Shown here piece after piece: positions 1 to 63,530 of a stretch of 63,530 bases of DNA. The notes beneath the pieces were generated by a model. That model saw only the letters and a program-made list of their open reading frames with translations, did not search any database and was not told where the DNA came from. Position 1 is the first letter of the stretch, and every line of letters starts with the position of its first letter. The position numbers and the translations under genes are program-made. This DNA comes from an uncultured Hungatella sp. (GTDB lineage: Bacteria > Bacillota > Clostridia > Lachnospirales > Lachnospiraceae): contig CAMUJH010000023.1 of NCBI GenBank assembly GCA_947089145.1, forward strand, positions 1 to 63,530, given 5' to 3'.

Positions 1-1
1 C

Positions 2-274
2 AGCCTGGGAAGCCAGGCAGGACCTGCGGGCAACGGCCTGGGCCGTCAGCCAGGCAGACTGCCAGGCAATGATATGAGCCGCCAGCCAGACCAAGTGTCA
101 GGAAACGGCATAGGCCGTCAGCAGGCGGGGATGGCTGGAGGCGGTATGAGCCGTCAGCCAGGCCAAGCGTCAGGAAACGGCATAAGCCGTCAGCAGACGG
201 GGATGGCTGGAGGCGGCATAGACCGCCAGGCAGGCCAAACTGCGGGAAACGGCATGAGCCGCCAGCAAAGCGGG
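2..274 (+). repeat. In-frame 72-nt tandem coding repeat
   Basis: Four units of 72 nt (24 codons) start at 2, 74, 146 and 218; the last is partial. Units two and three are nearly identical and share 'SGNGI', 'RQQ' and 'GMAGGG'; units one and four are diverged. Because the length is a multiple of three, copy-number change would keep the frame. The array runs off the left edge of the window, so its full length is unknown. Confidence 0.85.
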
Positions 275-2431
275 CCATCAGGCTCCAGAAGCCCAAAAAG
301 CGACGGCATATCAGAAAGAAGCGCCGGATTTCCCGCCGGCCGCCAGCCAGGAAGCGGCGTCCGGCATCAAAACGGCAGGGGAGCAGGAGACAATGCCGGC
401 AATCAGGCCCGCAGATTATCCGGAAAAAGTACCGGACATTTTGACAGCCCCACAGAGGGAGGCAATAGCAGGACACAGAACAGCCGCACAGCAGGAAATG
501 ACGCCAGACGCCGGACAGACAAAGCTTCGGGTGCAGACAGACGCAAAGACGGCAGACAGAAGACAAAAGGCAGCAAAAGGCCGCCCGGCGCATCATCCAA
601 AAGGAAAGGGCTGCTGGGGGGGAAAAAAGGAAAGCCGGCAGGAGCCAAAGGCAGAAGGGACACAGGCCGGATATATGAAGACGCCGGAAATATCTCCGAA
701 AGCGTTCAGAGACGGAGCGCAGGTCCCCAGGCGCATCCGGGGACAGGACAGAGGGCAAAACCTCCTGGTTACGGTTCCAATGCCCGCAGAAGGCCAGGCG
801 GCGGAATTAATTTTCTGGTTCAGGGAAGCATTCTGGCGGCAGCGGGAATCATTGTCCGGCTGATCGGCATGGTTTATCGGATTCCCCTTGCAAAAAAAAT
901 CGGAGATGTGGGAAACGGTTATTACAATGCGGCATATTCGATCTATTCTATTTTGCTGATCATGTCCTCTTACAGCCTGCCTACGGCAATGTCCAAGATG
1001 GTGTCCGCAAGGCTGGCAAAAGGGCAGTACCGCACATCTACGAAGATTTTCCGGGCAGGCATGTTTTATGCCACAGTGGCAGGGATGGCGGGATTTTGCG
1101 CACTGTGGTTCGGCGCGGACTATTTTGCAAATGAGATCATAAAGATGCCTTACAGCTCCTATGCCTTAAAGTGCCTTGCGCCTACCATCTGGATCATGGC
1201 TTATCTGGGAGTGCTGAGAGGCTATTTCCAGGGGCATTCAACCATGATCCCTACGGCAGTCTCCCAGATTTTTGAGCAGGTGGTAAATGCCGTTATCAGC
1301 ATTGTGGCCGCTTCCGTTTTATTTGACATGGGGGTTAAGTCGAACCTGGTATTTCATGATACGGAGCTTTCCTATGCCTTTGGTGCGGCAGGAGGCGCTA
1401 TCGGAACGGGAGCCGGGGCTTTGACAGCCCTGATTCTGTTTCTTCTGCTGACAATCGGGTATGTGCCGACCATGAGAAAGCAGGCGAAAAGGGACAGGAA
1501 AACCCAGGCGGAAAGCTATGGGGCGATTTCCCGTGCCCTGTTTGTAACCATTGTCCCTATTATCATCAGCAGCGCTATTTATAATATCAGCAATGTTGTG
1601 GATAACAGCATCTTCGGCCATGTGATGGAAGGCCTGGGGGAGAGCGGCCAGACTGCCTCCCAATGGGGAGTGTACATGGGACGGTATCATATGCTGTTTA
1701 ATATTCCCGTAGCCATTGCCAATTCCCTTTCCTCATCGCTGATTCCCTCCTTATCCAGGGCAGCGGCAGAAAGAAAGCGGAAGGATATCCTTTCGAAGAT
1801 CGGAAGCGCGATTCGGTTCTCCATGATTATTGCAATCCCGTCGGCAGTGGGGCTGACCGTGTTGGCGGAACCTGTAAGCAATCTGTTGTTTTCCGGCATG
1901 GACAATGAGATGCTGATTCAGATGATGGCCGTAGGGTCGTCGGCTGTAGTTTTCTTCTCTTTGTCAACAGTAAGCAATGCCATTCTTCAGGGAATCAACC
2001 GGATGCAGGTCCCGATCATAAATTCAGCGGTGTCGCTGGGAATCCATGTAGGGGCCCTGTATATAATGCTCAGCGTTTTCCATATGGGAATCTACAGCGT
2101 GGTTTATGCCAATATTCTGTTTGCAGGGCTGGTGTGCATTTTAAATGCCGTTTCCATAGCCAGGTATACCAAGTACCGTCAGGAGATTATTAAGACGTTT
2201 TTGATTCCCTGCGTGGCCTCTGCCGCCATGGGCGGAGCAGCCTGGGGGATCTACCAGCTGTGTGTTAAGGCGGCGGGAAATGCGGTCAGCACGGCGGCGG
2301 CTATTCTGACGGCAATCCCGGTTTACTTTGTGCTTCTCATCAAGCTGAAGGGCGTGGACGCCCAGGAACTGAAAAGCATGCCCGGCGGAACCAGGCTTTG
2401 GGGAGTGGCGCGGAAACTGCATCTGATGTGA
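2..2431 (+). CDS. SpoVB/MurJ-family polysaccharide flippase, 5'-partial, with repetitive N-terminal extension
   Basis: Predicted multi-pass flippase of the MATE-like polysaccharide/lipid II exporter superfamily (SpoVB, YtgP, MurJ). The hydrophobic core starts about 240 residues after the first in-window ATG (position 74) and contains many membrane segments; the stretch around 'MVYRIPLAKKIG' and 'ALKCLAPTIWIMAYLGVLRG' is typical of SpoVB/YtgP proteins. The frame is open upstream to position 2 without a stop, and the coding repeat continues there, so the true start probably lies outside the window. The N-terminal part is rich in Gly, Arg, Gln, Ser and Lys, has no hydrophobic segment and should be cytoplasmic and disordered. 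A strong hairpin follows the stop. Family call is confident; the exact substrate (lipid II or another lipid-linked glycan) is not. Confidence 0.85.
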   Translation, partial: SLGSQAGPAGNGLGRQPGRLPGNDMSRQPDQVSGNGIGRQQAGMAGGGMSRQPGQASGNGISRQQTGMAGGGIDRQAGQTAGNGMSRQQSGPSGSRSPKSDGISERSAGFPAGRQPGSGVRHQNGRGAGDNAGNQARRLSGKSTGHFDSPTEGGNSRTQNSRTAGNDARRRTDKASGADRRKDGRQKTKGSKRPPGASSKRKGLLGGKKGKPAGAKGRRDTGRIYEDAGNISESVQRRSAGPQAHPGTGQRAKPPGYGSNARRRPGGGINFLVQGSILAAAGIIVRLIGMVYRIPLAKKIGDVGNGYYNAAYSIYSILLIMSSYSLPTAMSKMVSARLAKGQYRTSTKIFRAGMFYATVAGMAGFCALWFGADYFANEIIKMPYSSYALKCLAPTIWIMAYLGVLRGYFQGHSTMIPTAVSQIFEQVVNAVISIVAASVLFDMGVKSNLVFHDTELSYAFGAAGGAIGTGAGALTALILFLLLTIGYVPTMRKQAKRDRKTQAESYGAISRALFVTIVPIIISSAIYNISNVVDNSIFGHVMEGLGESGQTASQWGVYMGRYHMLFNIPVAIANSLSSSLIPSLSRAAAERKRKDILSKIGSAIRFSMIIAIPSAVGLTVLAEPVSNLLFSGMDNEMLIQMMAVGSSAVVFFSLSTVSNAILQGINRMQVPIINSAVSLGIHVGALYIMLSVFHMGIYSVVYANILFAGLVCILNAVSIARYTKYRQEIIKTFLIPCVASAAMGGAAWGIYQLCVKAAGNAVSTAAAILTAIPVYFVLLIKLKGVDAQELKSMPGGTRLWGVARKLHLM

Positions 2432-2448
2432 TGCCTGAAAAAGATTAT

Positions 2449-2505
2449 GGCCAGCGGCTGTCCGGCAGCATGCAAATCCGCCGGACAGCCGCTGGCCGCT
2501 ATGTT
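2449..2505 (+). terminator. Strong hairpin after the flippase gene
   Basis: A perfect 17-bp stem (2449-2465 pairs with 2481-2497) with a 15-nt loop lies between the flippase stop and the next gene. It is followed by a T-rich but interrupted tract, so it is either a moderately efficient terminator or an intercistronic stabilising/attenuating hairpin. Confidence 0.6.
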
Positions 2506-2529
2506 TCATTTAGGAGGATAAAAAGAGAC

Positions 2530-3315
2530 ATGAACATATTCGCAGAGATGGCTTGCGCAGTCTCAAGCCCAAAAAGTTATAGAGAGTTTTTAAAAGACAG
2601 GAAGGGAAAGACATTTCTGTTTGGTTTTTTGCTGGTGCTTATTTATTTTCTCATAACCATCATGATACCTTTTGCAAGGTTTCAGGCGTCTACCGGAGGC
2701 ATCCTCCACATGGTAGATCAGTTTGTACCTGATTTTACCATAGAAAACTGCCAGGTGCGGGTAAGCAGGCCGGTGGAGTATCAGGATAACGGCATATATG
2801 TTTTTGTAGATACAGACAGGACATTTATCGGAGACGGCACATCCCTGGGCAGTTCCGGTTCTGATGCAGAATCCATGCTGCAAAGCTGTGACAGGGTGCT
2901 GCTGATGGATGCCCGGCAGGCAGTACTGAAAAGCAACGGCCAGATTCAGCAGATTGCCTATGAGAATCTGGACAGTGAGGCCTATATGACAAAGGAGACT
3001 TTGCTGGAATCCATGAAAGGCATAGTGAATATTATCGTTGTAGCAGTTCCGGCAGTAATACTGATAGGAATGGAACTGTTATTTTTCCTGGGAGTGGTGT
3101 TTGTGGCCCTGCTTGGAATGATTGTGGCTTCCTGCATGCAGTGCCCGCTGACCTTTGGCCAGCTGTATAAGCTGGGAGTGTATTCCAGAACTGCGCCGCT
3201 GCTTTTAAAGGCGTTTTTGTCCTTCCTTCCATTTGGGATTCCAATGTTTTTTGTCATAAGCCTATGCATTTCCTTATGCTATATTGGTGCGGGGATACGC
3301 CATATAAAAAATTAG
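2530..3315 (+). CDS. DUF1189-family membrane protein
   Basis: 261-residue integral membrane protein of the DUF1189 type. A short cytoplasmic N-terminus carrying 'YREFLKDRKGKTF' precedes the first membrane segment (about residues 28-48). An extracytoplasmic region of about 110 residues and three or four C-terminal membrane segments follow. ATG 2530 is chosen because AGGAGG lies just upstream; the frame is open from 2398, but that part is encoded by the upstream hairpin and has no ribosome binding site. The molecular role of DUF1189 is not established. Co-orientation with the flippase suggests a cell-envelope context. Confidence 0.75.
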   Translation: MNIFAEMACAVSSPKSYREFLKDRKGKTFLFGFLLVLIYFLITIMIPFARFQASTGGILHMVDQFVPDFTIENCQVRVSRPVEYQDNGIYVFVDTDRTFIGDGTSLGSSGSDAESMLQSCDRVLLMDARQAVLKSNGQIQQIAYENLDSEAYMTKETLLESMKGIVNIIVVAVPAVILIGMELLFFLGVVFVALLGMIVASCMQCPLTFGQLYKLGVYSRTAPLLLKAFLSFLPFGIPMFFVISLCISLCYIGAGIRHIKN

Positions 3316-3378
3316 CGCTGCAGGCTGGGCGGCCTTTTACATTTGGTTGGTTTAATTTGTTAAAATGTGCGGATACTA

Positions 3379-3410
3379 CCTTTAGAATGTTTTATGGTTT
3401 CTAAAGGAGG
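3379..3410 (+). promoter_or_regulatory. Hairpin that overlaps the Shine-Dalgarno of the BofC-like gene
   Basis: A perfect 9-bp inverted repeat (CCTTTAGAA at 3379-3387, TTCTAAAGG at 3399-3407) places the first five bases of the AAAGGAGG ribosome binding site (3403-3410) in its 3' arm. If it forms in the mRNA it would restrict translation of the gene starting at 3420. The sequence GATACTA just before it (3372-3378) resembles a sporulation sigma-G/F type -10 element, but no clear matching -35 is seen. Confidence 0.35.
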
Positions 3411-3419
3411 AATCTATCC

Positions 3420-3899
3420 ATGAAAAAATATGGTTTGCTGTCAGGGAGAACTCAGCGGCTGCCGGAGGGACATGGGGCGGACGGCGTAAGACATGTACGC
3501 CGAGAGAGAAACTATGGACGATATATTATCTGGGCGCTGGTGATTTCCGTCATAGCCGTGGCCTGCTTTGCAGCGGGAACTTTAGCGGCAAGGCCAAGGG
3601 CGCGCCAGGAAAGCGCAGTGCCAAACACGATTTATGAAACGGAGACAGTGACAGAGAATCAGCTGGTGATTAACCAAAAGGATGTGGAGCCGGTAAGCGT
3701 AAGCCCCAGGGAAGAGTTTTATCTGGTATCAGAAACAGGATACCTTCTGGTGTTCGCTCAGGATCAGACCACGATCTGTCTGCATACCCATATACCTATT
3801 ACAGAGTTTCCGGAAAAGGAACAGGAAAAGCTGAGGGAGGGAATCTGGTTTGAGTCAATGATGGAGATTTTCCATTATCTGGAGTCTTATACCAGCTGA
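3420..3899 (+). CDS. BofC C-terminal-domain-like membrane-anchored protein
   Basis: 159 residues: a basic N-terminus, one membrane segment (about 37-58, 'IIWALVISVIAVACFAAG'), then an extracytoplasmic domain. The C-terminal 60 residues ('EEFYLVSETGYLLVFAQD', 'HIPITEFPEKEQEKLREGI') resemble the C-terminal domain of BofC, a forespore intermembrane-space protein that in Bacillus restrains the SpoIVB protease in sigma-K checkpoint signalling. A single N-terminal anchor fits that place. The start has an excellent AAAGGAGG site. BofC similarity is judged from pattern only; in this organism it may have another sporulation or envelope function. Confidence 0.6.
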   Translation: MKKYGLLSGRTQRLPEGHGADGVRHVRRERNYGRYIIWALVISVIAVACFAAGTLAARPRARQESAVPNTIYETETVTENQLVINQKDVEPVSVSPREEFYLVSETGYLLVFAQDQTTICLHTHIPITEFPEKEQEKLREGIWFESMMEIFHYLESYTS

Positions 3900-3923
3900 A
3901 GCAGCCATATGTCTGACGGCTTA

Positions 3924-4089
3924 CTAGATCGTGTTTGAAAATTGCTTTCCGGTAGCTGTGCGTTCCACTTTGTGGGAGATTTGGCCCAAATGAACGCGGC
4001 GTAGTGGGCTACGTTAAGTGAATTTGGGCCAAATATACCGCGAAGTGGGGCGTGCAGATGCCGGGAATGAATTTTCAAACACGATCTAG
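3924..4089. repeat. 166-bp imperfect palindromic element with 20-bp perfect terminal inverted repeats
   Basis: The ends are a perfect 20-bp inverted repeat (3924-3943 and 4070-4089, CTAGATCGTGTTTGAAAATT and its complement). Inside, a second arm pair built on ATTTGGCCCAAAT / ATTTGGGCCAAAT and a GC-rich arm continue the pairing, and the apex contains CGTAG-TGGG-CTACG. Almost the whole element can fold into one long hairpin. It has no coding capacity and looks like a MITE/REP-type intergenic repeat between two co-oriented genes. Confidence 0.8.
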
Positions 4090-4110
4090 GGCAGCTAAAG
4101 GGAGGGAGCC

Positions 4111-5331
4111 ATGGGAAAACAGGTTCTAATTATAGGAGCAGGGGCGTCGGGAATGACAGCGGCTATCCACGCCGCAAGGGCAGGGGCGGACGTTACCATT
4201 CTGGAGCATAAAGACAGAGCGGGAAAGAAGATATTGTCCACAGGGAACGGAAGATGCAATTTTACAAATCTTAACCAGAACGATGCGTGTTACCGGTGCG
4301 GCGTCCCGGGGTTTCCCATGGGGATTGTGGCCCGGTTTCCGGTTAAGGATACTCTGGACTTTTTCAGTGAACTGGGGATTTTAGCAAAAGACAGAAACGG
4401 GTACGTGTACCCCAATTCGGATCAGGCGTCTTCGGTTTTGGAGGCGCTTTTGCAGGAACTGGAGCATCTGTCCGTAAAGGTACAGTATCAGTGCGGCATA
4501 AGCCGCGTGACTAAAAAAGAGGGCAGGTTTCTGATTTCTTCTGATAAGGGGCAGTACAGGGGAGATGCCTTGATTCTGGCGGCAGGATCGAAAGCGGCTC
4601 CGGTGACAGGTTCTGACGGCAGCGGATACGGCCTGGCGGCAGCTTTCGGGCACAGGATCATTACGCCTCTTCCGGCTCTGGTGCAGCTTCGGTGCCGGGA
4701 AAGGCATTATAAGAAACTGGCAGGTGTTCGCAGCGACGGGGAAATCAGGCTGTATGTGGACGGAAAGCCGGCAGCCTCTGACGCGGGGGAACTGCAGCTG
4801 ACAGACTATGGAATTTCAGGAATCCCTACCTTTCAGGTGAGCCGCTATGCTTCAGTGGCGCTACATAGGAAACAAAAGGTCACGGCAGTGATCAATTTTC
4901 TGCCGTCCATGAGCCTGGCCGAGAGCCGGGAAATGATGGAGAAGCGGCTTGACCTTATGAGGGAAAGAAACTGCAGGCAGTTTATGAACGGACTTTTAAA
5001 CAGCAAACTGTCCGGGGTCTTGCTGGAGCTTGCAGAGATTCCGGAGAAACAGCCAGTGAAGTCTATAACGGAGAGCCAGAAGAATCGGCTTTTTCAGATG
5101 ATCACCAGCTATGAGACTCAGATTACGGCTTCCAACCCTTATGAAAATGCCCAGGTGTGCTGCGGCGGGGTGGATGTGAGACAGGTTCATAGGGAAACTT
5201 TGGAGTCAAAGCTGGTAAGGGGACTGTATTTTTGCGGCGAGATCCTGGACGTGGACGGCATCTGCGGAGGGTATAACCTTCAGTGGGCCTGGTCAAGCGG
5301 ATTTATGGCGGGACGGCAGGCCGCCGGATGA
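4111..5331 (+). CDS. HI0933/BaiN-family FAD-dependent oxidoreductase
   Basis: 406-residue flavoprotein of the HI0933 (YhiN/BaiN) family. It has an N-terminal dinucleotide-binding GAGASGMTAA motif (residues 7-16), the family hallmark 'KILSTGNGRCNFTN', and the C-terminal FAD-contacting stretch 'GLYFCGEILDVDGICGGYN'. Full length for the family. In some gut clostridia BaiN-like members have been linked to bile-acid side reactions, but most members have no assigned substrate, so only the family is claimed. The start is supported by GGGAGG. The 166-bp palindromic element sits immediately upstream and no clear promoter was found. Confidence 0.88.
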   Translation: MGKQVLIIGAGASGMTAAIHAARAGADVTILEHKDRAGKKILSTGNGRCNFTNLNQNDACYRCGVPGFPMGIVARFPVKDTLDFFSELGILAKDRNGYVYPNSDQASSVLEALLQELEHLSVKVQYQCGISRVTKKEGRFLISSDKGQYRGDALILAAGSKAAPVTGSDGSGYGLAAAFGHRIITPLPALVQLRCRERHYKKLAGVRSDGEIRLYVDGKPAASDAGELQLTDYGISGIPTFQVSRYASVALHRKQKVTAVINFLPSMSLAESREMMEKRLDLMRERNCRQFMNGLLNSKLSGVLLELAEIPEKQPVKSITESQKNRLFQMITSYETQITASNPYENAQVCCGGVDVRQVHRETLESKLVRGLYFCGEILDVDGICGGYNLQWAWSSGFMAGRQAAG

Positions 5332-5465
5332 ACTATCACAATATATCATCGTATATAAAGTTATAATAGGAGCTGTTATAGGATTTGCAGAGTATAAAAA
5401 GATCAAAAAGTGTCGCTTATTTTTTTGTCCTAAGGCTATATGCCAGTATTTCTGGCGTAACTATG

Positions 5466-5474
5466 TGATATAAT
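5466..5474 (+). promoter_or_regulatory. Extended -10 promoter of the AAA-ATPase gene
   Basis: TGATATAAT is an extended -10 (TGnTATAAT) 45 nt before the start codon. No good -35 is visible; instead a small inverted repeat GCCAG-TATTT-CTGGC lies at 5442-5456 and could be an operator. Confidence 0.55.
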
Positions 5475-5518
5475 TTTTTAGGGAAGAATTCCGGCTAAAA
5501 CAGAGAGGGGAACTTAAT

Positions 5519-7120
5519 ATGGCCAAACGTTTCAATACAACAGGAATATGCTATCCAGAAGAACATTACATGGTGAATATGGAAAAACGCATTAAGGAGA
5601 TCGAGTGTCTGGTGGATAATGAAGAGTATTTTACAATCAACCGGGCACGCCAGTATGGAAAGACGACAGTAATTAATCTGCTGGCAGAGCGTCTTTCCAA
5701 AAAATACTGTGTATTTTCTATCAGCTTTGAAGGGATGAGCGATGAAGTGTTTGAGACGGAAGCCGCCTTTGGGAAGCGCCTGTGCGGCCTTTTGTACAAT
5801 TCCCTTGCGTATGGCGAGACAGAGGGAATATCGGATCATTTAAAAGAGGAATGCAGGCGGATGAGCAGTATAGGCACGGCGGATACAAGCCTGTTTACGA
5901 TCTCCAATCTGATATCGGACATGTGCATGGATGCGCACAAGCCGGTTGTTTTAATTATTGATGAAGTGGATCAGGCCAGCGGTCAGAAGATTTTTCTTAC
6001 TTTTTTGGGAATGATTCGGGATAAATATCTGAAAAGGCGGAAACAGCCTGCGTTCCATTCTGTTATTTTGGCAGGAGTTTACGACATCAAAAACCTAAAG
6101 CCTAAAATACGGCCTGATTCGGCACATCAGTATAACAGCCCATGGAATATTGCCTCAGACTTTACGGTAAATATGAGCTTTTCGCCGGAGGATATTGCCA
6201 GGATGCTGGCAGAGTACGGGAAGGACAAGCATATTGATATGGATGCTGCGGATATATCCAGAGAAATTTATGCATATACATCAGGGTATCCGTTTTTGGT
6301 TTCCCGGATTTGTAAGCTTATGGACGAAGTCATTCCTGAAAAAATGGAAGGGGGATTTGATGCCAGTCCATCTGCATGGAACCGGGAAGGCCTTGGAAAA
6401 GCAGTAAAGGAATTATTGACAGAGCCTAACACCCTGTTTGACGATATGGTAAAAAAACTGCATGATTTCCCGGAACTAAAAAAATTGCTTCATTCCATCT
6501 TGTTTAATGGCGAGGAAATTCCCTGCAATCAGGATGCCTATGAAATCAATGTGGGGCTGATGTTTGGATTTATAAAAAATGTCCAGGGAATAATTGCAGT
6601 GTCAAACCGTATTTTTGAGACAAGGCTTTATAATATGTTTATGTCTGAGGACATTTTAAACAGCAAAATATACAGGGCGGCGGCTTTAAATAAAAATATA
6701 TTCATACAATATCATGTGCTTGACATGAAAAAGGTTTTGGAACACTTTGTAGAGGCCTTTACAGATATTTATTCGGATGCCAGGGAATCCTTTTTGGAAG
6801 AAAATGGGCGCCGGTTCTTTCTGCTTTACTTAAAACCCATTATTAATGGTGTGGGGAATTATTATGTGGAGGCCAGAACCAGAACCATGAAGAGGACAGA
6901 TGTAGTTATTGATTATAATGGAAAACAGTATGTCTGTGAACTTAAAATCTGGCATGGAAATGAGTATAATGAGCGGGGAGAAAAGCAGCTTATCGGCTAT
7001 TTGGATGACTATCATCTTGAAGAGGGATACATGGTCAGCTTTAATTTTAACAAGAATAAAAAGCCAGGCGTCACAGAACTTGTGATTGACGGAAAAAAGC
7101 TGATAGAAGCGGTAGTATAG
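5519..7120 (+). CDS. AAA-ATPase-like protein with C-terminal PD-(D/E)XK nuclease-like domain
   Basis: 533 residues, recognised as the common AAA-ATPase-like plus PD-(D/E)XK architecture of anaerobes. The P-loop is degenerate (RARQYGKTT, 42-50, lacking the first glycine) and the Walker B is IIDEVD (146-151). Near the C-terminus, D461 and the E474-L-K476 motif after it match the nuclease-fold signature. It is transcribed alone, with its own extended -10 promoter upstream and a hairpin terminator downstream. Members often occur in many copies per genome and are suspected of mobile-element or defence roles, but none is proven. Function is unknown. Confidence 0.8.
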   Translation: MAKRFNTTGICYPEEHYMVNMEKRIKEIECLVDNEEYFTINRARQYGKTTVINLLAERLSKKYCVFSISFEGMSDEVFETEAAFGKRLCGLLYNSLAYGETEGISDHLKEECRRMSSIGTADTSLFTISNLISDMCMDAHKPVVLIIDEVDQASGQKIFLTFLGMIRDKYLKRRKQPAFHSVILAGVYDIKNLKPKIRPDSAHQYNSPWNIASDFTVNMSFSPEDIARMLAEYGKDKHIDMDAADISREIYAYTSGYPFLVSRICKLMDEVIPEKMEGGFDASPSAWNREGLGKAVKELLTEPNTLFDDMVKKLHDFPELKKLLHSILFNGEEIPCNQDAYEINVGLMFGFIKNVQGIIAVSNRIFETRLYNMFMSEDILNSKIYRAAALNKNIFIQYHVLDMKKVLEHFVEAFTDIYSDARESFLEENGRRFFLLYLKPIINGVGNYYVEARTRTMKRTDVVIDYNGKQYVCELKIWHGNEYNERGEKQLIGYLDDYHLEEGYMVSFNFNKNKKPGVTELVIDGKKLIEAVV

Positions 7121-7188
7121 CCTGAAGGCGGCATGGGCATATGCGGCAGGGGCACGAAAGCTGATTATTAAGAATTATGAAACTTAGG

Positions 7189-7240
7189 GCGGCTGTATTT
7201 GGTTATCATGTAACCAGATGCAGCCGCTCTTTATTATTTG
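7189..7240. terminator. Intrinsic terminator, possibly bidirectional
   Basis: A 17-bp near-perfect stem (7189-7205 with 7211-7227) and 5-nt loop is followed by TCTTTATTATTT on the plus strand. It ends the ATPase transcript and lies just beyond the stop codon of the small minus-strand frame at 7234-7395, so it could serve both. Confidence 0.75.
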
Positions 7241-7395
7241 CCAATGGGCATTTCCACATAAACCTGCATGCGCCCGGCAGCGTCCGCACCGCACGTAAGC
7301 CAGACCCATTCGGCATACCTGAATGCACACCGCTTGTCCGCCGGCGGACTCTCATAGCACCCCCTATGCCTGTAAAGCAGGAACCTTATTTTCAT
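7234..7395 (-). CDS. Possible small protein (53 aa) divergent from lacZ
   Basis: An open frame of 53 codons begins with ATG 5 nt after a strong GGAGG and ends with TAA immediately before the hairpin at 7189-7227. The peptide is basic with several Cys, Trp and Tyr ('MKIRFLLYRHRGCYE', 'YAEWVWLTCGADAAGR', ending 'MQVYVEMPIGK'). A possible minus-strand promoter (TGGACA, 17 nt, TACAAA) lies directly upstream, overlapping the conserved motif at 7421-7446. No family is recognised. Ribosome binding site, frame length and terminator placement support a gene; the lack of homology knowledge keeps confidence low. Confidence 0.35.
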   Translation of the reverse strand: MKIRFLLYRHRGCYESPPADKRCAFRYAEWVWLTCGADAAGRMQVYVEMPIGK

Positions 7396-7420
7396 ATTAC
7401 CCTCCACAAAATATATATTT

Positions 7421-7446
7421 GTATCATTTTGTGCATATTTTGTCCA
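7421..7446 (+). promoter_or_regulatory. Predicted AraC-type activator site upstream of lacZ
   Basis: GTATCATTTTGTG followed by a variable core and TTTGTCCA. The same 26-bp site occurs at 33924-33949 with 23 identical positions, and in both places the final TGTCCA starts exactly 39 nt before the -10 box of the plus-strand promoter. The regulator is inferred to be the AraC protein at 32964-33809. Confidence 0.55.
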
Positions 7447-7479
7447 TTCCGCTTTATGTAAAACGCAGGCGGACTATCG

Positions 7480-7485
7480 TATAAT
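7480..7485 (+). promoter_or_regulatory. -10 box of the beta-galactosidase operon
   Basis: Perfect TATAAT about 95 nt before the lacZ start. The matching -35 region is poor (TGTAAA), as expected for an activator-dependent promoter using the upstream site at 7421-7446. Confidence 0.55.
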
Positions 7486-7510
7486 ACAGACAAACACAAG
7501 GCCTGTGTAG

Positions 7511-10639
<3,129 letters not shown>

Positions 10640-10654
10640 AATAGGGGGTAGCAT

Positions 10655-12034
10655 ATGGAAGAACGGACGTACTTAAAGTGGTATAATAAGGTTGGATACG
10701 GCTCCGGCGATATTGCCGGCAATGTGGTGTATGCCCTTCTGTCAGCATTTGTCATGATATTTCTGACGGATACCATAGGACTTAACGCGGGGATCGTGGG
10801 GACGCTTATTGCCGTTTCAAAGCTTTTCGACGGAATCAGTGACATCTTCTTCGGCTCCATGATTGACAAGACTCACAGCAAAATGGGAAAAGCGCGGCCG
10901 TGGATGCTTTACGGCTATTTCGGATGCGCGGTGTGCTTGGTGGCAATCTTTGTCATTCCTGCCGGGATCAGCGAGTTTGCGCAGTACGCATGGTTTTTTA
11001 TTGCCTACACGCTCTTAAACGCCGGATTTTACACGGCAAATAATATTGCATATTCTGCGCTGACAGCGCTTGTCACCAAGAATAACCATGAACGCGTTCA
11101 AATGGGTTCCATCCGGTTTATGTTTGCCTTTGGAACCAGCATGCTGATTCAGACCGTTACGGTTGGGTGCGTGGCTTATTTTGGCGGCGGCGCAGAAGCC
11201 TGGAGGACAGTGGCCATTATTTATGCGGTCATCGGCGTAATAACCAATTCCTTATCCGTGTGGTCCGTAAAGGAGCTGTCTCCTGAGGAACTTGCAGAAG
11301 GGGAAGCCGGCCGGGAAAACAAGGCTCAGGAAGAAACCTACCGCCTGACAGAGGCTTTTGGACTGCTGATTCACAATAAGTATTATCTGATGATTTGCGC
11401 GGCCTATATTTTAATGCAGATTTATTCGGCAACGCTGAACATGGGGATTTATTTTATGACCTATGTGCTGAAAAATGCAAATCTTCTGGGCGTATTTTCC
11501 TGGGCAATCAATATTCCCATGATTGTGGGCCTTATGTTTACTCCGGTGCTGGTTGCAAAATGGAAGGGCATGTACAGACTGAATCTCTATGGCTATGGGC
11601 TAGGGACCGTGGGACGCCTGGGAGTAGTTGCAGCCGGTTATATGGGCAGCGTTCCGCTAATGCTTTTATGCACGGCGGTTGCGGCAATGGGAATGAGCCC
11701 CCTTCAGGGAGACATGAATGCCCTTATTGCAACCTGCTCTGAATATACGTATTTGAAAACCGGAAGGCGGGTAGACGGCACCATGTATTCTTGCACGTCC
11801 CTTGGAACAAAGCTTGGCGGCGGAATCGGAACGGCCATAGCGGGATGGCTTCTGGCATACAGCGGCTATGTGGGAGGCGCCCAGGTGCAGACGGATTCCT
11901 GCATCAACATGCTTCACATTATGTATCTTTGGCTGCCCATGATTTTCAATCTTTTGATTACCCTGATACTGACCAGGCTGAATGTGGAAAAGGCTAATGA
12001 AGAGCTGCGCAGGAAGGCAGGCGGCGTTGCTTAA
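10655..12034 (+). CDS. GPH-family glycoside:cation symporter
   Basis: 459-residue MFS-fold transporter of the glycoside-pentoside-hexuronide family (12 predicted membrane segments). The family loop 'DGISDIFFGSMIDKTHSKMGKARPW' lies between the second and third helices. Placed 15 nt after lacZ with its own GGGGG-type ribosome binding site, it most likely imports lactose or another beta-galactoside for LacZ. Substrate is inferred from context only. Confidence 0.88.
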   Translation: MEERTYLKWYNKVGYGSGDIAGNVVYALLSAFVMIFLTDTIGLNAGIVGTLIAVSKLFDGISDIFFGSMIDKTHSKMGKARPWMLYGYFGCAVCLVAIFVIPAGISEFAQYAWFFIAYTLLNAGFYTANNIAYSALTALVTKNNHERVQMGSIRFMFAFGTSMLIQTVTVGCVAYFGGGAEAWRTVAIIYAVIGVITNSLSVWSVKELSPEELAEGEAGRENKAQEETYRLTEAFGLLIHNKYYLMICAAYILMQIYSATLNMGIYFMTYVLKNANLLGVFSWAINIPMIVGLMFTPVLVAKWKGMYRLNLYGYGLGTVGRLGVVAAGYMGSVPLMLLCTAVAAMGMSPLQGDMNALIATCSEYTYLKTGRRVDGTMYSCTSLGTKLGGGIGTAIAGWLLAYSGYVGGAQVQTDSCINMLHIMYLWLPMIFNLLITLILTRLNVEKANEELRRKAGGVA

Positions 12035-12057
12035 GGACTTAAGGGGCGGAACATGTT

Positions 12058-12083
12058 AAAAGCAGGGGGTGCCCCCTGCTTTT
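12058..12083. terminator. Bidirectional intrinsic terminator
   Basis: A perfect 12-bp stem (AAAAGCAGGGGG / CCCCCTGCTTTT) with a 2-nt loop lies between the convergent GPH gene and the minus-strand ATPase module. The A and T tracts in the arms serve as T-runs in either direction. The stop codon of the minus-strand small frame (12082-12084) overlaps its edge. Confidence 0.85.
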
Positions 12084-12267
12084 AATATATTCCCAGTTCC
12101 TTATATAAAGGAGCTAATTCATTATGGACATGCTGCACTATTTTATCAATGTCTAACCGTTCAACCATTCCGTTGCTTTTCATTCCTTTAAGGTACATCC
12201 GGTCTTTTAGCTTAAAGAGCCTTTTCAGCTTATCATGTCCATTTGCCCCGGATATAACACAAGGCAT
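12082..12267 (-). CDS. Small protein after the ATPase, possibly a truncated partner
   Basis: 61 codons starting directly after the ATPase stop (TAA-ATG, no gap), so translation is probably coupled; no good ribosome binding site of its own. The sequence ('GANGHDKLKRLFKLKDR', 'LDIDKIVQHVHNELAPLYKELGIY') reads like the C-terminal end of a larger soluble protein. OLD/AAA-type ATPases are often paired with a TOPRIM/DUF4276- or RloB-like partner; this may be the residue of one, but that identity cannot be shown from the sequence. It ends at the shared terminator. Confidence 0.4.
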   Translation of the reverse strand: MPCVISGANGHDKLKRLFKLKDRMYLKGMKSNGMVERLDIDKIVQHVHNELAPLYKELGIY

Positions 12268-13587
12268 TTATTCATGCGCATCACACTCCAGATAGGTTTC
12301 CCAATCGCTTTCGTCATCAGCTAACATTGAAAACAGGTAATCCCCCATACTCATTTTAAAATCAGCAGCATCTTGCTGCAGCAACCGCTGTCCGGACTTT
12401 TTGAATGTGAAAAACTCGGCGATTCCTGGCTGCCTATTAACACCTACATGTATCCATGAAGGATTCAGATAGCTTATAATGTAGGGAGAATGACTGGTTA
12501 TGATTACTTTGCAGTCATCTAATAACTGGCTGATAATTTGAATATAGGATTGAAACAAACTTGGATGTATGGAATTCTCCGGTTCCTCGATTGCGATTAG
12601 GGAGACATTTCCCTCATTCGCCAGGATAATTCTGACTAAGATCATAAAAACTCTTTTGGCGCCATCAGACATCATGGAAAAATTAATTGGATGGACTAAA
12701 TTTTTGTCTTTGACAAATAAAGCATGTATTGCATTTGCTATAATAAAAGGAGTATTTTCCGGCAGTTTATCGTTGTTTTCAGAATTGACGTTATATTGTT
12801 TTACAATAATGTCCTCAACATCAGGAAAAAGATCTTTGTATACTTCTTTTAAAAGAGCGAATTTATTTGGATTTTTCTCACGCAATTGATATATGACACG
12901 GGGAAGATTTTCTGCGTCAATAGTCATATTCTCTAAACCTTTAAAAATAATAAAATTAGGTTGGTAAAAACTTCTTGCGTCAAAATTATTTTCCATATAA
13001 AAGCGCATGCCATTTAATTTTCTTATAATTTCTGCATAAAAGATTTCATCATATGCCTGAAGCTTATTGATAACAAGCTCTATTGGCGCAACATTAATTT
13101 TGGAGGAGCATCTGCCGGTTTCTGAACTTTTGTATAATGCATGATAAGAATCCCGGCTAATCAGCTGTGTGTACTTTTGCCCTTTGTCTTCTGGCCTGAT
13201 TTTTAAATTTTCGGAGATGATATAAGGCTCTACATCTCCTCCGGATTTCCAGGCGAATTCATATCCGTAGAATACACGGTATTCTATACCATTCAGTCTG
13301 GTTGAAACTTCCATTTCAAATTTGAAATTTCGTCCTAAGGTATGATTATTCATTGGCATCAGATTTGATTTAGCCATCATATGAGTCTTGTCTTCCATAG
13401 CAGATTTGATAAACTTCAATCCGAAATCAATTGCTGCCAATACATTGGACTTTCCAAAATTGTTTAGTGCCACTAGCGCTGTAATGTTATTAAAATTGAT
13501 TTTTATATTGGAGAGATTTTTAAACCCATCAATTGAGACTGCCTGTATTTTCACTACAACACACCCTTTCTTTCGCATTGTATCCAT
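12268..13587 (-). CDS. AAA15/OLD-like ABC-class ATPase
   Basis: 439-residue soluble ATPase of the AAA15/OLD class (SMC-like head). It has an N-terminal 'GFKNLSNIKINF', a degenerate P-loop 'ALNNFGKSN', signature-like 'MSDGAKRVF', Walker B 'LIAIEEPENSIHP' and a conserved 'ITSHSPYI'. Such proteins act in phage defence and DNA transactions, usually with a nuclease partner. The module is AT-rich compared with its flanks and oriented against both neighbours, which suggests acquisition. The start is uncertain: ATG at 13587, or GTG at 13554 (codon 12), which has an AAAGGG about 9 nt upstream and begins at the conserved 'KIQAVSIDGFKN'. Confidence 0.8.
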   Translation of the reverse strand: MDTMRKKGCVVVKIQAVSIDGFKNLSNIKINFNNITALVALNNFGKSNVLAAIDFGLKFIKSAMEDKTHMMAKSNLMPMNNHTLGRNFKFEMEVSTRLNGIEYRVFYGYEFAWKSGGDVEPYIISENLKIRPEDKGQKYTQLISRDSYHALYKSSETGRCSSKINVAPIELVINKLQAYDEIFYAEIIRKLNGMRFYMENNFDARSFYQPNFIIFKGLENMTIDAENLPRVIYQLREKNPNKFALLKEVYKDLFPDVEDIIVKQYNVNSENNDKLPENTPFIIANAIHALFVKDKNLVHPINFSMMSDGAKRVFMILVRIILANEGNVSLIAIEEPENSIHPSLFQSYIQIISQLLDDCKVIITSHSPYIISYLNPSWIHVGVNRQPGIAEFFTFKKSGQRLLQQDAADFKMSMGDYLFSMLADDESDWETYLECDAHE

Positions 13588-14109
13588 ATCATAACACCCC
13601 TATAAAGAAAACGCAACATTTATTTTCGTTTATAAATATAATATGCAGGAAAATTGACGCTTATTCAATTACAACGAAAAAAATTGCATCAGCAAAAAGA
13701 ATTAAGCGAATGTATGCTAACGGAGGCTGGCTTGTCGGTCTTTTGTTACTGTTCGCTCCCAATGTCATTTGATTTAAGGGAATTCTGCTTTTGCCCTAAG
13801 GGCTCCATCTCCTGTCAGGGTGAATGAATGCCGTGGAGAAGAAACTGGGGTTTAGGGCTCTTCGGAACGTTTGGCAATTCTGAACCCCGACCGGAGATGA
13901 AGCCCTTGGAGCCTGTGACAACCTTAACCATTGGCATTGCCAGTACACTGTAACGGTCTTTTCGGCTTTCGCAAATATCAGGAAAACCAACGCTTTGTTT
14001 TTGGAAATACCTATGTTAAAATAATGTTGACGCATATAGGAGAAATGCATTATGGATTGAATATGCCTGCCCTTTTAAGGCATGGGCAAATAATTAGAAG
14101 GTGCTGAAC
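13588..14109. other. Gene-free 522-bp divergent intergenic region with a long palindrome
   Basis: The region separates the minus-strand ATPase from the plus-strand AraC gene. Its first 200 bases are AT-rich and hold the ATPase promoter region, without a clear consensus. The middle holds an imperfect 108-bp palindrome (22-bp arms, 13799-13820 and 13885-13906, 19 of 22 paired) followed by the core GAGCCTGTGACAACCTTAAC (13909-13928), which recurs with one change at 58370-58389. No convincing protein frame is seen. Confidence 0.6.
13799..13954. repeat. Palindromic intergenic repeat, copy A
   Basis: Arms AGGGCTCCATCTCC (13799-13812) and GGAGATGAAGCCCT (13893-13906) pair with one mismatch, and the pairing continues inward for another 8 positions with two mismatches. 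An inner GGGGTT/AACCCC pair lies in the loop. The flank GAGCCTGTGACAACCTTAAC and a following GCCAGT...GTAAC are shared with copy B near 58370-58415. Confidence 0.5.
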
Positions 14110-15321
14110 ATGAATTTTTTGGAATCTTCCGCCATGCTGGTTCCTGCCCTGACGGGGATGGAGATGACTTTATACGATGGGAATGCGGATACCCTGAGCC
14201 AATTTGAGGGGCAATACTGTTTTTCCCCTCAATTGCAGAATATCTATACGGTCAAAGGACTGGAAATGTTTTTTCAGGGGAGCACTGAGGATAGGATTTA
14301 TATACTGGCTGAGCCAATGGGCACGCATTTGGCTGCATTCAGGATGGGAGAGCTGCTGGTGCTGTTGGGCCCCTATGTAGAAACCGGTTGGAATGAGAAG
14401 GCTTCCCGGCTTCTTCTTGCGAATCTGGGCGCCTCGGAAGCGACACTGCCAATGTATAAGGCGTACCGCTGCAAGCTGCCCATTGTCAGGCAGGAGGAGG
14501 CGGTCAGGACAGCGTTTCTGCTGACGGAGAACCTGGACGGCAAAGTGCGGACAGTAGAAACTTTATGCCTGGAAGCAGAGGGCCAAAGCCCGTCCCTGAC
14601 ATTTTCCAGCCTGTATGCCAATGCAGAAGAGGTGAACCGCCGTTACCAAATGGAGGACATCTTCATAAAAGCGATAAGCCAGGGCAATGCCAGGAAAGCC
14701 TACTGGGCCTGGAGAGAGATGGGAAAGGTTCAGTCCGGCATCCGCTTTATTTCCGACAGTATGCAGGATCAGCTGGTGGGGGCGGCCATTGTGCGGACGC
14801 TGATACGGCAGGGCGGAAAGCTTGGAGGACTGAGCCCGGTGCTTATTGACTCTGTAAGCCAGGAGTATGCCCAGCGGATGAAGCAGACTGCATCCGCTGG
14901 TGAGCTGGGAGGGCTTATGTTTGAGATGTGCGGGCGTCTGTGCGACGAGATACGGGAACAGCGGCGTTCTGGCTGGTCGCCCATTGTCCGCAGGGCGGCA
15001 GACTATATGGAGCTTAATCTAAGCAAGCCTATGACCACAGAGGAGATTGCCCAGGCGGCAGGGGAGAATAAGAGAAATTTTGTAAGCCGTTTTATCCGGG
15101 AAACGGGAATGACGGTAAAAGAGTATTTGGCAAAGCTGCGCTGTGGCATCGCCGCACAGCTTCTGGCGGACAGCGAGTCCGGCATTCAGGAGATTGCAGC
15201 CTATGTGGGGTATCTGGATAATAATTATTTTTCTAAGGTATTTAAGGACAATCTGGGAATGTCCCCCCAATCCTACCGGACCGTCTGCAAAACATCTTTT
15301 CACGGGCTAAGTGACAAATAA
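14110..15321 (+). CDS. AraC-family transcriptional regulator
   Basis: 403 residues. The C-terminal 100 residues form a double helix-turn-helix AraC DNA-binding domain ('PMTTEEIAQAAGENKRNFVSRF' and 'IQEIAAYVGYLDNNYFSKVF', closing with 'GMSPQSYR'). The long N-terminal region (about 1-290) is an unrecognised sensory domain, not a cupin. ATG 14110 is preferred over the GTG at 14101, because AGAAGGTG upstream of it is the ribosome binding site. It stands ahead of a second AraC gene and the uronate operon, so it is a candidate regulator of that operon. Confidence 0.85.
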   Translation: MNFLESSAMLVPALTGMEMTLYDGNADTLSQFEGQYCFSPQLQNIYTVKGLEMFFQGSTEDRIYILAEPMGTHLAAFRMGELLVLLGPYVETGWNEKASRLLLANLGASEATLPMYKAYRCKLPIVRQEEAVRTAFLLTENLDGKVRTVETLCLEAEGQSPSLTFSSLYANAEEVNRRYQMEDIFIKAISQGNARKAYWAWREMGKVQSGIRFISDSMQDQLVGAAIVRTLIRQGGKLGGLSPVLIDSVSQEYAQRMKQTASAGELGGLMFEMCGRLCDEIREQRRSGWSPIVRRAADYMELNLSKPMTTEEIAQAAGENKRNFVSRFIRETGMTVKEYLAKLRCGIAAQLLADSESGIQEIAAYVGYLDNNYFSKVFKDNLGMSPQSYRTVCKTSFHGLSDK

Positions 15322-15340
15322 AAATATCACGTTTTTTCTA

Positions 15341-15380
15341 AAAGCTGCTTGTTTTTTCTAACGGGCAGCTTTCTTTTTTT
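15341..15380 (+). terminator. Intrinsic terminator between the two AraC genes
   Basis: Stem AAAGCTGC (15341-15348) / GCAGCTTT (15365-15372), followed by CTTTTTTT. It separates the two regulator transcripts. Confidence 0.75.
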
Positions 15381-15489
15381 GGTAAATTATTAACAGGACC
15401 TTGGAGCCTGGCTGAATGTGACAGATGGATGGAAAAATGGAGAATTTGCTCCTGGGTCAAATTTTGAAGAAGAGTGAGAGGGAGCCAAT

Positions 15490-16371
15490 ATGTTGATTTT
15501 TGATTCCTGTCAGTCAGCGATTCAATTTTGCGTGGACACTGGAACATTTGCCATCGCCCGGCTGTATAACAATGAAAAGACTATGAACATCCACATACAC
15601 GACTGCTATGAGGTGTATTTTTCTATTTCTGGAGGAAGGCAGTTTCTGATTGACAACCGCATGTATGAGTTTCAGCCAGGGGATATTTTTTTCATTAACC
15701 AGTTTGAAAGCCATTACCTGTCTAAAATTGACCAGATGAGTCACATGCGGGTGGTGATTTCTATTTATCCTGAATTTTTGAAAAAGTTCTCTACAAAGCA
15801 GACGGATTTAAATTACTGCTTTACTTATAGAGATCCGGGGTGGGGGCATAAGCTTAGCCTGAATGGGGATGAGCGCAACCGGTTCATGTACTTTATCCAC
15901 AAACTGTCCCAGGAGCAGGGATTTGGACAGGACGTGCTGGATCAGGCGGTTTTCCTGGAACTGATGACTTTTTTAAACCGCATTTTTATCTTACGGTGCC
16001 AACAGGCCCCTGCCCTTTTGCAGGACGAGACACGGACTGGCCTGCGGCCCCGCCACAGGCAGATTGACGAAATTCTGGACTATATCAACCAACATCTTGC
16101 AGACAATCTTACTATCCCTATGCTGGCTTCGCATTTCTATTTCAGCAGTTCCTACCTGTGCCGGATTTTTAAGGATGCCACAGGAACCACCATTAACCAG
16201 TATATTACCGCAAAAAGGATTTCCCGGGCCAAAGCTTTGCTAGCTGAGGAATATTCCGTAGCAGAAACCAGCATGCTGTGTGGTTACGGTGATTACAGCA
16301 ATTTTTTGAAGTCGTTTACTAAGATAGTGGGCGTATCCCCTAAAAAGTACGCCTCTTTTGTCCGGAGCTAA
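15490..16371 (+). CDS. AraC-family regulator with N-terminal cupin domain
   Basis: 293-residue AraC/XylS-type regulator. The N-terminal cupin-like sugar sensor (about 25-110) has 'HIHDCYEVYFSISGG' and 'YEFQPGDIFFINQFESH'. The C-terminal helix-turn-helix pair (190-293) has 'LTIPMLASHFYFSSSYLCRIF' and 'VAETSMLCGYGDYSNFLKSF'. GAGAGGGAG precedes the ATG. It lies directly upstream of and co-oriented with the GH88-GPH-dehydrogenase operon, so it is the best candidate for its activator. Confidence 0.88.
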   Translation: MLIFDSCQSAIQFCVDTGTFAIARLYNNEKTMNIHIHDCYEVYFSISGGRQFLIDNRMYEFQPGDIFFINQFESHYLSKIDQMSHMRVVISIYPEFLKKFSTKQTDLNYCFTYRDPGWGHKLSLNGDERNRFMYFIHKLSQEQGFGQDVLDQAVFLELMTFLNRIFILRCQQAPALLQDETRTGLRPRHRQIDEILDYINQHLADNLTIPMLASHFYFSSSYLCRIFKDATGTTINQYITAKRISRAKALLAEEYSVAETSMLCGYGDYSNFLKSFTKIVGVSPKKYASFVRS

Positions 16372-16711
16372 AGCCAATATTTATTGTATTAATTGACTAA
16401 AAAATGATAGGATTTGCAATATTTATGCAACAATATGACGAGAAAGAAGAAAAAACTGATGTTATAATATACACAGCAAATAAAATCATGGCCATGATAT
16501 TTATTCAGATTGCGAGGAGGAGCGCTTGTGAAACGAAGTTTCACAACTGGAATGCGATCCGACGACATGGCAGGTGACGCGAAGCGGCGCGTGCCGATAC
16601 AACACGAGGAGGAGCGCTTGTGAAACGAAGTTTCACAACTGGAATGCATCCGACGACGTGGCAGGTGACGCGAAGCGGCGCGTGCCGATACAACAACGAG
16701 GAGGAGCCTAA
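16372..16711 (+). promoter_or_regulatory. Promoter region of the uronate operon, with tandem repeats in the leader
   Basis: A perfect TATAAT lies at 16463-16468 without a recognisable -35. Upstream is the inverted repeat TTGCA-7-TGCAA (16414-16430), a plausible activator operator about 33 nt before the -10. Between this promoter and the GH88 start codon lies a leader of roughly 240 nt, which contains two 92-bp tandem repeats (16514-16697). Confidence 0.5.
16514..16697 (+). repeat. Two 92-bp tandem REP-like repeats, each beginning with a Shine-Dalgarno sequence
   Basis: Copies occupy 16514-16605 and 16606-16697 and differ at only a few positions. Each starts with GAGGAGGAG and contains the perfect hairpin TTGTGAAAC-GAA-GTTTCACAA and a second imperfect hairpin, GGCAGGTGACGC-GAA-GCGGCGCGTGCC. 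A third GAGGAGGAG at 16698 is the real ribosome binding site of the GH88 gene. In copy one a GTG-started frame of 31 codons (16528-16623) uses the repeat's own GAGGAGGAG and ends overlapping the next GTG. Confidence 0.85.
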
Positions 16712-17923
16712 ATGGAAGAAAAGATTGCTAGATGTTCCAATCAGGAATGGCTGGATGCGGTTTATGACAAACTGCTGGTTAAGATGAAGGCACAGTGCGC
16801 ACGGGTAGGCACCAACATCCCTTACACCACCGGCAAGGACGGCAAGTATCACGACATTACAGAAACCCGCTGGGGCCAAACGCCGGACGGGGGCACTCAT
16901 GTGGGGTTTTGGACCAACGGATTCTGGCCGGGCATGCTGTGGCAGATGTATGAGGCTACCGGCGACGAGGACTACAGAAAGGCTGCCGTGGGCGTGGAGG
17001 AGCGGCTGGACGTGCTGCTGAGAAGCTCAGAAACCGTGGATCATGATGTTGGGTTCCTGTTCCTTTTATCTTCCGTGGCCAATTACCGCAAGACAGGTGA
17101 CAGGGAAGCCCGCCGCCGCGGGCTTTTGGCAGCCAGCCTGCTGTCTTCCCGCTATAATCTGGATGGGAAATTTATCAGGGCCTGGCCCGACTCCATGGCT
17201 AAAATGGCTGAAAACTTTGGAGGCGGGGATATCCGGGGCTGGATGATCATTGACTGCATGATGAATATTCCCCTGCTGTACTGGGCATCTGAGGAGACGA
17301 AGGACCCTCGTTTCAAGAAGATTGCTGTCAATCACGCCAAGACGGCCCAGCAATATGTTGTCCGGCCTGACGGAAGCTGCAATCACATCGTGGCATTTGA
17401 CCCGGACAGCGGCGAGTATCTCACCAACCCCGGAGGGCAGGGCTTTAAGCAGGGATCATCCTGGAGCCGCGGCCAGTCCTGGGCAGTGTACGGCTTTGCG
17501 CTCAGTTACCGCCACACGGGAGATGAGTCTTTCCTCAACACCGCAAAGCAGTGTGCCCACTACTGCATTTCCAATATGGCTGTCAATGACTGGCTGCCTT
17601 TGGTGGACTACCGCCAGCCAGCCGAGCCGCTGAAATATGATTCCACTGCTGCCATGTGTACCGCCTGCGGCCTTTTGGAGATCGCCGGCCATGTGGAAGA
17701 GAACGAGGCCCGGTTCTACACTGAGGCGGCATACCGGATTCTGCGGGCATGCGATGAAAAGTTCGCCAACTGGGCTCCCGATCAGGACGCCATTACAACC
17801 GGAGGCACATTCTTCTACCATGATCCTACCGGGGAGAACACGGAGGTGCCGATTATTTACGGCGACTACTACTTTATTGAGGCCATCCTGCGGCTGAAGG
17901 GAAAAGATATGTTCCAGTGGTAA
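16712..17923 (+). CDS. Unsaturated glucuronyl hydrolase, GH88
   Basis: 403-residue cytoplasmic GH88 enzyme that removes the 4,5-unsaturated uronic acid from lyase-generated oligosaccharides such as chondroitin, hyaluronan or heparin disaccharides. The family core is clear: 'VGFWTNGFWPGMLWQMYEAT', 'DHDVGFLF' with D112, and 'IIDCMMN' with D181, the two Asp residues used in vinyl-ether hydration, followed by 'QGSSWSRGQSWAVYGFALSY'. No signal peptide, so disaccharides must be imported first. It is the first gene of an operon with a symporter and the enzymes that process the released uronate. Confidence 0.92.
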   Translation: MEEKIARCSNQEWLDAVYDKLLVKMKAQCARVGTNIPYTTGKDGKYHDITETRWGQTPDGGTHVGFWTNGFWPGMLWQMYEATGDEDYRKAAVGVEERLDVLLRSSETVDHDVGFLFLLSSVANYRKTGDREARRRGLLAASLLSSRYNLDGKFIRAWPDSMAKMAENFGGGDIRGWMIIDCMMNIPLLYWASEETKDPRFKKIAVNHAKTAQQYVVRPDGSCNHIVAFDPDSGEYLTNPGGQGFKQGSSWSRGQSWAVYGFALSYRHTGDESFLNTAKQCAHYCISNMAVNDWLPLVDYRQPAEPLKYDSTAAMCTACGLLEIAGHVEENEARFYTEAAYRILRACDEKFANWAPDQDAITTGGTFFYHDPTGENTEVPIIYGDYYFIEAILRLKGKDMFQW

Positions 17924-17940
17924 CGTGATTAGGAAAAAAG

Positions 17941-17968
17941 GGGCTGTCTGCATCAGGCATGACAGCCC
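17941..17968 (+). terminator. Intercistronic hairpin between GH88 and symporter
   Basis: Stem GGGCTGTC (17941-17948) / GACAGCCC (17961-17968) lies in the 72-nt gap and lacks a strong T-run. It is more likely a processing or stabilising hairpin that sets relative expression than a full terminator. Confidence 0.4.
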
Positions 17969-17995
17969 TGTTAAGAAAACGAGAGGAGAAAATTC

Positions 17996-19438
17996 ATGGA
18001 GCAACAGTATAATCGTGCGAAAACCTGGCAGCTTTTGTTTTTCGTATTTAACAATACCGCTTCCAACATTTACCTGTCCCTGATGGGATTTGTCAATCTC
18101 TATGCAGGCAATGTGGCAGGGCTGGCTGTGATGCTTGTTTCCAATATCATGATGGCGGCCCGGTTCTGGGATGGCGTCACGGACCCAATCGTCGGCTTCG
18201 TGGTGGACAAGACCAATGGGAAACTCGGCAAGTTCCGGCCCTTTATGCTGCTTGGCAACCTTATTATGCTGGCTACAGTTGTGCTGATGTTCACTACCAC
18301 CCATCTGATGCCGGATGGACTTCCGAAGATCATCTATTGGACGGCGATTTATCTGGTGTATATTATTGGCTATACATTCCAGAACGCTGCCACCCGGGGC
18401 GGACAGAGCGTGCTGACCAATGATCCTAAGCAGCGCCCTATGTTTGCCCGCATTGACAGCATCATTAATGCGCTGCTGTTTACAGGCATGTCTGTTTACA
18501 TTACGGATACTTTGGTAGGAAAATACCAGGGATTTACTGCCGGGCTGTTTAGAGAAGTGATTTTTACTTTTGGCCCCATTTCCCTGGTGCTTACCATCTT
18601 GGCCATGATCGGCATCTCGGAAAAGGACCGTCCGGAGACTTATGCAAAGCTGGGCGATCAGGCCAGCTACGGTTTTAAGGACATTTTCCGGATTATCAAA
18701 AATAACCGGGCCATTCAGATGCTGGTAGTGGCGGCGTCCACTGACAAACTTGCCACCCAGGTGCGGCAGAATTCCGTGGTTGGGATCATGCTGTACGGCA
18801 TTATTATCGGCAATTACAAGATGCTTAGCCGGATGTCTATGATAACGCTGATTCCCAGCATGATCATGATTATCATCGGAACCAGCGTTGCTGCCCGCTT
18901 TTCATCCAAGCAGGCAACGGTCGTGTTTACCTGGTGCAGCATCGCATCTTCTGCGCTGCTTGGCGCGCTGCTGATCTTCGGCGATCCTGCCAAGATTTCG
19001 CTGGAACATATCGGATTTATGACCATCGCCTATATCGGCCTTTACACCTTGGTTTATGGTTTTGCCAGCATCAATGTGGGCCTGGCCACGCCTATGATCG
19101 CTGACTGCGCCGATTATGAGCTGTACCAGTCAGGCAATTATGCGCCTGCCTTGATGGGGACGGTGTTCGGCTTCTTTGACAAGGTGATCTCTTCTTTCGC
19201 ATCGACCATTGTAGGCTGGTTCTGCGTGGTCATTGGCTATGCGGAGCGGTTCCCCACTCAGGAAGATCCACTGACTTCCGGAATATTCTGGGTAACTTTA
19301 TTCCTGTTTGTAGGTATGCCTATCCTTGGGTGGGTTGCCAGCCTTATTGCCATGAAGTTCTATCCGCTGGATAAGAATAAGATGATTGAGGTTCAGGCGA
19401 AAATCGCTTCCATGAAAGCGCAGGAGGCGGCAAAGTAA
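17996..19438 (+). CDS. GPH-family symporter for uronate-containing sugars
   Basis: 480-residue GPH/MFS-fold transporter with the family loop 'WDGVTDPIVGFVVDKTNGKLGKFRPF' near residue 57 and about 12 hydrophobic segments. Located between the GH88 hydrolase and the uronate isomerase/dehydrogenase genes, it most likely imports unsaturated uronyl disaccharides. Well-studied Firmicute loci of this type commonly use a PTS instead, so the GPH importer is a notable alternative. Ribosome binding site GAGAGGAG. Confidence 0.87.
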   Translation: MEQQYNRAKTWQLLFFVFNNTASNIYLSLMGFVNLYAGNVAGLAVMLVSNIMMAARFWDGVTDPIVGFVVDKTNGKLGKFRPFMLLGNLIMLATVVLMFTTTHLMPDGLPKIIYWTAIYLVYIIGYTFQNAATRGGQSVLTNDPKQRPMFARIDSIINALLFTGMSVYITDTLVGKYQGFTAGLFREVIFTFGPISLVLTILAMIGISEKDRPETYAKLGDQASYGFKDIFRIIKNNRAIQMLVVAASTDKLATQVRQNSVVGIMLYGIIIGNYKMLSRMSMITLIPSMIMIIIGTSVAARFSSKQATVVFTWCSIASSALLGALLIFGDPAKISLEHIGFMTIAYIGLYTLVYGFASINVGLATPMIADCADYELYQSGNYAPALMGTVFGFFDKVISSFASTIVGWFCVVIGYAERFPTQEDPLTSGIFWVTLFLFVGMPILGWVASLIAMKFYPLDKNKMIEVQAKIASMKAQEAAK

Positions 19439-19552
19439 GCCTGGGGGCAGCTTTTTGAAATAACAGTTTTTAAGCGGCAAAAGTCCATATCCCTGCCGTT
19501 AAATCCTGGCGGACAGGCAGGGACTTTCAAGAACAAGTTTGGAGGTAATGTA

Positions 19553-20344
19553 ATGGTAAATTTCAGCTTAGAGGGCAGGGTGGCCCTGGTTACAGGCGCA
19601 TCTTACGGCATCGGCTTTTCCATTGCCAGCGCCATGGGCGAGGCAGGAGCAAAGATCGTGTTCAATGACCGCAACCCGGAGCTTATTGAAAAAGGCGTGG
19701 CCGCCTACAAGGAGATGGGTATTGAAGCTTACGGATACATCTGCGACGTGACAGACGAGCCTGCCGTCCAGGCCATGGTGGCCCGGATTGAAAAAGAGGT
19801 GGGCGTCATTGACATCCTGGTGAACAATGCGGGCATCATTAAACGCATTCCTATGGTGGAGATGTCCGCCGAGGATTTCAGGCAGGTGGTGGACATTGAC
19901 TTAAACGGCCCGTTTATCATGTCCAAGGCGGTTATCCCATCCATGATCAAAAAGGGAGGCGGAAAAATCATCAATATCTGCTCCATGATGAGCGAGCTGG
20001 GCCGGGAAACCGTGTCCGCCTATGCGGCTGCCAAGGGCGGCTTAAAGATGCTGACAAAGAATATTGCCAGTGAGTACGGCCAGTACAACATTCAGTGCAA
20101 CGGCATCGGCCCCGGCTATATTGCAACGCCGCAGACCGCGCCTCTTAGAGAACTTCAGCCTGACGGCAGCCGCCATCCGTTTGATCAGTTTATCCTGGCA
20201 AAGACTCCGGCCAACCGCTGGGGCGAGGCGTCTGATCTGGCCGGTCCGGCAGTGTTTTTGGCTTCATCCGCCTCTGATTTTGTAAACGGCCATATCCTGT
20301 ATGTGGATGGCGGGATTCTGGCCTACATCGGCAAGCAGCCTTAA
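19553..20344 (+). CDS. SDR dehydrogenase, DhuD/KduD/gluconate 5-dehydrogenase type
   Basis: 263-residue short-chain dehydrogenase with cofactor motif 'TGASYGIGFSIA', 'NNAG', a catalytic serine in 'CSMMS' and the Y157-x3-K161 pair. 'IIKRIPMVEM' is typical of the gluconate 5-dehydrogenase / KduD subgroup. In the glycosaminoglycan pathway described for streptococci, DhuD reduces the isomerised 4-deoxy-uronate to 2-keto-3-deoxygluconate. With the GH88 gene upstream and the RpiB-like isomerase downstream, that role is the best fit. Confidence 0.85.
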   Translation: MVNFSLEGRVALVTGASYGIGFSIASAMGEAGAKIVFNDRNPELIEKGVAAYKEMGIEAYGYICDVTDEPAVQAMVARIEKEVGVIDILVNNAGIIKRIPMVEMSAEDFRQVVDIDLNGPFIMSKAVIPSMIKKGGGKIINICSMMSELGRETVSAYAAAKGGLKMLTKNIASEYGQYNIQCNGIGPGYIATPQTAPLRELQPDGSRHPFDQFILAKTPANRWGEASDLAGPAVFLASSASDFVNGHILYVDGGILAYIGKQP

Positions 20345-20490
20345 CAGGAGGGGCTGCGGGGCGGAGGCTCACCGCAAAATGCCCTGCGGCTGCATGGCAG
20401 GCGCTGAGAAAACGGAAGGCGCCGATGCAGCCCCAAGGACAGGTGCAGGAGAGATCTGTGAAAACACAATCATATAAGGAGGGAACAAGC

Positions 20491-21126
20491 ATGAAAATCG
20501 CGCTTATCAATGAAAACAGCCAGGCAGGCAAGAACGGCATCATTCTGACGGCTCTGAAAAAGGTGGCGGAGCCTATGGGCCACACCGTGGATAATTATGG
20601 AATGTACGCCGCAGATGATGAGGCTCAGCTTACCTATGTCCAGTGCGGCATCCTGGGCGCCATTTTGCTCAACAGCGGGGCGGCGGATTTTGTGGTTACC
20701 GGCTGCGGAACCGGAGAAGGGGCCATGCTGGCCATGAACAGTTTTCCCGGTGTGATCTGCGGCCATGTGGAGGACCCGGTGGACGCCTATACCTTTGCCC
20801 ATGTAAATGACGGCAACGCTGTGGCCATGCCTTTTGCCAAGGGCTTTGGCTGGGGCGGCGAACTGAATCTGGAGTACGTCTTTGAAAAGCTGCTGGGATT
20901 CGGCCACGGCCAGGGTTATCCCCCGGAGCGGGTAGAGCCGGAGATGCGCAACAAGCGGATTTTGGATCAGGTGCGTTCCAAAACCCTGCGTCCTCTGCTG
21001 GACGGCCTGAAGGATCTGGATCAGGAGCTGGTAAAAGGCGCGGTGGCGGGCCCGCATTTTAGGGAACTGTTTTTTGAAAACTGTAAGGATCAGGCAATTG
21101 CAGACTATGTAGAAAGCCTGCTGTAA
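20491..21126 (+). CDS. RpiB/LacAB-fold isomerase, DhuI-like
   Basis: 211-residue sugar isomerase of the RpiB/LacA/LacB fold ('MKIALINENSQAGKNG', 'DFVVTGCGTGEGAMLAMNSFPGV', 'FAKGFGWGGELN'). It resembles streptococcal DhuI, which isomerises the 4-deoxy-5-keto-uronate released by GH88 before reduction by DhuD. ATG 20491 follows AAGGAGG; the frame is open from 20425, but that extension is leader sequence. The 146-nt gap upstream contains a GGGGCTGC / GCAGCCCC inverted repeat that may structure the mRNA. KDG kinase and KDPG aldolase, needed to finish the pathway, are not in the window. Confidence 0.82.
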   Translation: MKIALINENSQAGKNGIILTALKKVAEPMGHTVDNYGMYAADDEAQLTYVQCGILGAILLNSGAADFVVTGCGTGEGAMLAMNSFPGVICGHVEDPVDAYTFAHVNDGNAVAMPFAKGFGWGGELNLEYVFEKLLGFGHGQGYPPERVEPEMRNKRILDQVRSKTLRPLLDGLKDLDQELVKGAVAGPHFRELFFENCKDQAIADYVESLL

Positions 21127-21202
21127 ATGTTTATGCCACATTTCCCCGGTATCAAGCGGTATCGGGGATTTTAAATCTATTTCATATGAAGGAGTCTGAA
21201 AA

Positions 21203-22021
21203 ATGGCTAAAGTGAGTATCGCCGTACATGGGCCTCAGGACGAGGAAAAAGGCCAGGTATGGGGCGAAGACGAGATCCATCTAGTTTACCGGCAAAAATA
21301 TCAGAAGGGTGACAAGCTTATCTTTACGGCAGATCAGGTTCCTGGCTTCTATATTATCCGGACAGACGGAGCCATGGATGAGGCGTATGTGTATCTGACA
21401 CAAGGACAGCTGGAATATCCGATCCCTTTTGAGGAGGGAAACCCCTTTAACATAGACAGGATTTCCTATCACCCGGGCTGTTTTATGGGAGAACATCACT
21501 ACATTACAATACGCAGGGCAAGAACAGAGGAAAACAGAAATTACCGTAACCTGGCTAAAAATGTGATGGACTGGAAAGGCGCCAGAGGGTGTTATCCCCA
21601 TGTGCGGGCAAATGCGGAGACAGCGGGTCCGGTGGCGCCGCTGTTTGCAGTGCGCAATGTTATTGACGGGGTGCTGGCCAATGGCAGCCACTACCCGTGG
21701 CCCTATCAGTCATGGGGCATTGACCAGCGGGAGGACGCAGAGCTTACTGTGGAATTTGGCCGTCCCGTGGACATGGACGAACTGAGGCTTACCACCCGGG
21801 CGGACTTCCCCCACGACAGCTGGTGGGTACAGGGTACAGTGTCCTTTTCAGACGGAACCCAGGAGGTGCTGAATATGGATAAAAGCGCAAAGCCCCATGT
21901 GTTTTGCCTGCTGAGAAAAGGAATAACATGGCTGAGGCTGGGGGAGCTTAAGAAGGCGGAAGATCCTTCCCCATTTCCGGCGCTGACACAAATTGAGGTG
22001 TTTGGAAGAAATTCAGAATAG
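21203..22021 (+). CDS. Unknown protein with a galactose-binding-like domain
   Basis: 272 residues, no signal peptide or membrane segment. The C-terminal half ('AVRNVIDGVLANGSHYPWPYQSWG', 'VEFGRPVDMDELRLTTRADF', 'GTVSFSDGTQ') has the pattern of an F5/8-type C (discoidin, galactose-binding-like) beta-sandwich. The N-terminal half looks beta-rich but is unrecognised. It lies between the isomerase and the GH2 gene with GAAGGAG before its ATG, so it should bind or act on the same oligosaccharide in the cytoplasm. An enzymatic role cannot be excluded. Confidence 0.6.
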   Translation: MAKVSIAVHGPQDEEKGQVWGEDEIHLVYRQKYQKGDKLIFTADQVPGFYIIRTDGAMDEAYVYLTQGQLEYPIPFEEGNPFNIDRISYHPGCFMGEHHYITIRRARTEENRNYRNLAKNVMDWKGARGCYPHVRANAETAGPVAPLFAVRNVIDGVLANGSHYPWPYQSWGIDQREDAELTVEFGRPVDMDELRLTTRADFPHDSWWVQGTVSFSDGTQEVLNMDKSAKPHVFCLLRKGITWLRLGELKKAEDPSPFPALTQIEVFGRNSE

Positions 22022-22045
22022 GAGAAGGGAGGCAATCAAAGCAGT

Positions 22046-24322
22046 ATGCGTGAGATTATAAATTTAAACCAAGGCTGGAAATTTATACGAGAGGATGAAG
22101 GCCTGCCTGAGACGCTGCCAAAGCAGTGGCAGGATGTGGATCTGCCCCATACCTGGAATGCAGTGGACGGCATGGACGGCAGCGGCAGTTACTACCGGGG
22201 CCGATGCTGGTATGCCAAAACATTCAAAACCCCCAGTCAGCCATTGCCTGGAGGCAGGGTGTACGTGGAGATTCTTGCTGCAGGACAGCAGGCATCTGTG
22301 TATGTAAACGGCCAAAAGGCGGTTTATCATGAGGGCGGTTACTCCGCTTTCCGGGCAGACGTGACAAAGCTGTGTAAAAAAGACGATGAAAACCTTCTTG
22401 TGGTAGCCTGTGACAACGCCCAGAAAAGCAGCGTATATCCTCAGTCCGCAGATTTTACGTTTTACGGCGGCCTGTACCGGGGAGTGAACCTGATCAGCGT
22501 GCCTGAGGCCCACTTCGATTTGGACTATTTCGGCGGTCCCGGACTGAAAGTCACTCCTATGCCCTGCAGGGAATGGGACGGCGCAGAATTTCAGCTGGAG
22601 AGCTGGGTGGTCAATGGCGATGAAAATTTTACCGTCTTGTACCGTATTGAAGATGGCAGCGGGAATCAGGTGGCATCTGCAGTGCGGCCGGCAGACAATA
22701 CGAAAGTGACCGTCGCAATTTCCGGCGCCCGCCGATGGAACATTGACGACCCATACCTTTACACCGTTACAGCAATTCTCCAGCGCCGCAATGAGGCGTA
22801 TGACCAGATAAGCGTTCAGGCCGGCGTGCGGGACTTTTCCTGCGATCCCCAAAAAGGTTTTCTTATAAATGGCGTTGAGACGCCCCTTCGCGGCGTCAGC
22901 CGCCATCAGGATAAGCTGTATCAGGGCAATGCCCTTAGCCGCTCTGACCATTTTGAGGATGCCCGCATGATTAAGGAACTGGGGGCGAATACCATTCGCC
23001 TTGCCCACTACCAGCATTCTCAAGATTTTTATGATGCCTGTGACCAGATGGGATTCATCGTGTGGGCGGAGATACCGTTTATCAGCGTATTCAACCAGGA
23101 CCCTGCTGCCCATGACAACTGTGTCAGCCAGCTAAAGGAGCTGATCATTCAGAGCTACAACCATCCGTCTATCTGCTTCTGGGGCATTTCCAATGAAATT
23201 TTAATCGGGGGAATCTCCGATAAGCTGGTGGAGAGGCATATTGAGCTGAACCGGCTTGCCCATGAACTGGACCCTTCCAGGCTTACTGCCATTGCCCATG
23301 TGTCCATGACCCCAACCGACGGCCCCATGCATCATATTACTGACGTGGAAAGCTATAACCATTATTTTGGCTGGTACGGCGGCAAGATGACGGATAACGG
23401 CCCCTGGCTGGACAAGTTTCACGCCGCACACCCGGATATCTGCCTGGGGCTGTCAGAATATGGCTGCGAGGGTATTGTCACGTACCACGGACCGGCTCCT
23501 GCATGCAAGGATTACAGTGAGGAGTATCAGGCATTATACCATGAGCATATGGCCAAGGTGCTGGATGCCCGCCCATGGATCTGGTCCAGCCATGTGTGGA
23601 ACATGTTTGATTTCGGATGTGCGGCCCGCAATGAGGGAGGCGTGGCAGGCCGGAACAATAAGGGACTGGTAACCATTGACCGGAAGACGAAAAAGGACAG
23701 CTACTATATTTACAAAGCTTATTGGAGCAAAGATCCCATGGTTCACATCTGCGGGCGGCGGTACAGCCAGCGGGCCGGCGAAACCACGGAGATCCGGGTG
23801 TACTCCAACCAGCCCCAGGTGGAGCTGGTTATAAACGGAAAGAGCGCAGAAAAGCAGGCATCGGACAAGGTGTTTGTGTTTACTGCGGCTTTGGAGCCGG
23901 GATTCAATACAATAATAGCCAGAGCCGGAAACGGAAACGTGACAGACTCCATAACCCTGGAAAGGGTGGGGCAGGAACCAGCCGTCTATGTTCTTCCCGA
24001 AGTAAAAGATCGGGCTGAAGGAGTGGCCAACTGGTTTAAACTGGCCGGCGACCTGGATCTGGAAGCGCCCATGGAGTTTCCCGAAGGGAAATACAGCGTC
24101 AGGGATAAGCTGGAGGAATTGGCAAAGAACCCGGACACGCTGGAGATTGTCTCAAAAGCGATTAAGCTGGCTACCAATTTTGACCTGGCTCCCGGCGTGG
24201 GGATGTGGGACATGATGAAGTCCATGACTCCGGAAGGCATGATGGCCATGGCAGGGGATATGCTGCCAAAAGGGTTTTTAGAGAGCCTTAACGCTAAACT
24301 GACTAAGATTGACAAGATGTGA
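22046..24322 (+). CDS. GH2 glycosidase (beta-galactosidase or beta-glucuronidase type)
   Basis: 758-residue cytoplasmic GH2 enzyme with N-terminal jelly roll ('DLPHTWNAVDGMDGSGSYYRG'), Ig-like domain and TIM barrel ('GVSRHQDK'), acid/base E384 in ISNE and nucleophile E471 in LSEYG. It then has 'NNKGLVTIDRKTKKDSYY', a DUF4982-like beta domain and an unusual helical C-terminal tail (about 650-758). The NNKG stretch occurs in both beta-galactosidases and beta-glucuronidases, so it does not settle specificity. The operon context favours removal of a saturated beta-linked residue, such as glucuronate or galactose, from glycosaminoglycan-type oligosaccharides. Confidence 0.85.
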   Translation: MREIINLNQGWKFIREDEGLPETLPKQWQDVDLPHTWNAVDGMDGSGSYYRGRCWYAKTFKTPSQPLPGGRVYVEILAAGQQASVYVNGQKAVYHEGGYSAFRADVTKLCKKDDENLLVVACDNAQKSSVYPQSADFTFYGGLYRGVNLISVPEAHFDLDYFGGPGLKVTPMPCREWDGAEFQLESWVVNGDENFTVLYRIEDGSGNQVASAVRPADNTKVTVAISGARRWNIDDPYLYTVTAILQRRNEAYDQISVQAGVRDFSCDPQKGFLINGVETPLRGVSRHQDKLYQGNALSRSDHFEDARMIKELGANTIRLAHYQHSQDFYDACDQMGFIVWAEIPFISVFNQDPAAHDNCVSQLKELIIQSYNHPSICFWGISNEILIGGISDKLVERHIELNRLAHELDPSRLTAIAHVSMTPTDGPMHHITDVESYNHYFGWYGGKMTDNGPWLDKFHAAHPDICLGLSEYGCEGIVTYHGPAPACKDYSEEYQALYHEHMAKVLDARPWIWSSHVWNMFDFGCAARNEGGVAGRNNKGLVTIDRKTKKDSYYIYKAYWSKDPMVHICGRRYSQRAGETTEIRVYSNQPQVELVINGKSAEKQASDKVFVFTAALEPGFNTIIARAGNGNVTDSITLERVGQEPAVYVLPEVKDRAEGVANWFKLAGDLDLEAPMEFPEGKYSVRDKLEELAKNPDTLEIVSKAIKLATNFDLAPGVGMWDMMKSMTPEGMMAMAGDMLPKGFLESLNAKLTKIDKM

Positions 24323-24394
24323 TTATTCGCATAAAAATTTGGAGACGGAGGTAAGCTATGGCTTGAGCCAGGGGGTTTGCTCATGTGATGGATT

Positions 24395-24423
24395 AAGAAG
24401 CGGCGTATAGCTGCTTCTTTCTT
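24395..24423 (+). terminator. Intrinsic terminator of the uronate operon
   Basis: AAGAAGCGGC (24395-24404) pairs with GCTGCTTCTT (24410-24419) with one G-U pair, and a T-rich tract (TCTTCTT) follows. Confidence 0.7.
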
Positions 24424-24499
24424 CTTCCCGTCTCCTGTTCTGATAATGATTTCCATTCTATATTTTTCTGCCGCTCTTACAAAAATCCTATAGATTTTC

Positions 24500-24528
24500 T
24501 TGATAAAAACAGAAGGTGATGGTAAGAT
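24500..24528 (+). promoter_or_regulatory. Sigma-A-like promoter of the flavoprotein gene
   Basis: TTGATA (24500-24505), 17-nt spacer, TAAGAT (24523-24528), giving a leader of about 110 nt. Confidence 0.45.
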
Positions 24529-24643
24529 TAGACACATAAAAAATATGCTAAGAGGACATACGGAATGTATGTACCCTGAAGGCGGAGGCGTTTGGCACTG
24601 CAGGCGGTGGCCAGATGCTTTTCATTAAAAAGAGGAATAAGAT

Positions 24644-26236
24644 ATGATACGGATTACTCAGATGAAATTGCCAATCAGCCATAGCCGGGAGGATTTGGAG
24701 AAAAAGGCGGCAAAGGTTCTTAGGGCCAGGCCGGAGGATATAAAGTCAATAAAGATCGCAAAGCAGTCCATTGATGCCAGGAAAAAGGATGAGATTTTAT
24801 ACAGCTATACTTTGGACGTGGAGATTCTGAGAGAAAGCCAGATTATAAAAAGGGCAAAAAGCAGTCAGATAAGCGCTGTGCGTCAGCTTAAGTACCAGTT
24901 CCCGCCTCCTGGAAAGGAGACGCTTACCCATCCGCCGGTAATTGTGGGAAGCGGTCCCGCAGGGCTGTTCTGCGGGCTGATGCTGGCACAGGCAGGATAC
25001 CGGCCTGTGCTCCTGGAGCGGGGGGAGGACGTGGACAGCAGAAGGAGCAAGGTGGAGCGGTTTTGGCGGGAAGGGGTTCTTGACACAGGGACCAATGTCC
25101 AGTTCGGTGAAGGCGGCGCAGGAACTTTTTCCGACGGAAAACTGAATACTCTGGTGAAAGATCCTGGAATGAGAAATCAGAAAGTATTGGAGATCCTGGC
25201 GGAGCACGGAGGAGATCCTGAGATCCTGTATGTCCAGAAGCCCCATATTGGAACCGATGTTTTAGGCCAGGTTGTGAAGAACATACGCAGCCATATAATT
25301 GCTCTGGGAGGAACCGTCCGGTTTGGCAGCCAGGTAACAGACTTAGTGATTCAGGATAAACGAGTATTGGGAGCAGTCATTAACGGGCAGGAAACCATTC
25401 CGGCACAGCAGGTGGTTCTGGCTGTGGGTCACAGCGCCAGAGATACATTTTCCATGCTTTATGAAAAGGGAATCCCCATGGCTCAGAAGGCTTTTGCAGT
25501 GGGGCTGAGGATTCAGCATCCTCAAAAGATGCTGAATGTTTCCCAGTATGGGGAGAGGGCGGCGGAAATTTTAGGGCCTGCGCCTTACAAACTTACCTGG
25601 CAGTCCGGCAGCGGCAGGGGAGTCTACTCATTCTGCATGTGCCCGGGGGGATATGTGGTGGATGCGTCGTCCCAGCCGGGCATGACGGCTGTTAACGGCA
25701 TGAGCAATCATGACAGAGGCGGAAAAAACGGCAACAGCGCATTAATCGTTACGGTAGGGCCAAAGGATTATCAGGATGCTTCGCCTCTTGCCGGGGTGGA
25801 ATTTCAGCAAAAGCTGGAAAGACTGGCATATGCCTGCGGGGAGGGAAAGATCCCGGTGCAGCTTTACGGAGACTTTAAAAAAGGAGTCTGCTCCAGGGAG
25901 TTTGGAGATGTGGAGCCTCAGATAAAGGGGAGATACCAGTTTGGCAACCTGCGGAGCGTGATGCCGGAATGCCTGTCTTTGCCTTTTATAGAAGGGGTGG
26001 AGCAGTTTGAGGGAAAGATAAAGGGATTCTCCCGGTATGACAGCATCCTGGCAGGAGTGGAGAGCCGCACATCTTCCCCGGTTCGGATTCACCGGGACGA
26101 AGGGCTCCAGAGCCAGATACGGGGGCTGTATCCCTGCGGAGAAGGGGCGGGGTATGCAGGAGGAATCACCTCGGCAGCCATGGACGGAATCAGGGTGGCT
26201 GAGGCCATTGGTAAAACCTATGCGCTGCCCAAATAG
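24644..26236 (+). CDS. FAD-dependent oxidoreductase (COG2509 type)
   Basis: 530-residue flavoprotein. A small N-terminal domain (1-90, 'MIRITQMKLPISHSREDLEK') typical of this family precedes the FAD-binding GSGPAG motif (about 102-107), then 'NVQFGEGGAGTFSDGKLNT', and the C-terminal 'YPCGEGAGYAGGITSAAMDG'. The family is widespread in clostridia and has no well-defined substrate. Ribosome binding site AGAGGAA before the ATG. GNAT and proline-biosynthesis genes follow closely in the same direction. Confidence 0.85.
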   Translation: MIRITQMKLPISHSREDLEKKAAKVLRARPEDIKSIKIAKQSIDARKKDEILYSYTLDVEILRESQIIKRAKSSQISAVRQLKYQFPPPGKETLTHPPVIVGSGPAGLFCGLMLAQAGYRPVLLERGEDVDSRRSKVERFWREGVLDTGTNVQFGEGGAGTFSDGKLNTLVKDPGMRNQKVLEILAEHGGDPEILYVQKPHIGTDVLGQVVKNIRSHIIALGGTVRFGSQVTDLVIQDKRVLGAVINGQETIPAQQVVLAVGHSARDTFSMLYEKGIPMAQKAFAVGLRIQHPQKMLNVSQYGERAAEILGPAPYKLTWQSGSGRGVYSFCMCPGGYVVDASSQPGMTAVNGMSNHDRGGKNGNSALIVTVGPKDYQDASPLAGVEFQQKLERLAYACGEGKIPVQLYGDFKKGVCSREFGDVEPQIKGRYQFGNLRSVMPECLSLPFIEGVEQFEGKIKGFSRYDSILAGVESRTSSPVRIHRDEGLQSQIRGLYPCGEGAGYAGGITSAAMDGIRVAEAIGKTYALPK

Positions 26237-26320
26237 GGAAAGTTTCAAGATGTCAATGATTTACAGAACCGCAGGAGGCTGGAGCGGAAAGAGGAAGGAA
26301 AGCATAAGGAGCGGGAAAAT

Positions 26321-26863
26321 ATGGAGGAAATGGATGTATTTGCTGAGACAGAACGATTGATCTTAAGGAAATTGGTTTTGTCGGATTATGATGATCTGTG
26401 TAAGATCTTACAGGACGAAGAGGTCATGTATGCTTATGAAGGCGCATTTACAGATGAGGAGGTGCGTATCTGGCTGCAGCGGCAGCTTAAGCGGTATGCA
26501 GATGACGGATTTGGCCTGTGTGCGGTGATCTTAAAGGAAAATGGGGAACTGATAGGCCAGTGCGGATTGTCTATGCAGAATATTCCGGGCAGGAGGGTGC
26601 CGGAAATCGGATATTTATTTCAGAAAAAATATTGGCATAAAGGGTATGCCACAGAGGCGGCAAGGGCCTGCAAAAGCTATGCGTTCCAGGTGCTGCATGC
26701 AGATGAAGTCTTTTCGATTATCCGGGACACCAATACCGCCTCTCAGAACGTAGCCAGAAGAAACGGAATGGTGCAGGTTAGCACATTTGTAAAACATTTC
26801 AGGGGGGTGGATATGCCCCATTATGTATTTTCCTGCAGCAGATCAGACAGCTTGGAGCAATAG
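26321..26863 (+). CDS. GNAT-family N-acetyltransferase (RimJ/RimL-like)
   Basis: 180 residues with the RimJ/RimL pattern: 'ETERLILRKLVLSDYDDL' at the start, the beta-bulge 'EIGYLFQKKYWHKGYATEAARA' containing the acetyl-CoA pyrophosphate loop (KGYATEA), and 'NTASQNVARRNGM'. The target (protein N-terminus, metabolite or drug) is unknown. AGGAGCGGG precedes the ATG. It sits between the flavoprotein and proB genes. Confidence 0.85.
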   Translation: MEEMDVFAETERLILRKLVLSDYDDLCKILQDEEVMYAYEGAFTDEEVRIWLQRQLKRYADDGFGLCAVILKENGELIGQCGLSMQNIPGRRVPEIGYLFQKKYWHKGYATEAARACKSYAFQVLHADEVFSIIRDTNTASQNVARRNGMVQVSTFVKHFRGVDMPHYVFSCSRSDSLEQ

Positions 26864-26898
26864 TCAAAGAAAAGAAAAAAGTTATGGAAGGAAAGGTT

Positions 26899-27777
26899 AT
26901 GGCAGTGGATACAACAGGACATGGAAAAAGGCAGCAGCTGAAAGATAAGGGACGGATTGTAATTAAGATTGGCTCTTCTTCTCTGACCCACTCCCAGTCC
27001 GGAGAATTGAACTTGTTCAAGATTGAACAGCTGATCCGGATCATCTGTGATCTGAAGGGAGCTGGGAAAGAGGTGGTTCTGGTTTCATCAGGAGCCATTG
27101 CAGCAGGAAGACAGGCGCTGCACTGTAAGAAAAGGCCGGAGCGGCTGGCACAGAAGCAGGCGTTTGCGGCTGTGGGGCAGGCAAGGCTGATGATGGTATA
27201 TCAGAAGCTGTTTGCAGAGTATAACCAGGTGGCGGCCCAGGTGCTTCTGACAAAAGATACCATGGTTCATGACGGCTCCAGATACAATGCCCAGAATACG
27301 TTTGACGAGCTGCTGATTCTGGGGGCGGTGCCTATTGTAAATGAAAATGATACCGTGTCCACGTCAGAGATTCCATTGGTGGACAATTTTGGGGATAATG
27401 ACAGGCTTTCAGCAATCGTGGCAGCCCTTATCGGGGCGGATCTGCTGATACTGCTGTCGGATATTGACGGCCTGTATTCCGATGACCCGAGAAAAAACAA
27501 GGAGGCGGAGTTTATCAGCCTGGTACCGGAGATCACGCCGGAGCTTATGGAGATGGGGAAGGCGGAATCGGGAAGCGACGTGGGAACGGGCGGAATGGCG
27601 GCAAAGCTGGCCGCAGCCAGGATTGCCACGGACAGCGGGTCTGACATGGTTATTGCCAATGGGGATAAGGTGGAGGTGATCCATAAGATCATTGCCGGCG
27701 AAGAGACAGGGACGCTGTTTATTGCCCATAGGAATGTGGATTTTGACCTGATGCATTATTTAAGCAACGAATATTGA
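26899..27777 (+). CDS. proB: Glutamate 5-kinase
   Basis: 292-residue amino-acid kinase that phosphorylates L-glutamate at the gamma-carboxyl, the first step of proline synthesis. Motifs are 'IVIKIGSSSLT', 'LVSSGAIAAG', 'NENDTVST', 'FGDNDRLSA', 'LLSDIDGLY' and 'GTGGMAAKLAAA'. It ends after the kinase domain, so the C-terminal PUA domain of E. coli ProB is absent, as in many Firmicutes. ATG 26899 is preferred over 26884, because GGAAAGG lies just before it. With proA it forms the glutamate-to-semialdehyde pair; proC is not in the window. Confidence 0.93.
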   Translation: MAVDTTGHGKRQQLKDKGRIVIKIGSSSLTHSQSGELNLFKIEQLIRIICDLKGAGKEVVLVSSGAIAAGRQALHCKKRPERLAQKQAFAAVGQARLMMVYQKLFAEYNQVAAQVLLTKDTMVHDGSRYNAQNTFDELLILGAVPIVNENDTVSTSEIPLVDNFGDNDRLSAIVAALIGADLLILLSDIDGLYSDDPRKNKEAEFISLVPEITPELMEMGKAESGSDVGTGGMAAKLAAARIATDSGSDMVIANGDKVEVIHKIIAGEETGTLFIAHRNVDFDLMHYLSNEY

Positions 27778-27915
27778 GAAGGCAGCCTGCTTATGGGCGA
27801 TGGCTGCAAAAGGGATGGCGCAAAGGCTGTACCAGTACCGCCTTATGGAATCCGGCTGGGCCTTCCGGCAGGGTGAAAGGATGAAAATGAACAGGATGGC
27901 AAAAAGGAGAAGGGC

Positions 27916-28140
27916 ATGATCACTCAGGAAATGATTGACAGAATTAACGAACTGTACCACAAGTCTCAGGATGCTGGGCTGAGCCAGGAGGAGAAAGAAG
28001 AGCAGCAGATGCTTCGAAGGAAATATATAGAGGCCATCAGGACAAATATGCGGGCTAACCTGAATAATATTTCTATTCAGGAAGCAGATGGGACCATTAC
28101 GGATCTTGGAAGGAAATACGGAAAAATCAAAGAGGTATGA
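27916..28140 (+). CDS. DUF896 (YnzC-like) small protein
   Basis: 74-residue helical cytoplasmic protein with the DUF896 pattern '[21 protein letters not shown]' and '[20 protein letters not shown]'. The family is conserved in Firmicutes; its function is not established. It lies between proB and proA, with AAGGAGAAGGG before the start. The 138-nt gap before it holds only a weak 39-codon basic frame. Confidence 0.9.
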
Positions 28141-28162
28141 CAGCAGGAAGGGAGATCATGAG

Positions 28163-29410
28163 ATGATGGAAGAATTGGAAAAAATGGGGCAGGCGGCCAG
28201 GGAGGCGTCGCTGGTGCTTGGGCGCCTTGGAACGGAGATGAAAGACCGGGGGCTTCGGCTGGCTGCAGAGGCGCTTTTAGGCGGGAAAGAGGAGATTCTT
28301 AAGGCTAATGAAGAGGACGTGCAGGCAGCGCAGGAAAAGGGGATGGCCCCGGCACTTGTTGACCGGCTGATGCTGAACGAGGACAGGATTCAGGGAATGG
28401 CGGACGGGCTTTTGCAGGTAGCGGGCCTGGAAGATCCCATAGGAGAAGTTATTTCCATGAAACAAAGGCCAAACGGGCTTTTGATAGGGCAGAAAAGGGT
28501 TCCCCTGGGGGTTGTGGGAATGATTTACGAGGCCAGGCCCAACGTAACGGCAGATGCCTTCGGGCTGTGCTTTAAGACGGGGAATGCGGTGATCTTAAAG
28601 GGTGGAAGCGATGCATTAAAATCTAACACTGCCATTGTGAAATGCATCAGAGACGGGCTTGAGAAGGGGGGGATTCCGGAGACGGCGGTTCAGCTTATTG
28701 AGAGCACGGACAGGGAGAGCGCAAGGCAGTTTATGTGCTTAGGCTATCTGGACGTGCTGATTCCAAGAGGAGGCGCAGGGCTTATAAAGGCGGTAGTGGA
28801 AAACAGTACGGTTCCAGTGATTGAAACCGGGACGGGAAACTGCCATGTGTTTGTGGATGAGTCGGCGGATTTTACAATGGCCCTGGATATTATTGAGAAT
28901 GCCAAGACTCAGAGAATCGGAGTGTGCAATGCCTGCGAATCCCTGTTGGTCCATAGCAGGATAGCGGAAGCATTTTTGCCAAAGCTTAAGAACATGCTTG
29001 ACAGACATCAGGTGGAAGTGAGAGCTGATGAAAAGGCCAGACAGATAGTGCCCCGGTTTGCAGCGGCGGCGGAGGAAGACTGGGGAAGGGAGTATTTGGA
29101 TTATATTGTGTCCCTAAAAATCGTCGACTCCGTGCAGGAGGCCATAGGGCATATTAATAAATACAATACAGGCCACTCGGAAACCATTGTTACCTCGGAC
29201 TACGGCAATGCCCAAAAGTTTCTGGATCAGGTGGATGCGGCGGCAGTGTATGTTAACGCTTCCACCAGGTTTACAGACGGGTTTGAATTCGGATTTGGGG
29301 CGGAGATCGGCATCAGCACCCAGAAGCTTCATGCCAGAGGGCCTATGGGACTTTTGGCGCTGACCAGCACCAAGTATGTGATCTATGGGAATGGGCAGGT
29401 GAGGAAGTAG
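28163..29410 (+). CDS. proA: Gamma-glutamyl phosphate reductase
   Basis: 415-residue NADPH-dependent aldehyde-dehydrogenase-fold enzyme that reduces glutamyl-5-phosphate to glutamate semialdehyde. Motifs are '[19 protein letters not shown]', '[11 protein letters not shown]', the catalytic cysteine C258 in CNACES and '[13 protein letters not shown]'. The frame is open from 28088, overlapping DUF896, but the tandem ATG at 28163 follows GGAAGGGAG and gives the normal N-terminus. Same operon as proB. Confidence 0.94.
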
Positions 29411-29460
29411 GAATATACAGCCGGAAAAGAGGAGGTTATATTAAATTCACAAAAATTCAA

Positions 29461-29489
29461 TTGCAAATCTGCCGGCAGAATCGTAAAAT
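29461..29489 (+). promoter_or_regulatory. Promoter with embedded palindromic operator
   Basis: TTGCAA (29461-29466), 17-nt spacer, TAAAAT (29484-29489). The spacer contains the perfect 10-bp palindrome CTGCCGGCAG (29469-29478), well placed for autorepression of the small gene pair that follows. Confidence 0.6.
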
Positions 29490-29569
29490 ATGAGTAAGGA
29501 AGTATGCGGATTGCGCTGAGACAGAGCAGGCAGCGAAAAATGAGCCATACTGATAAAGGGGGTGTTTTT

Positions 29570-29764
29570 ATGGCAACTTCAAGCATTACGAAGAATTTTG
29601 TTATATCAGGTCAGAAGCAGGTGGAGATGTTTGCTGTTGCGATTGAAGCATCTGCCAATAATCCGACGCCTCCAATCAATGTCAGTGCGACTTTTTTAAC
29701 TGACCCGGAAGACATAGCGAAATTTATGGAGAAAAGGAAGAAAGCGGTAGGATCAGACCTATAA
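29570..29764 (+). CDS. Small protein, antitoxin-like partner of a GNAT remnant
   Basis: 64 residues ('MATSSITKNFVISGQKQVEM', 'PINVSATFLTDPEDIAKFME'), no membrane segment, preceded by AAAGGGGG. The N-terminal portion could form a short DNA-binding strand-helix, as in small antitoxins, but no family is certain. It lies immediately before a broken GNAT-like gene and behind a promoter with an embedded palindrome, the usual layout of a toxin-antitoxin operon. The antitoxin role is inferred from context. Confidence 0.55.
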   Translation: MATSSITKNFVISGQKQVEMFAVAIEASANNPTPPINVSATFLTDPEDIAKFMEKRKKAVGSDL

Positions 29765-29768
29765 TCTT

Positions 29769-30037
29769 ATGGCTTACCTGATTGCACAGTTTGGAAAGAA
29801 TTATAATAATGGTGCAAGCGAACGTATTTCAGGAAAGGAACTGCTTGGGCTGGCAATACGGCAGATACAGCAGCTACAGTATTTGGCAGGGGGATGGTCA
29901 TCTTTTTGGAGGCGGCAAATGAGGAAAAGCTTTTATCTTTCTATCGTGATAACGGTTTTCAACAGTTTGACACAAGACTGACGGATTCTTCCAAAGGGGA
30001 GCCATATGAGCTGATACAGTTATTAAAGCTGTTTTAA
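29769..30037 (+). pseudogene. Degraded GNAT acetyltransferase (toxin-like) gene
   Basis: Frame one (from 29769) reads 'NGASERISGKELLGLAIRQI' and 'QQLQYLAGG'. Around 29888-29894 the frame must shift to continue as 'MVIFLEAANEEKLLSFYRDN', 'GFQQFDT' and finally 'YELIQLLKLF', ending at TAA 30035-30037. Joined, these match the C-terminal half of a clostridial GNAT. The usual N-terminal half is missing, and one base is lacking at a GGGGG run, so the gene is truncated and frameshifted. A sequencing error or slippage at the G-run could restore only the frame, not the N-terminus. Confidence 0.65.
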
Positions 30038-30075
30038 AATACCGTTCTGCAGATCACGCAGGCGGTATTTTTATG
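30036..30075 (+). terminator. Intrinsic terminator after the GNAT remnant
   Basis: AAATACCG and CGGTATTT pair across a short loop (about 30037-30070), followed by TTTTAT. Confidence 0.7.
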
Positions 30076-30338
30076 CACGAAAGCCTTGGGTGGGAGATTG
30101 AGTGCTGTTGCAGAAAAATAAGTTTGGATTTCCATAATTCTTGATAATCGTAGAAAGAGCAGGCTATGATATTGGAATTGTATTGTATTAAGTAAATTGT
30201 GCGAAAATATTGCAGAATTCGCCGATAAGTGGTATGATAGATAGAATAATGAGCAAAGGAATCTATCAATTCGATTAAGTTTCTATATTATACTATATAA
30301 ACACAGGTGACTGTTCAGTTTAATTTCAGGAGGGAACC
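30076..30338 (+). promoter_or_regulatory. Intergenic region with a good promoter at 30210-30238
   Basis: AT-rich gene-free stretch. TTGCAG (30210-30215), 17-nt spacer and TATGAT (30233-30238) form a good sigma-A-type promoter for the FtsA-like gene, with a leader of about 95 nt. Confidence 0.6.
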
Positions 30339-32834
30339 ATGGCCAAAGGACAAGCCAGGAAGACACAGATTCAGGAGCAGGAAAAGGAGCAGCCAAAAGC
30401 ACAGTCAAAGACAAAGCCCCAGCCAAGGGGCCGCACCGAGGCGCGGCAGGAGGCCAGGGAGCAGGGCAACCAGATGGTGCTTGCCATGGATATCGGCACC
30501 AGAAGCATCATCGGCATGGTAGGCGAGGCTGTTGACGGCAAGATCAATATTATAGCAGTGGAAAAGGAAGAGCACACGGAACGTGCGATGATCGACGGGC
30601 AGATCGAGAATATTGAGAAGGTGGCAGCCCTGGCCGGAAAAGTAAAGAGGCGGCTGGAGCATAAGACAGGCATTAAATTGTCCAGGGTCTGCGTGGCTGC
30701 CGCCGGGCGGGCTCTTCGGACGAAGCGGGCGGAGTATGAGCTGGAACTTTCCGGCTCCCAGCTGATTGACGACGAGATCATCAGCCGCCTGGAGGCAGGC
30801 GCCATTACCAGGGCAGAGGAGGCCTTTGACGCAGAAAATGAGGCGGCGGAAGATTCCCGCCGGTTTTATCTGGTAGGATATACAGTATGCCAGTATTTTC
30901 TGGACGAATATACCATCTCGAACCTGAAAGACCATCGGGGCAAACAGGTGAAAGTGGATCTGATCGCCACATTTCTGCCCAGCGAAGTGGTGGAAAGCCT
31001 GTACACCACCATGAACAAAATAGATCTGGAGGTGGCAAGCCTGACTCTGGAGCCTATTGCAGCCATTAATGCGGCTATTCCGGAGAATATCCGTCTTTTG
31101 AACCTGGTGCTGGTGGATATCGGGGCAGGGACGTCGGATATTGCGGCATGCACCGGAGGAAGCATTACAGGATACACCATGGCGACGGTGGCCGGGGACG
31201 AGATAACGGAAACCATCATGAAGCAGTATCTGGTGGACTTTTCCACGGCGGAAAACATTAAGGCCAGACTGGATACAGAGGAAGAGATTTCTTTTAAGGA
31301 CATACTGGGAATGGATTACATGGTTTCCAGGGATGAGATTTTCCAGTGCATTCAGGGCACCTCCGGTATTTTGTGCAAAGAGATTGCCAACAAGGTGCTG
31401 GAGATTAACGGCACCGCTCCGTCAGCTCTGTTTCTGGCAGGCGGAGGAAGCAAGCTGGCAGGGCTGAAGGAGGGACTTACGGCTGCACTGGGCATGGCTC
31501 CCGGCAGAGTTGCCATTGCAGGGAACTATTTTAATGCCAATGCGTATTCGGAAGAATACGATTTGAATAACCCGGAGTACGCTACGCCTTTAGGAATTGC
31601 TGTCTCCTCTGGATTGAACATGATCAATGACAGCTTTCGGGTGATTCTGAACAATAAACCTGCCAAGCTGTTTCGAAGCGGCAGCTTTACTGCGCTGAAC
31701 CTTCTGATGATGAACGGGTATAATTTCAGGGATCTTCTGGGCAGAGCCGGGCAGAACCTGGTGGTCATTGTCAATGGGACCAGGAAGATTTTTTACGGCA
31801 GCGCTTCAGAACCGGCTACATTGCTGATTAACCAGAGAGAAGGGAAGCTTTCAGACATTATCCATGCAGGGGATTCCATTGACTTTGTGCCTGCAGTCCC
31901 GGGCATTGGGGCAAAAGCCTGTCTGGGGGATATTGACGGAGCTGCGGACTGCGTGGACATTACGCTGAACGGAATCCATGTGCCTCTTAAGACCCCTTTG
32001 AAAAGCGGCGACGTGATCCATATGATACTGCCTAAAAAGGCGGAAGTGAAAAAGGTGCCGGACGAGGCTGAGACAGGGGAAGCTGAAACAGAGAACGGCG
32101 GGGAAACAGAAGAGGCCGGGACAGAGGGCAAAGACAGTGTGGGGGCTAAAGATGAAATAGAGGAGGCGGCCCCGGACGCAGAGACAGGCGGCGGGGAATC
32201 CGCTTCTATGGTATTGCTGCCGGATGGGGCGGATACAATGCAGCCAGAACAGGCTGCAGGAAACAAAAAAACAGCAGAGGTCACATTGCCAAAAGGCAGC
32301 GTGGCGGCAAAAATGTCAGAAGAAAGCGGGGCGGCTCCCAGCCTGGAACAGAGAAATATTGAAGAACGGCATTCCGGATCAGCCCTGGAAAGGCTGGGAC
32401 GGTTTGGAACAAAGATTACGCCTATGATGGGGGAAGAAAAGGAGCTGAACCTGCCCGAATCCATAAAGGAAAACAGCCAGGAATCCCATGGGCAAGGCGA
32501 GATATCCATAGAAGATTCCGTGCCGGCGGACTCCCTGCGGGCGGATGAGAGCCAGGAAGCGGATGAAGCTGAGGAAGAACTGGCGGGACCTGAAGAAGAG
32601 GCGCCTGTGATTTTAAAGAGCACGGTTGTGTTCAGGCTTAACGGCTCCCCCATTGAACTGCCTGCCAAAGAGGACGGCAGACCGTATTATCTTATGGATA
32701 TGATACAGTATTCCGGCATTGACTTAGAGCGGCCAAAAGGGGTGGTAAAGCTGACGGTAAACAATGCTCCCGGTATGTTTCAGCAGGTTCTGAGAGAGGG
32801 AGACATTGTGTGCATTGAGGAGGAACACAGATAA
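30339..32834 (+). CDS. Long FtsA-like ASKHA ATPase
   Basis: 831-residue soluble protein. A charged Gln/Lys/Arg tail (1-45) precedes an actin-like ASKHA ATPase core of FtsA type ('MVLAMDIGTRSIIGMVGE', 'LVLVDIGAGTSDIAA', 'LFLAGGGSKLAGLKEGL', about 46-440). The remainder (about 450-831) is unlike FtsA: a beta-rich region, a long acidic disordered stretch (about 565-760) and a compact C-terminal domain ('VVFRLNGSPIELPAK', 'VKLTVNNAPGMFQQVL'). It is about twice the length of FtsA and no FtsZ gene is adjacent, so a divergent cell-division or morphogenesis role is likely but unproven. Good GGAGGG ribosome binding site. Confidence 0.75.
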   Translation: MAKGQARKTQIQEQEKEQPKAQSKTKPQPRGRTEARQEAREQGNQMVLAMDIGTRSIIGMVGEAVDGKINIIAVEKEEHTERAMIDGQIENIEKVAALAGKVKRRLEHKTGIKLSRVCVAAAGRALRTKRAEYELELSGSQLIDDEIISRLEAGAITRAEEAFDAENEAAEDSRRFYLVGYTVCQYFLDEYTISNLKDHRGKQVKVDLIATFLPSEVVESLYTTMNKIDLEVASLTLEPIAAINAAIPENIRLLNLVLVDIGAGTSDIAACTGGSITGYTMATVAGDEITETIMKQYLVDFSTAENIKARLDTEEEISFKDILGMDYMVSRDEIFQCIQGTSGILCKEIANKVLEINGTAPSALFLAGGGSKLAGLKEGLTAALGMAPGRVAIAGNYFNANAYSEEYDLNNPEYATPLGIAVSSGLNMINDSFRVILNNKPAKLFRSGSFTALNLLMMNGYNFRDLLGRAGQNLVVIVNGTRKIFYGSASEPATLLINQREGKLSDIIHAGDSIDFVPAVPGIGAKACLGDIDGAADCVDITLNGIHVPLKTPLKSGDVIHMILPKKAEVKKVPDEAETGEAETENGGETEEAGTEGKDSVGAKDEIEEAAPDAETGGGESASMVLLPDGADTMQPEQAAGNKKTAEVTLPKGSVAAKMSEESGAAPSLEQRNIEERHSGSALERLGRFGTKITPMMGEEKELNLPESIKENSQESHGQGEISIEDSVPADSLRADESQEADEAEEELAGPEEEAPVILKSTVVFRLNGSPIELPAKEDGRPYYLMDMIQYSGIDLERPKGVVKLTVNNAPGMFQQVLREGDIVCIEEEHR

Positions 32835-32893
32835 AGAATATGGCCATGGTTCTTTGAGAAAGCGGAAATTTGAATTTCGGATAAAATTCCCAT

Positions 32894-32937
32894 AGGGCCT
32901 GTTGCGGTACAAACAGCCGCAGCAGGCCCTGTTTTTC
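32894..32937 (+). terminator. Intrinsic terminator of the FtsA-like gene
   Basis: AGGGCCTGTTGCGG (32894-32907) pairs with CCGCAGCAGGCCCT (32917-32930) with one G-U pair, followed by GTTTTTCT. It also separates the convergent AraC gene. Confidence 0.85.
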
Positions 32938-32963
32938 TGCCGCAAGGCGGATTAAAATCCCGC

Positions 32964-33809
32964 TTACAGATTTTTTCGGTAATCCGTAGGCGCCATTCCG
33001 GTCTGTTTCTTAAACAGACGGCTGAAATACAGAGGATTGTCATACCCTACAATAGACGCCACTTCTGTGACATTGTAATCCAGGGTGCCAAGAAGACGCT
33101 GGGCGTTGGCAATGCGTACAGAGATAATATATTGCATGGGAGTCATGCCGGTGTACTGTTTAAAGCTGCGGATAAACCAGGCAGTGCTTCTGTGCATATT
33201 GGAGGCATACTCATCAATGACAATATTGGTGTTGTAGTTTTCGCTGAAATAGCGGATGGCAGCTTCCATCTCATTCTGTACATACTCTGCGGTTTTGCGG
33301 CCGCCCTTTAGCTGGCGGCTGATAAGGATAAAAAGGTGCCGCAGATGAAGTGATAAAAGCTCCTCATAATGGGGCCTGCATATCTGAAGCTCCTGAATCA
33401 TTTTCTGAAAAAGGTTCTGGTATTCCGGAAACTGGCCGGTATAAAACACATGGCCTTCTAAGGGAATGCCGTAATTTCTTAAAATATTCTTTACATCGCT
33501 TCCGGTGAAATGAACCCAGAACACTTCTGTCTGGTCAGCTCCATAATAGACATATCGCTGCATTTCTTTCGGCTGGTACAGAACCATATGGCCCGCCGGC
33601 ACCACCACGTCCTGGTCTTCCAGGAAAAAGTGGGCTTTTCCGGCGGCGATATACAGAATCTGAAAATCAATACGTCCCCTAGGACGGTAGGTGGGGAGCT
33701 TGGGTCTGGTGTACAGGCGGTAAGTTCCGCAGCTGCCTACTATAAGGGGCCTGGACTTGTCCTTAAAATCCACCAGGGAGTTGTGAAGGTATCCGGCGTT
33801 CATGTACAT
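32964..33809 (-). CDS. AraC-family regulator with cupin sensor, divergent from the ABC/sialidase operon
   Basis: 281 residues. The N-terminal AraC-type cupin (about 15-110) has 'RGRIDFQILYIAAGKAHFFLE' and 'VVPAGHMVLYQPKEMQRYVY'. The C-terminal double helix-turn-helix has 'VIDEYASNMHRSTAWFIRSF' and 'VTEVASIVGYDNPLYFSRLF'. The ATG follows GGAGGAAAC. It is transcribed divergently from the ABC permease operon across a shared control region containing the 26-bp motif also found at lacZ, so it probably activates both operons in response to a sugar. Confidence 0.88.
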   Translation of the reverse strand: MYMNAGYLHNSLVDFKDKSRPLIVGSCGTYRLYTRPKLPTYRPRGRIDFQILYIAAGKAHFFLEDQDVVVPAGHMVLYQPKEMQRYVYYGADQTEVFWVHFTGSDVKNILRNYGIPLEGHVFYTGQFPEYQNLFQKMIQELQICRPHYEELLSLHLRHLFILISRQLKGGRKTAEYVQNEMEAAIRYFSENYNTNIVIDEYASNMHRSTAWFIRSFKQYTGMTPMQYIISVRIANAQRLLGTLDYNVTEVASIVGYDNPLYFSRLFKKQTGMAPTDYRKNL

Positions 33810-34233
33810 GGGCAGTTTCCTCCGTTCTTCGGCAATGTACTCTTGAAGCGTGTCTGTGTCAGTCAGAAAGGCAGGTGCAGGAGAAATTCCAAGAGTATAT
33901 GGTATGGCTTTTTTGGAAATATTGTATCATTTTGTGTATTGTTTGTCCAATACAGTTCATGGACGAAATTCCTGGAATTCACTATAATCATGTTAGAAGC
34001 CGTACAAAAGGAAGGCAAAAGCGGCAATTTTGCGCCATACGGTCAGCGCACCGGCGCGCAGTCCTACTGCAGGGATTTGATACTTTTATAGTTAAGGGAA
34101 TACAGAAAATAAGGTTTTCCAAACCGTCCGGCCAGACGCTTGGGGGCCATAAGCAGAAAAATGCGCCCGGGCGCATTGGAATAAATTTGTCTCTGATAAC
34201 AAATAACGTATGGAGAAAGCGAGGAAGGATAGG
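33810..34233. promoter_or_regulatory. Divergent control region of araC-like gene and ABC operon
   Basis: Minus-strand promoter: TGGACA (33949-33944), 17-nt spacer, TACAAT (33926-33921). Plus-strand promoter: TGGACG (33960-33965), 17-nt spacer, TATAAT (33983-33988), with the palindrome AATTCC-T-GGAATT (33967-33979) inside the spacer. The leader from there to 34234 is about 240 nt and contains no convincing gene. Confidence 0.6.
33924..33949 (+). promoter_or_regulatory. Predicted AraC-type activator site upstream of the ABC operon
   Basis: GTATCATTTTGTG ... TTTGTCCA, matching 7421-7446 at 23 of 26 positions and lying at the same distance from the plus-strand -10 (39 nt from TGTCCA start to TATAAT start). 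It overlaps the minus-strand promoter of the regulator gene, allowing autoregulation. Confidence 0.6.
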
Positions 34234-35172
34234 ATGAGGAAAACTAAGACATCAGGAACCGGGAATTTTCAGAAAGAGCTGAAAAAATATCTGCCTTTTT
34301 ACATGTTCCTGCTTCCGGCAATTATCCTTGTGATTCTGTTCTGCTACATGCCAATGGAGGGCCTTGTCATAGCGTTTAAAGACTATAAGATGGCGAGAGG
34401 AATCGAGGGCAGCCAGTGGGTTGGGCTCAAGCATTTCCAGGCCCTGTTTGCAGATCCTAATTTTTACAGGGTTTTGGGCAATACCCTGAAAATCAGTATT
34501 TTGACCCTTGTGACTACGTTTCCGGTGACAATTATGTTTACGCTGCTGGTAAATGAGATTGTAAATGCCAGATTTAAGAGCGTGGTACAGACCATTACCT
34601 ATATGCCCCATTTCCTTTCCTGGGTAGTGGTGGGCACTTTCGTGTATCAGCTGCTGTCTCCCACAGGCGGCGTAATCAACGCCATTCTCATTAAGCTGGG
34701 GGTTTTCGATAAACCGCTGTATTTTATGGCCCAGAAAGATATGTTTGTTCCCATTTATCTGATTTCCAATCTGTGGAAAACCACAGGGTACAGCATTGTG
34801 ATCTATCTGGCCGCCATTTCAGGAATTGATACCACCATGTACGACGCGGCATCTATTGACGGGGCCAACCGGTTTCACCGGATTCTCTACATTACCCTGC
34901 CGGCCATGTTTCCCACAATGTGCACCATGCTGATTCTCAACATCGGAAGCCTGGTAAGCGTGGGATTTGACCCGGTGTTCAACCTGTACAATGACGCTAC
35001 ATACCAGACGGCGGACGTGATTTCCACCTACGTGTACAGAAAAGGCATGATTGAGAGCCGGTACGATTTTTCCACGGCTATCGGTCTGTTCCAGAACGTT
35101 GTCAGCCTGGCCCTGGTCATGATTGCCAACTGGTTTGCCAGAAAGGCCAATCCGGAATACAAGATTATTTAA
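34234..35172 (+). CDS. Carbohydrate ABC permease, LplB family
   Basis: Integral membrane permease of the binding-protein-dependent carbohydrate transporter class (LplB-like), with about six membrane segments and the cytoplasmic EAA-type loop 'YDAASIDGANRFHRILYITLP' that contacts the ATPase. ATG 34234 is preferred over 34210, because GAGGAAGG lies just upstream. It pairs with the next permease. No ATPase gene is in the operon, so a shared MsmK-type ATPase elsewhere must energise it. Confidence 0.9.
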   Translation: MRKTKTSGTGNFQKELKKYLPFYMFLLPAIILVILFCYMPMEGLVIAFKDYKMARGIEGSQWVGLKHFQALFADPNFYRVLGNTLKISILTLVTTFPVTIMFTLLVNEIVNARFKSVVQTITYMPHFLSWVVVGTFVYQLLSPTGGVINAILIKLGVFDKPLYFMAQKDMFVPIYLISNLWKTTGYSIVIYLAAISGIDTTMYDAASIDGANRFHRILYITLPAMFPTMCTMLILNIGSLVSVGFDPVFNLYNDATYQTADVISTYVYRKGMIESRYDFSTAIGLFQNVVSLALVMIANWFARKANPEYKII

Positions 35173-35194
35173 TCTGCAGAAAGGAGATCGATTT

Positions 35195-36112
35195 ATGGCA
35201 CGTGAAAAAGTAAAAAGAGCGAAGATGAAGCAGTCTGCAGGAAGCAGGGCGTTTGACATCTGCAATGCGGTATTTATGGTTGCGTTTTGCATAACCATAC
35301 TGATTCCTTTCTGGGACGTACTGGTCCGGTCCTTTTCCAGGGCCCAGGATATTTCTTATATGCATATTAACCTGTTTCCCAAGGTGTGGACATTGGATGC
35401 ATACAAATACTGCTTCCAGGACAATGAGATCATCACGGCGTTTCTGGTGTCAGTGCTGCGGACCATAATAGGAACCGGGGTGCACGCCATCGTATGCTGC
35501 ATGGCGGCGTATTCCCTGACCAGGACGGAGATGCCTTTCAGACGGCTTATTACGGCAGTGCTTTTGATTCCCATGTTTTTTTCAGCAGGAATGATTCCGG
35601 CTTACTTAAATATGAAGCGGCTGGGGCTTTTGAATAATTTCCTGGTGTATGTGCTGCCTACCGGATTTTCTATTTACAATACAATCATTATCCGAAACTA
35701 TTTTTTCTCCATTGACAAAGGAATGGAGGAGGCGGCTTCCATTGACGGGGCGTCTCAGGTAAAGATTTTTACCTCTATAATAATGCCCTTGTCCAAACCG
35801 GTTATTGCCACAGTGGCTTTGTGGCAGATGGTAGGGCAGTGGAATGCTTGGTTTGACAATATGGTTTACTGCCGCCGGTCAGCCAGCCTGACCACTCTGC
35901 AGTATCTGCTGCGGAGAATGCTGGACAGTCTGACTGCATCCACGTCTACAGCGGCGTCAGGGGTGGAAGCTATCGGCGCCCTGGTGGATACGAACCCGGA
36001 TACCATTAAGGCTGCTACGACGATTCTGGTGGTACTGCCCATTGTGGCGGTGTATCCGTTTCTCCAGAAGTATTTTGTCCAGGGGATCATGGTTGGGGCC
36101 GTGAAAGGGTAA
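35195..36112 (+). CDS. Carbohydrate ABC permease, YtcP family
   Basis: 305-residue second permease subunit with six predicted membrane segments and the loop 'EEAASIDGASQVKIFTSIIMP'; it ends with the typical 'KYFVQGIMVGAVKG'. ATG 35195 follows AAAGGAG; the frame is open from 35123 within the preceding gene, but that start has no ribosome binding site. LplB/YtcP pairs transport oligosaccharides or host-glycan sugars together with a large lipoprotein binding protein, which is encoded two genes downstream. Confidence 0.9.
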   Translation: MAREKVKRAKMKQSAGSRAFDICNAVFMVAFCITILIPFWDVLVRSFSRAQDISYMHINLFPKVWTLDAYKYCFQDNEIITAFLVSVLRTIIGTGVHAIVCCMAAYSLTRTEMPFRRLITAVLLIPMFFSAGMIPAYLNMKRLGLLNNFLVYVLPTGFSIYNTIIIRNYFFSIDKGMEEAASIDGASQVKIFTSIIMPLSKPVIATVALWQMVGQWNAWFDNMVYCRRSASLTTLQYLLRRMLDSLTASTSTAASGVEAIGALVDTNPDTIKAATTILVVLPIVAVYPFLQKYFVQGIMVGAVKG

Positions 36113-36173
36113 GTCCAGCCGATGGTTTTAGGAGGAAAAGGGTATTCAGAAGGAGGAATTCCAAAGAGAGGAC

Positions 36174-37340
36174 ATGGAAAGAAAAGAACTGGGAACCATT
36201 GTAGCGGAGTTTGCCCCGTCAAAGGAGAACAAGAATCCGCGAAACAGCGAAGGCGCATTTTTACGCCTTGATGACAACACGATTCTGTTTGCGTACAGCA
36301 GATTTAAGGGCCATGGATGTGAGGACTGGGGACCTTCGGATCTGTGTGCCGCAGTATCAAGGGACGGAGGCAGAAGCTTTGGAGAGGAAAGGACTCTGCT
36401 GAGATGTGAAGACGAAAAGGCGGTAAATATTATGTCCCTTTCCCTTCTGGAAATGAAAAACGGTGACATAGGGCTGTTTTATCTGGTGCGCCATACGCGC
36501 ACAAAGGTGCAGATGTTTCTGAGACGGTCCGGCAACGGGGGAAAGACCTGGGGAGACAGGGTGCTGTGCACTCCCCAGGAAGGGTTTTTCGTGGTTAATA
36601 ATGACAGGGTTACACGGCTTCAGAGCGGCAGAATCCTGATTCCGGCCGCGCGCCATCAGACAGGAAGGCTGGATGATGCCCCCAACTGTGAAGAAGGGGA
36701 AGAGTGGGTGGCCGACAGGGAATCAAAGCCTGACGGTTACTTTATGGATGCCCGTTCAGAGGCGGTCTTCTTTTATTCTGATGACGACGGATATACGTGG
36801 CAGGCAGCAGAGGGGAAGTGCTGCATGCCGTACCTTAGAAACTGCACGTCAGGCCTTCAGGAGCCAGGAGTCGTGGAACTTGCGCCGGGAGTCCTGTGGG
36901 GATTTGCCAGAACCGACCTGGGACGTCAGTATGAAATGTACTCCATGGACAATGGAAATACGTGGACAGGGGCAGGCCCCTCCCGGTTTTCAGCTCCTAA
37001 CAGCCCGCTAAGCATGAAACGGGACAGGAAGGGGGATATCTGGGCAGTGTGGAATCCCATTCCGGAATACAACGGGCGTGAGACAAGGAAGGATATTTTT
37101 ACAGGAGGACGAACCCCCTATGTAATAGCCGTAAGCAGTGACAACGGAAAAACCTTTACAAAGGCAATGGCATTTGAGACAAAGGAAGATCACGGGTACT
37201 GCTACTGCTCCATCTTCTTTTTGGAGGACGGGGTGCTTCTGGGGTACAATTCCGGAGGGCCGGAAGATGGAAGCTGTTTGGCAAAGTTAAGCATACGAAA
37301 GATTCTTTGGGAAGAGCTGGAAGAGCTGCGAAAAAGATGA
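36174..37340 (+). CDS. Sialidase-superfamily (BNR/Asp-box) protein
   Basis: 388 residues forming a predicted six-bladed propeller with repeated Asp-box motifs: 'SRDGGRSFGEE', 'SGNGGKTWGD', 'SDDDGYTWQAA', 'SMDNGNTWTGA' and 'SSDNGKTFTKA'. There is no signal peptide, so it acts in the cytoplasm on imported material. The classical sialidase RIP motif is not obvious, so sialic acid specificity is not assured; related proteins may act on other uronic or nonulosonic glycosides. It lies between permease and binding-protein genes of the same operon. Confidence 0.75.
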   Translation: MERKELGTIVAEFAPSKENKNPRNSEGAFLRLDDNTILFAYSRFKGHGCEDWGPSDLCAAVSRDGGRSFGEERTLLRCEDEKAVNIMSLSLLEMKNGDIGLFYLVRHTRTKVQMFLRRSGNGGKTWGDRVLCTPQEGFFVVNNDRVTRLQSGRILIPAARHQTGRLDDAPNCEEGEEWVADRESKPDGYFMDARSEAVFFYSDDDGYTWQAAEGKCCMPYLRNCTSGLQEPGVVELAPGVLWGFARTDLGRQYEMYSMDNGNTWTGAGPSRFSAPNSPLSMKRDRKGDIWAVWNPIPEYNGRETRKDIFTGGRTPYVIAVSSDNGKTFTKAMAFETKEDHGYCYCSIFFLEDGVLLGYNSGGPEDGSCLAKLSIRKILWEELEELRKR

Positions 37341-37372
37341 AAGTGAGCGGAATAAAAAAGGAGAATTGGAAA

Positions 37373-39025
37373 ATGAGGAAGAAAACGGTAAAAAAGGTGC
37401 TGCCACTCACATTATGTGGGGTGATTGCCATATCCGGCTGTTCCCCAAAGGCGGCGGATGGCGGCAAAGACAGCGCCCAGGCGGATTCGGACAAGGTTTA
37501 TGACATTACCTACACAGGGCAGTGGTGCTATTCGGACTACGAGGATGGCTCTTTTGCGGAAAAAATGATTGAGGATGCTTTACATATTAACCTGACTGTG
37601 GAGAAGGCGGAAACTTCAGATACCATTGACCTTCTTCTGGCCTCCGGTGAGATGCCGGACTGCATGTGGACAGAGTCAAAGACTCCCAGCTGGATGCAGG
37701 ATCAGGAGCTGATCCGTACCATTCCCAAATCCATGGTGGAGGAGTATTGTCCCAGGCTTCTGGAGTACTATGAGAATAATCCATTGATCTACAAAATGGT
37801 GCTTAACCCGGAAAATCAGGAGGAATTTATCTGTCTGGCAGGCCTGACCTTCCAGTTTGTAGACTACTACCTGCCTGGAGATTTTTATCGGTATGACTGG
37901 ATTGAGAATCTGGGAATCGATCTGGGCGTGGAGGTGGAGCAGGTTTCTGACAGGCTTTATGTGGCCTCGTCGGGAATTGAGATTAGCAAGTTCATTGAGA
38001 TTATGGATGCGTTTGTCAATAAGGACCCGGACGGAAACGGGCAGAACGACACGCTGGGAGCAGCGGCGCCAGACTGGGGCATTGGGCAGATAGGGCAGTT
38101 TTATTCAGCCTACGGATTTACCAGGGATATTAATAACGTAAACGGAAGGGCGGAGCAGTGCTATGCCATGGAAGAGTACAGAGAATTTCTAAAGGGGTTC
38201 CAGGAGCTGTACGCCCAAAATTTGCTGGACCCGGAAATTATCAGCAATGACAGGACGCTTGCATGGGATAAAGTAAACACAGGCGCTGCCGGCTACTGGC
38301 TCAGTTCCATCAATACGCTAAACAGCTGGGCGATGGACAGGCCTCCTCTTACGCTGCTGGACAGAGATCCCGATGCCAAGATTCTGGCTACGCCAGGTCT
38401 GAGGCCTGACGGCGGCGAAGTGAATTCCGTGGTGAATCCCACTCCGGCCTACGGGAAATTTTATGTCAATGTCAATGTAGATGACCAGAAACTGGCAAAG
38501 ATCCTGGAATTCTTTAACTATACCATCTTTGGGGCAGGCGACAGGGAAATTACTGCCCAGCTGTTCTTTGGTGAAAAGGACGTGGACTGGAAATGGGACG
38601 AGGCTGGGGAGATGCCTGTCAAGATTAACAAGCTGAATTCCGGTGACAGGGGAACCTGGAGCTTCAGCCAGTTCGGCCAGACGGAGGAAGTGACCAGATG
38701 GGTCGGCGAGGAGGAACTTTTCCAGGCAGGCGGGAAGTACTGGTCTAAGGGAGAAAACGGCTCCTGGCTGAAATGGCAGCATCCGCCGTACAAGGCGGAT
38801 CTGGCCAATGAAACCGGCTATGAACAGATTTTCCAGGAGATAAACGGCGACCTGGATGCCTACGTGGCAAGCTACCGGACGCAGGCCATTCTGGGCCAGG
38901 TGGATGTGGACGCTACCTGGAATGGCTATCTGGCGGAGCTGGACAGGCTGGGGTATAATAAAATGATGGATGAGCTGGAGAAGATCCCTTCCCTTGAGGA
39001 GATGGCTGAGGGGTATGGGAAGTAG
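37373..39025 (+). CDS. Extracellular solute-binding lipoprotein of the carbohydrate ABC transporter
   Basis: 550-residue lipoprotein: signal peptide with lipobox 'IAISGC' and lipidated C23, then a large LplA/family-1-type binding domain ('GQWCYSDYEDGSFAEKMIED', 'LLASGEMPDCMW', 'DPDGNGQNDTLG'). ATG 37373 has AAAGGAG upstream; the frame is open from 37307. It supplies substrate to the two permeases encoded upstream. Placement at the end of the operon, after the sialidase-like gene, is less common than the binding protein being first or third. Confidence 0.9.
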   Translation: MRKKTVKKVLPLTLCGVIAISGCSPKAADGGKDSAQADSDKVYDITYTGQWCYSDYEDGSFAEKMIEDALHINLTVEKAETSDTIDLLLASGEMPDCMWTESKTPSWMQDQELIRTIPKSMVEEYCPRLLEYYENNPLIYKMVLNPENQEEFICLAGLTFQFVDYYLPGDFYRYDWIENLGIDLGVEVEQVSDRLYVASSGIEISKFIEIMDAFVNKDPDGNGQNDTLGAAAPDWGIGQIGQFYSAYGFTRDINNVNGRAEQCYAMEEYREFLKGFQELYAQNLLDPEIISNDRTLAWDKVNTGAAGYWLSSINTLNSWAMDRPPLTLLDRDPDAKILATPGLRPDGGEVNSVVNPTPAYGKFYVNVNVDDQKLAKILEFFNYTIFGAGDREITAQLFFGEKDVDWKWDEAGEMPVKINKLNSGDRGTWSFSQFGQTEEVTRWVGEEELFQAGGKYWSKGENGSWLKWQHPPYKADLANETGYEQIFQEINGDLDAYVASYRTQAILGQVDVDATWNGYLAELDRLGYNKMMDELEKIPSLEEMAEGYGK

Positions 39026-39114
39026 GGACGTGATGAAGATAAGGCTGCTTTGGTGAAAAGATTGGCGGCCAGACAAGAAGAGCAGGAAAATCCGGCGGAA
39101 ATTTGCTATAAAAA

Positions 39115-39165
39115 AGTGTGCGCCTTGACGCACACTCGCGCCGGAGCGAGGCTGCGGCAGCAGCC
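39115..39165. repeat. Row of three short adjacent perfect hairpins
   Basis: AGTGTGCG/CGCACACT (39115-39136), CTCGC/GCGAG (39135-39150) and GGCTGC/GCAGCC (39150-39165) follow each other nearly without gap, with more GC-rich pairing up to about 39220. This looks like a structured intergenic element downstream of the binding-protein gene. Confidence 0.5.
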
Positions 39166-39237
39166 ATTTTCCTTTGCGCGGAGTGCGCATCCTCGCGGAG
39201 CGTTTTTATTTTATAGGACGCAATTTCCTATGAAATG

Positions 39238-39276
39238 AAAAAGTGTCGCTTAACTGGCTGTTAAGCGACACTTTTT
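39238..39276. terminator. Perfect 17-bp intrinsic terminator
   Basis: AAAAAGTGTCGCTTAAC (39238-39254), loop TGGCT, GTTAAGCGACACTTTTT (39260-39276), followed by ATTT. Symmetric A and T tracts make it functional in both directions. It ends the ABC/sialidase operon. Confidence 0.88.
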
Positions 39277-39450
39277 ATTTAAACTTATCTAAAAAGCCCG
39301 TTTTCTATAACGGGTTTGATTATATCATTAATTCTGGCCAGTGTCAACAGGGGCAATTTGCTATTTTGCTCCTGAAATTCCAAAATGATTCTTGAAATTT
39401 TGTCTGATATTTGTTAATGAATGACAACTTTGCCTGCACCGCTTTTGGCA

Positions 39451-39481
39451 AGTGTCGCTTAACAGCCAGTTAAGCGGCAGT
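39451..39481 (+). promoter_or_regulatory. Inverted near-copy of the terminator hairpin, just before the first NusG-like gene
   Basis: AGTGTCGCTTAAC (39451-39463), loop AGCCA, GTTAAGCGGCAGT (39469-39481). It equals the reverse complement of the 39242-39272 hairpin except for two positions; its loop AGCCA is complementary to the other loop TGGCT. It lies 35 nt before the NusG-like start, so it is likely in the leader of the glycan operon. Confidence 0.5.
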
Positions 39482-39515
39482 TTTAGGCAGATTGTGCAAT
39501 AAATCTCGAAAGGGG

Positions 39516-40013
39516 ATGGAAGTAATCTGGTATTTACTTAGATGCCCACAGGGAAATGAGGCGAAGTACGCAGAAAGATATGCAGAGTTTGCATCCTGGG
39601 ACGGACTGCAGGAAGTAGTCTGCTTTCAGTATCAGCGCATGATGCGCTATGGCGGCAATTGGCATCTGGAAAAGAAAATGCTGCTGCCAGGATATATTTT
39701 TTTGCTTGGTACTGAAGCCATGCCATTGAAAGAACATCATAAAGGGAACTGGGAAAATGTTTCATTGCTTTCATGGGATAGCCCCTATCCCAGAAAGATG
39801 TGCCAGTCAGGAAATCTGATTGGAATGTCCAGGGGAATCATCAGAGACGGAACCCTTATGGTAACCAACGGGCCGTTAAAAGGCAGGGAAGAGCTTGTCC
39901 GGAGAATCGATCGGCATAAAAGGATTGCAGAGATAGAGATCCCTTTAGGTGCAGATAACTGGCGGGTAACCGTTGGATTAGAAATTTATAAAAAAGTACA
40001 GGCTGAGGATTGA
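39516..40013 (+). CDS. NusG/LoaP-like transcription antiterminator, first paralogue
   Basis: 165 residues with a NusG N-terminal domain beginning 'MEVIWYLLRCPQGNEAKYA' and containing 'KKMLLPGYIFLL', then a KOW domain ('TLMVTNGPLKGREELVRRID'). This is the layout of specialised NusG paralogues (LoaP) that load on RNA polymerase and allow readthrough in long polysaccharide or antibiotic operons. The start is uncertain: ATG 39516 gives the conserved N-terminus but sits directly after AAAGGGG, while an upstream in-frame TTG (39492) would add eight residues. It is the first gene of the glycan operon. Confidence 0.8.
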   Translation: MEVIWYLLRCPQGNEAKYAERYAEFASWDGLQEVVCFQYQRMMRYGGNWHLEKKMLLPGYIFLLGTEAMPLKEHHKGNWENVSLLSWDSPYPRKMCQSGNLIGMSRGIIRDGTLMVTNGPLKGREELVRRIDRHKRIAEIEIPLGADNWRVTVGLEIYKKVQAED

Positions 40014-40244
40014 AATAGATCCAGAGCACTGTAAACAGGATTGAAAGTGGGATCGCTGAAGCATTGGCACAGAGATCAGATTTTCATGGTCATATTGGCA
40101 GAGTTAAGCTGCAGTGGGATTTATGGCTGCGGTATGGCGAAGTATGCCCTGAATATGGATGCGGGGAAGCATAGAGCTGCTTGGCAAACGGCAGGGCATC
40201 AGGAAAGAAAGATCTGTAGTAGATGAAGGAACGGAGAGATGGAT
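40014..40244 (+). other. 231-bp gap between the two NusG-like genes
   Basis: Unusually long for this tightly packed operon. A 61-codon frame in it (40041-40226) has no ribosome binding site or recognisable protein pattern. Partial stem-loops around AGCTGCAG ... GGCTGC are visible. It may be structured leader RNA for the second paralogue, but this is not demonstrated. Confidence 0.35.
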
Positions 40245-40754
40245 ATGTGGTATGCCATACAGACTCTTAGCGGAGAGGAAGAAAAGACAGCCCATGCGAT
40301 CAGGAAAATGGCTTCCCCCAATCTGGTAAAGGAATGTTTCGTTCCCAAAAGGGAGCGGGTGAAAAAGTTTCACGGCAGCTGGAATAAGGTGGAGGAAGTA
40401 CTGTTCCAGGGTTATGCCTTTGTGGATTCGGAGAGGCCGAAAGAATTGTATGAAGAATTGAAACAGGTTCCCAGATTGACAAAAGTGCTGGGAAGAGAAA
40501 AGGATTTCTTTTATCCGCTGGAGAAAAAGGAGGAGAACCTAATCCGCAGAATAGGGGATGAAAACCATAAAACCTCTTTGTCCAGAGTGGCAGTAAAAGA
40601 AAACAAAAAGATTCAGGTGATAGACGGGCCGCTGAAAGGGTATGCGGGAAATATGGTGGAAGTGAATCTGCATAAAAGGGAAGTGACGGTGAAGGTGGAA
40701 TTTATGGGGAGGGATTTGGAACTGAAGATGGGGGTGGAGATGGTTAATGGGTGA
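40245..40754 (+). CDS. LoaP-like transcription antiterminator, second paralogue
   Basis: 169 residues. 'MWYAIQTLSGEEEKTAHAI' is the typical LoaP start, followed by 'VLFQGYAFVDSE' in the NusG domain and a KOW domain 'KIQVIDGPLKGYAGNMVEVN'. ATG 40245 is preferred to 40239, because GGAG is then 8 nt upstream. LoaP proteins act in cis on the operon they head by binding a leader RNA hairpin. The two paralogues here are clearly different from each other, so they may recognise different signals or act at different stages. Confidence 0.87.
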   Translation: MWYAIQTLSGEEEKTAHAIRKMASPNLVKECFVPKRERVKKFHGSWNKVEEVLFQGYAFVDSERPKELYEELKQVPRLTKVLGREKDFFYPLEKKEENLIRRIGDENHKTSLSRVAVKENKKIQVIDGPLKGYAGNMVEVNLHKREVTVKVEFMGRDLELKMGVEMVNG

Positions 40755-40837
40755 TCATCGTTCTACAGAATTATGAGAAAAAGATCTGTTAGAAGAGAAA
40801 CAATATAAGCAGATACGTGTGAAAAGGAAAGTGGGTA

Positions 40838-41698
40838 ATGATAGTTTTGTATATACTTTTTGGAGCGTTTATTTTCCTGATGGCAGCAGTTTTATGGCAA
40901 AGAGAACCCAAAGAAATCAATGATGCCAATCCTTATCTCCACCCGGAAAAGAAAGACGTCCTGCCAAAGGATATGAGAGAATTCATAACAGATATGCAGA
41001 AGTCTCAGCACAAGCAGGGAGTATATGAGAAGTACATAAAGCGGTCTGCTGATATTGTGTTATCCTTTTGCGGTCTTGTGCTCCTCTCGCCGCTATATCT
41101 TGTGCTGGCTCTGGCTGTGATTATTGATGATCCTGGCCCGGCATTCTTCACGCAGAAGAGAATAGGAAAAGACAGAGCTTATTTCTTTCTGCATAAATTC
41201 AGAACCATGAAAATGTCCACGCCACATGATATGCCTACGCATATGCTGGCAAACCCTGATCAGTACATTACAAGGATTGGGAAGCTTATGAGAAGATCCA
41301 GCTTAGACGAACTGCCGCAGATTTGGGATATATTCCGAGGAAAGATGAGTATAATCGGGCCTCGTCCAGCTTTGTGGAATCAGGCGGATCTCATATTCGA
41401 GAGGGAGAAATATAAAGCCAATGATATTACCCCTGGGCTGACAGGATGGGCACAGATAAATGGCCGGGATGAACTGGAGATATCAGCAAAAGCCAGACTT
41501 GACGGTGAGTATGTGAGAAGGATAAGCTTCTTATTTGACTGCCGATGCTTTATAGGCACTGTTTTTTCTGTTATCAGGAGAGACGGTGTGGTTGAAGGCG
41601 GCACAGGCATGCTTGGACAAGCTGATCTTATGAGCGGGGCCAATGGCAAGTCAGAAACTGCAGATGAACAAATCCAGAAAAGGGAGTTAAAAAAGTGA
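40838..41698 (+). CDS. Polyprenyl-phosphate sugar-1-phosphate transferase (initiating transferase)
   Basis: 286 residues. An N-terminal membrane helix precedes the bacterial sugar transferase domain ('KRSADIVLSFCGLVLLSPLYL', 'FFTQKRIGKDRAYFFLHKFRTM', 'RRSSLDELPQIWDIFRGKMSIIGPRPAL', 'PGLTGWAQINGRDE'). It starts glycan assembly by moving a sugar phosphate from a UDP-sugar to undecaprenyl phosphate at the inner face of the membrane. It is the short type without the long multi-helix N-terminus of WbaP/WcaJ. The donor sugar cannot be told from sequence. Confidence 0.92.
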   Translation: MIVLYILFGAFIFLMAAVLWQREPKEINDANPYLHPEKKDVLPKDMREFITDMQKSQHKQGVYEKYIKRSADIVLSFCGLVLLSPLYLVLALAVIIDDPGPAFFTQKRIGKDRAYFFLHKFRTMKMSTPHDMPTHMLANPDQYITRIGKLMRRSSLDELPQIWDIFRGKMSIIGPRPALWNQADLIFEREKYKANDITPGLTGWAQINGRDELEISAKARLDGEYVRRISFLFDCRCFIGTVFSVIRRDGVVEGGTGMLGQADLMSGANGKSETADEQIQKRELKK

Positions 41699-42567
41699 GA
41701 AAGTTATTAATCACGGGAGCTGGCTCTTTTGTCGGAGAAGCCGTGCAGAGATATCTGGAAAAATGGCCCGAAGAATTTGAGATACAGGTGGTTGGAACTA
41801 GAAACGGCCAGTGGAACGAAATGGATTTCTTTCCATATGACAGTGTCTTTCATGTAGCAGGACTGGCACATGCTGACGTGGGGAAGGCGGCAGATGCGAT
41901 AAAGACAAAATATTATATGGTAAACACCGAACTGGCCGTAAATATAGCAAAAAAAGCTAAAGCAGAAGGAGTAGGGCAGTTTATTTTTATGTCTTCAACA
42001 ATTGTCTATGGCGAATCTGCTCCCATAGGTGTGGAGAAGGTCATTACAAAAAAAACCCCTGTACAGGCTTCTAATTTTTATGGTGACAGCAAGATTCAGG
42101 CTGAGAATGGGATCAGGCGGCTGGAAGATGAGAACTTTCATGTGGTTATTCTGCGCTGCCCGATGATTTATGGGAAAGAGGGGAAAGGAAACTTTACTGT
42201 ACTGGAAAGGCTGGCACTGAAAATGCCGCTGTTTCCCAAAGTTAAAAATGCGCGGTCTATGCTTTATGTAGGGAACTTAGCGGAGTTTGTCAGGCTTATG
42301 ATTGAGAATGAAGAAACCGGAATATTCTGGCCGTGTAACCAGGAATGGAGCAATACCAGTGAACTGGTAAAGATGATAGCAGCGTGTCACGGAAAAAAGA
42401 CAGTGCTGATTCCTGGCTTTTCCTGGGTATTGAAACTGATATCTCATATGACAGGATACGTAAATAAAGCGTTTGGCAATATGACTTATGAAGAACATCT
42501 GGGTGATTACAAAATGAACTACAGGCTCTATACATTAGCGGAGAGCATAAAGGAGACGGAAAAATAA
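41695..42567 (+). CDS. NAD-dependent sugar epimerase/dehydratase
   Basis: 290-residue extended-SDR protein starting with GTG that overlaps the previous stop (GTGA). It has the Rossmann motif 'ITGAGSFVGEAV', a catalytic-type 'SSTIVYG' and the YxxxK in 'NFYGDSKIQAE'. It probably epimerises or reduces the nucleotide- or lipid-linked sugar used by the preceding transferase. Two-gene overlaps of this kind with an initiating transferase are common in polysaccharide loci; the exact reaction is unknown. Confidence 0.85.
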   Translation: MRKLLITGAGSFVGEAVQRYLEKWPEEFEIQVVGTRNGQWNEMDFFPYDSVFHVAGLAHADVGKAADAIKTKYYMVNTELAVNIAKKAKAEGVGQFIFMSSTIVYGESAPIGVEKVITKKTPVQASNFYGDSKIQAENGIRRLEDENFHVVILRCPMIYGKEGKGNFTVLERLALKMPLFPKVKNARSMLYVGNLAEFVRLMIENEETGIFWPCNQEWSNTSELVKMIAACHGKKTVLIPGFSWVLKLISHMTGYVNKAFGNMTYEEHLGDYKMNYRLYTLAESIKETEK

Positions 42568-43437
42568 ATGGAAGATGTAACATTTATTATTTTGACTAAA
42601 AATGAAGAGATGAATCTTCCGGATTGTCTGGCGTCTATCAAAGAATTTGCAAAACGCATTGTTGTTGTCGATAGTGAAAGCACGGATCAAACATGTGAAA
42701 TTGCAAAAAAAATGGGAGCTGATGTTTATATCCATAAATTTGAGAACTATGCCAGACAATTTAACTGGGGCATTGATAATGCAGGGGTTTCAACTAGGTG
42801 GACATTCAGACTTGATGCTGATGAGAGGCTGACTCCTGCTTTGTGTGCTGAACTTTCCCGGATTATGGCAGAGCATACAGATGACAATATAAATGGTATA
42901 ACAATGGAAGCCTGGCTGTACTTTATGGGAAAAAAAATCAAGCATGGCGCTCACAATAAGAGAAAACTTATGGTTTTTAAAACAGGTATTGGACGAATTG
43001 AAGACAGAAAAATGGATGAGCATACCATATTATCTGAAGGAAAGTCAATTTCATGCAGGGAACGTTTTATTCACTATGATTTTAAGGACATGACTCATTG
43101 GATCAACAAGATGAACTGGTACGCAACTCGGGAAATGCAGGATTATTTTGAATTTATCAGTTCTGGAAATCAGACAGATATAAGCAGAGAAAATGATAAA
43201 GGAATATCCTCCTTGCGCAGGAAGAAATTTGGAGTTTACTATAGATTTCCTATGTTTTTCAGAAACTGTCTGTTGTTTGCCTATTATTATGTTTTTAAAC
43301 TTGGATTTCTTGACGGAAAAGAAGGGTTTGTATTTCATTGGATGTATCATTGGTGGTATCGCGCATTAGTTGATGCAAAAATACTCGAGCAGATGAAATA
43401 TAACAGGCCGTTTAAGGAAACGGGTGATTTGAAATAA
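42568..43437 (+). CDS. Glycosyltransferase family 2
   Basis: 289 residues, GT-A fold: 'TFIILTKNEEMNLPDCLASI' at the N-terminus and the metal-binding DAD in 'FRLDADERLTP'. It resembles LPS-core/WaaE-like GT2 enzymes. It starts directly after the epimerase stop (TAA-ATG). From here to about 49.7 kb the DNA is visibly more AT-rich than the flanks. Confidence 0.88.
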   Translation: MEDVTFIILTKNEEMNLPDCLASIKEFAKRIVVVDSESTDQTCEIAKKMGADVYIHKFENYARQFNWGIDNAGVSTRWTFRLDADERLTPALCAELSRIMAEHTDDNINGITMEAWLYFMGKKIKHGAHNKRKLMVFKTGIGRIEDRKMDEHTILSEGKSISCRERFIHYDFKDMTHWINKMNWYATREMQDYFEFISSGNQTDISRENDKGISSLRRKKFGVYYRFPMFFRNCLLFAYYYVFKLGFLDGKEGFVFHWMYHWWYRALVDAKILEQMKYNRPFKETGDLK

Positions 43438-43465
43438 AATATTGTAAAACAGAGGATGCCAAAGA

Positions 43466-44518
43466 GTGAAAAGAGCTTTATATATCTGCACATCGCAATA
43501 CCAGATTTTTAATGCAGTTAATATTGCAAATGGGCAGGAGTATAGAAAATTTGATAAAGATTTGCTGATTCTTGATATTGGTTCAGGTTTAATCCAACAG
43601 CTGAATTTAAAAAAGATGAAAGAAATCTTTACAGAAATATTTATATACAGAATTTGTACATTTTCCGAAAGAAAGGACAGGGTCTATACATTCCTTGGAA
43701 GAGAACTTATAAGCAGAAGCCCATATGGAATGGATCTGTCTGCAAATTATACAGATGTATTTATTACAGGTACAGAAATGCATTCTAAAATTGTGGCTTT
43801 GAGATATCAAAAACATTGTGCAAAGGTACATTTTTTTGAAGACGGACTTGAGTCTTATGATTCAATTTTGCATACGGGGTATAAACATAAGCAAGATACG
43901 ATTCTCAAGGCAGTATATGGATATCGCTCACTTGATGTCTGTGAAGACTTATATGTCTATAATCCCGATTTTGTCATTAACAACTCCAGAAATCTGCCAT
44001 TGTGTAAAATTGATCCGCCAGCAAGGGATGCTATTATTAATATTACCACTGGGGTTCCGGCCAGGTTTCATAAAAAGTTTGTTTTTCTTAGCGCCTGGTT
44101 TAAAGACATCAGGATGTATGAGGAGCAGGATAAGTATATTTCAATATTATTTAGTGAATATCCTGATGATTACTGTGTAAAAAAACATCCCAGTGATACA
44201 AAAATAGAGCATGAAAAAAAATATAACATAGAAGACTGCGGAAACTTTGAAATTGCAAATGCCATATATGATATGTCTGATAATATATTTGTAACAATCA
44301 TATCAACGGCAGGTTTGACCCCGTTTCTTTTATATAAAAAAAAACCTAACGTGATATTTCTATATAAAATATTCCTGAATAGTTTTAATATGCCGGAATG
44401 GAGTAAAACGGATATAGTGATTAAACGCATGGTACAGAAAATGAGCTATGAGGGAAGGGCTTACTTTCCTGAAAATATAGAACAATATAAAACAGTTCTT
44501 AGGAAACTTGGGGGTTAA
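43466..44518 (+). CDS. Sialyltransferase-like glycosyltransferase (GT52-like), candidate nonulosonate transferase
   Basis: 350 residues starting with GTG 43466 (GAGG about 10 nt upstream). It has the two hallmarks of bacterial sialyltransferases: the acidic E125-D126-G127 motif in 'FFEDGLES' and the H241-P242 motif in 'KKHPSD', plus a later 'ISTAGLTP' Ser/Thr motif. The start 'ALYICTSQYQIFNAVNIA' also fits GT52. Because the operon makes a CMP-activated legionaminic-type sugar, this is the best candidate to transfer it. Family assignment rests on motifs only. Confidence 0.65.
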   Translation: MKRALYICTSQYQIFNAVNIANGQEYRKFDKDLLILDIGSGLIQQLNLKKMKEIFTEIFIYRICTFSERKDRVYTFLGRELISRSPYGMDLSANYTDVFITGTEMHSKIVALRYQKHCAKVHFFEDGLESYDSILHTGYKHKQDTILKAVYGYRSLDVCEDLYVYNPDFVINNSRNLPLCKIDPPARDAIINITTGVPARFHKKFVFLSAWFKDIRMYEEQDKYISILFSEYPDDYCVKKHPSDTKIEHEKKYNIEDCGNFEIANAIYDMSDNIFVTIISTAGLTPFLLYKKKPNVIFLYKIFLNSFNMPEWSKTDIVIKRMVQKMSYEGRAYFPENIEQYKTVLRKLGG

Positions 44519-44523
44519 TAGAT

Positions 44524-46272
44524 ATGGCCTTCTGCATATATAGAGAAATCAATGAATTAAAATATAAATATACAGACACAGCAAAACCATATGTATCAAT
44601 GCTTGCCAGGAATAAGGAACGTATATCTATTGGATGCGGAGAATTTTATTCAGAATTAAAGGTAGCGGTACAAAACGACGGCTCTAGCAGAGAGAACCAA
44701 TATTTTGAACATGCATTAACAATCATTACAGCAGAAAAACAGAGCAAAAATATTACGGTTATGAATTCAGTCAGCGGTTTGGTTCCAATCTACTATTATT
44801 GTTCTGGAAATGGACGTTTTTGTATAGCAGATAATTTTTGGGATGTGATAGATTATATAAATCCAGATGAAACAGATATGGATATAAATTCTATTAAAGA
44901 ACACATGTCAATTCCTTTTCCTCTCTATGACAATACATTTGTCAAAAAAATGAAAGTACTGCTGCCAAATACAAAACTTATATATGATTTTGGGAAAGAC
45001 AGCATTTCTCTTGAGGAACTATTTGATTATGAATATGACGAACGCAACGCCGCTGTGCCGTTAAGCGAAATCCTGGATTCAGCATACAAAAGAATTGATT
45101 GCCTTGTGAAGAAAATATATGCAGAATGCGGCGATATAACATATGGTGTAGGGATCAGCGGGGGATTGGATTCAAGAATAATACCGCATTTTTGTAAAAA
45201 GAACGGATTAAAAATCGCAGGATTTATTTTTGGCATAAAAAGGCCAAACAGACTGTTTTTATCTCAGGATCACCGAAATGCCGGGAAAATAGCAGATTAT
45301 TATGAATTTGAGATGACAGAAGTTAAGTGGACTAATAGAAATCTAAGTAAGCGCATTTTAGAAGAGATAAAATATTTTCCTATGGGATCTGCTGAATTTT
45401 TTAAGTATGAACCGATTGATGACTTTGATGTTCTAATACATGGCGGGAACGGATATGTAGTAGGAAGTTCTTTGCCGGAAAATATCGAATCCATGACAGA
45501 AAATGAGCTTGTAGATTCAATTCGGAAACTTGGCCTTATCTTTTACCCAAACTCTCTGTTTAATCTGCGCATGGAAAAGATTGTCAGATTTCTGACAAAC
45601 AGAGATAAAAAGATTGAACGCAGACCAGAGTGGTTTGATAAAGTTATATTTCCGGACATTGAAAAAAATATTATTGATAAGCTGCAAGAATATGTAAAAA
45701 GTGAAAAATTAAAAGGAAAGAGTAACGTTTATATATTTGAAAAATATTTTCATTATCAGCTGGGATGCAAAAATAAATTCGGTGCATTTGAAAGCCTGAG
45801 TGGAAATAAGAGAAGTTTTTCTATTTATATGCCGTATTTGTTCGGAGATACGCTATCATGGGGGTTAGACTGCTTTAAAGGGAGAAAGTTCCTGAAGAAA
45901 TTTATTTTAACCTATATTCCTGAACTTGGAAATATAGAAGAGCAAAACTATAAGGGAAACATAAAAGCAAAACGGAGCGGTACAATAAGCAAAATAATAA
46001 ACCTTGGTAAATTTACCGTCAGAGGCAATGGGACTTCAGCAGTGGAAGTAAGGTATTTTAAAAAGAATATTTCTGCGTTTAAGGCAACGATGAATAATGG
46101 AACAGTATGGTTTTATAATATTTTTAATATTGAGAACTATATTGACGCCATAGCTAAATTTGATAATACAAGGGTTGCTTCAAGGCTGTGGAAGTTAAAA
46201 ATGGTTATAGATATTATAGAGAAAAAAGAGTACAAAAGCATGATTATGAATATAGAAGAGGAAAAAGTATGA
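44524..46272 (+). CDS. Asparagine-synthetase-like ATP-dependent amide-forming enzyme
   Basis: 582 residues. An N-terminal Ntn-like region lacks the Cys2 nucleophile ('MAFCIYREIN'), so there is no active glutaminase. The C-terminal synthetase domain has the PP-loop SGGLDS (212-217). Such proteins adenylate a carboxylate and form an amide. In glycan loci they are thought to amidate uronic acids or attach amino acids; beta-lactam synthetases are a comparable non-glutaminase branch. It overlaps the racemase gene by ATGA, indicating coupled function. Confidence 0.75.
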   Translation: MAFCIYREINELKYKYTDTAKPYVSMLARNKERISIGCGEFYSELKVAVQNDGSSRENQYFEHALTIITAEKQSKNITVMNSVSGLVPIYYYCSGNGRFCIADNFWDVIDYINPDETDMDINSIKEHMSIPFPLYDNTFVKKMKVLLPNTKLIYDFGKDSISLEELFDYEYDERNAAVPLSEILDSAYKRIDCLVKKIYAECGDITYGVGISGGLDSRIIPHFCKKNGLKIAGFIFGIKRPNRLFLSQDHRNAGKIADYYEFEMTEVKWTNRNLSKRILEEIKYFPMGSAEFFKYEPIDDFDVLIHGGNGYVVGSSLPENIESMTENELVDSIRKLGLIFYPNSLFNLRMEKIVRFLTNRDKKIERRPEWFDKVIFPDIEKNIIDKLQEYVKSEKLKGKSNVYIFEKYFHYQLGCKNKFGAFESLSGNKRSFSIYMPYLFGDTLSWGLDCFKGRKFLKKFILTYIPELGNIEEQNYKGNIKAKRSGTISKIINLGKFTVRGNGTSAVEVRYFKKNISAFKATMNNGTVWFYNIFNIENYIDAIAKFDNTRVASRLWKLKMVIDIIEKKEYKSMIMNIEEEKV

Positions 46273-46973
46273 GAAAAAAACTGGGTATTATCGGCGGTAT
46301 GGGACCATGGGCAACCTCTTATATATTTGAAAAAATTATTGATACCGTAGATGCTGATACAGATCAGGATCATATTCATACTTTTATAGATAGCAATACA
46401 GAGATAACGGATCGGACAAAAGCAATTACAGAAGGGGCAACTTCCCCGGTTGCAGAAATTAACAGGTCAATAGAAAAGCTGGAACAGTGCGGGGCAAGCG
46501 TTTTTATTCTGCCCTGCAATACATCTCACTATTTTTTTGAAGACTTTAAGTGCAGTAAGTCCAGCATCATTATAAATATTATTGAGGTTACTGTAAAAGC
46601 ATGCATGGATATGGATAAGTCAGGAAAGTTTTGCATTTTAGCAACCAATGGGACTATAGATTCCGAACTGTACCAAAAGTGTTTTGACAGTCATAAGCTG
46701 AATTATACCATACCAGACAAAGATTTCCAGCAGGCAATTATGGATATGATATATAAAGTAATAAAAAACGGAGGAGACTATAACAAGTTAGACGGATTGA
46801 CGGAATTTTTTGAACTTCAAATAAAAAACGGAGCAGGGTATTTTGTTTTGGGATGTACTGAATTGTCAATGCTGATGCAGCGGCCGGCTTTTAAGAAATA
46901 TAGAATGATTGATTCATCTTTGGAACTGGCAAAGTCTGCTATTATTGAATGCGGTTATCCGATGAAAAGTTAG
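46269..46973 (+). CDS. Aspartate/glutamate racemase family protein
   Basis: 234 residues, PLP-independent racemase fold. The start is 'KKLGIIGGMGPWATSYIFEK', with two catalytic cysteines, C83 in LPCNTSHY and C196 in LGCTELSM. It interconverts L- and D-Asp or Glu. ATG 46269 overlaps the preceding stop; the frame is open upstream only inside that gene. A racemase within a polysaccharide operon, translationally coupled to an asparagine-synthetase-like enzyme, suggests a D-amino acid decoration of the glycan. Substrate not determined. Confidence 0.85.
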   Translation: MRKKLGIIGGMGPWATSYIFEKIIDTVDADTDQDHIHTFIDSNTEITDRTKAITEGATSPVAEINRSIEKLEQCGASVFILPCNTSHYFFEDFKCSKSSIIINIIEVTVKACMDMDKSGKFCILATNGTIDSELYQKCFDSHKLNYTIPDKDFQQAIMDMIYKVIKNGGDYNKLDGLTEFFELQIKNGAGYFVLGCTELSMLMQRPAFKKYRMIDSSLELAKSAIIECGYPMKS

Positions 46974-47034
46974 GAAGCAATTATAAATAGGATCATCCGC
47001 ATAACTATATAGATTGATTTGAGGATATACTTCT

Positions 47035-48561
47035 ATGCACATTAAAGCAGGACAAAGCATGTATAAAAATACGGCTTGGCTAATCATTCTTTCTGTCGCT
47101 CTTAAAGGAATAGGATTCATTAACCGAATCGTTATTGCATATTTTTTTGGAACGACAATTAAAACAGATATCTATTACATTGCCAGCGGATTTATTGATG
47201 GCTTATCGAGCATTATTTTAGCAAGTCTTAGTGTAGGAATAATCAGTATATATATTAAAGAACAGACTAATGGGAACAGCAGCAAATTCCTGACTAATAT
47301 TTTGGCCTTTGTTGAACTTGTAATGTTTGCTCTTACTGTTGGATGCTATGTTACGGCTCCATGGCTGTCTATTGTTTTAGCTCCTAATTTAGATAGTTTA
47401 AATTTATCAAAATTATCAGAATATATATCAATTTTAACAATTACAATACCTTTTATTGGAGCAGGCAGTGTTATAAGTGCTGCACTTCAGGCTGAAAACC
47501 ATTTTGCTCCTGTTAAATTAATGGGGACAATTACAAGTGCAGTAAGTATACTGTCAGTAGCCATATTGTCTAGGTCGTTAGGAGAAAAGGCGTTATGCGT
47601 TTCTTACATAGCAGGCAATGTTCTTAATGCGGTCTTTGTATTTATTTGTATCAGGAAAGACTACTTATTTAAAATTAAGGATATTAAACTGAATAAAAAT
47701 AAAATAATAAATTTACTGAACTTAACATTCCCATTGATGATAGGACTGGCGGCCCATGAGATAAATCTGATGATAGATAAGTCTTTGGCAACATCCCTGA
47801 CTGCAGGAGCCGCTTCCGCTTTATCGTATTGCAGTGTTTTATATTTATTTTTAGAAAACACAATTATAAATAGCATTGTAACAGTCCTTTATCCTAATCT
47901 GGTTAAGCATAGAGCAGAGAATCATAACAAGCTGATTGCAAAAGAAACAGGAAAGGCAGTTTATTACACAGAATTAATATTGATTCCGCTTGTTATTGTG
48001 ACATTCTTTTTTTCGGATACAATTGTTTCTCTCATGTATCAAAGAGGAAAGTTTGATGCAGCATCCTTGTCCCTGACTAGTTTTGCTTTGAAGGGATATA
48101 TCATTGGCCTTCCATTGGTAGCAATCAGGGATATTGCAACAAGAGTATATTATGCTTATGATGATACCAAAATTCCCTTAAGAATAAATTTGATGTCTGT
48201 ATGTGTCAATATATTTCTTGACTTTGCATTAGGAAGAGTATTAGGGATTATGGGAATTACCTTGGCAACAACAATATCTAATGGGTTTTCGGCAGTTACA
48301 CTATTCAAATTGCTTCATAAACATAATAACAGCATCAGAGTTAACCTGATTAGCCTAATACTGCTGTTGGCTTATATATCTGCCGGATGTATATGCTGTA
48401 TGCTGGCATTAAATTATGAAACACACAGGATGGCTCAGTTGTCTGCTTCAGCGGCGGCTGTTTTTATAATAGAATTATTATTCTTATATTTATTTGACAG
48501 GAAGACAATTACAGCTGCCTGTGGTTACATTAATCCAAAATGCAGGGAGAAGGATAAATGA
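47035..48561 (+). CDS. MurJ/MviN-type oligosaccharide-lipid flippase (Wzx role)
   Basis: 508 residues with about 13-14 membrane segments. It belongs to the MurJ/MVF branch of the exporter superfamily ('GFINRIVIAYFFGTTIKTDIYY', 'SLMYQRGKFDAAS', 'RVYYAYDDTKIPLRINLMSV'). In this operon it most likely flips the undecaprenyl-linked repeat unit, replacing a classical Wzx. GAGGAT precedes the ATG. The polymerase gene overlaps its end (ATGA). Confidence 0.85.
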   Translation: MHIKAGQSMYKNTAWLIILSVALKGIGFINRIVIAYFFGTTIKTDIYYIASGFIDGLSSIILASLSVGIISIYIKEQTNGNSSKFLTNILAFVELVMFALTVGCYVTAPWLSIVLAPNLDSLNLSKLSEYISILTITIPFIGAGSVISAALQAENHFAPVKLMGTITSAVSILSVAILSRSLGEKALCVSYIAGNVLNAVFVFICIRKDYLFKIKDIKLNKNKIINLLNLTFPLMIGLAAHEINLMIDKSLATSLTAGAASALSYCSVLYLFLENTIINSIVTVLYPNLVKHRAENHNKLIAKETGKAVYYTELILIPLVIVTFFFSDTIVSLMYQRGKFDAASLSLTSFALKGYIIGLPLVAIRDIATRVYYAYDDTKIPLRINLMSVCVNIFLDFALGRVLGIMGITLATTISNGFSAVTLFKLLHKHNNSIRVNLISLILLLAYISAGCICCMLALNYETHRMAQLSASAAAVFIIELLFLYLFDRKTITAACGYINPKCREKDK

Positions 48562-49670
48562 GAATTAGAATAGATGAAAAAATCTCCTTTACAGATGCAT
48601 ATATATTCTTGTATTTATTGATCTATTTCGTACATTATTTTGGGAATTTCAGTTTTAACATTACATATTCCTTTTGGATTATGACAGGCCTTGCAGGCCT
48701 TTTTACTGTTTTTGACAGAAGGTCGGAATACAGTAATTATGCAATCAGGCTGCTCTTTATAGATTTGTTTGCAGCTATAGGACTGATAGTAAATAGGAAC
48801 CGTTCTCCATTTACAGTCTTGATGCTTCCGGTTTCGCAGATGTTTGGAATATATTTATATAAATATAGGGAAAATCTTAGGCTGGTTAACAGGATTGTGA
48901 ATTTAATGTACGTTTATATTGTACTGTATGCAATTTTTATTCCGCCAAGGCTGGTTAGCGCCAGCCAGGGGATCTATTCCACAAGATTTTCAAGGCTTGT
49001 TGGAGGAAATACCGTTTCTATTTTCCTTATTATGTTTTTATCAATTGGTTTAATCTACAAAACATATAGCGGCAGAAAAAACTATTTTATGTTTATAATA
49101 TCGTTACTTGTTGCATACCGATGCGGAGGAAATGGAGGCGTTTTATCTATTTCAGTTTTTTTAATTGGCTTAATCACATTACAATGGGATAAAAATAAAA
49201 TGTCGAAGAAAAGAATATTGTTTATAGTTATAGCGGGCTATGGGCTGATCTGCTATTTTGGCTATCAGCAAAAACTGTGGAATTTCCTTACTGACGACAA
49301 TTCCCGATTTTGGATTTGGTCAAAATACTTGGAATGCATGACAAACTCTGCTAAAGACTTTCTGTTTGGAGCATCAGTTGACAGATATTCTTTTTTGGCG
49401 GAGCAGAGAAATATGCATAATACCTTTTTCAACCTGCATTATTACTATGGAATCATTCCTGCGCTTTATTATATTGTGATGATCATCAGCTTATTGATGC
49501 TAAGTATTAAAAAGGGAAACTATTTGCTGTTAGTTATTCTGGGCGTAACAGTAATAAGAGGGATGACAGATGAGACTGCTTTTTGCTTTATCTCACTGTG
49601 GACTTATGCCTGTTTATTGTTAAAAAGTAATGAGATATCTATTTTTCGAAGAAACATGATTTCTGAATAG
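48558..49670 (+). CDS. Wzy-like O-antigen/polysaccharide polymerase
   Basis: 370 residues with about ten membrane segments and a large outer loop, the topology of Wzy polymerases; primary sequence is poorly conserved, as usual for this class. Motif-like stretches are 'RFSRLVGGNTVSIFLIM' and 'NMHNTFFNLHYYYGIIPALYY' (the 'HN-F' pattern of O-antigen ligase/polymerase proteins). Overlaps the flippase gene by 4 nt, supporting a Wzx/Wzy-type assembly pathway. No Wzz-like chain-length regulator or tyrosine kinase is seen in the window. Confidence 0.75.
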   Translation: MRIRIDEKISFTDAYIFLYLLIYFVHYFGNFSFNITYSFWIMTGLAGLFTVFDRRSEYSNYAIRLLFIDLFAAIGLIVNRNRSPFTVLMLPVSQMFGIYLYKYRENLRLVNRIVNLMYVYIVLYAIFIPPRLVSASQGIYSTRFSRLVGGNTVSIFLIMFLSIGLIYKTYSGRKNYFMFIISLLVAYRCGGNGGVLSISVFLIGLITLQWDKNKMSKKRILFIVIAGYGLICYFGYQQKLWNFLTDDNSRFWIWSKYLECMTNSAKDFLFGASVDRYSFLAEQRNMHNTFFNLHYYYGIIPALYYIVMIISLLMLSIKKGNYLLLVILGVTVIRGMTDETAFCFISLWTYACLLLKSNEISIFRRNMISE

Positions 49671-49706
49671 TATTCTAATATAAATTAAAAGCAGGAGGCA
49701 ATTAAG

Positions 49707-50816
49707 ATGAAGTACTGTAAGAAGTGTGTAATGCCCGATACCAGACCGGGAATTTCTTTTAACGCAGAGGGAGTCTGCTCCGCATGCCAGGCCTATGAAC
49801 GGAGAGCTTCTATTGATTGGAAGGCCCGTTGGAAGGAATTTGAGAGAATCTGCGATAAATACCGCGGCATGAATGGCCCTGGCCATGATTGTGCGATTGC
49901 AGTTTCAGGCGGCAAAGACTCCCATTATCAGGTTTATCTGATGAAGAATGTGATGCATATGAATCCGATTCTTTTCTCAGTAGAGGATAATTTCCCTATG
50001 ACTAAGGCCGGAATGCATAATCTTAAAAATATCTCTGAAGAGTTCGGATGCAGCATTATCAGCATGAAACCGGACATTAAGACGCAGAAGAAGCTGATGC
50101 GTTATATGTTTGAGAGATACGGAAAGCCTACATGGTATATTGACCGCCTTATCTACACGTATCCCCTTATTATGGCCGAAAAATTTAATACTCCTTTGCT
50201 GGTCTATGGTGAGAATATCAGCTATGAATACGGGGGAAGAGATGCTGCGGATACATATTCAGCGCGGGAACAGCTGAACAATGGAGTGGCATCTGGAATT
50301 GATGAACAGGAACTGATTGAAAATACCGGAGTAACGAAGAAGGATCTTTACCTTACCAGAGCACCAAAGCAGGAGGTGCTGGACATGCTTGATCCTGTTT
50401 ACATTTCTTATTTTACTCAATGGAATAGTTTTGCAAATTATGAATTTGCACGTAAACATGGATTCCACGATTTGTCACATGAGTGGGATAGAGCGCAGCA
50501 TGTTGAGAATTTTGATCAGGTAGATTCCCGCGCTTACTTGGTTCATCCATGGCTTAAATATCCGAAATTCGGACATGCCTTTGCAACCGATTATTCTGCG
50601 CGAATGGTTCGATATGGAATGATTAACAGGGAAGAGGCAGTAAAATTAGTAAAAGAACATGATCCTGTTTTAGACCCTCTGTGTGTAAGGGATTTCTGCG
50701 ATTTCTGCGGATATACGGAAACAGAGTTTTGGAATATTGTTGACAATCTGTACAACAGGGAGATTTTTGAAAAAGACCACTTAGGCAGATGGGTATTGAA
50801 ACATCCAATTGAGTAA
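49707..50816 (+). CDS. N-acetyl sugar amidotransferase (WbpG/PseA type)
   Basis: 369 residues. An N-terminal cysteine cluster 'YCKKCVMPDTRPGISFN' with 'CSAC' is followed by the PP-loop 'IAVSGGKDSHYQV' and a C-terminal 'DFCDFCGY'. Members convert an acetamido to an acetamidino group on sugars such as pseudaminic, legionaminic or mannuronic derivatives. The WbpG type needs a HisH/HisF-like ammonia-supplying pair, which is absent from this window, whereas PseA acts without it being encoded nearby. AGGAGG ribosome binding site. It begins the more GC-balanced legionaminic block. Confidence 0.88.
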   Translation: MKYCKKCVMPDTRPGISFNAEGVCSACQAYERRASIDWKARWKEFERICDKYRGMNGPGHDCAIAVSGGKDSHYQVYLMKNVMHMNPILFSVEDNFPMTKAGMHNLKNISEEFGCSIISMKPDIKTQKKLMRYMFERYGKPTWYIDRLIYTYPLIMAEKFNTPLLVYGENISYEYGGRDAADTYSAREQLNNGVASGIDEQELIENTGVTKKDLYLTRAPKQEVLDMLDPVYISYFTQWNSFANYEFARKHGFHDLSHEWDRAQHVENFDQVDSRAYLVHPWLKYPKFGHAFATDYSARMVRYGMINREEAVKLVKEHDPVLDPLCVRDFCDFCGYTETEFWNIVDNLYNREIFEKDHLGRWVLKHPIE

Positions 50817-50848
50817 TTATAAAACCATTTTAATGAAGGAGAGACGGA

Positions 50849-52054
50849 ATGTTTAATTTAAATAGATTCATATCGGATAATGTGATCATGCGCCAGCAGT
50901 CTATGTTTTTGCCAGACATTGAGGCCAATAGAGACGCACTGTGCAGGAAAATTAAGGACAGGACAGTGCTTGTTATTGGGGGATCAGGCTCCATTGGTTC
51001 ATCCTTCGTTCGTGCTCTCCTTCCCTTTAAACCAGCATCTTTGGTTGTGGCAGATTATAATGAAAACGCATTGGCAGAATTGACACGGGATCTGCGCTCC
51101 ACTAAGGGAATGTATGTACCTGACGAGTATATTACATATCCTATGGATTTTGCCTCTCATGTTTTCGAAAAAATGTTCAGATCAAGAGGAGGATTTGACA
51201 TTGTAGGAAACTTTTCTGCACATAAGCATGTAAGATCTGAGAAAGATATCTATTCCATAGAGGCGTTAATGCAGAATAATGTGCTTCATGCCCGGCATCT
51301 TTTGGATTTGTTGGCTGAATACCCTCCGGATGAGTACTTTTGTGTGTCAACAGATAAAGCGGCCAATCCTGTTAATATTATGGGAGCAAGTAAGAGAATT
51401 ATGGAAGACGTGATTTTTTCTTATTCCGATAAGTTTCCGGTTAAGACGGCCCGATTCGCTAATGTAGCTTTTTCTAACGGTTCTCTTCCAGCGGGATTTC
51501 TGGCACGTATACAAAATCTGCAGCCATTGTCTGCACCTTCTGATGTAATGCGCTATTTTGTTTCTCAGGAAGAGGCTGGCCAAATTTGTATGCTTGCCTG
51601 TATGCTTGGGAATAATCGGGAAATATTTTTCCCCAAATTTGAAAAGGCCCAGATGCTGGGCTTTGACAAAATTGCAACACGGTTTTTACAAGAACAAGGG
51701 TATGAGGTAATGCGTTGCTTTTCTGACGAGGAAGCGATTGATAAGGCGGAAGCCTTAAAGAGAGGAAGCCGCAGCTATCCGGTTCATTATTTCGCTTCGG
51801 ATACGACAGGGGAAAAAGTGTGGGAAGAATTCTACACTGACACTGAGGAAGTTGACATGGACAGACTTGTATCCCTTGGGGTAATTACAGGCAAAGGGAT
51901 TCCGGATAAGGAAAAAGTAAAGTGCTTGTTTGAAGCCCTTGCCAGTGCTTTTGCTGCGGACACAAGCAAGGAAGAAATTATTACAATTTTGAAAGGATAC
52001 CTGCCTAATTTTGAACACATTGAAAAGGGCAAATCCCTGGACAGCAAGATGTAG
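50849..52054 (+). CDS. legB: Nucleotide-sugar 4,6-dehydratase, LegB-like
   Basis: 401 residues, extended SDR of the CapD/FlaA1/Polysacc_synt_2 group: 'VLVIGGSGSIGSSFVRALL', 'GNFSAHKHVRSEKD' and 'CVSTDKAANPVNIMGASKR' with the modified active-site Tyr-to-Met seen in this dehydratase class (MGASK instead of YGASK). In legionaminic acid synthesis LegB makes the 4-keto-6-deoxy sugar from GDP- or UDP-GlcNAc. It is followed 18 nt later by the LegC aminotransferase. Confidence 0.85.
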   Translation: MFNLNRFISDNVIMRQQSMFLPDIEANRDALCRKIKDRTVLVIGGSGSIGSSFVRALLPFKPASLVVADYNENALAELTRDLRSTKGMYVPDEYITYPMDFASHVFEKMFRSRGGFDIVGNFSAHKHVRSEKDIYSIEALMQNNVLHARHLLDLLAEYPPDEYFCVSTDKAANPVNIMGASKRIMEDVIFSYSDKFPVKTARFANVAFSNGSLPAGFLARIQNLQPLSAPSDVMRYFVSQEEAGQICMLACMLGNNREIFFPKFEKAQMLGFDKIATRFLQEQGYEVMRCFSDEEAIDKAEALKRGSRSYPVHYFASDTTGEKVWEEFYTDTEEVDMDRLVSLGVITGKGIPDKEKVKCLFEALASAFAADTSKEEIITILKGYLPNFEHIEKGKSLDSKM

Positions 52055-52071
52055 TGGGAGGTTTTTAGAGT

Positions 52072-53247
52072 ATGAGCCGGTATATTCCGCTTTCGATCCC
52101 TAATTTCGAGGGAAATGAACGCAAATATGTGGATGATGCGATTGACAAGGCCTGGGTTTCAACTGCAGGTTCTTATGTTACAGAACTGGAAAAAAGGCTG
52201 GCACAATTTCTGTGTATTGATAATGTTTCGGTTTGCCAAAGCGGGACATCAGCTCTCCATTTGGCCCTTGTAGAAGCAGGGGTGGTTCCTGGAGATATTG
52301 TTCTGGTTCCTCCTTTGACCTTTATCGCGGCGGTTAATCCTGTACGGTATCAGTTCGCAACACCTCTGTTTATTGACTGTGATGACAGTCTTTGCATGGA
52401 TTCAGAAAAACTACGGCGTTTTTGCCAGGAAAAGTGTGTGATGGAGAATGGCCATCTTACTCACAACGGAAAAATAGTGCGGGCTCTTGTGGCGGTTCAT
52501 GTATTCGGCAATATGGCTGATATGGAAACAATCATGGAAGTAGCCGGGAGGTATAATATCAGGGTAATTGAGGATGCCACGGAAGCACTTGGCACCAGAT
52601 ATACAAAAGGAACGTATTCCGGGAAATACGCAGGAACGATCGGAGATTTTGGAGCCTATTCCTTCAATGGCAACAAAATCATTACTACTGGAGGCGGCGG
52701 GGCAATAACAGCTAAAAAGCCGGAAACGGTTGATCATCTTCGTTATCTGTCCACGCAGGCAAAGGATGATCCCCATTTTTACATTCATAACGAAGTCGGT
52801 TATAACTACCGTATGACAAATCTGCAGGCAGCTCTTGGCGTTGCACAGATGGAAAAACTGACAGAATTTATTGAGCGCAAGCACAGAAATTTTGATTTGT
52901 ATAAAAAATTATTTCATGGGTTTGGACTAGGGAAACTGTTGCCTTATAGAGAAGGTACATACTCCAATCAGTGGTTTTATTCGCTAATCATAGATCGAAC
53001 TAAAGTAAAAGCTGCACTAAAAGAAATTATTGCGGGACTGCAGGAATACGGCGTGGAAACCAGAGCCGTCTGGGGACTGATTAACGAACAGCTTCCTTAT
53101 ATGAAGGAAGAATGCTTTGAACTTGAAAAGGGACCTTACTATGGGGCAAGAGTCCTGAATATTCCTGCCAGCACCCAGCTTACAGAAGACGATATTTACT
53201 TTGCGGCAGAGAAGATAAAGGCAGTACTTGAGGAGCTAAAAGAATGA
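52072..53247 (+). CDS. legC: LegC-family PLP-dependent aminotransferase
   Basis: 391 residues of the DegT/DnrJ/EryC1/StrS aminotransferase fold. The start 'IPLSIPNFEGNERKYVDDAI' and 'AWVSTAGSYV' are typical of LegC, and the PLP lysine is K202 in 'FNGNKIITTGGGG'. It places the amino group at C4 of the keto sugar, which becomes N7 of legionaminic acid. The stop overlaps the start of the next gene (ATGA). Confidence 0.9.
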   Translation: MSRYIPLSIPNFEGNERKYVDDAIDKAWVSTAGSYVTELEKRLAQFLCIDNVSVCQSGTSALHLALVEAGVVPGDIVLVPPLTFIAAVNPVRYQFATPLFIDCDDSLCMDSEKLRRFCQEKCVMENGHLTHNGKIVRALVAVHVFGNMADMETIMEVAGRYNIRVIEDATEALGTRYTKGTYSGKYAGTIGDFGAYSFNGNKIITTGGGGAITAKKPETVDHLRYLSTQAKDDPHFYIHNEVGYNYRMTNLQAALGVAQMEKLTEFIERKHRNFDLYKKLFHGFGLGKLLPYREGTYSNQWFYSLIIDRTKVKAALKEIIAGLQEYGVETRAVWGLINEQLPYMKEECFELEKGPYYGARVLNIPASTQLTEDDIYFAAEKIKAVLEELKE

Positions 53248-54293
53248 TTAATAGTGAACTTCAAAAGTTCATAGGGCATGATAATCTGACAGTCTTTCAG
53301 GCCATGCAGAGAATTGATGCAAATGAACACGGTATTTTGATAATCACGTCTCCATCGGACAAGCTGATAGGCAGCCTGTCCGATGGAGACGTGAGGCGCT
53401 ATCTTCTTTCTGGCGGGAGGCTTGAAGACAACGTGACTCTTGCAACAAATAAACATCTTAAGACTGCTTACAGTTATGATGAGGCAGTTTCCCTGTTTCA
53501 TAAAAAAAATTATATTGCTATACCTCTGGTTGATGAGAACAGAAACATTGTCAGCATATATCTTGGAAATGAACGGACAGAGCTTCCAAAACCGCCGATT
53601 CATATTCCTGTAGTGATTAATGCCGGAGGTAAAGGAACCCGCTTGGAACCCTATACAAAAATTCTTCCAAAACCTTTAATACCAGTGGGGGAACTGCCGA
53701 TCATTGAACATATCATGCGGCGGTTCCAGGAGTATGACTGCCAGGAGTTTCATATCATTGTAAATTATAAAAAACAGATTATGAAAGGCTATTTTGCAGA
53801 GAATGAAGGAAAGTATAACATTATTTGGCATGAGGAAGAGAAAATGCTGGGCACCGGCGGTGGTCTGACTCTCCTCAAGGGAAAGATTCACGAAACTTTT
53901 TTCTTTACTAATTGTGACAACCTTCTCATGTCAGATTATGACAGCGTGATTCGCTTTCATAAGAAAAATCAAAATGTTGTCACAATGATCTGCGCATATA
54001 AAAATATTCAGATTCCATACGGCGTAGTTGAGATGGGAATGAATGGTTCCATTGAAGAAATGAAGGAAAAACCGCAGTTCTCTTTTTTAACAAATACTGG
54101 TATCTATGTTGTTGAACCAGAAGTCCTGGAAGATATGGAAGACGGAATTGCCATAGGATTTCCGGATGTTGTTGGGATGCAGATTGCAAAGGGAAGGAAT
54201 GTGGCTGTTTATCCCGTAAGCGAAAATGAGTGGCTTGATATGGGCCAGCTTCCGGAACTGGAAAGGATGCGTAAAAAACTGTATGGTGAGTGA
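53244..54293 (+). CDS. PtmE/LegE-like sugar-phosphate nucleotidyltransferase with CBS pair
   Basis: 349 residues. A CBS-domain pair (about 1-112, 'GSLSDGDVRRYLLSGG') is fused to a nucleotidyltransferase domain ('VVINAGGKGTRLEPYTKILPK', 'TGGGLTLLKG', 'FFTNCDNLL'). This is the architecture of Campylobacter PtmE, which makes the GDP-activated glucosamine derivative for the legionaminic route. The CBS region is encoded by DNA that forms an 18-bp perfect hairpin (53344-53394). Confidence 0.85.
   Translation: MINSELQKFIGHDNLTVFQAMQRIDANEHGILIITSPSDKLIGSLSDGDVRRYLLSGGRLEDNVTLATNKHLKTAYSYDEAVSLFHKKNYIAIPLVDENRNIVSIYLGNERTELPKPPIHIPVVINAGGKGTRLEPYTKILPKPLIPVGELPIIEHIMRRFQEYDCQEFHIIVNYKKQIMKGYFAENEGKYNIIWHEEEKMLGTGGGLTLLKGKIHETFFFTNCDNLLMSDYDSVIRFHKKNQNVVTMICAYKNIQIPYGVVEMGMNGSIEEMKEKPQFSFLTNTGIYVVEPEVLEDMEDGIAIGFPDVVGMQIAKGRNVAVYPVSENEWLDMGQLPELERMRKKLYGE
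53344..53394 (+). repeat. 18-bp perfect inverted repeat inside a coding region
   Basis: 53344-53361 pairs perfectly with 53377-53394 around a 15-nt loop (arm core ACGTCTCCATCGGACA). It lies in the first CBS motif of the PtmE-like gene and encodes 'SPSDKL...LSDGDVRRY'. A stem this long inside a gene is unusual and could cause polymerase pausing or mRNA processing. Confidence 0.85.
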
Positions 54294-54295
54294 GT

Positions 54296-54394
54296 ATGGA
54301 AAAGATTGTAATCATTGGGTATGGCGGTCATGGAAAGAGTGCGGCTGACAGCATCAGGGCAGCAGCGCATTTTGAGATTGGGAGGGCAGCATAA
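54296..54394 (+). pseudogene. Truncated NeuD/LegH-type acetyltransferase N-terminus
   Basis: A 32-codon frame reading 'MEKIVIIGYGGHGKSAADSI' then 'RAAAHFEIGRAA', ending with TAA that overlaps the next ATG (TAATG). The start matches the N-terminal PglD/NeuD nucleotide-binding motif of sialic/legionaminic acid acetyltransferases. The rest of the protein, including the left-handed beta-helix acetyl-CoA domain, is absent. The last codons (GGGAGGGCAGCA) serve as ribosome binding site for the following formyltransferase. Most likely a deletion remnant of the N-acetyltransferase gene. Confidence 0.75.
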
Positions 54395-55284
54395 TGAAAA
54401 TAGGGTATTTTGCCGACGGCCCCTGGGCACATAAAGCCTTGGCCAGACTGGCAGAAGATAAAGACATTGAGATTTCCTTTATTTGTGTAAGATACGATCA
54501 CCAGGATTCGGTTTTGATCGAGGAGGGAAGAAAACAGAAGATTGACGTGCTCTGGCACAAAAATATCAATTCCGCTGATTTTATAGAACGGATAAAGCCA
54601 TATGGCTGCGATTTGTTCGTTTCCATGTCGTTTAATCAGATCTTCAAGACGGAAATCATAAATATTCCTCCGTTAAAGACCATTAACTGCCACGCAGGCA
54701 GGCTTCCCTTTTACCGGGGAAGAAATATTCTAAATTGGGCGCTGATTAATGATGAGAAGGAATTTGGCATTACGGTCCATTATGTTGATGAAGGAATTGA
54801 CACCGGAGATATTATTCTGCAGAAAGTATATGAAATTACGGATGAGGATAATTACCAGACCCTTCTGACCAGGTCTTACGCCGGATGCGCAGATGTTCTG
54901 TATGAAGCTGTCCGGCAGATTCTGTCTGGCAGGGTTCAGCCTATAAAGCAGGACAGCATTGATCCTGTGGGAACGTATTGCGGAATGAGAGGGCCAGGAG
55001 ACGAACTGCTTCAATGGAACCAGACCAGCAGGGAAATCTTTAATTTTGTAAGAGCAATCTGCGCACCGGGGCCTATGGCATTGACCTTTGTGGATCATGT
55101 TCCTGTTTCGGTTAACAGGGTATCCATCATAGCAGGGGCGCATACATATAAAGGAATTCCCGGTCAGATTATCGGCAAGACAGAAAGGGGCTGGCTTGTT
55201 AAGACTCAGGACACGATGATAGAGCTTGAAGAATACAAGACAACAGGCAGACTGGGCATAGGAAAGAGGTTTAAGAATGAATAG
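54394..55284 (+). CDS. Sugar N-formyltransferase
   Basis: 296 residues of the methionyl-tRNA formyltransferase-like fold that uses N10-formyl-tetrahydrofolate to formylate an amino sugar. The catalytic triad N98, H100 ('INCHAGRLPFYRGRN') and D136 ('DEGIDTGDII') is intact and spaced as in known sugar N-formyltransferases. A C-terminal Fmt-C-like domain follows ('RAICAPGPMALTF'). It sits between the nucleotidyltransferase/aminotransferase genes and NeuB, exactly where the N-acetyltransferase is expected, so it probably formylates the C4 (later N7) amine of the legionaminic precursor. Confidence 0.85.
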   Translation: MKIGYFADGPWAHKALARLAEDKDIEISFICVRYDHQDSVLIEEGRKQKIDVLWHKNINSADFIERIKPYGCDLFVSMSFNQIFKTEIINIPPLKTINCHAGRLPFYRGRNILNWALINDEKEFGITVHYVDEGIDTGDIILQKVYEITDEDNYQTLLTRSYAGCADVLYEAVRQILSGRVQPIKQDSIDPVGTYCGMRGPGDELLQWNQTSREIFNFVRAICAPGPMALTFVDHVPVSVNRVSIIAGAHTYKGIPGQIIGKTERGWLVKTQDTMIELEEYKTTGRLGIGKRFKNE

Positions 55285-56284
55285 CACAAAGCATATATGC
55301 ATTATTGCCGAGGCAGGAGTTAATCACAATGGGAGCATGGACATAGCAAAGCAGCTTGTGTGCAGGGCAAAAGAGTCCGGTGCGGATTACATCAAATTTC
55401 AGACGTTTGTCCCTGAAAATCTGGTATCCCGGTTCGCTCAGAAGGCAGAGTACCAAAAAGAAACTACAGGAGAGAAAGAGACACAGCTTCAGATGCTGAG
55501 GAAACTTGCCCTGACCTATGATGATTTCCATATGCTAAAAGAGTACTGCATGGAAATGGGAATCGGATTTGTCTCCACGCCGTTTGACTTGGACAGCATT
55601 GATTTTTTAGAGAGCCTGGATATGGATTTCTGGAAAGTGCCTTCCGGGGAGATTACAAATCTTCCGTATCTGGAGAAGATAGGAAAAACAGGCCGGGATG
55701 TTGTGCTTTCCACCGGAATGTGCCAGATAAAGGAAATCCGGGATGCCCTGGAGGTGCTTGAGAAAAACGGAGCCGGGAATGTTACAATCCTGCACTGCAA
55801 TACAGAATATCCGACTCCATATACAGATGTAAATCTGAAGGCAATGGCTCACATACAGAGGGAAACGGGACTGCCTGTGGGGTATTCGGATCATACGGCT
55901 GGAATTGAAATTCCCATAGCAGCGGCAGCCCTCGGTGCGGCGGTGATTGAGAAGCATTTTACCCTGGATAAAACCATGGAAGGCCCAGACCATAGGGCAA
56001 GCCTGGAGCCGGACGAACTGAGGCAAATGGTTTTGGCTATCAGGCATGTTGAGGCTGGGCTGGGGGATGGGATCAAAAGAAGAACAACATCTGAGAGCAA
56101 AAATTTGTCTATTGTAAGGAAAAGCGTTGTGGCAAAAAGGAATATAGCAAGAGGCGAAGTACTTACAAAGGAGAATATCACTGTAAAGAGGCCGGGAAAT
56201 GGCATCAATCCAATGAAGTGGAACGAAATTATCGGAACCTTTGCAAGCAGGGATTTTATTGAGGATGAGTTGATAGAACTATGA
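55277..56284 (+). CDS. neuB: N-acetylneuraminate/legionaminate synthase
   Basis: 335 residues that condense PEP with a 6-deoxy-mannosamine derivative to form a nonulosonic acid. The TIM-barrel NeuB domain has 'IIAEAGVNHNGSMDIA', 'KFQTFVPENL', 'HCNTEYPTPYTDVNL' and 'GYSDHTAG', followed by a C-terminal SAF antifreeze-like domain ('VAKRNIARGEVLTKENITVK'). In this context it is the LegI equivalent. Overlaps the formyltransferase by 8 nt and NeuC by 4 nt. Confidence 0.93.
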   Translation: MNSTKHICIIAEAGVNHNGSMDIAKQLVCRAKESGADYIKFQTFVPENLVSRFAQKAEYQKETTGEKETQLQMLRKLALTYDDFHMLKEYCMEMGIGFVSTPFDLDSIDFLESLDMDFWKVPSGEITNLPYLEKIGKTGRDVVLSTGMCQIKEIRDALEVLEKNGAGNVTILHCNTEYPTPYTDVNLKAMAHIQRETGLPVGYSDHTAGIEIPIAAAALGAAVIEKHFTLDKTMEGPDHRASLEPDELRQMVLAIRHVEAGLGDGIKRRTTSESKNLSIVRKSVVAKRNIARGEVLTKENITVKRPGNGINPMKWNEIIGTFASRDFIEDELIEL

Positions 56285-57471
56285 AAAGAATTGTGATTTT
56301 AACAGCTACGCGGGCTGAATATGGATTACTGCAGCCTATAATCAAAAAACTTCAGCAGGAGACAGACTATGAAATGCTCCTTGCGGTAACGGGAATGCAC
56401 CTTTCACCGGAGTTTGGGCTGACTGTGCAAGAAATAGAATGTGACGGCATACCGATAAACAAACGAATTGAGATCGTTCTAAGCTCAGATACTCCGGTTT
56501 CGATTTCAAAATCAATGGGGCTAGCCATGATTAGCTTCTCAGAATATTTTGATGAGTGTAAGCCGGATGCATTAATGGTTTTAGGGGATCGGTATGAAAC
56601 ACTTGCCGTATGCTGTGCGGCGATGAATGCAAGAATTCCTATTTTCCACCTTAATGGCGGGGATGTGACTGAGGGCATGGTTGATGAGGCTGTCAGGCAT
56701 TGTATTACTAAGATGAGCTACCTCCATTTTGCCAGTACTGAGGCTTACCGAACCCGTATCATTCAGATGGGAGAAAGCCCTGACAGAACGTTTCATGTAG
56801 GTGCCATGGGAGTTGAAAATGCGTTGCATATCATGCCGGTACCTCTATCTGAATTAGAAGCTAGTATTGGGTATGAATTAGGAAATCATTATGCGGTTGG
56901 AACCTTTCACCCTGTCACGCTGGAGAATTCAACAGCAGAAACTCAGATCAGGGAGATATTGTCTGCAATAGACTGCCATAAGGACATCCGCTTTTTATTT
57001 ACAAAAGCGAATTCGGATGCAAACGGAAGAATAATCAACCAAATCCTGTCTGATTATGCTGCAAAAAATTCAAATTTATATCTGGTTGATTCTCTTGGAA
57101 GAAAACGGTATATGAGCGCACTAAGGTATGCAGAATTCGTCATTGGAAATTCTTCCAGCGGATTAATGGAAGCCCCAAGTTTTGGTATTCCTACGATTGA
57201 TATTGGAGATCGCCAAAAAGGGCGTATAGCGGGAGAAAGCGTTATTCATTGCCGGCCCGACAGAGCGTCAGTCAATGAAGCAATAGACTTGGCGCTGTCA
57301 GAGAATTTTAAGAAAATAGCCAGCAATGCAAAAAATCCATATGGGGATGGCAATACTTCTGTGAAAATATTGGAGATTATTAAAGATTTCATGGAACATA
57401 ACAAAATTAACTTAAAAAAGAAGTTTTACGACATTGCATTTTCATTGACAGAAAGCATAGGTGCACAATGA
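56281..57471 (+). CDS. neuC: UDP/GDP-sugar 2-epimerase, hydrolysing (NeuC/LegG)
   Basis: 396 residues, GT-B fold. Motifs are 'LTATRAEYGLLQPIIKKL', 'VLGDRYETLA', 'HLNGGDVTEGMVDEAVRH' and 'IGNSSSGLMEAPSFGIPTID'. It epimerises C2 with release of the nucleotide, giving the free mannosamine-type substrate for NeuB. The C-terminus extends some 15 residues past the usual end ('LKKKFYDIAFSLTESIGAQ'). Translationally coupled to both neighbours by ATGA overlaps. Confidence 0.92.
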   Translation: MKRIVILTATRAEYGLLQPIIKKLQQETDYEMLLAVTGMHLSPEFGLTVQEIECDGIPINKRIEIVLSSDTPVSISKSMGLAMISFSEYFDECKPDALMVLGDRYETLAVCCAAMNARIPIFHLNGGDVTEGMVDEAVRHCITKMSYLHFASTEAYRTRIIQMGESPDRTFHVGAMGVENALHIMPVPLSELEASIGYELGNHYAVGTFHPVTLENSTAETQIREILSAIDCHKDIRFLFTKANSDANGRIINQILSDYAAKNSNLYLVDSLGRKRYMSALRYAEFVIGNSSSGLMEAPSFGIPTIDIGDRQKGRIAGESVIHCRPDRASVNEAIDLALSENFKKIASNAKNPYGDGNTSVKILEIIKDFMEHNKINLKKKFYDIAFSLTESIGAQ

Positions 57472-58157
57472 ATCATATTGCGGTTATTCCGGCAAGAAGC
57501 GGATCGAAAGGGTTAAAAGATAAAAACATAAAATTGTTAAATGGAATTCCTCTTATTGGATATAGCATAACAGCAGCAAGAAAGTCTGGGCTTTTTTCTC
57601 ATATAATGGTTTCCACGGACAGCCAGGAATATGCAGAGATAGCTATGGCGCAGGGAGCAGAAGTGCCCTTTCTGCGATCTCCCAAAACCAGCAGTGATGA
57701 GGCTGGAAGCTGGGATGTTGTCAAAGAGGTGCTTGCCGGATATGCGGAACAATTCAATACGGTTTGCTTACTGCAGCCAACATCGCCGCTGAGGACAGCA
57801 CAGGACATAATCAATGGTTATACAGAACTTGAGGCAAAAAAAGCTGACGCAATTACTGCTGTCTGCAAAATGGATCATTCGCCACTGTGGTCAATGACCT
57901 TAGATGAGGACTGCTCGTTAAGTGAATTCCGCAGGAATTTGCAGATAGTCCCGCGGCAGATGATGAAAATTTACTACCAAATAAATGGTGCATTATATAT
58001 TAGAAAAATTACTTATTCTGCTGAAGGCAATATAGCCTTACATAATGATAAAGAATATGCAGTAATTATGGAGCGCAGTCGAAGCGTGGATATTGACACG
58101 ATTGAAGATTTTGAATATGCAGAATACTTAATCAGAAAAGAAAAAAATCTATTATAA
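57468..58157 (+). CDS. neuA: CMP-nonulosonate cytidylyltransferase (NeuA/LegF)
   Basis: 229 residues, with 'VIPARSGSKGLKDKNIKLLNG' CTP-binding motif, 'VSTDSQEYAEIA' and 'LLQPTSPLRTAQDI'. It activates the nonulosonic acid as the CMP-sugar for the transferase, presumably the GT52-like enzyme at 43466-44518. Last gene of the glycan operon in the window; no clear terminator hairpin follows. Confidence 0.92.
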   Translation: MNHIAVIPARSGSKGLKDKNIKLLNGIPLIGYSITAARKSGLFSHIMVSTDSQEYAEIAMAQGAEVPFLRSPKTSSDEAGSWDVVKEVLAGYAEQFNTVCLLQPTSPLRTAQDIINGYTELEAKKADAITAVCKMDHSPLWSMTLDEDCSLSEFRRNLQIVPRQMMKIYYQINGALYIRKITYSAEGNIALHNDKEYAVIMERSRSVDIDTIEDFEYAEYLIRKEKNLL

Positions 58158-58360
58158 AATAAAGCTGACTTCCTTTATCCATTAGCATCTTCCTTTCTAA
58201 AATCGTTATATGCCGGGGCAGACTTTGAAAACCGCCTCGGTTAATCTGGCTGAACATCAAAGGTATTTCCCGGTTTGTCAGCGTCAATTCATAGAATTTT
58301 CGCCCCAGGTTTCTTCTGTCCAATGGCTTTTTACACGGAGATAGCCGCCTGCCAGCAGAA

Positions 58361-58415
58361 GGCTCCATAGAGCCTGTGATAACCTTAACTAACTGAAATT
58401 GGCAGTGACAGTAAC
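58361..58415. repeat. Intergenic repeat, copy B
   Basis: GGCTCCATAGAGCC forms a short perfect hairpin running into GAGCCTGTGATAACCTTAAC and a downstream GGCAGTGACAGTAAC. It shares 19 of 20 core bases with copy A at 13909-13928, and part of the flank (CCCCAG-TTTCTTCT type sequence) appears in opposite orientation in copy A. Confidence 0.45.
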
Positions 58416-58474
58416 CAAAAGTACAAAAATTAAGGAAACACGCTCTAAAAAAACTATGCACTTTCTCCAAACTA

Positions 58475-58483
58475 TGATATAAT
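58475..58483 (+). promoter_or_regulatory. Extended -10 promoter of the BMP transporter operon
   Basis: TGATATAAT, a perfect extended -10 identical to that at 5466-5474, about 107 nt before the lipoprotein start. Confidence 0.6.
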
Positions 58484-58589
58484 CAAAAGCGACCGGCATA
58501 ACCGGCATTATGTGATTCCGGATCAGTTCCCGAAACCTATGGATACAGGAAATCCGGAAATCAGGCTTCAAACACAAGGAGGAAATGTA

Positions 58590-59750
58590 ATGAAGAGAAG
58601 ATTGTTAGCAGTACTCATGGCAGCAGCTATGACGGCAGGACTAACAGCCTGCGGCGGAGGCGGCGACAGCGCTTCTGAAACCACCGGGGCGGCAGGGGCG
58701 TCAGAGACTACGGCGGCAGCAGAGACTAAGACTGCAAGCGAGCCTTCCAGCGGAGGGTTTGAGCTGGCTTTGGTCACAGACCTTGGAACCATTGATGACA
58801 AGTCCTTTAACCAGGGCGCCTGGGAGGGACTGACCAAGTATGCGGAAGAGAACGGGATTTCTTACAAGTACTATCAGCCCCAGGAGGGAACCACGGATTC
58901 TTATTTGGAGACGATTGGCCTTGCGGTGGAAGGCGGGGCGAAACTGGTGGTATGTCCCGGATTCCTGTTTGAAGAGCCGGTTTACCTGGCTCAGGATCAG
59001 TATGCGGATACCCATTTCATTCTTCTGGACGGAGAACCCCACAGCGGCGATTACTCGGAATACAGAACCAATGACAATGTAATGCCGATTCTTTTCCAGG
59101 AGGATCAGGCAGGATTTTTGGCAGGCTATGCAGCGGTTAAGGACGGAAACACCAAGCTTGGCTTTATGGGAGGCATGGCAGTTCCGGCAGTTATCCGTTT
59201 CGGATACGGATTTATTGAAGGAGCCGAGGCGGCGGCAGCGGAGATGGGGATCACCGGCGTTGAGGTAATGTACAATTATACCGGCGCATTTGCGGCTACG
59301 CCGGAGGCGCAGTCCATGGCAGCTTCCTGGTATCAGAACGGAACCGAAGTGATCTTCGGCTGCGGCGGCGCCGTAGGAAACTCTGTAATGGCGGCGGCTC
59401 ACGAGAAAGGAGCCAAGGTTATCGGCGTTGACGTTGACCAGAGCTTTGAATCCGAGACTGTTATCACTTCTGCCATGAAGCTTCTGTCCAACTCCGTTTA
59501 TGACGGGGTAAAGGCCTTTTATGACGGCAGCTTCCCAGGAGGAAAGACCAGCGTATTTACCGTGGAGAACAACGGCGTGGGACTTCCCATGGAGACATCC
59601 AAGTTTGAGTCCTTCACCCAGGAAGACTACGATGCGGTCTATAAAAAACTGGTTGCCAAAGAGTTTGAACTTGTTCAGCCGTCAGCCGATAACATTGACC
59701 CGACTGTTGACTTGAGCGTATCAGCGGTGACAATTAATTATGTAGAGTAA
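58590..59750 (+). CDS. BMP-family nucleoside-binding lipoprotein
   Basis: 386 residues: signal peptide with lipobox 'GLTAC' (C21), a Gly/Ser/Thr/Ala-rich linker, then the BMP (TmpC/Med) domain ('LVTDLGTIDDKSFNQGAWEG', 'GFMGGMAVPAVIRFGYGFIEG', 'VIGVDVDQ'). It captures nucleosides or purines for the ABC transporter encoded downstream. ATG 58590 follows AAGGAGG; the frame is open from 58512. A strong hairpin after the gene probably sets its higher expression. Confidence 0.92.
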   Translation: MKRRLLAVLMAAAMTAGLTACGGGGDSASETTGAAGASETTAAAETKTASEPSSGGFELALVTDLGTIDDKSFNQGAWEGLTKYAEENGISYKYYQPQEGTTDSYLETIGLAVEGGAKLVVCPGFLFEEPVYLAQDQYADTHFILLDGEPHSGDYSEYRTNDNVMPILFQEDQAGFLAGYAAVKDGNTKLGFMGGMAVPAVIRFGYGFIEGAEAAAAEMGITGVEVMYNYTGAFAATPEAQSMAASWYQNGTEVIFGCGGAVGNSVMAAAHEKGAKVIGVDVDQSFESETVITSAMKLLSNSVYDGVKAFYDGSFPGGKTSVFTVENNGVGLPMETSKFESFTQEDYDAVYKKLVAKEFELVQPSADNIDPTVDLSVSAVTINYVE

Positions 59751-59764
59751 GCTTTATGCATACA

Positions 59765-59804
59765 GGGGGCTGATTGCAAACAGGGTTTGCAGCAGCCCCC
59801 TTTT
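59765..59804 (+). terminator. Intercistronic terminator/attenuator after the binding protein
   Basis: GGGGGCTGATTGCAAAC (59765-59781) pairs with GTTTGCAGCAGCCCCC (59785-59800) with one bulge, followed by TTTT. Partial termination here would give more binding protein than ATPase and permeases. Confidence 0.75.
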
Positions 59805-59836
59805 GTCTAATTTCCGGAAAATAAGGGGGAAACCTG

Positions 59837-61378
59837 ATGGATTATGTTATTGAAATGCTTCACATCACAAAGAAGTTTCCTGGGATCATCGCAAATGATG
59901 ACATTACGATTCAGCTGAAAAAGGGCGAGATCCATGCGCTCTTAGGAGAGAACGGCGCCGGCAAATCCACCCTTATGAGTGTCCTTTTCGGGCTGTACCA
60001 GCCGGAGGAGGGAGTCATCAAGGTTAAAGGCAGGGAAGTAAAAATCAAGGGGCCTCTGGATGCCAATGCATTGGGGATTGGCATGGTGCATCAGCATTTT
60101 AAGCTGGTTCATAATTTTACGGTGCTTCAGAATATTGTACTGGGCATGGAGACTGTAAAAAAGGGCCTCCTGAAAATGGATGACGCCCGAAAGAGGGTTA
60201 TGGAGCTCAGTGAGAAATACAATATGTTCATTGATCCGGACGCGCTGATCAGCGATATCACCGTGGGAATGCAGCAGAGGGTGGAGATCCTGAAAATGCT
60301 GTACCGGGACAATGAGATCATGATCTTTGATGAGCCTACGGCGGTTCTGACTCCCCAGGAGATCGACGAGCTGATGGCGATCATGAAGAATCTGACGGAT
60401 GAAGGCAAATCAATTTTGTTTATCACCCACAAATTAAATGAAATCAAGGCGGTGGCGGACCGGTGCAGCGTCCTGCGCCGCGGGAAATATATTGGAACCG
60501 TTGATGTAAAAACCACCAGCAAGGATGCCATGTCGGAGATGATGGTGGGGCGCAAGGTAAACCTGACAGTGGAAAAGGCCCCCGCAAAACCTGGAGACGT
60601 GGTGCTGAAGGTGGACGGCCTCTGCGTGGATGCCAAGCAGGAGGGCCATACGAAAAAACTGGTGTCAGACGTAAGCTTTCAGGTGCGCCGGGGGGAGATC
60701 GTCTGCATCGCAGGCATTGACGGCAATGGGCAGACCGAGCTGGTTCAGGCGATCACAGGAATCCGCCCTGCAAACAGCGGAACGGTGCAGGTAAACGGGG
60801 AGGACGTGACCAGGAGATCCATCCGCTATAAAAATACTCACGGCATGGCCCATATTCCCGAGGACCGGCACAAACATGGCCTGGTGCTGGACTACAACCT
60901 GGCCTATAACGGGGTTCTGCAGCAGTATTTTGAACCGGAGTTCCAGAACCATGGCTTTCTGAAAGAGGATGCCATCTACAGCTACGCGGACAAGCTTATT
61001 GCTGATTTTGACATCCGAAGCGGCGAGGGAGCCGCCACAATTACAAGAAGCATGTCCGGCGGCAATCAGCAGAAGGTAATCGTTGCCAGGGAGATTTCCA
61101 GGAAACATGACCTTCTTTTAGCCGTGCAGCCTACCAGGGGCCTGGATGTAGGCGCTATTGAGTATATCCATTCAGAACTGGTGAAGCAGAGGGACAGCGG
61201 TTCGGCAATTCTGCTGGTTTCCCTGGAACTGGACGAGGTGATGAACCTAAGTGACAGAATCCTTGTGATCTTTGAGGGCCATATTGTGGCCCAGCTTGAT
61301 CCGAAGGAAGTTACCGTGCAGGAACTAGGACTATACATGGCAGGCTCAAAGAGAGAGGGGAAAGCAGATGAAACTTAA
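59837..61378 (+). CDS. Nucleoside ABC transporter ATP-binding protein (double ABC)
   Basis: 513 residues with two fused ABC domains, as in YufO/RbsA-type ATPases. The first has Walker A GENGAGKS (37-44), a degenerate signature 'TVGMQQRVEILK' and Walker B 'IMIFDEPTAVL'. The second has a degenerate P-loop 'GIDGNGQTEL' but a good signature 'MSGGNQQKVIVAREI'. One composite ATP site is therefore probably non-canonical, which is usual for the family. Overlaps the next permease by 11 nt. Confidence 0.93.
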   Translation: MDYVIEMLHITKKFPGIIANDDITIQLKKGEIHALLGENGAGKSTLMSVLFGLYQPEEGVIKVKGREVKIKGPLDANALGIGMVHQHFKLVHNFTVLQNIVLGMETVKKGLLKMDDARKRVMELSEKYNMFIDPDALISDITVGMQQRVEILKMLYRDNEIMIFDEPTAVLTPQEIDELMAIMKNLTDEGKSILFITHKLNEIKAVADRCSVLRRGKYIGTVDVKTTSKDAMSEMMVGRKVNLTVEKAPAKPGDVVLKVDGLCVDAKQEGHTKKLVSDVSFQVRRGEIVCIAGIDGNGQTELVQAITGIRPANSGTVQVNGEDVTRRSIRYKNTHGMAHIPEDRHKHGLVLDYNLAYNGVLQQYFEPEFQNHGFLKEDAIYSYADKLIADFDIRSGEGAATITRSMSGGNQQKVIVAREISRKHDLLLAVQPTRGLDVGAIEYIHSELVKQRDSGSAILLVSLELDEVMNLSDRILVIFEGHIVAQLDPKEVTVQELGLYMAGSKREGKADET

Positions 61379-62474
61379 GAATAAACGAAATTATGTTGGC
61401 GTTCTTTCTTCTGTGTTCGCCATCTTTATCGGACTGCTGGTAGGGCTTGTGGTGCTGATTCTGTGTAACCCGTCTCAGGCCCTGCCGGGATTTATGACGA
61501 TCCTTACAGGCGCATTTACCCACGGGATGCGGGGAGTGGGACAGGTGTTTTACTATGCCACGCCGATTATCCTTACAGGCTTGTCAGTGGGGTTTGCGTT
61601 TAAAACGGGCGTGTTTAACATCGGGACTCCCGGGCAGTTTATTATGGGAGCCTTCGGGGCGGTGTATGCGGGAATCATGTGGGACCGGCTGGGAGGGCTC
61701 CATTGGGCTGCGGCGCTTCTGGCAAGCATTGCCCTGGGGGCCTTTTGGGGCCTGATCCCAGGACTTTTGAAGGCATATTTTAACGTGAATGTGGTTATCT
61801 CCTGCATTATGATGAACTATATCGGCATGTATCTGGTCAACTGGACCGTGAGAAGCAATAAGGCCCTGTTTAATACTCTGCGAAACGAGTCCAAGGATGT
61901 GGCCGCTACGGCGGTGATTCCCAAAATGGGGCTTGACAAGGTGTTTGCCGGGTCCAGCGTTAACGGAGGGATTGTCATTGCCATCGCGGTGGTAATCCTG
62001 ATTTATATCCTGTTAAATAAGACAACGTTCGGGTATGAGCTGAAGGCCGTGGGCTACAATCAGGATGCGGGAAAATACGCAGGAATCAATGAGAAGCGCA
62101 ATGTGGTGGCAGCCATGATGATCGCAGGCGCCATTGCCGGGCTGGCAGGAGGCCTTTTGTACCTGGCAGGAACCGGAAAGCATATTGAGATCAAAGACGT
62201 GCTTGCCGCCGAGGGGTTTACAGGGATTTCCGTGGCCCTTTTAGGGTTAAGCCATCCCATAGGAGTACTGTTTTCCGGCCTGTTTATCGCATATCTGACT
62301 GCAGGCGGGTTTTATCTTCAGCTGTTTGAGTTTTCCACGGAGATCATTGATATTATTGTGGCAGTGATTATTTACTTCAGCGCGTTTGCTCTGATTGTGC
62401 GGTCGATTCTGGGCAAGATACAGGAGAAAAGGGCCAAGAAGGAAGAAATGAAAGGGGGAGGCGGTCAGGAATGA
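61368..62474 (+). CDS. Nucleoside ABC permease, YufP type
   Basis: 368 residues, about ten membrane segments, of the BPD-transp-2 permease family ('FAFKTGVFNIGTPGQFIMGA', 'AVGYNQDAGKYAGINEKRNV', 'GFTGISVALLGLSHPIGVLF'). The start has GAGAGGGG within the end of the ATPase gene. Forms the membrane heterodimer with the next permease. Confidence 0.92.
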   Translation: MKLKNKRNYVGVLSSVFAIFIGLLVGLVVLILCNPSQALPGFMTILTGAFTHGMRGVGQVFYYATPIILTGLSVGFAFKTGVFNIGTPGQFIMGAFGAVYAGIMWDRLGGLHWAAALLASIALGAFWGLIPGLLKAYFNVNVVISCIMMNYIGMYLVNWTVRSNKALFNTLRNESKDVAATAVIPKMGLDKVFAGSSVNGGIVIAIAVVILIYILLNKTTFGYELKAVGYNQDAGKYAGINEKRNVVAAMMIAGAIAGLAGGLLYLAGTGKHIEIKDVLAAEGFTGISVALLGLSHPIGVLFSGLFIAYLTAGGFYLQLFEFSTEIIDIIVAVIIYFSAFALIVRSILGKIQEKRAKKEEMKGGGGQE

Positions 62475-63424
62475 GTGTAATTTACTTTATTTTTCAGCAG
62501 ACTATGCTCTTTACGATTCCACTGATGATCGTGGCTTTGGGAGGCATGTTTTCCGAGCGCAGCGGCGTGGTGAACATTGCCCTGGAAGGAATCATGATCA
62601 TGGGGGCGTTTACCAGCATCCTTTTTCTAAACCTGACCGGAGGGAAAATGTCGGGACAGGTTCAGCTGATTCTGGCTATTTTGATTTCCATGGCAACAGG
62701 CGCGGTGTTCTCCCTGACCCATGCCTATGCGGCCATCAACATGAAAGCGGACCAGACCATCAGCGGCACGGCTCTCAACATGTTTGCGCCGGCATTTGCC
62801 ATTTTCGTGGCCAGGGTTATCCAGGGGGTTCAGCAGATTCAGTTTACCAATACCTTCCGAATTGATTCCGTGCCGGTGCTTGGAAAGATTCCGGTTATTG
62901 GGCCTATGCTGTTTCAGAATGCGTATATTACCACCTACCTGGGTATCATCATTCTTGTGGCGTCAGCCCTGGTGCTTTACAAAACCAGGTTCGGGCTGCG
63001 TCTTCGTGCCTGCGGCGAGCATCCCCATGCAGCAGATGCGGCCGGCATTAACGTATATCGGATGCAGTATGCGGGAGTTGTGATTTCAGGGGCCCTTGGG
63101 GGCCTTGGAGGTCTGGTGTTCGTGGTTCCTACCTCCACCAATTTTAATGCGGATGTGGCCGGATACGGCTTTTTGGCCATTGCGGTTCTGATCTTCGGCC
63201 AGTGGAAGCCGTGGAAAATCCTGGGGGCGTCACTGTTTTTCGGGCTGATGAAGGCTATTGCGGCGGCATACTCGGGAATTCCGTTTTTGGCTTCCCTGGG
63301 AATCCCCAGCTATCTGTACAAAATGGTGCCTTATATTGCTACCATGGTGGTGCTTATGTTCACGTCCCAGAATTCACAGGCGCCCAGGGCCTCCGGCGTG
63401 CCTTATGATAAGGGGCAGAGATAA
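62471..63424 (+). CDS. Nucleoside ABC permease, YufQ type
   Basis: 317 residues, eight to ten membrane segments, BPD-transp-2 family ('GGMFSERSGVVNIALEGIMI', 'LRACGEHPHAADAAGINVYR', 'GYGFLAIAVLIFGQW'). Overlaps the previous stop by ATGA. Completes the BMP-ATPase-permease-permease set, which by family knowledge imports nucleosides. Confidence 0.92.
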   Translation: MSVIYFIFQQTMLFTIPLMIVALGGMFSERSGVVNIALEGIMIMGAFTSILFLNLTGGKMSGQVQLILAILISMATGAVFSLTHAYAAINMKADQTISGTALNMFAPAFAIFVARVIQGVQQIQFTNTFRIDSVPVLGKIPVIGPMLFQNAYITTYLGIIILVASALVLYKTRFGLRLRACGEHPHAADAAGINVYRMQYAGVVISGALGGLGGLVFVVPTSTNFNADVAGYGFLAIAVLIFGQWKPWKILGASLFFGLMKAIAAAYSGIPFLASLGIPSYLYKMVPYIATMVVLMFTSQNSQAPRASGVPYDKGQR

Positions 63425-63530
63425 ATGTATTTCCGGAATCTCTCTGTGCCTGATTTTGTGAGATGATTTTTTTGACAGATGTGCATAAATTTATGTGCAT
63501 ATGACGGAAAATCAGCCACAAAGGCAGGTG
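63425..63530 (+). other. Right-end intergenic stretch
   Basis: No gene. A TTGACA (63472-63477) is followed by TGTGCATAAATTTATGTGCATA, which holds the inverted repeat TGCATAAATTTATG. It may belong to the promoter/operator of the next gene beyond the window. Confidence 0.3.

Follow-up and report, generated by a model that had tools for sequence, protein, structure and literature searches.

A short open reading frame with the N-terminus of a NeuD-type acetyltransferase stands directly before a sugar N-formyltransferase gene (hereafter FT) in an operon for legionaminic acid (Leg), which raises the question of which enzyme acylates the amino sugar in this organism and what became of the acetyltransferase. 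The window, that is, the whole stretch of DNA analysed here (63,530 nucleotides), corresponds to contig C23 in a draft genome of 4.46 Mb that comprises 127 contigs and is 87.4% complete. A sequence-only reading of the window had proposed that FT replaced a deleted NeuD/LegH acetyltransferase in this strain.

The Leg operon and the frame upstream of FT

The operon runs on the forward strand in the order WbuX, dehydratase, LegC, PtmE, remnant, FT, NeuB, NeuC and NeuA. It begins with a WbuX/PseA-type N-acetyl sugar amidotransferase (49707..50816; TIGR03573, 340.8 bits against a cut-off of 203.2), which likely performs a 5-acetamidino step. Next come a nucleotide-sugar 4,6-dehydratase in the LegB position (50849..52054), a LegC-type aminotransferase (52072..53247; TIGR04181, 415.1 bits, just below the cut-off of 420) and a PtmE-like protein with CBS and nucleotidyltransferase domain matches (53244..54293). 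FT (54394..55284) is followed by the NeuB/LegI condensing enzyme (55277..56284) and the NeuC/LegG hydrolysing 2-epimerase (56281..57471), both assigned by profile matches, and by a NeuA/LegF-type CMP-sugar synthetase assigned by Pfam (57468..58157). This NeuB is the single one of the four in the genome to score over the NeuB cut-off. The dehydratase matches the named dehydratase models weakly (FnlA, 61.8 bits against a cut-off of 730), so its LegB label rests on its position and on 68-75% identity to the dehydratases of five related loci (L040, L113, L177, L178 and L186). All the other Leg steps had been described as present and translationally coupled; the whole set (dehydratase, LegC, PtmE, NeuC, NeuB and NeuA) was found together in the window, with adjacent genes from LegC through NeuA overlapping or no more than 2 nt apart, LegC falling 5 bits short of its cut-off and the dehydratase match being weak. 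As for a dedicated LegH, we found no NeuD-family match on the contig and, among the scanned genes (39492-58157), no acyltransferase family besides that of FT; the proteins at 39492, 43466 and 48558 gave no family match at all.

The 5' side of the operon, towards the end of the window, is occupied by a surface-polysaccharide cluster with a NusG-like gene, a sugar transferase, an NAD-dependent epimerase, a glycosyltransferase and a MurJ/MatE-type flippase. A distant asparagine-synthase-like protein (44524-46272) overlaps an Asp/Glu-type racemase (46266-46973), which scores 188.4 bits with cysteate racemase against a cut-off of 190; the pair possibly serves amino-acid decoration of the glycan. 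The 350-aa protein at 43466-44518, with no NCBIfam or Pfam match, sits where a nonulosonic-acid transferase could be placed. The WbuX-type gene (49707-50816) shares 71-78% identity with its counterparts in L039, L046, L063, L092 and L178, a higher value than for most of their remaining genes, which may reflect recent exchange or strong constraint.

The frame between PtmE and FT (54296..54394, forward strand) comprises 32 codons, with its ATG at 54296 and its TAA at 54392-54394, and translates as MEKIVIIGYGGHGKSAADSIRAAAHFEIGRAA. It lies 2 nt downstream of PtmE, and its stop codon shares 1 nt with the FT ATG at 54394, as the sequence-only reading had noted. NeuD homology covers residues 1-28 (54296-54379) and includes the G-x-G-G-H motif and the start of the PglD_N domain; the last codons, GRAA, may or may not be the old NeuD C-terminus. 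Pfam reports PglD_N (PF17836) over its curated cut-off (25.6 bits against 23.4, E 1.8e-5) and no hexapeptide match, the left-handed beta-helix catalytic domain, in the 32 codons. The PglD_N family is named for a C4 N-acetyltransferase. Residues 1-28 align without gaps to residues 1-28 of the NeuDs of Leg operons, with 16 of 28 identical to the NeuD of L188 (the best), 15 to that of L163 and 14 to that of L177, so that the claimed kinship with NeuD proteins held on alignment. When 12,228 small ORFs of 20-60 codons on both strands of the window and 81 loci were ranked with a NeuD profile built without the remnant, the remnant came first at 26.4 bits, followed by a frame at 19.2 bits and a third at 6.4 bits. 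A chance small ORF is ruled out by this first rank. The evidence supports a reading of the frame as the N-terminus of a NeuD/PglD-type gene.

The frame ranked second lies upstream of a related FT in Halochromatium roseum (L094, 7878-7967); it is a NeuD N-terminal stub of 29 codons, which scored 19.2 and 20.6 bits in two NeuD-profile scans and for which Pfam reported nothing at E 0.1. Its presence bears on whether such a frame is a working mini-gene, a translational leader in which ribosomes leave PtmE, cross the stub and re-start on FT. The spacing in the window would suit this, with the 2-nt gap, the 1-nt overlap and a Shine-Dalgarno-like GGGAGG (54380..54385) that is predicted from its sequence, begins exactly where the NeuD homology ends and stands 8 nt upstream of the FT ATG, and so would the similar length and place of the stub in L094. 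However, such stubs occur in just 2 of 82 loci (the window and 81 scanned), and a gap of 27 nt separates the L094 stub from the GTG of its FT. We therefore regard a leader as very unlikely to be the explanation of the frame, although a leader role is compatible with its being a NeuD remnant. The chance that the deletion is an artefact of assembly or sequencing is negligible: the genome is an incomplete, fragmented draft, but the junction is internal to a contig that measures 63.5 kb or more and the clean frame ends at a ribosome-binding-like site. Among 26 genomes of the genus, that of the window included, we found no sister strain that shares this junction; one further genome (G008) carries an FT relative (56% identical), and its locus (L010) has no stub.

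FT and its relatives

FT has 296 aa and matches both Formyl_trans_N (PF00551, 83.1 bits) and the C-terminal formyltransferase domain Formyl_trans_C (PF02911). The residues N98, H100 and D136, the catalytic triad of formyltransferases, had been described as intact; they are, and they are invariant in 36 aligned sequences of the family (36 of 82). The predicted structure has a mean pLDDT of 95.2, and its fold is nearest to those of ArnA's formyltransferase domain and of Fmt (the six best matches have TM 0.85-0.89), followed by 10-formyl-THF dehydrogenase and then by the nucleotide-sugar formyltransferases FdtF, QdtF, WbkC and WlaRD. By domains, site residues and modelled fold, FT belongs to the sugar N-formyltransferases, and formyl transfer is its predicted reaction. 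The genome has two other formyltransferase-like genes (C69 and C19). Two other identities for FT were rejected: methionyl-tRNA formyltransferase, on a TIGR00460 score of 128.1 bits against a cut-off of 201.5 and on the Leg-operon context, and PseJ, to which FT matches with 45 bits over about 113 residues, and FT carries the PF02911 C-terminal domain.

Relatives of FT were collected from 106 stretches of a species-level genome collection, of which 80 loci, 50-67% identical, were kept. A NeuB homologue is present in 70 of these 80 loci (58 share at least 50% identity, 8 share 40-50% and 4 less than 40%), LegC in 67, PtmE in 67 and NeuC in 60. NeuB lies directly 3' of FT in 54 loci (52 with at least 50% identity). 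The gene directly 5' of FT is LegC in 31 loci, NeuD in 15 and PtmE in 9, while in 16 it is none of the genes sought. An intact site, a place after LegC (31/80) or before NeuB (54/80) and the missing LegH are together most simply explained if FT formylates the C4 amine. Since all 10 loci without a NeuB match have a LegC-like match, FT possibly serves a sugar that is not nonulosonic in some organisms. Two of these ten (L073 and L103) have a contig that ends directly after FT; in the others FT may act on a different sugar.

The view of FT as a switch peculiar to this strain did not survive the comparison, in which it appeared as one case of a widespread enzyme, with 80 relatives under about fourteen phylum labels according to the record titles. 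The labels include Bacillota, Bacteroidota, Pseudomonadota, Campylobacterota, Spirochaetota, Planctomycetota, Verrucomicrobiota, Chlorobiota and Cyanobacteriota; an individual label could be mistaken, since many of the genomes are metagenome-assembled. Within the family of the window, FT was found in 5 of 397 genomes, its own included.

A second, distant formyltransferase-like gene was found by Pfam near NeuB and NeuC in L126 (7757-8503). Further weak second matches of this kind, 25-30% identical, occur in L048, L055, L064, L075, L080, L083, L093, L095, L096 and L109.

The position before NeuB: NeuD, FT or neither

Anchoring on NeuB in the 397 family genomes identified 35 sites, one of them the window, spread over 34 genomes, and the flanks of the other 34 sites were read. 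Two of the 34 carry the FT family, one with NeuD (L179) and one without (L193). In the 32 FT-less operons, NeuD immediately precedes NeuB in 21 (the L185 copy is split into two frames), lies nearby in 2 (L166 and L192) and is absent from 9. A full-length NeuD had been predicted in the slot of relatives, and it was seen in the family operons L177, L178, L186 and others. The clearest counterpart is L178, which shares 75% identity with the window in the dehydratase, 66% in LegC, 61% in PtmE, 71% in WbuX and 63% in NeuB, and which has a full NeuD after the PtmE/WbuX set, followed by NeuB, NeuC and NeuA.

Two distinct NeuD types occupy the slot in the Leg operons of Lachnospiraceae (L161-L194). The type of the remnant is found in 15 of the 31 longer FT-less loci; the second type fills the slot in eight FT-less operons (L161, L162, L166, L168, L176, L181, L187 and L190) and groups on the NeuD tree with NeuDs found elsewhere in the genome of the window. 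In three of the nine operons with neither NeuD nor FT, a FemAB-like gene lies 5' of NeuB, assigned by Pfam in L164 and L165 and by the look of the sequence, one gene further off, in L189, and this suggests an aminoacyl option at the N-acyl step. The FemAB-family genes near NeuB include L164:6928-8013, L165:8982-10037 and L126:8520-9626, the last of which adjoins FT. The NeuDs adjacent to FT (L056, L057, L061, L076 and others) stop shortly after the final hexapeptide turn, some in GGG, and are without the usual G-N/V-P-A tail, as are several NeuDs in FT-less operons.

The grouping of the second type bears on whether another protein of the NeuD family could acetylate C4 in trans, with FT formylating elsewhere or little. 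A TIGR03570 (NeuD) search of the genome gave 36 matches, none on the contig of the window. Three exceeded the cut-off (in C20, in C11 and in a formyltransferase-NeuD fusion in C24), a fourth gene of the family, of full length, lies in C11 (139 bits), C33 has a partial match and the rest are weaker. A complete legH elsewhere had been named as evidence against replacement; these four genes are of this family and, because they branch with the second, slot-filling type, they could be a source of acetylation. Nevertheless, all sit in other clusters, and by the look of their neighbours (deacetylase-like, fatty-acid-type and other glycan genes) none is beside Leg genes; one C11 copy also aligns poorly to the remnant (7 of 17 residues). 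We judge supply in trans to be highly improbable. The C24 gene (L124:6856-8178, reverse strand) is a natural fusion of 440 aa that joins a formyltransferase-type domain to a PglD/NeuD acyltransferase; its formyltransferase half has SLHP where N-x-H is expected, and a DegT-like aminotransferase adjoins it by look.

NeuD and FT are not mutually exclusive. Among the 15 loci with NeuD directly 5' of FT, 12 have both genes apparently intact, and all 12 NeuDs keep the E-H of the His that is presumably catalytic. The exceptions are L108, where NeuD is truncated by the contig end; L103, where the NeuD match is split over two frames about 30-670 nt upstream of FT, possibly by sequencing error; and L113 (Bacterium 1XD21-70, from 8001), a mirror case in which NeuD is whole and FT is broken at codon 37, where it has an in-frame stop, with more stops late in the frame. 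The order PtmE-NeuD-FT-NeuB is found in L046, L052, L063, L064 and L067. A replacement of one gene by another is thus too simple: the proposal stands in that FT is intact in the LegH position and NeuD is reduced to a remnant, and it fails in that the change was not made in one step, with 12 of 80 loci keeping both.

NeuD of any type is rarer with FT than without it (7/24 against 21/31, Fisher p 0.0066, odds about fivefold), in a test that ignores relatedness and compares two sets gathered in different ways. For the remnant's type alone the figures are 6/24 and 15/31, with p 0.098, or 0.053 without L113. The test covered FT-bearing Bacillota loci of at least 12 kb, by which 28 became 24 (L010, L053, L062 and L067 were dropped, and L067 has NeuD), and set aside anchored loci below 7 kb (L187, which has NeuD, and L195, which has NeuD and FT). 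The pairs L046/L179, L054/L193, L050/L196 and L067/L195 were treated as the same contigs and each counted once. L113, with its broken FT, was counted as FT-bearing, and L190, whose NeuD scores 98 bits, as NeuD-less; with L190 recounted and L113 dropped, p becomes 0.0021. L058, whose NeuD lies away from FT, was counted as having NeuD in the any-type test and not as having the remnant's type; its scores with the two type profiles are 100 and 202 bits, and its inclusion would weaken the by-type test further.

On the FT tree (81 of the 82 rows, L113 left out and L053, L066 and L084 unlabelled for too little upstream DNA), NeuD is present in 14 rows and its distribution requires 14 changes, of which well supported branches force at least 11; it is no more clustered than shuffled labels. 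The tree alone would fit gain or loss of NeuD alike. We read the whole as repeated loss of NeuD beside FT and now and then the reverse, with a moderate association.

The loci that keep both genes also suggest that NeuD and FT may not do the same job. NeuD might add another decoration, for instance an O-acetyl group, while FT was always the C4 N-acylating enzyme, in which case the loss of NeuD replaced nothing. E. coli NeuD is described as O-acetyl-adding, and the association is weak when restricted to the remnant's type. For Halorubrum sp. PV6, the excerpted report lists a candidate formyltransferase, a NeuD homologue, termed an O-acetyltransferase homologue, and a separate LegH candidate (PMC6137143). 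Against this, NeuD occupies the expected N-acylation slot, directly upstream of NeuB, in most FT-less operons, the remnant matches PglD_N, and NeuD is lost or broken beside FT in several lineages. We consider separate jobs unlikely, and clearly less so than a translational leader or acetylation in trans. Two further observations weigh against the reading we prefer, in which FT took over the acylation once done by NeuD: nine of the 32 FT-less operons have no NeuD either, and L113 has kept NeuD while its FT is broken.

The proposed pathway and its counterparts in known systems

Excerpts of two reports describe the pathway as one in which LegC makes the C4 amine and LegH acetylates it before LegG, LegI and LegF act (PMC6388019, PMC6137143). 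In the operon of the window, we think it likely that the N-acyl step after LegC is carried out by FT, not by a NeuD-type acetyltransferase, and that the product is of the 7-N-formyl Leg type; with FT directly after the 28-codon NeuD remnant, the sugar is probably formylated where many relatives acetylate it. FT would take formyl from N10-formyltetrahydrofolate and transfer it to the C4 amine of the nucleotide-linked 4-amino-4,6-dideoxy-N-acetylglucosamine made by LegC. NeuC, NeuB and NeuA would then act, the C4 nitrogen becoming N7, to yield CMP-7-N-formyl-Leg, and the WbuX-type enzyme would probably add a 5-acetamidino group. According to an excerpt, PtmG is the CMP-Leg5Am7Ac acetamidino synthase (PMC13317340); the WbuX gene belongs to a wider family than PtmG, and the 5-acetamidino-7-formamido product is a prediction for this operon. 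The ancestor very likely had the order PtmE-NeuD-FT-NeuB, and the deletion would have removed NeuD, sparing 28 codons and ending just before the ribosome-binding-like site of FT, by which, we propose, FT expression was kept.

More widely, and tentatively, the slot before NeuB may be a single interchangeable N-acyl position held by NeuD (acetyl), FT (formyl) or a FemAB-type enzyme (aminoacyl), passing through two-enzyme states and repeated loss of one partner that leaves stubs or broken copies. The group at N7 of this sialic-acid-like sugar would then be an evolvable surface epitope and the window a frozen step of the switch. Leg-type sugars are surface-exposed and mimic sialic acid, and the N7 group alters how lectins and antibodies see them. 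If FT has the function that its position implies, N-formyl forms are made by a large number of the operons predicted to be for 'legionaminic acid', gene-content predictions that assume 5,7-di-N-acetyl-Leg are wrong for those operons, and the stubs are a visible trace of how the switch between acetyl and formyl happens.

Several elements of this proposal are not new: N-formyl-Leg and PseJ are already known, and a formyltransferase in the slot of an acetyltransferase has been proposed before. Among the matches listed in the open-access literature, we found no paper on a bacterial Leg-pathway formyltransferase and nothing on a wide FT family of Leg operons, its alternation with NeuD or the stubs. 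The best PDB sequence match of FT, and the best fold match by E-value, is the N-terminal formyltransferase domain of ArnA, at about 25% identity. ArnA also acts on a nucleotide-sugar C4 amine, its substrate being UDP-L-Ara4N, and it is fused to a second enzyme domain. PseJ is a formyltransferase that works at an acetyltransferase step of the Pse, not the Leg, pathway. It was found in the PDB (6ci2/6ci4) as a match to FT, but differs in scoring 45 bits, where ArnA scores 91, and in having chains of 192-217 residues, whereas FT has a C-terminal formyltransferase domain.

The LegH/PglD-NeuD acetyltransferases, the family of the gene deleted in the window, act at the step after LegC, as described in excerpts of PMC6137143 and PMC6388019; they add acetyl, and in the operon of the window only 28 codons of one are left. 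The excerpted text of PMC6388019 names N-formyl as one of the groups known to occur on N5 and N7 in these sugars, and excerpts of PMC12102941, PMC7725333, PMC10083409 and PMC3184161 contain nothing on a Leg formyltransferase. Halorubrum sp. PV6 carries N-formyl-Leg on its S-layer glycoprotein; in its gene region, as in the window, the Leg genes are accompanied by a candidate formyltransferase (HrrPV6_1050), together with a homologue of NeuD (1051) (excerpt of PMC6137143). In contrast to the window, the system is archaeal, the formyl group was assigned to N5, NeuD is present and a separate LegH candidate is named; its formyltransferase is called 'possible' in the same excerpt, and is likened to FT here by description. 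Closer in gene arrangement are two systems known to us from excerpts, Geobacillus PSS1, where fmt3 is proposed in the fdtC slot (PMC5109656), and Pectobacterium, with Fmt3 against WbbJ2 (PMC4875605). In both, as in the window, a formyltransferase gene takes the position that an acetyltransferase gene has in another strain or species, but both belong to other glycan islands and neither excerpt describes a remnant of the lost gene, which in the window is still visible (PMC5109656, PMC4875605).
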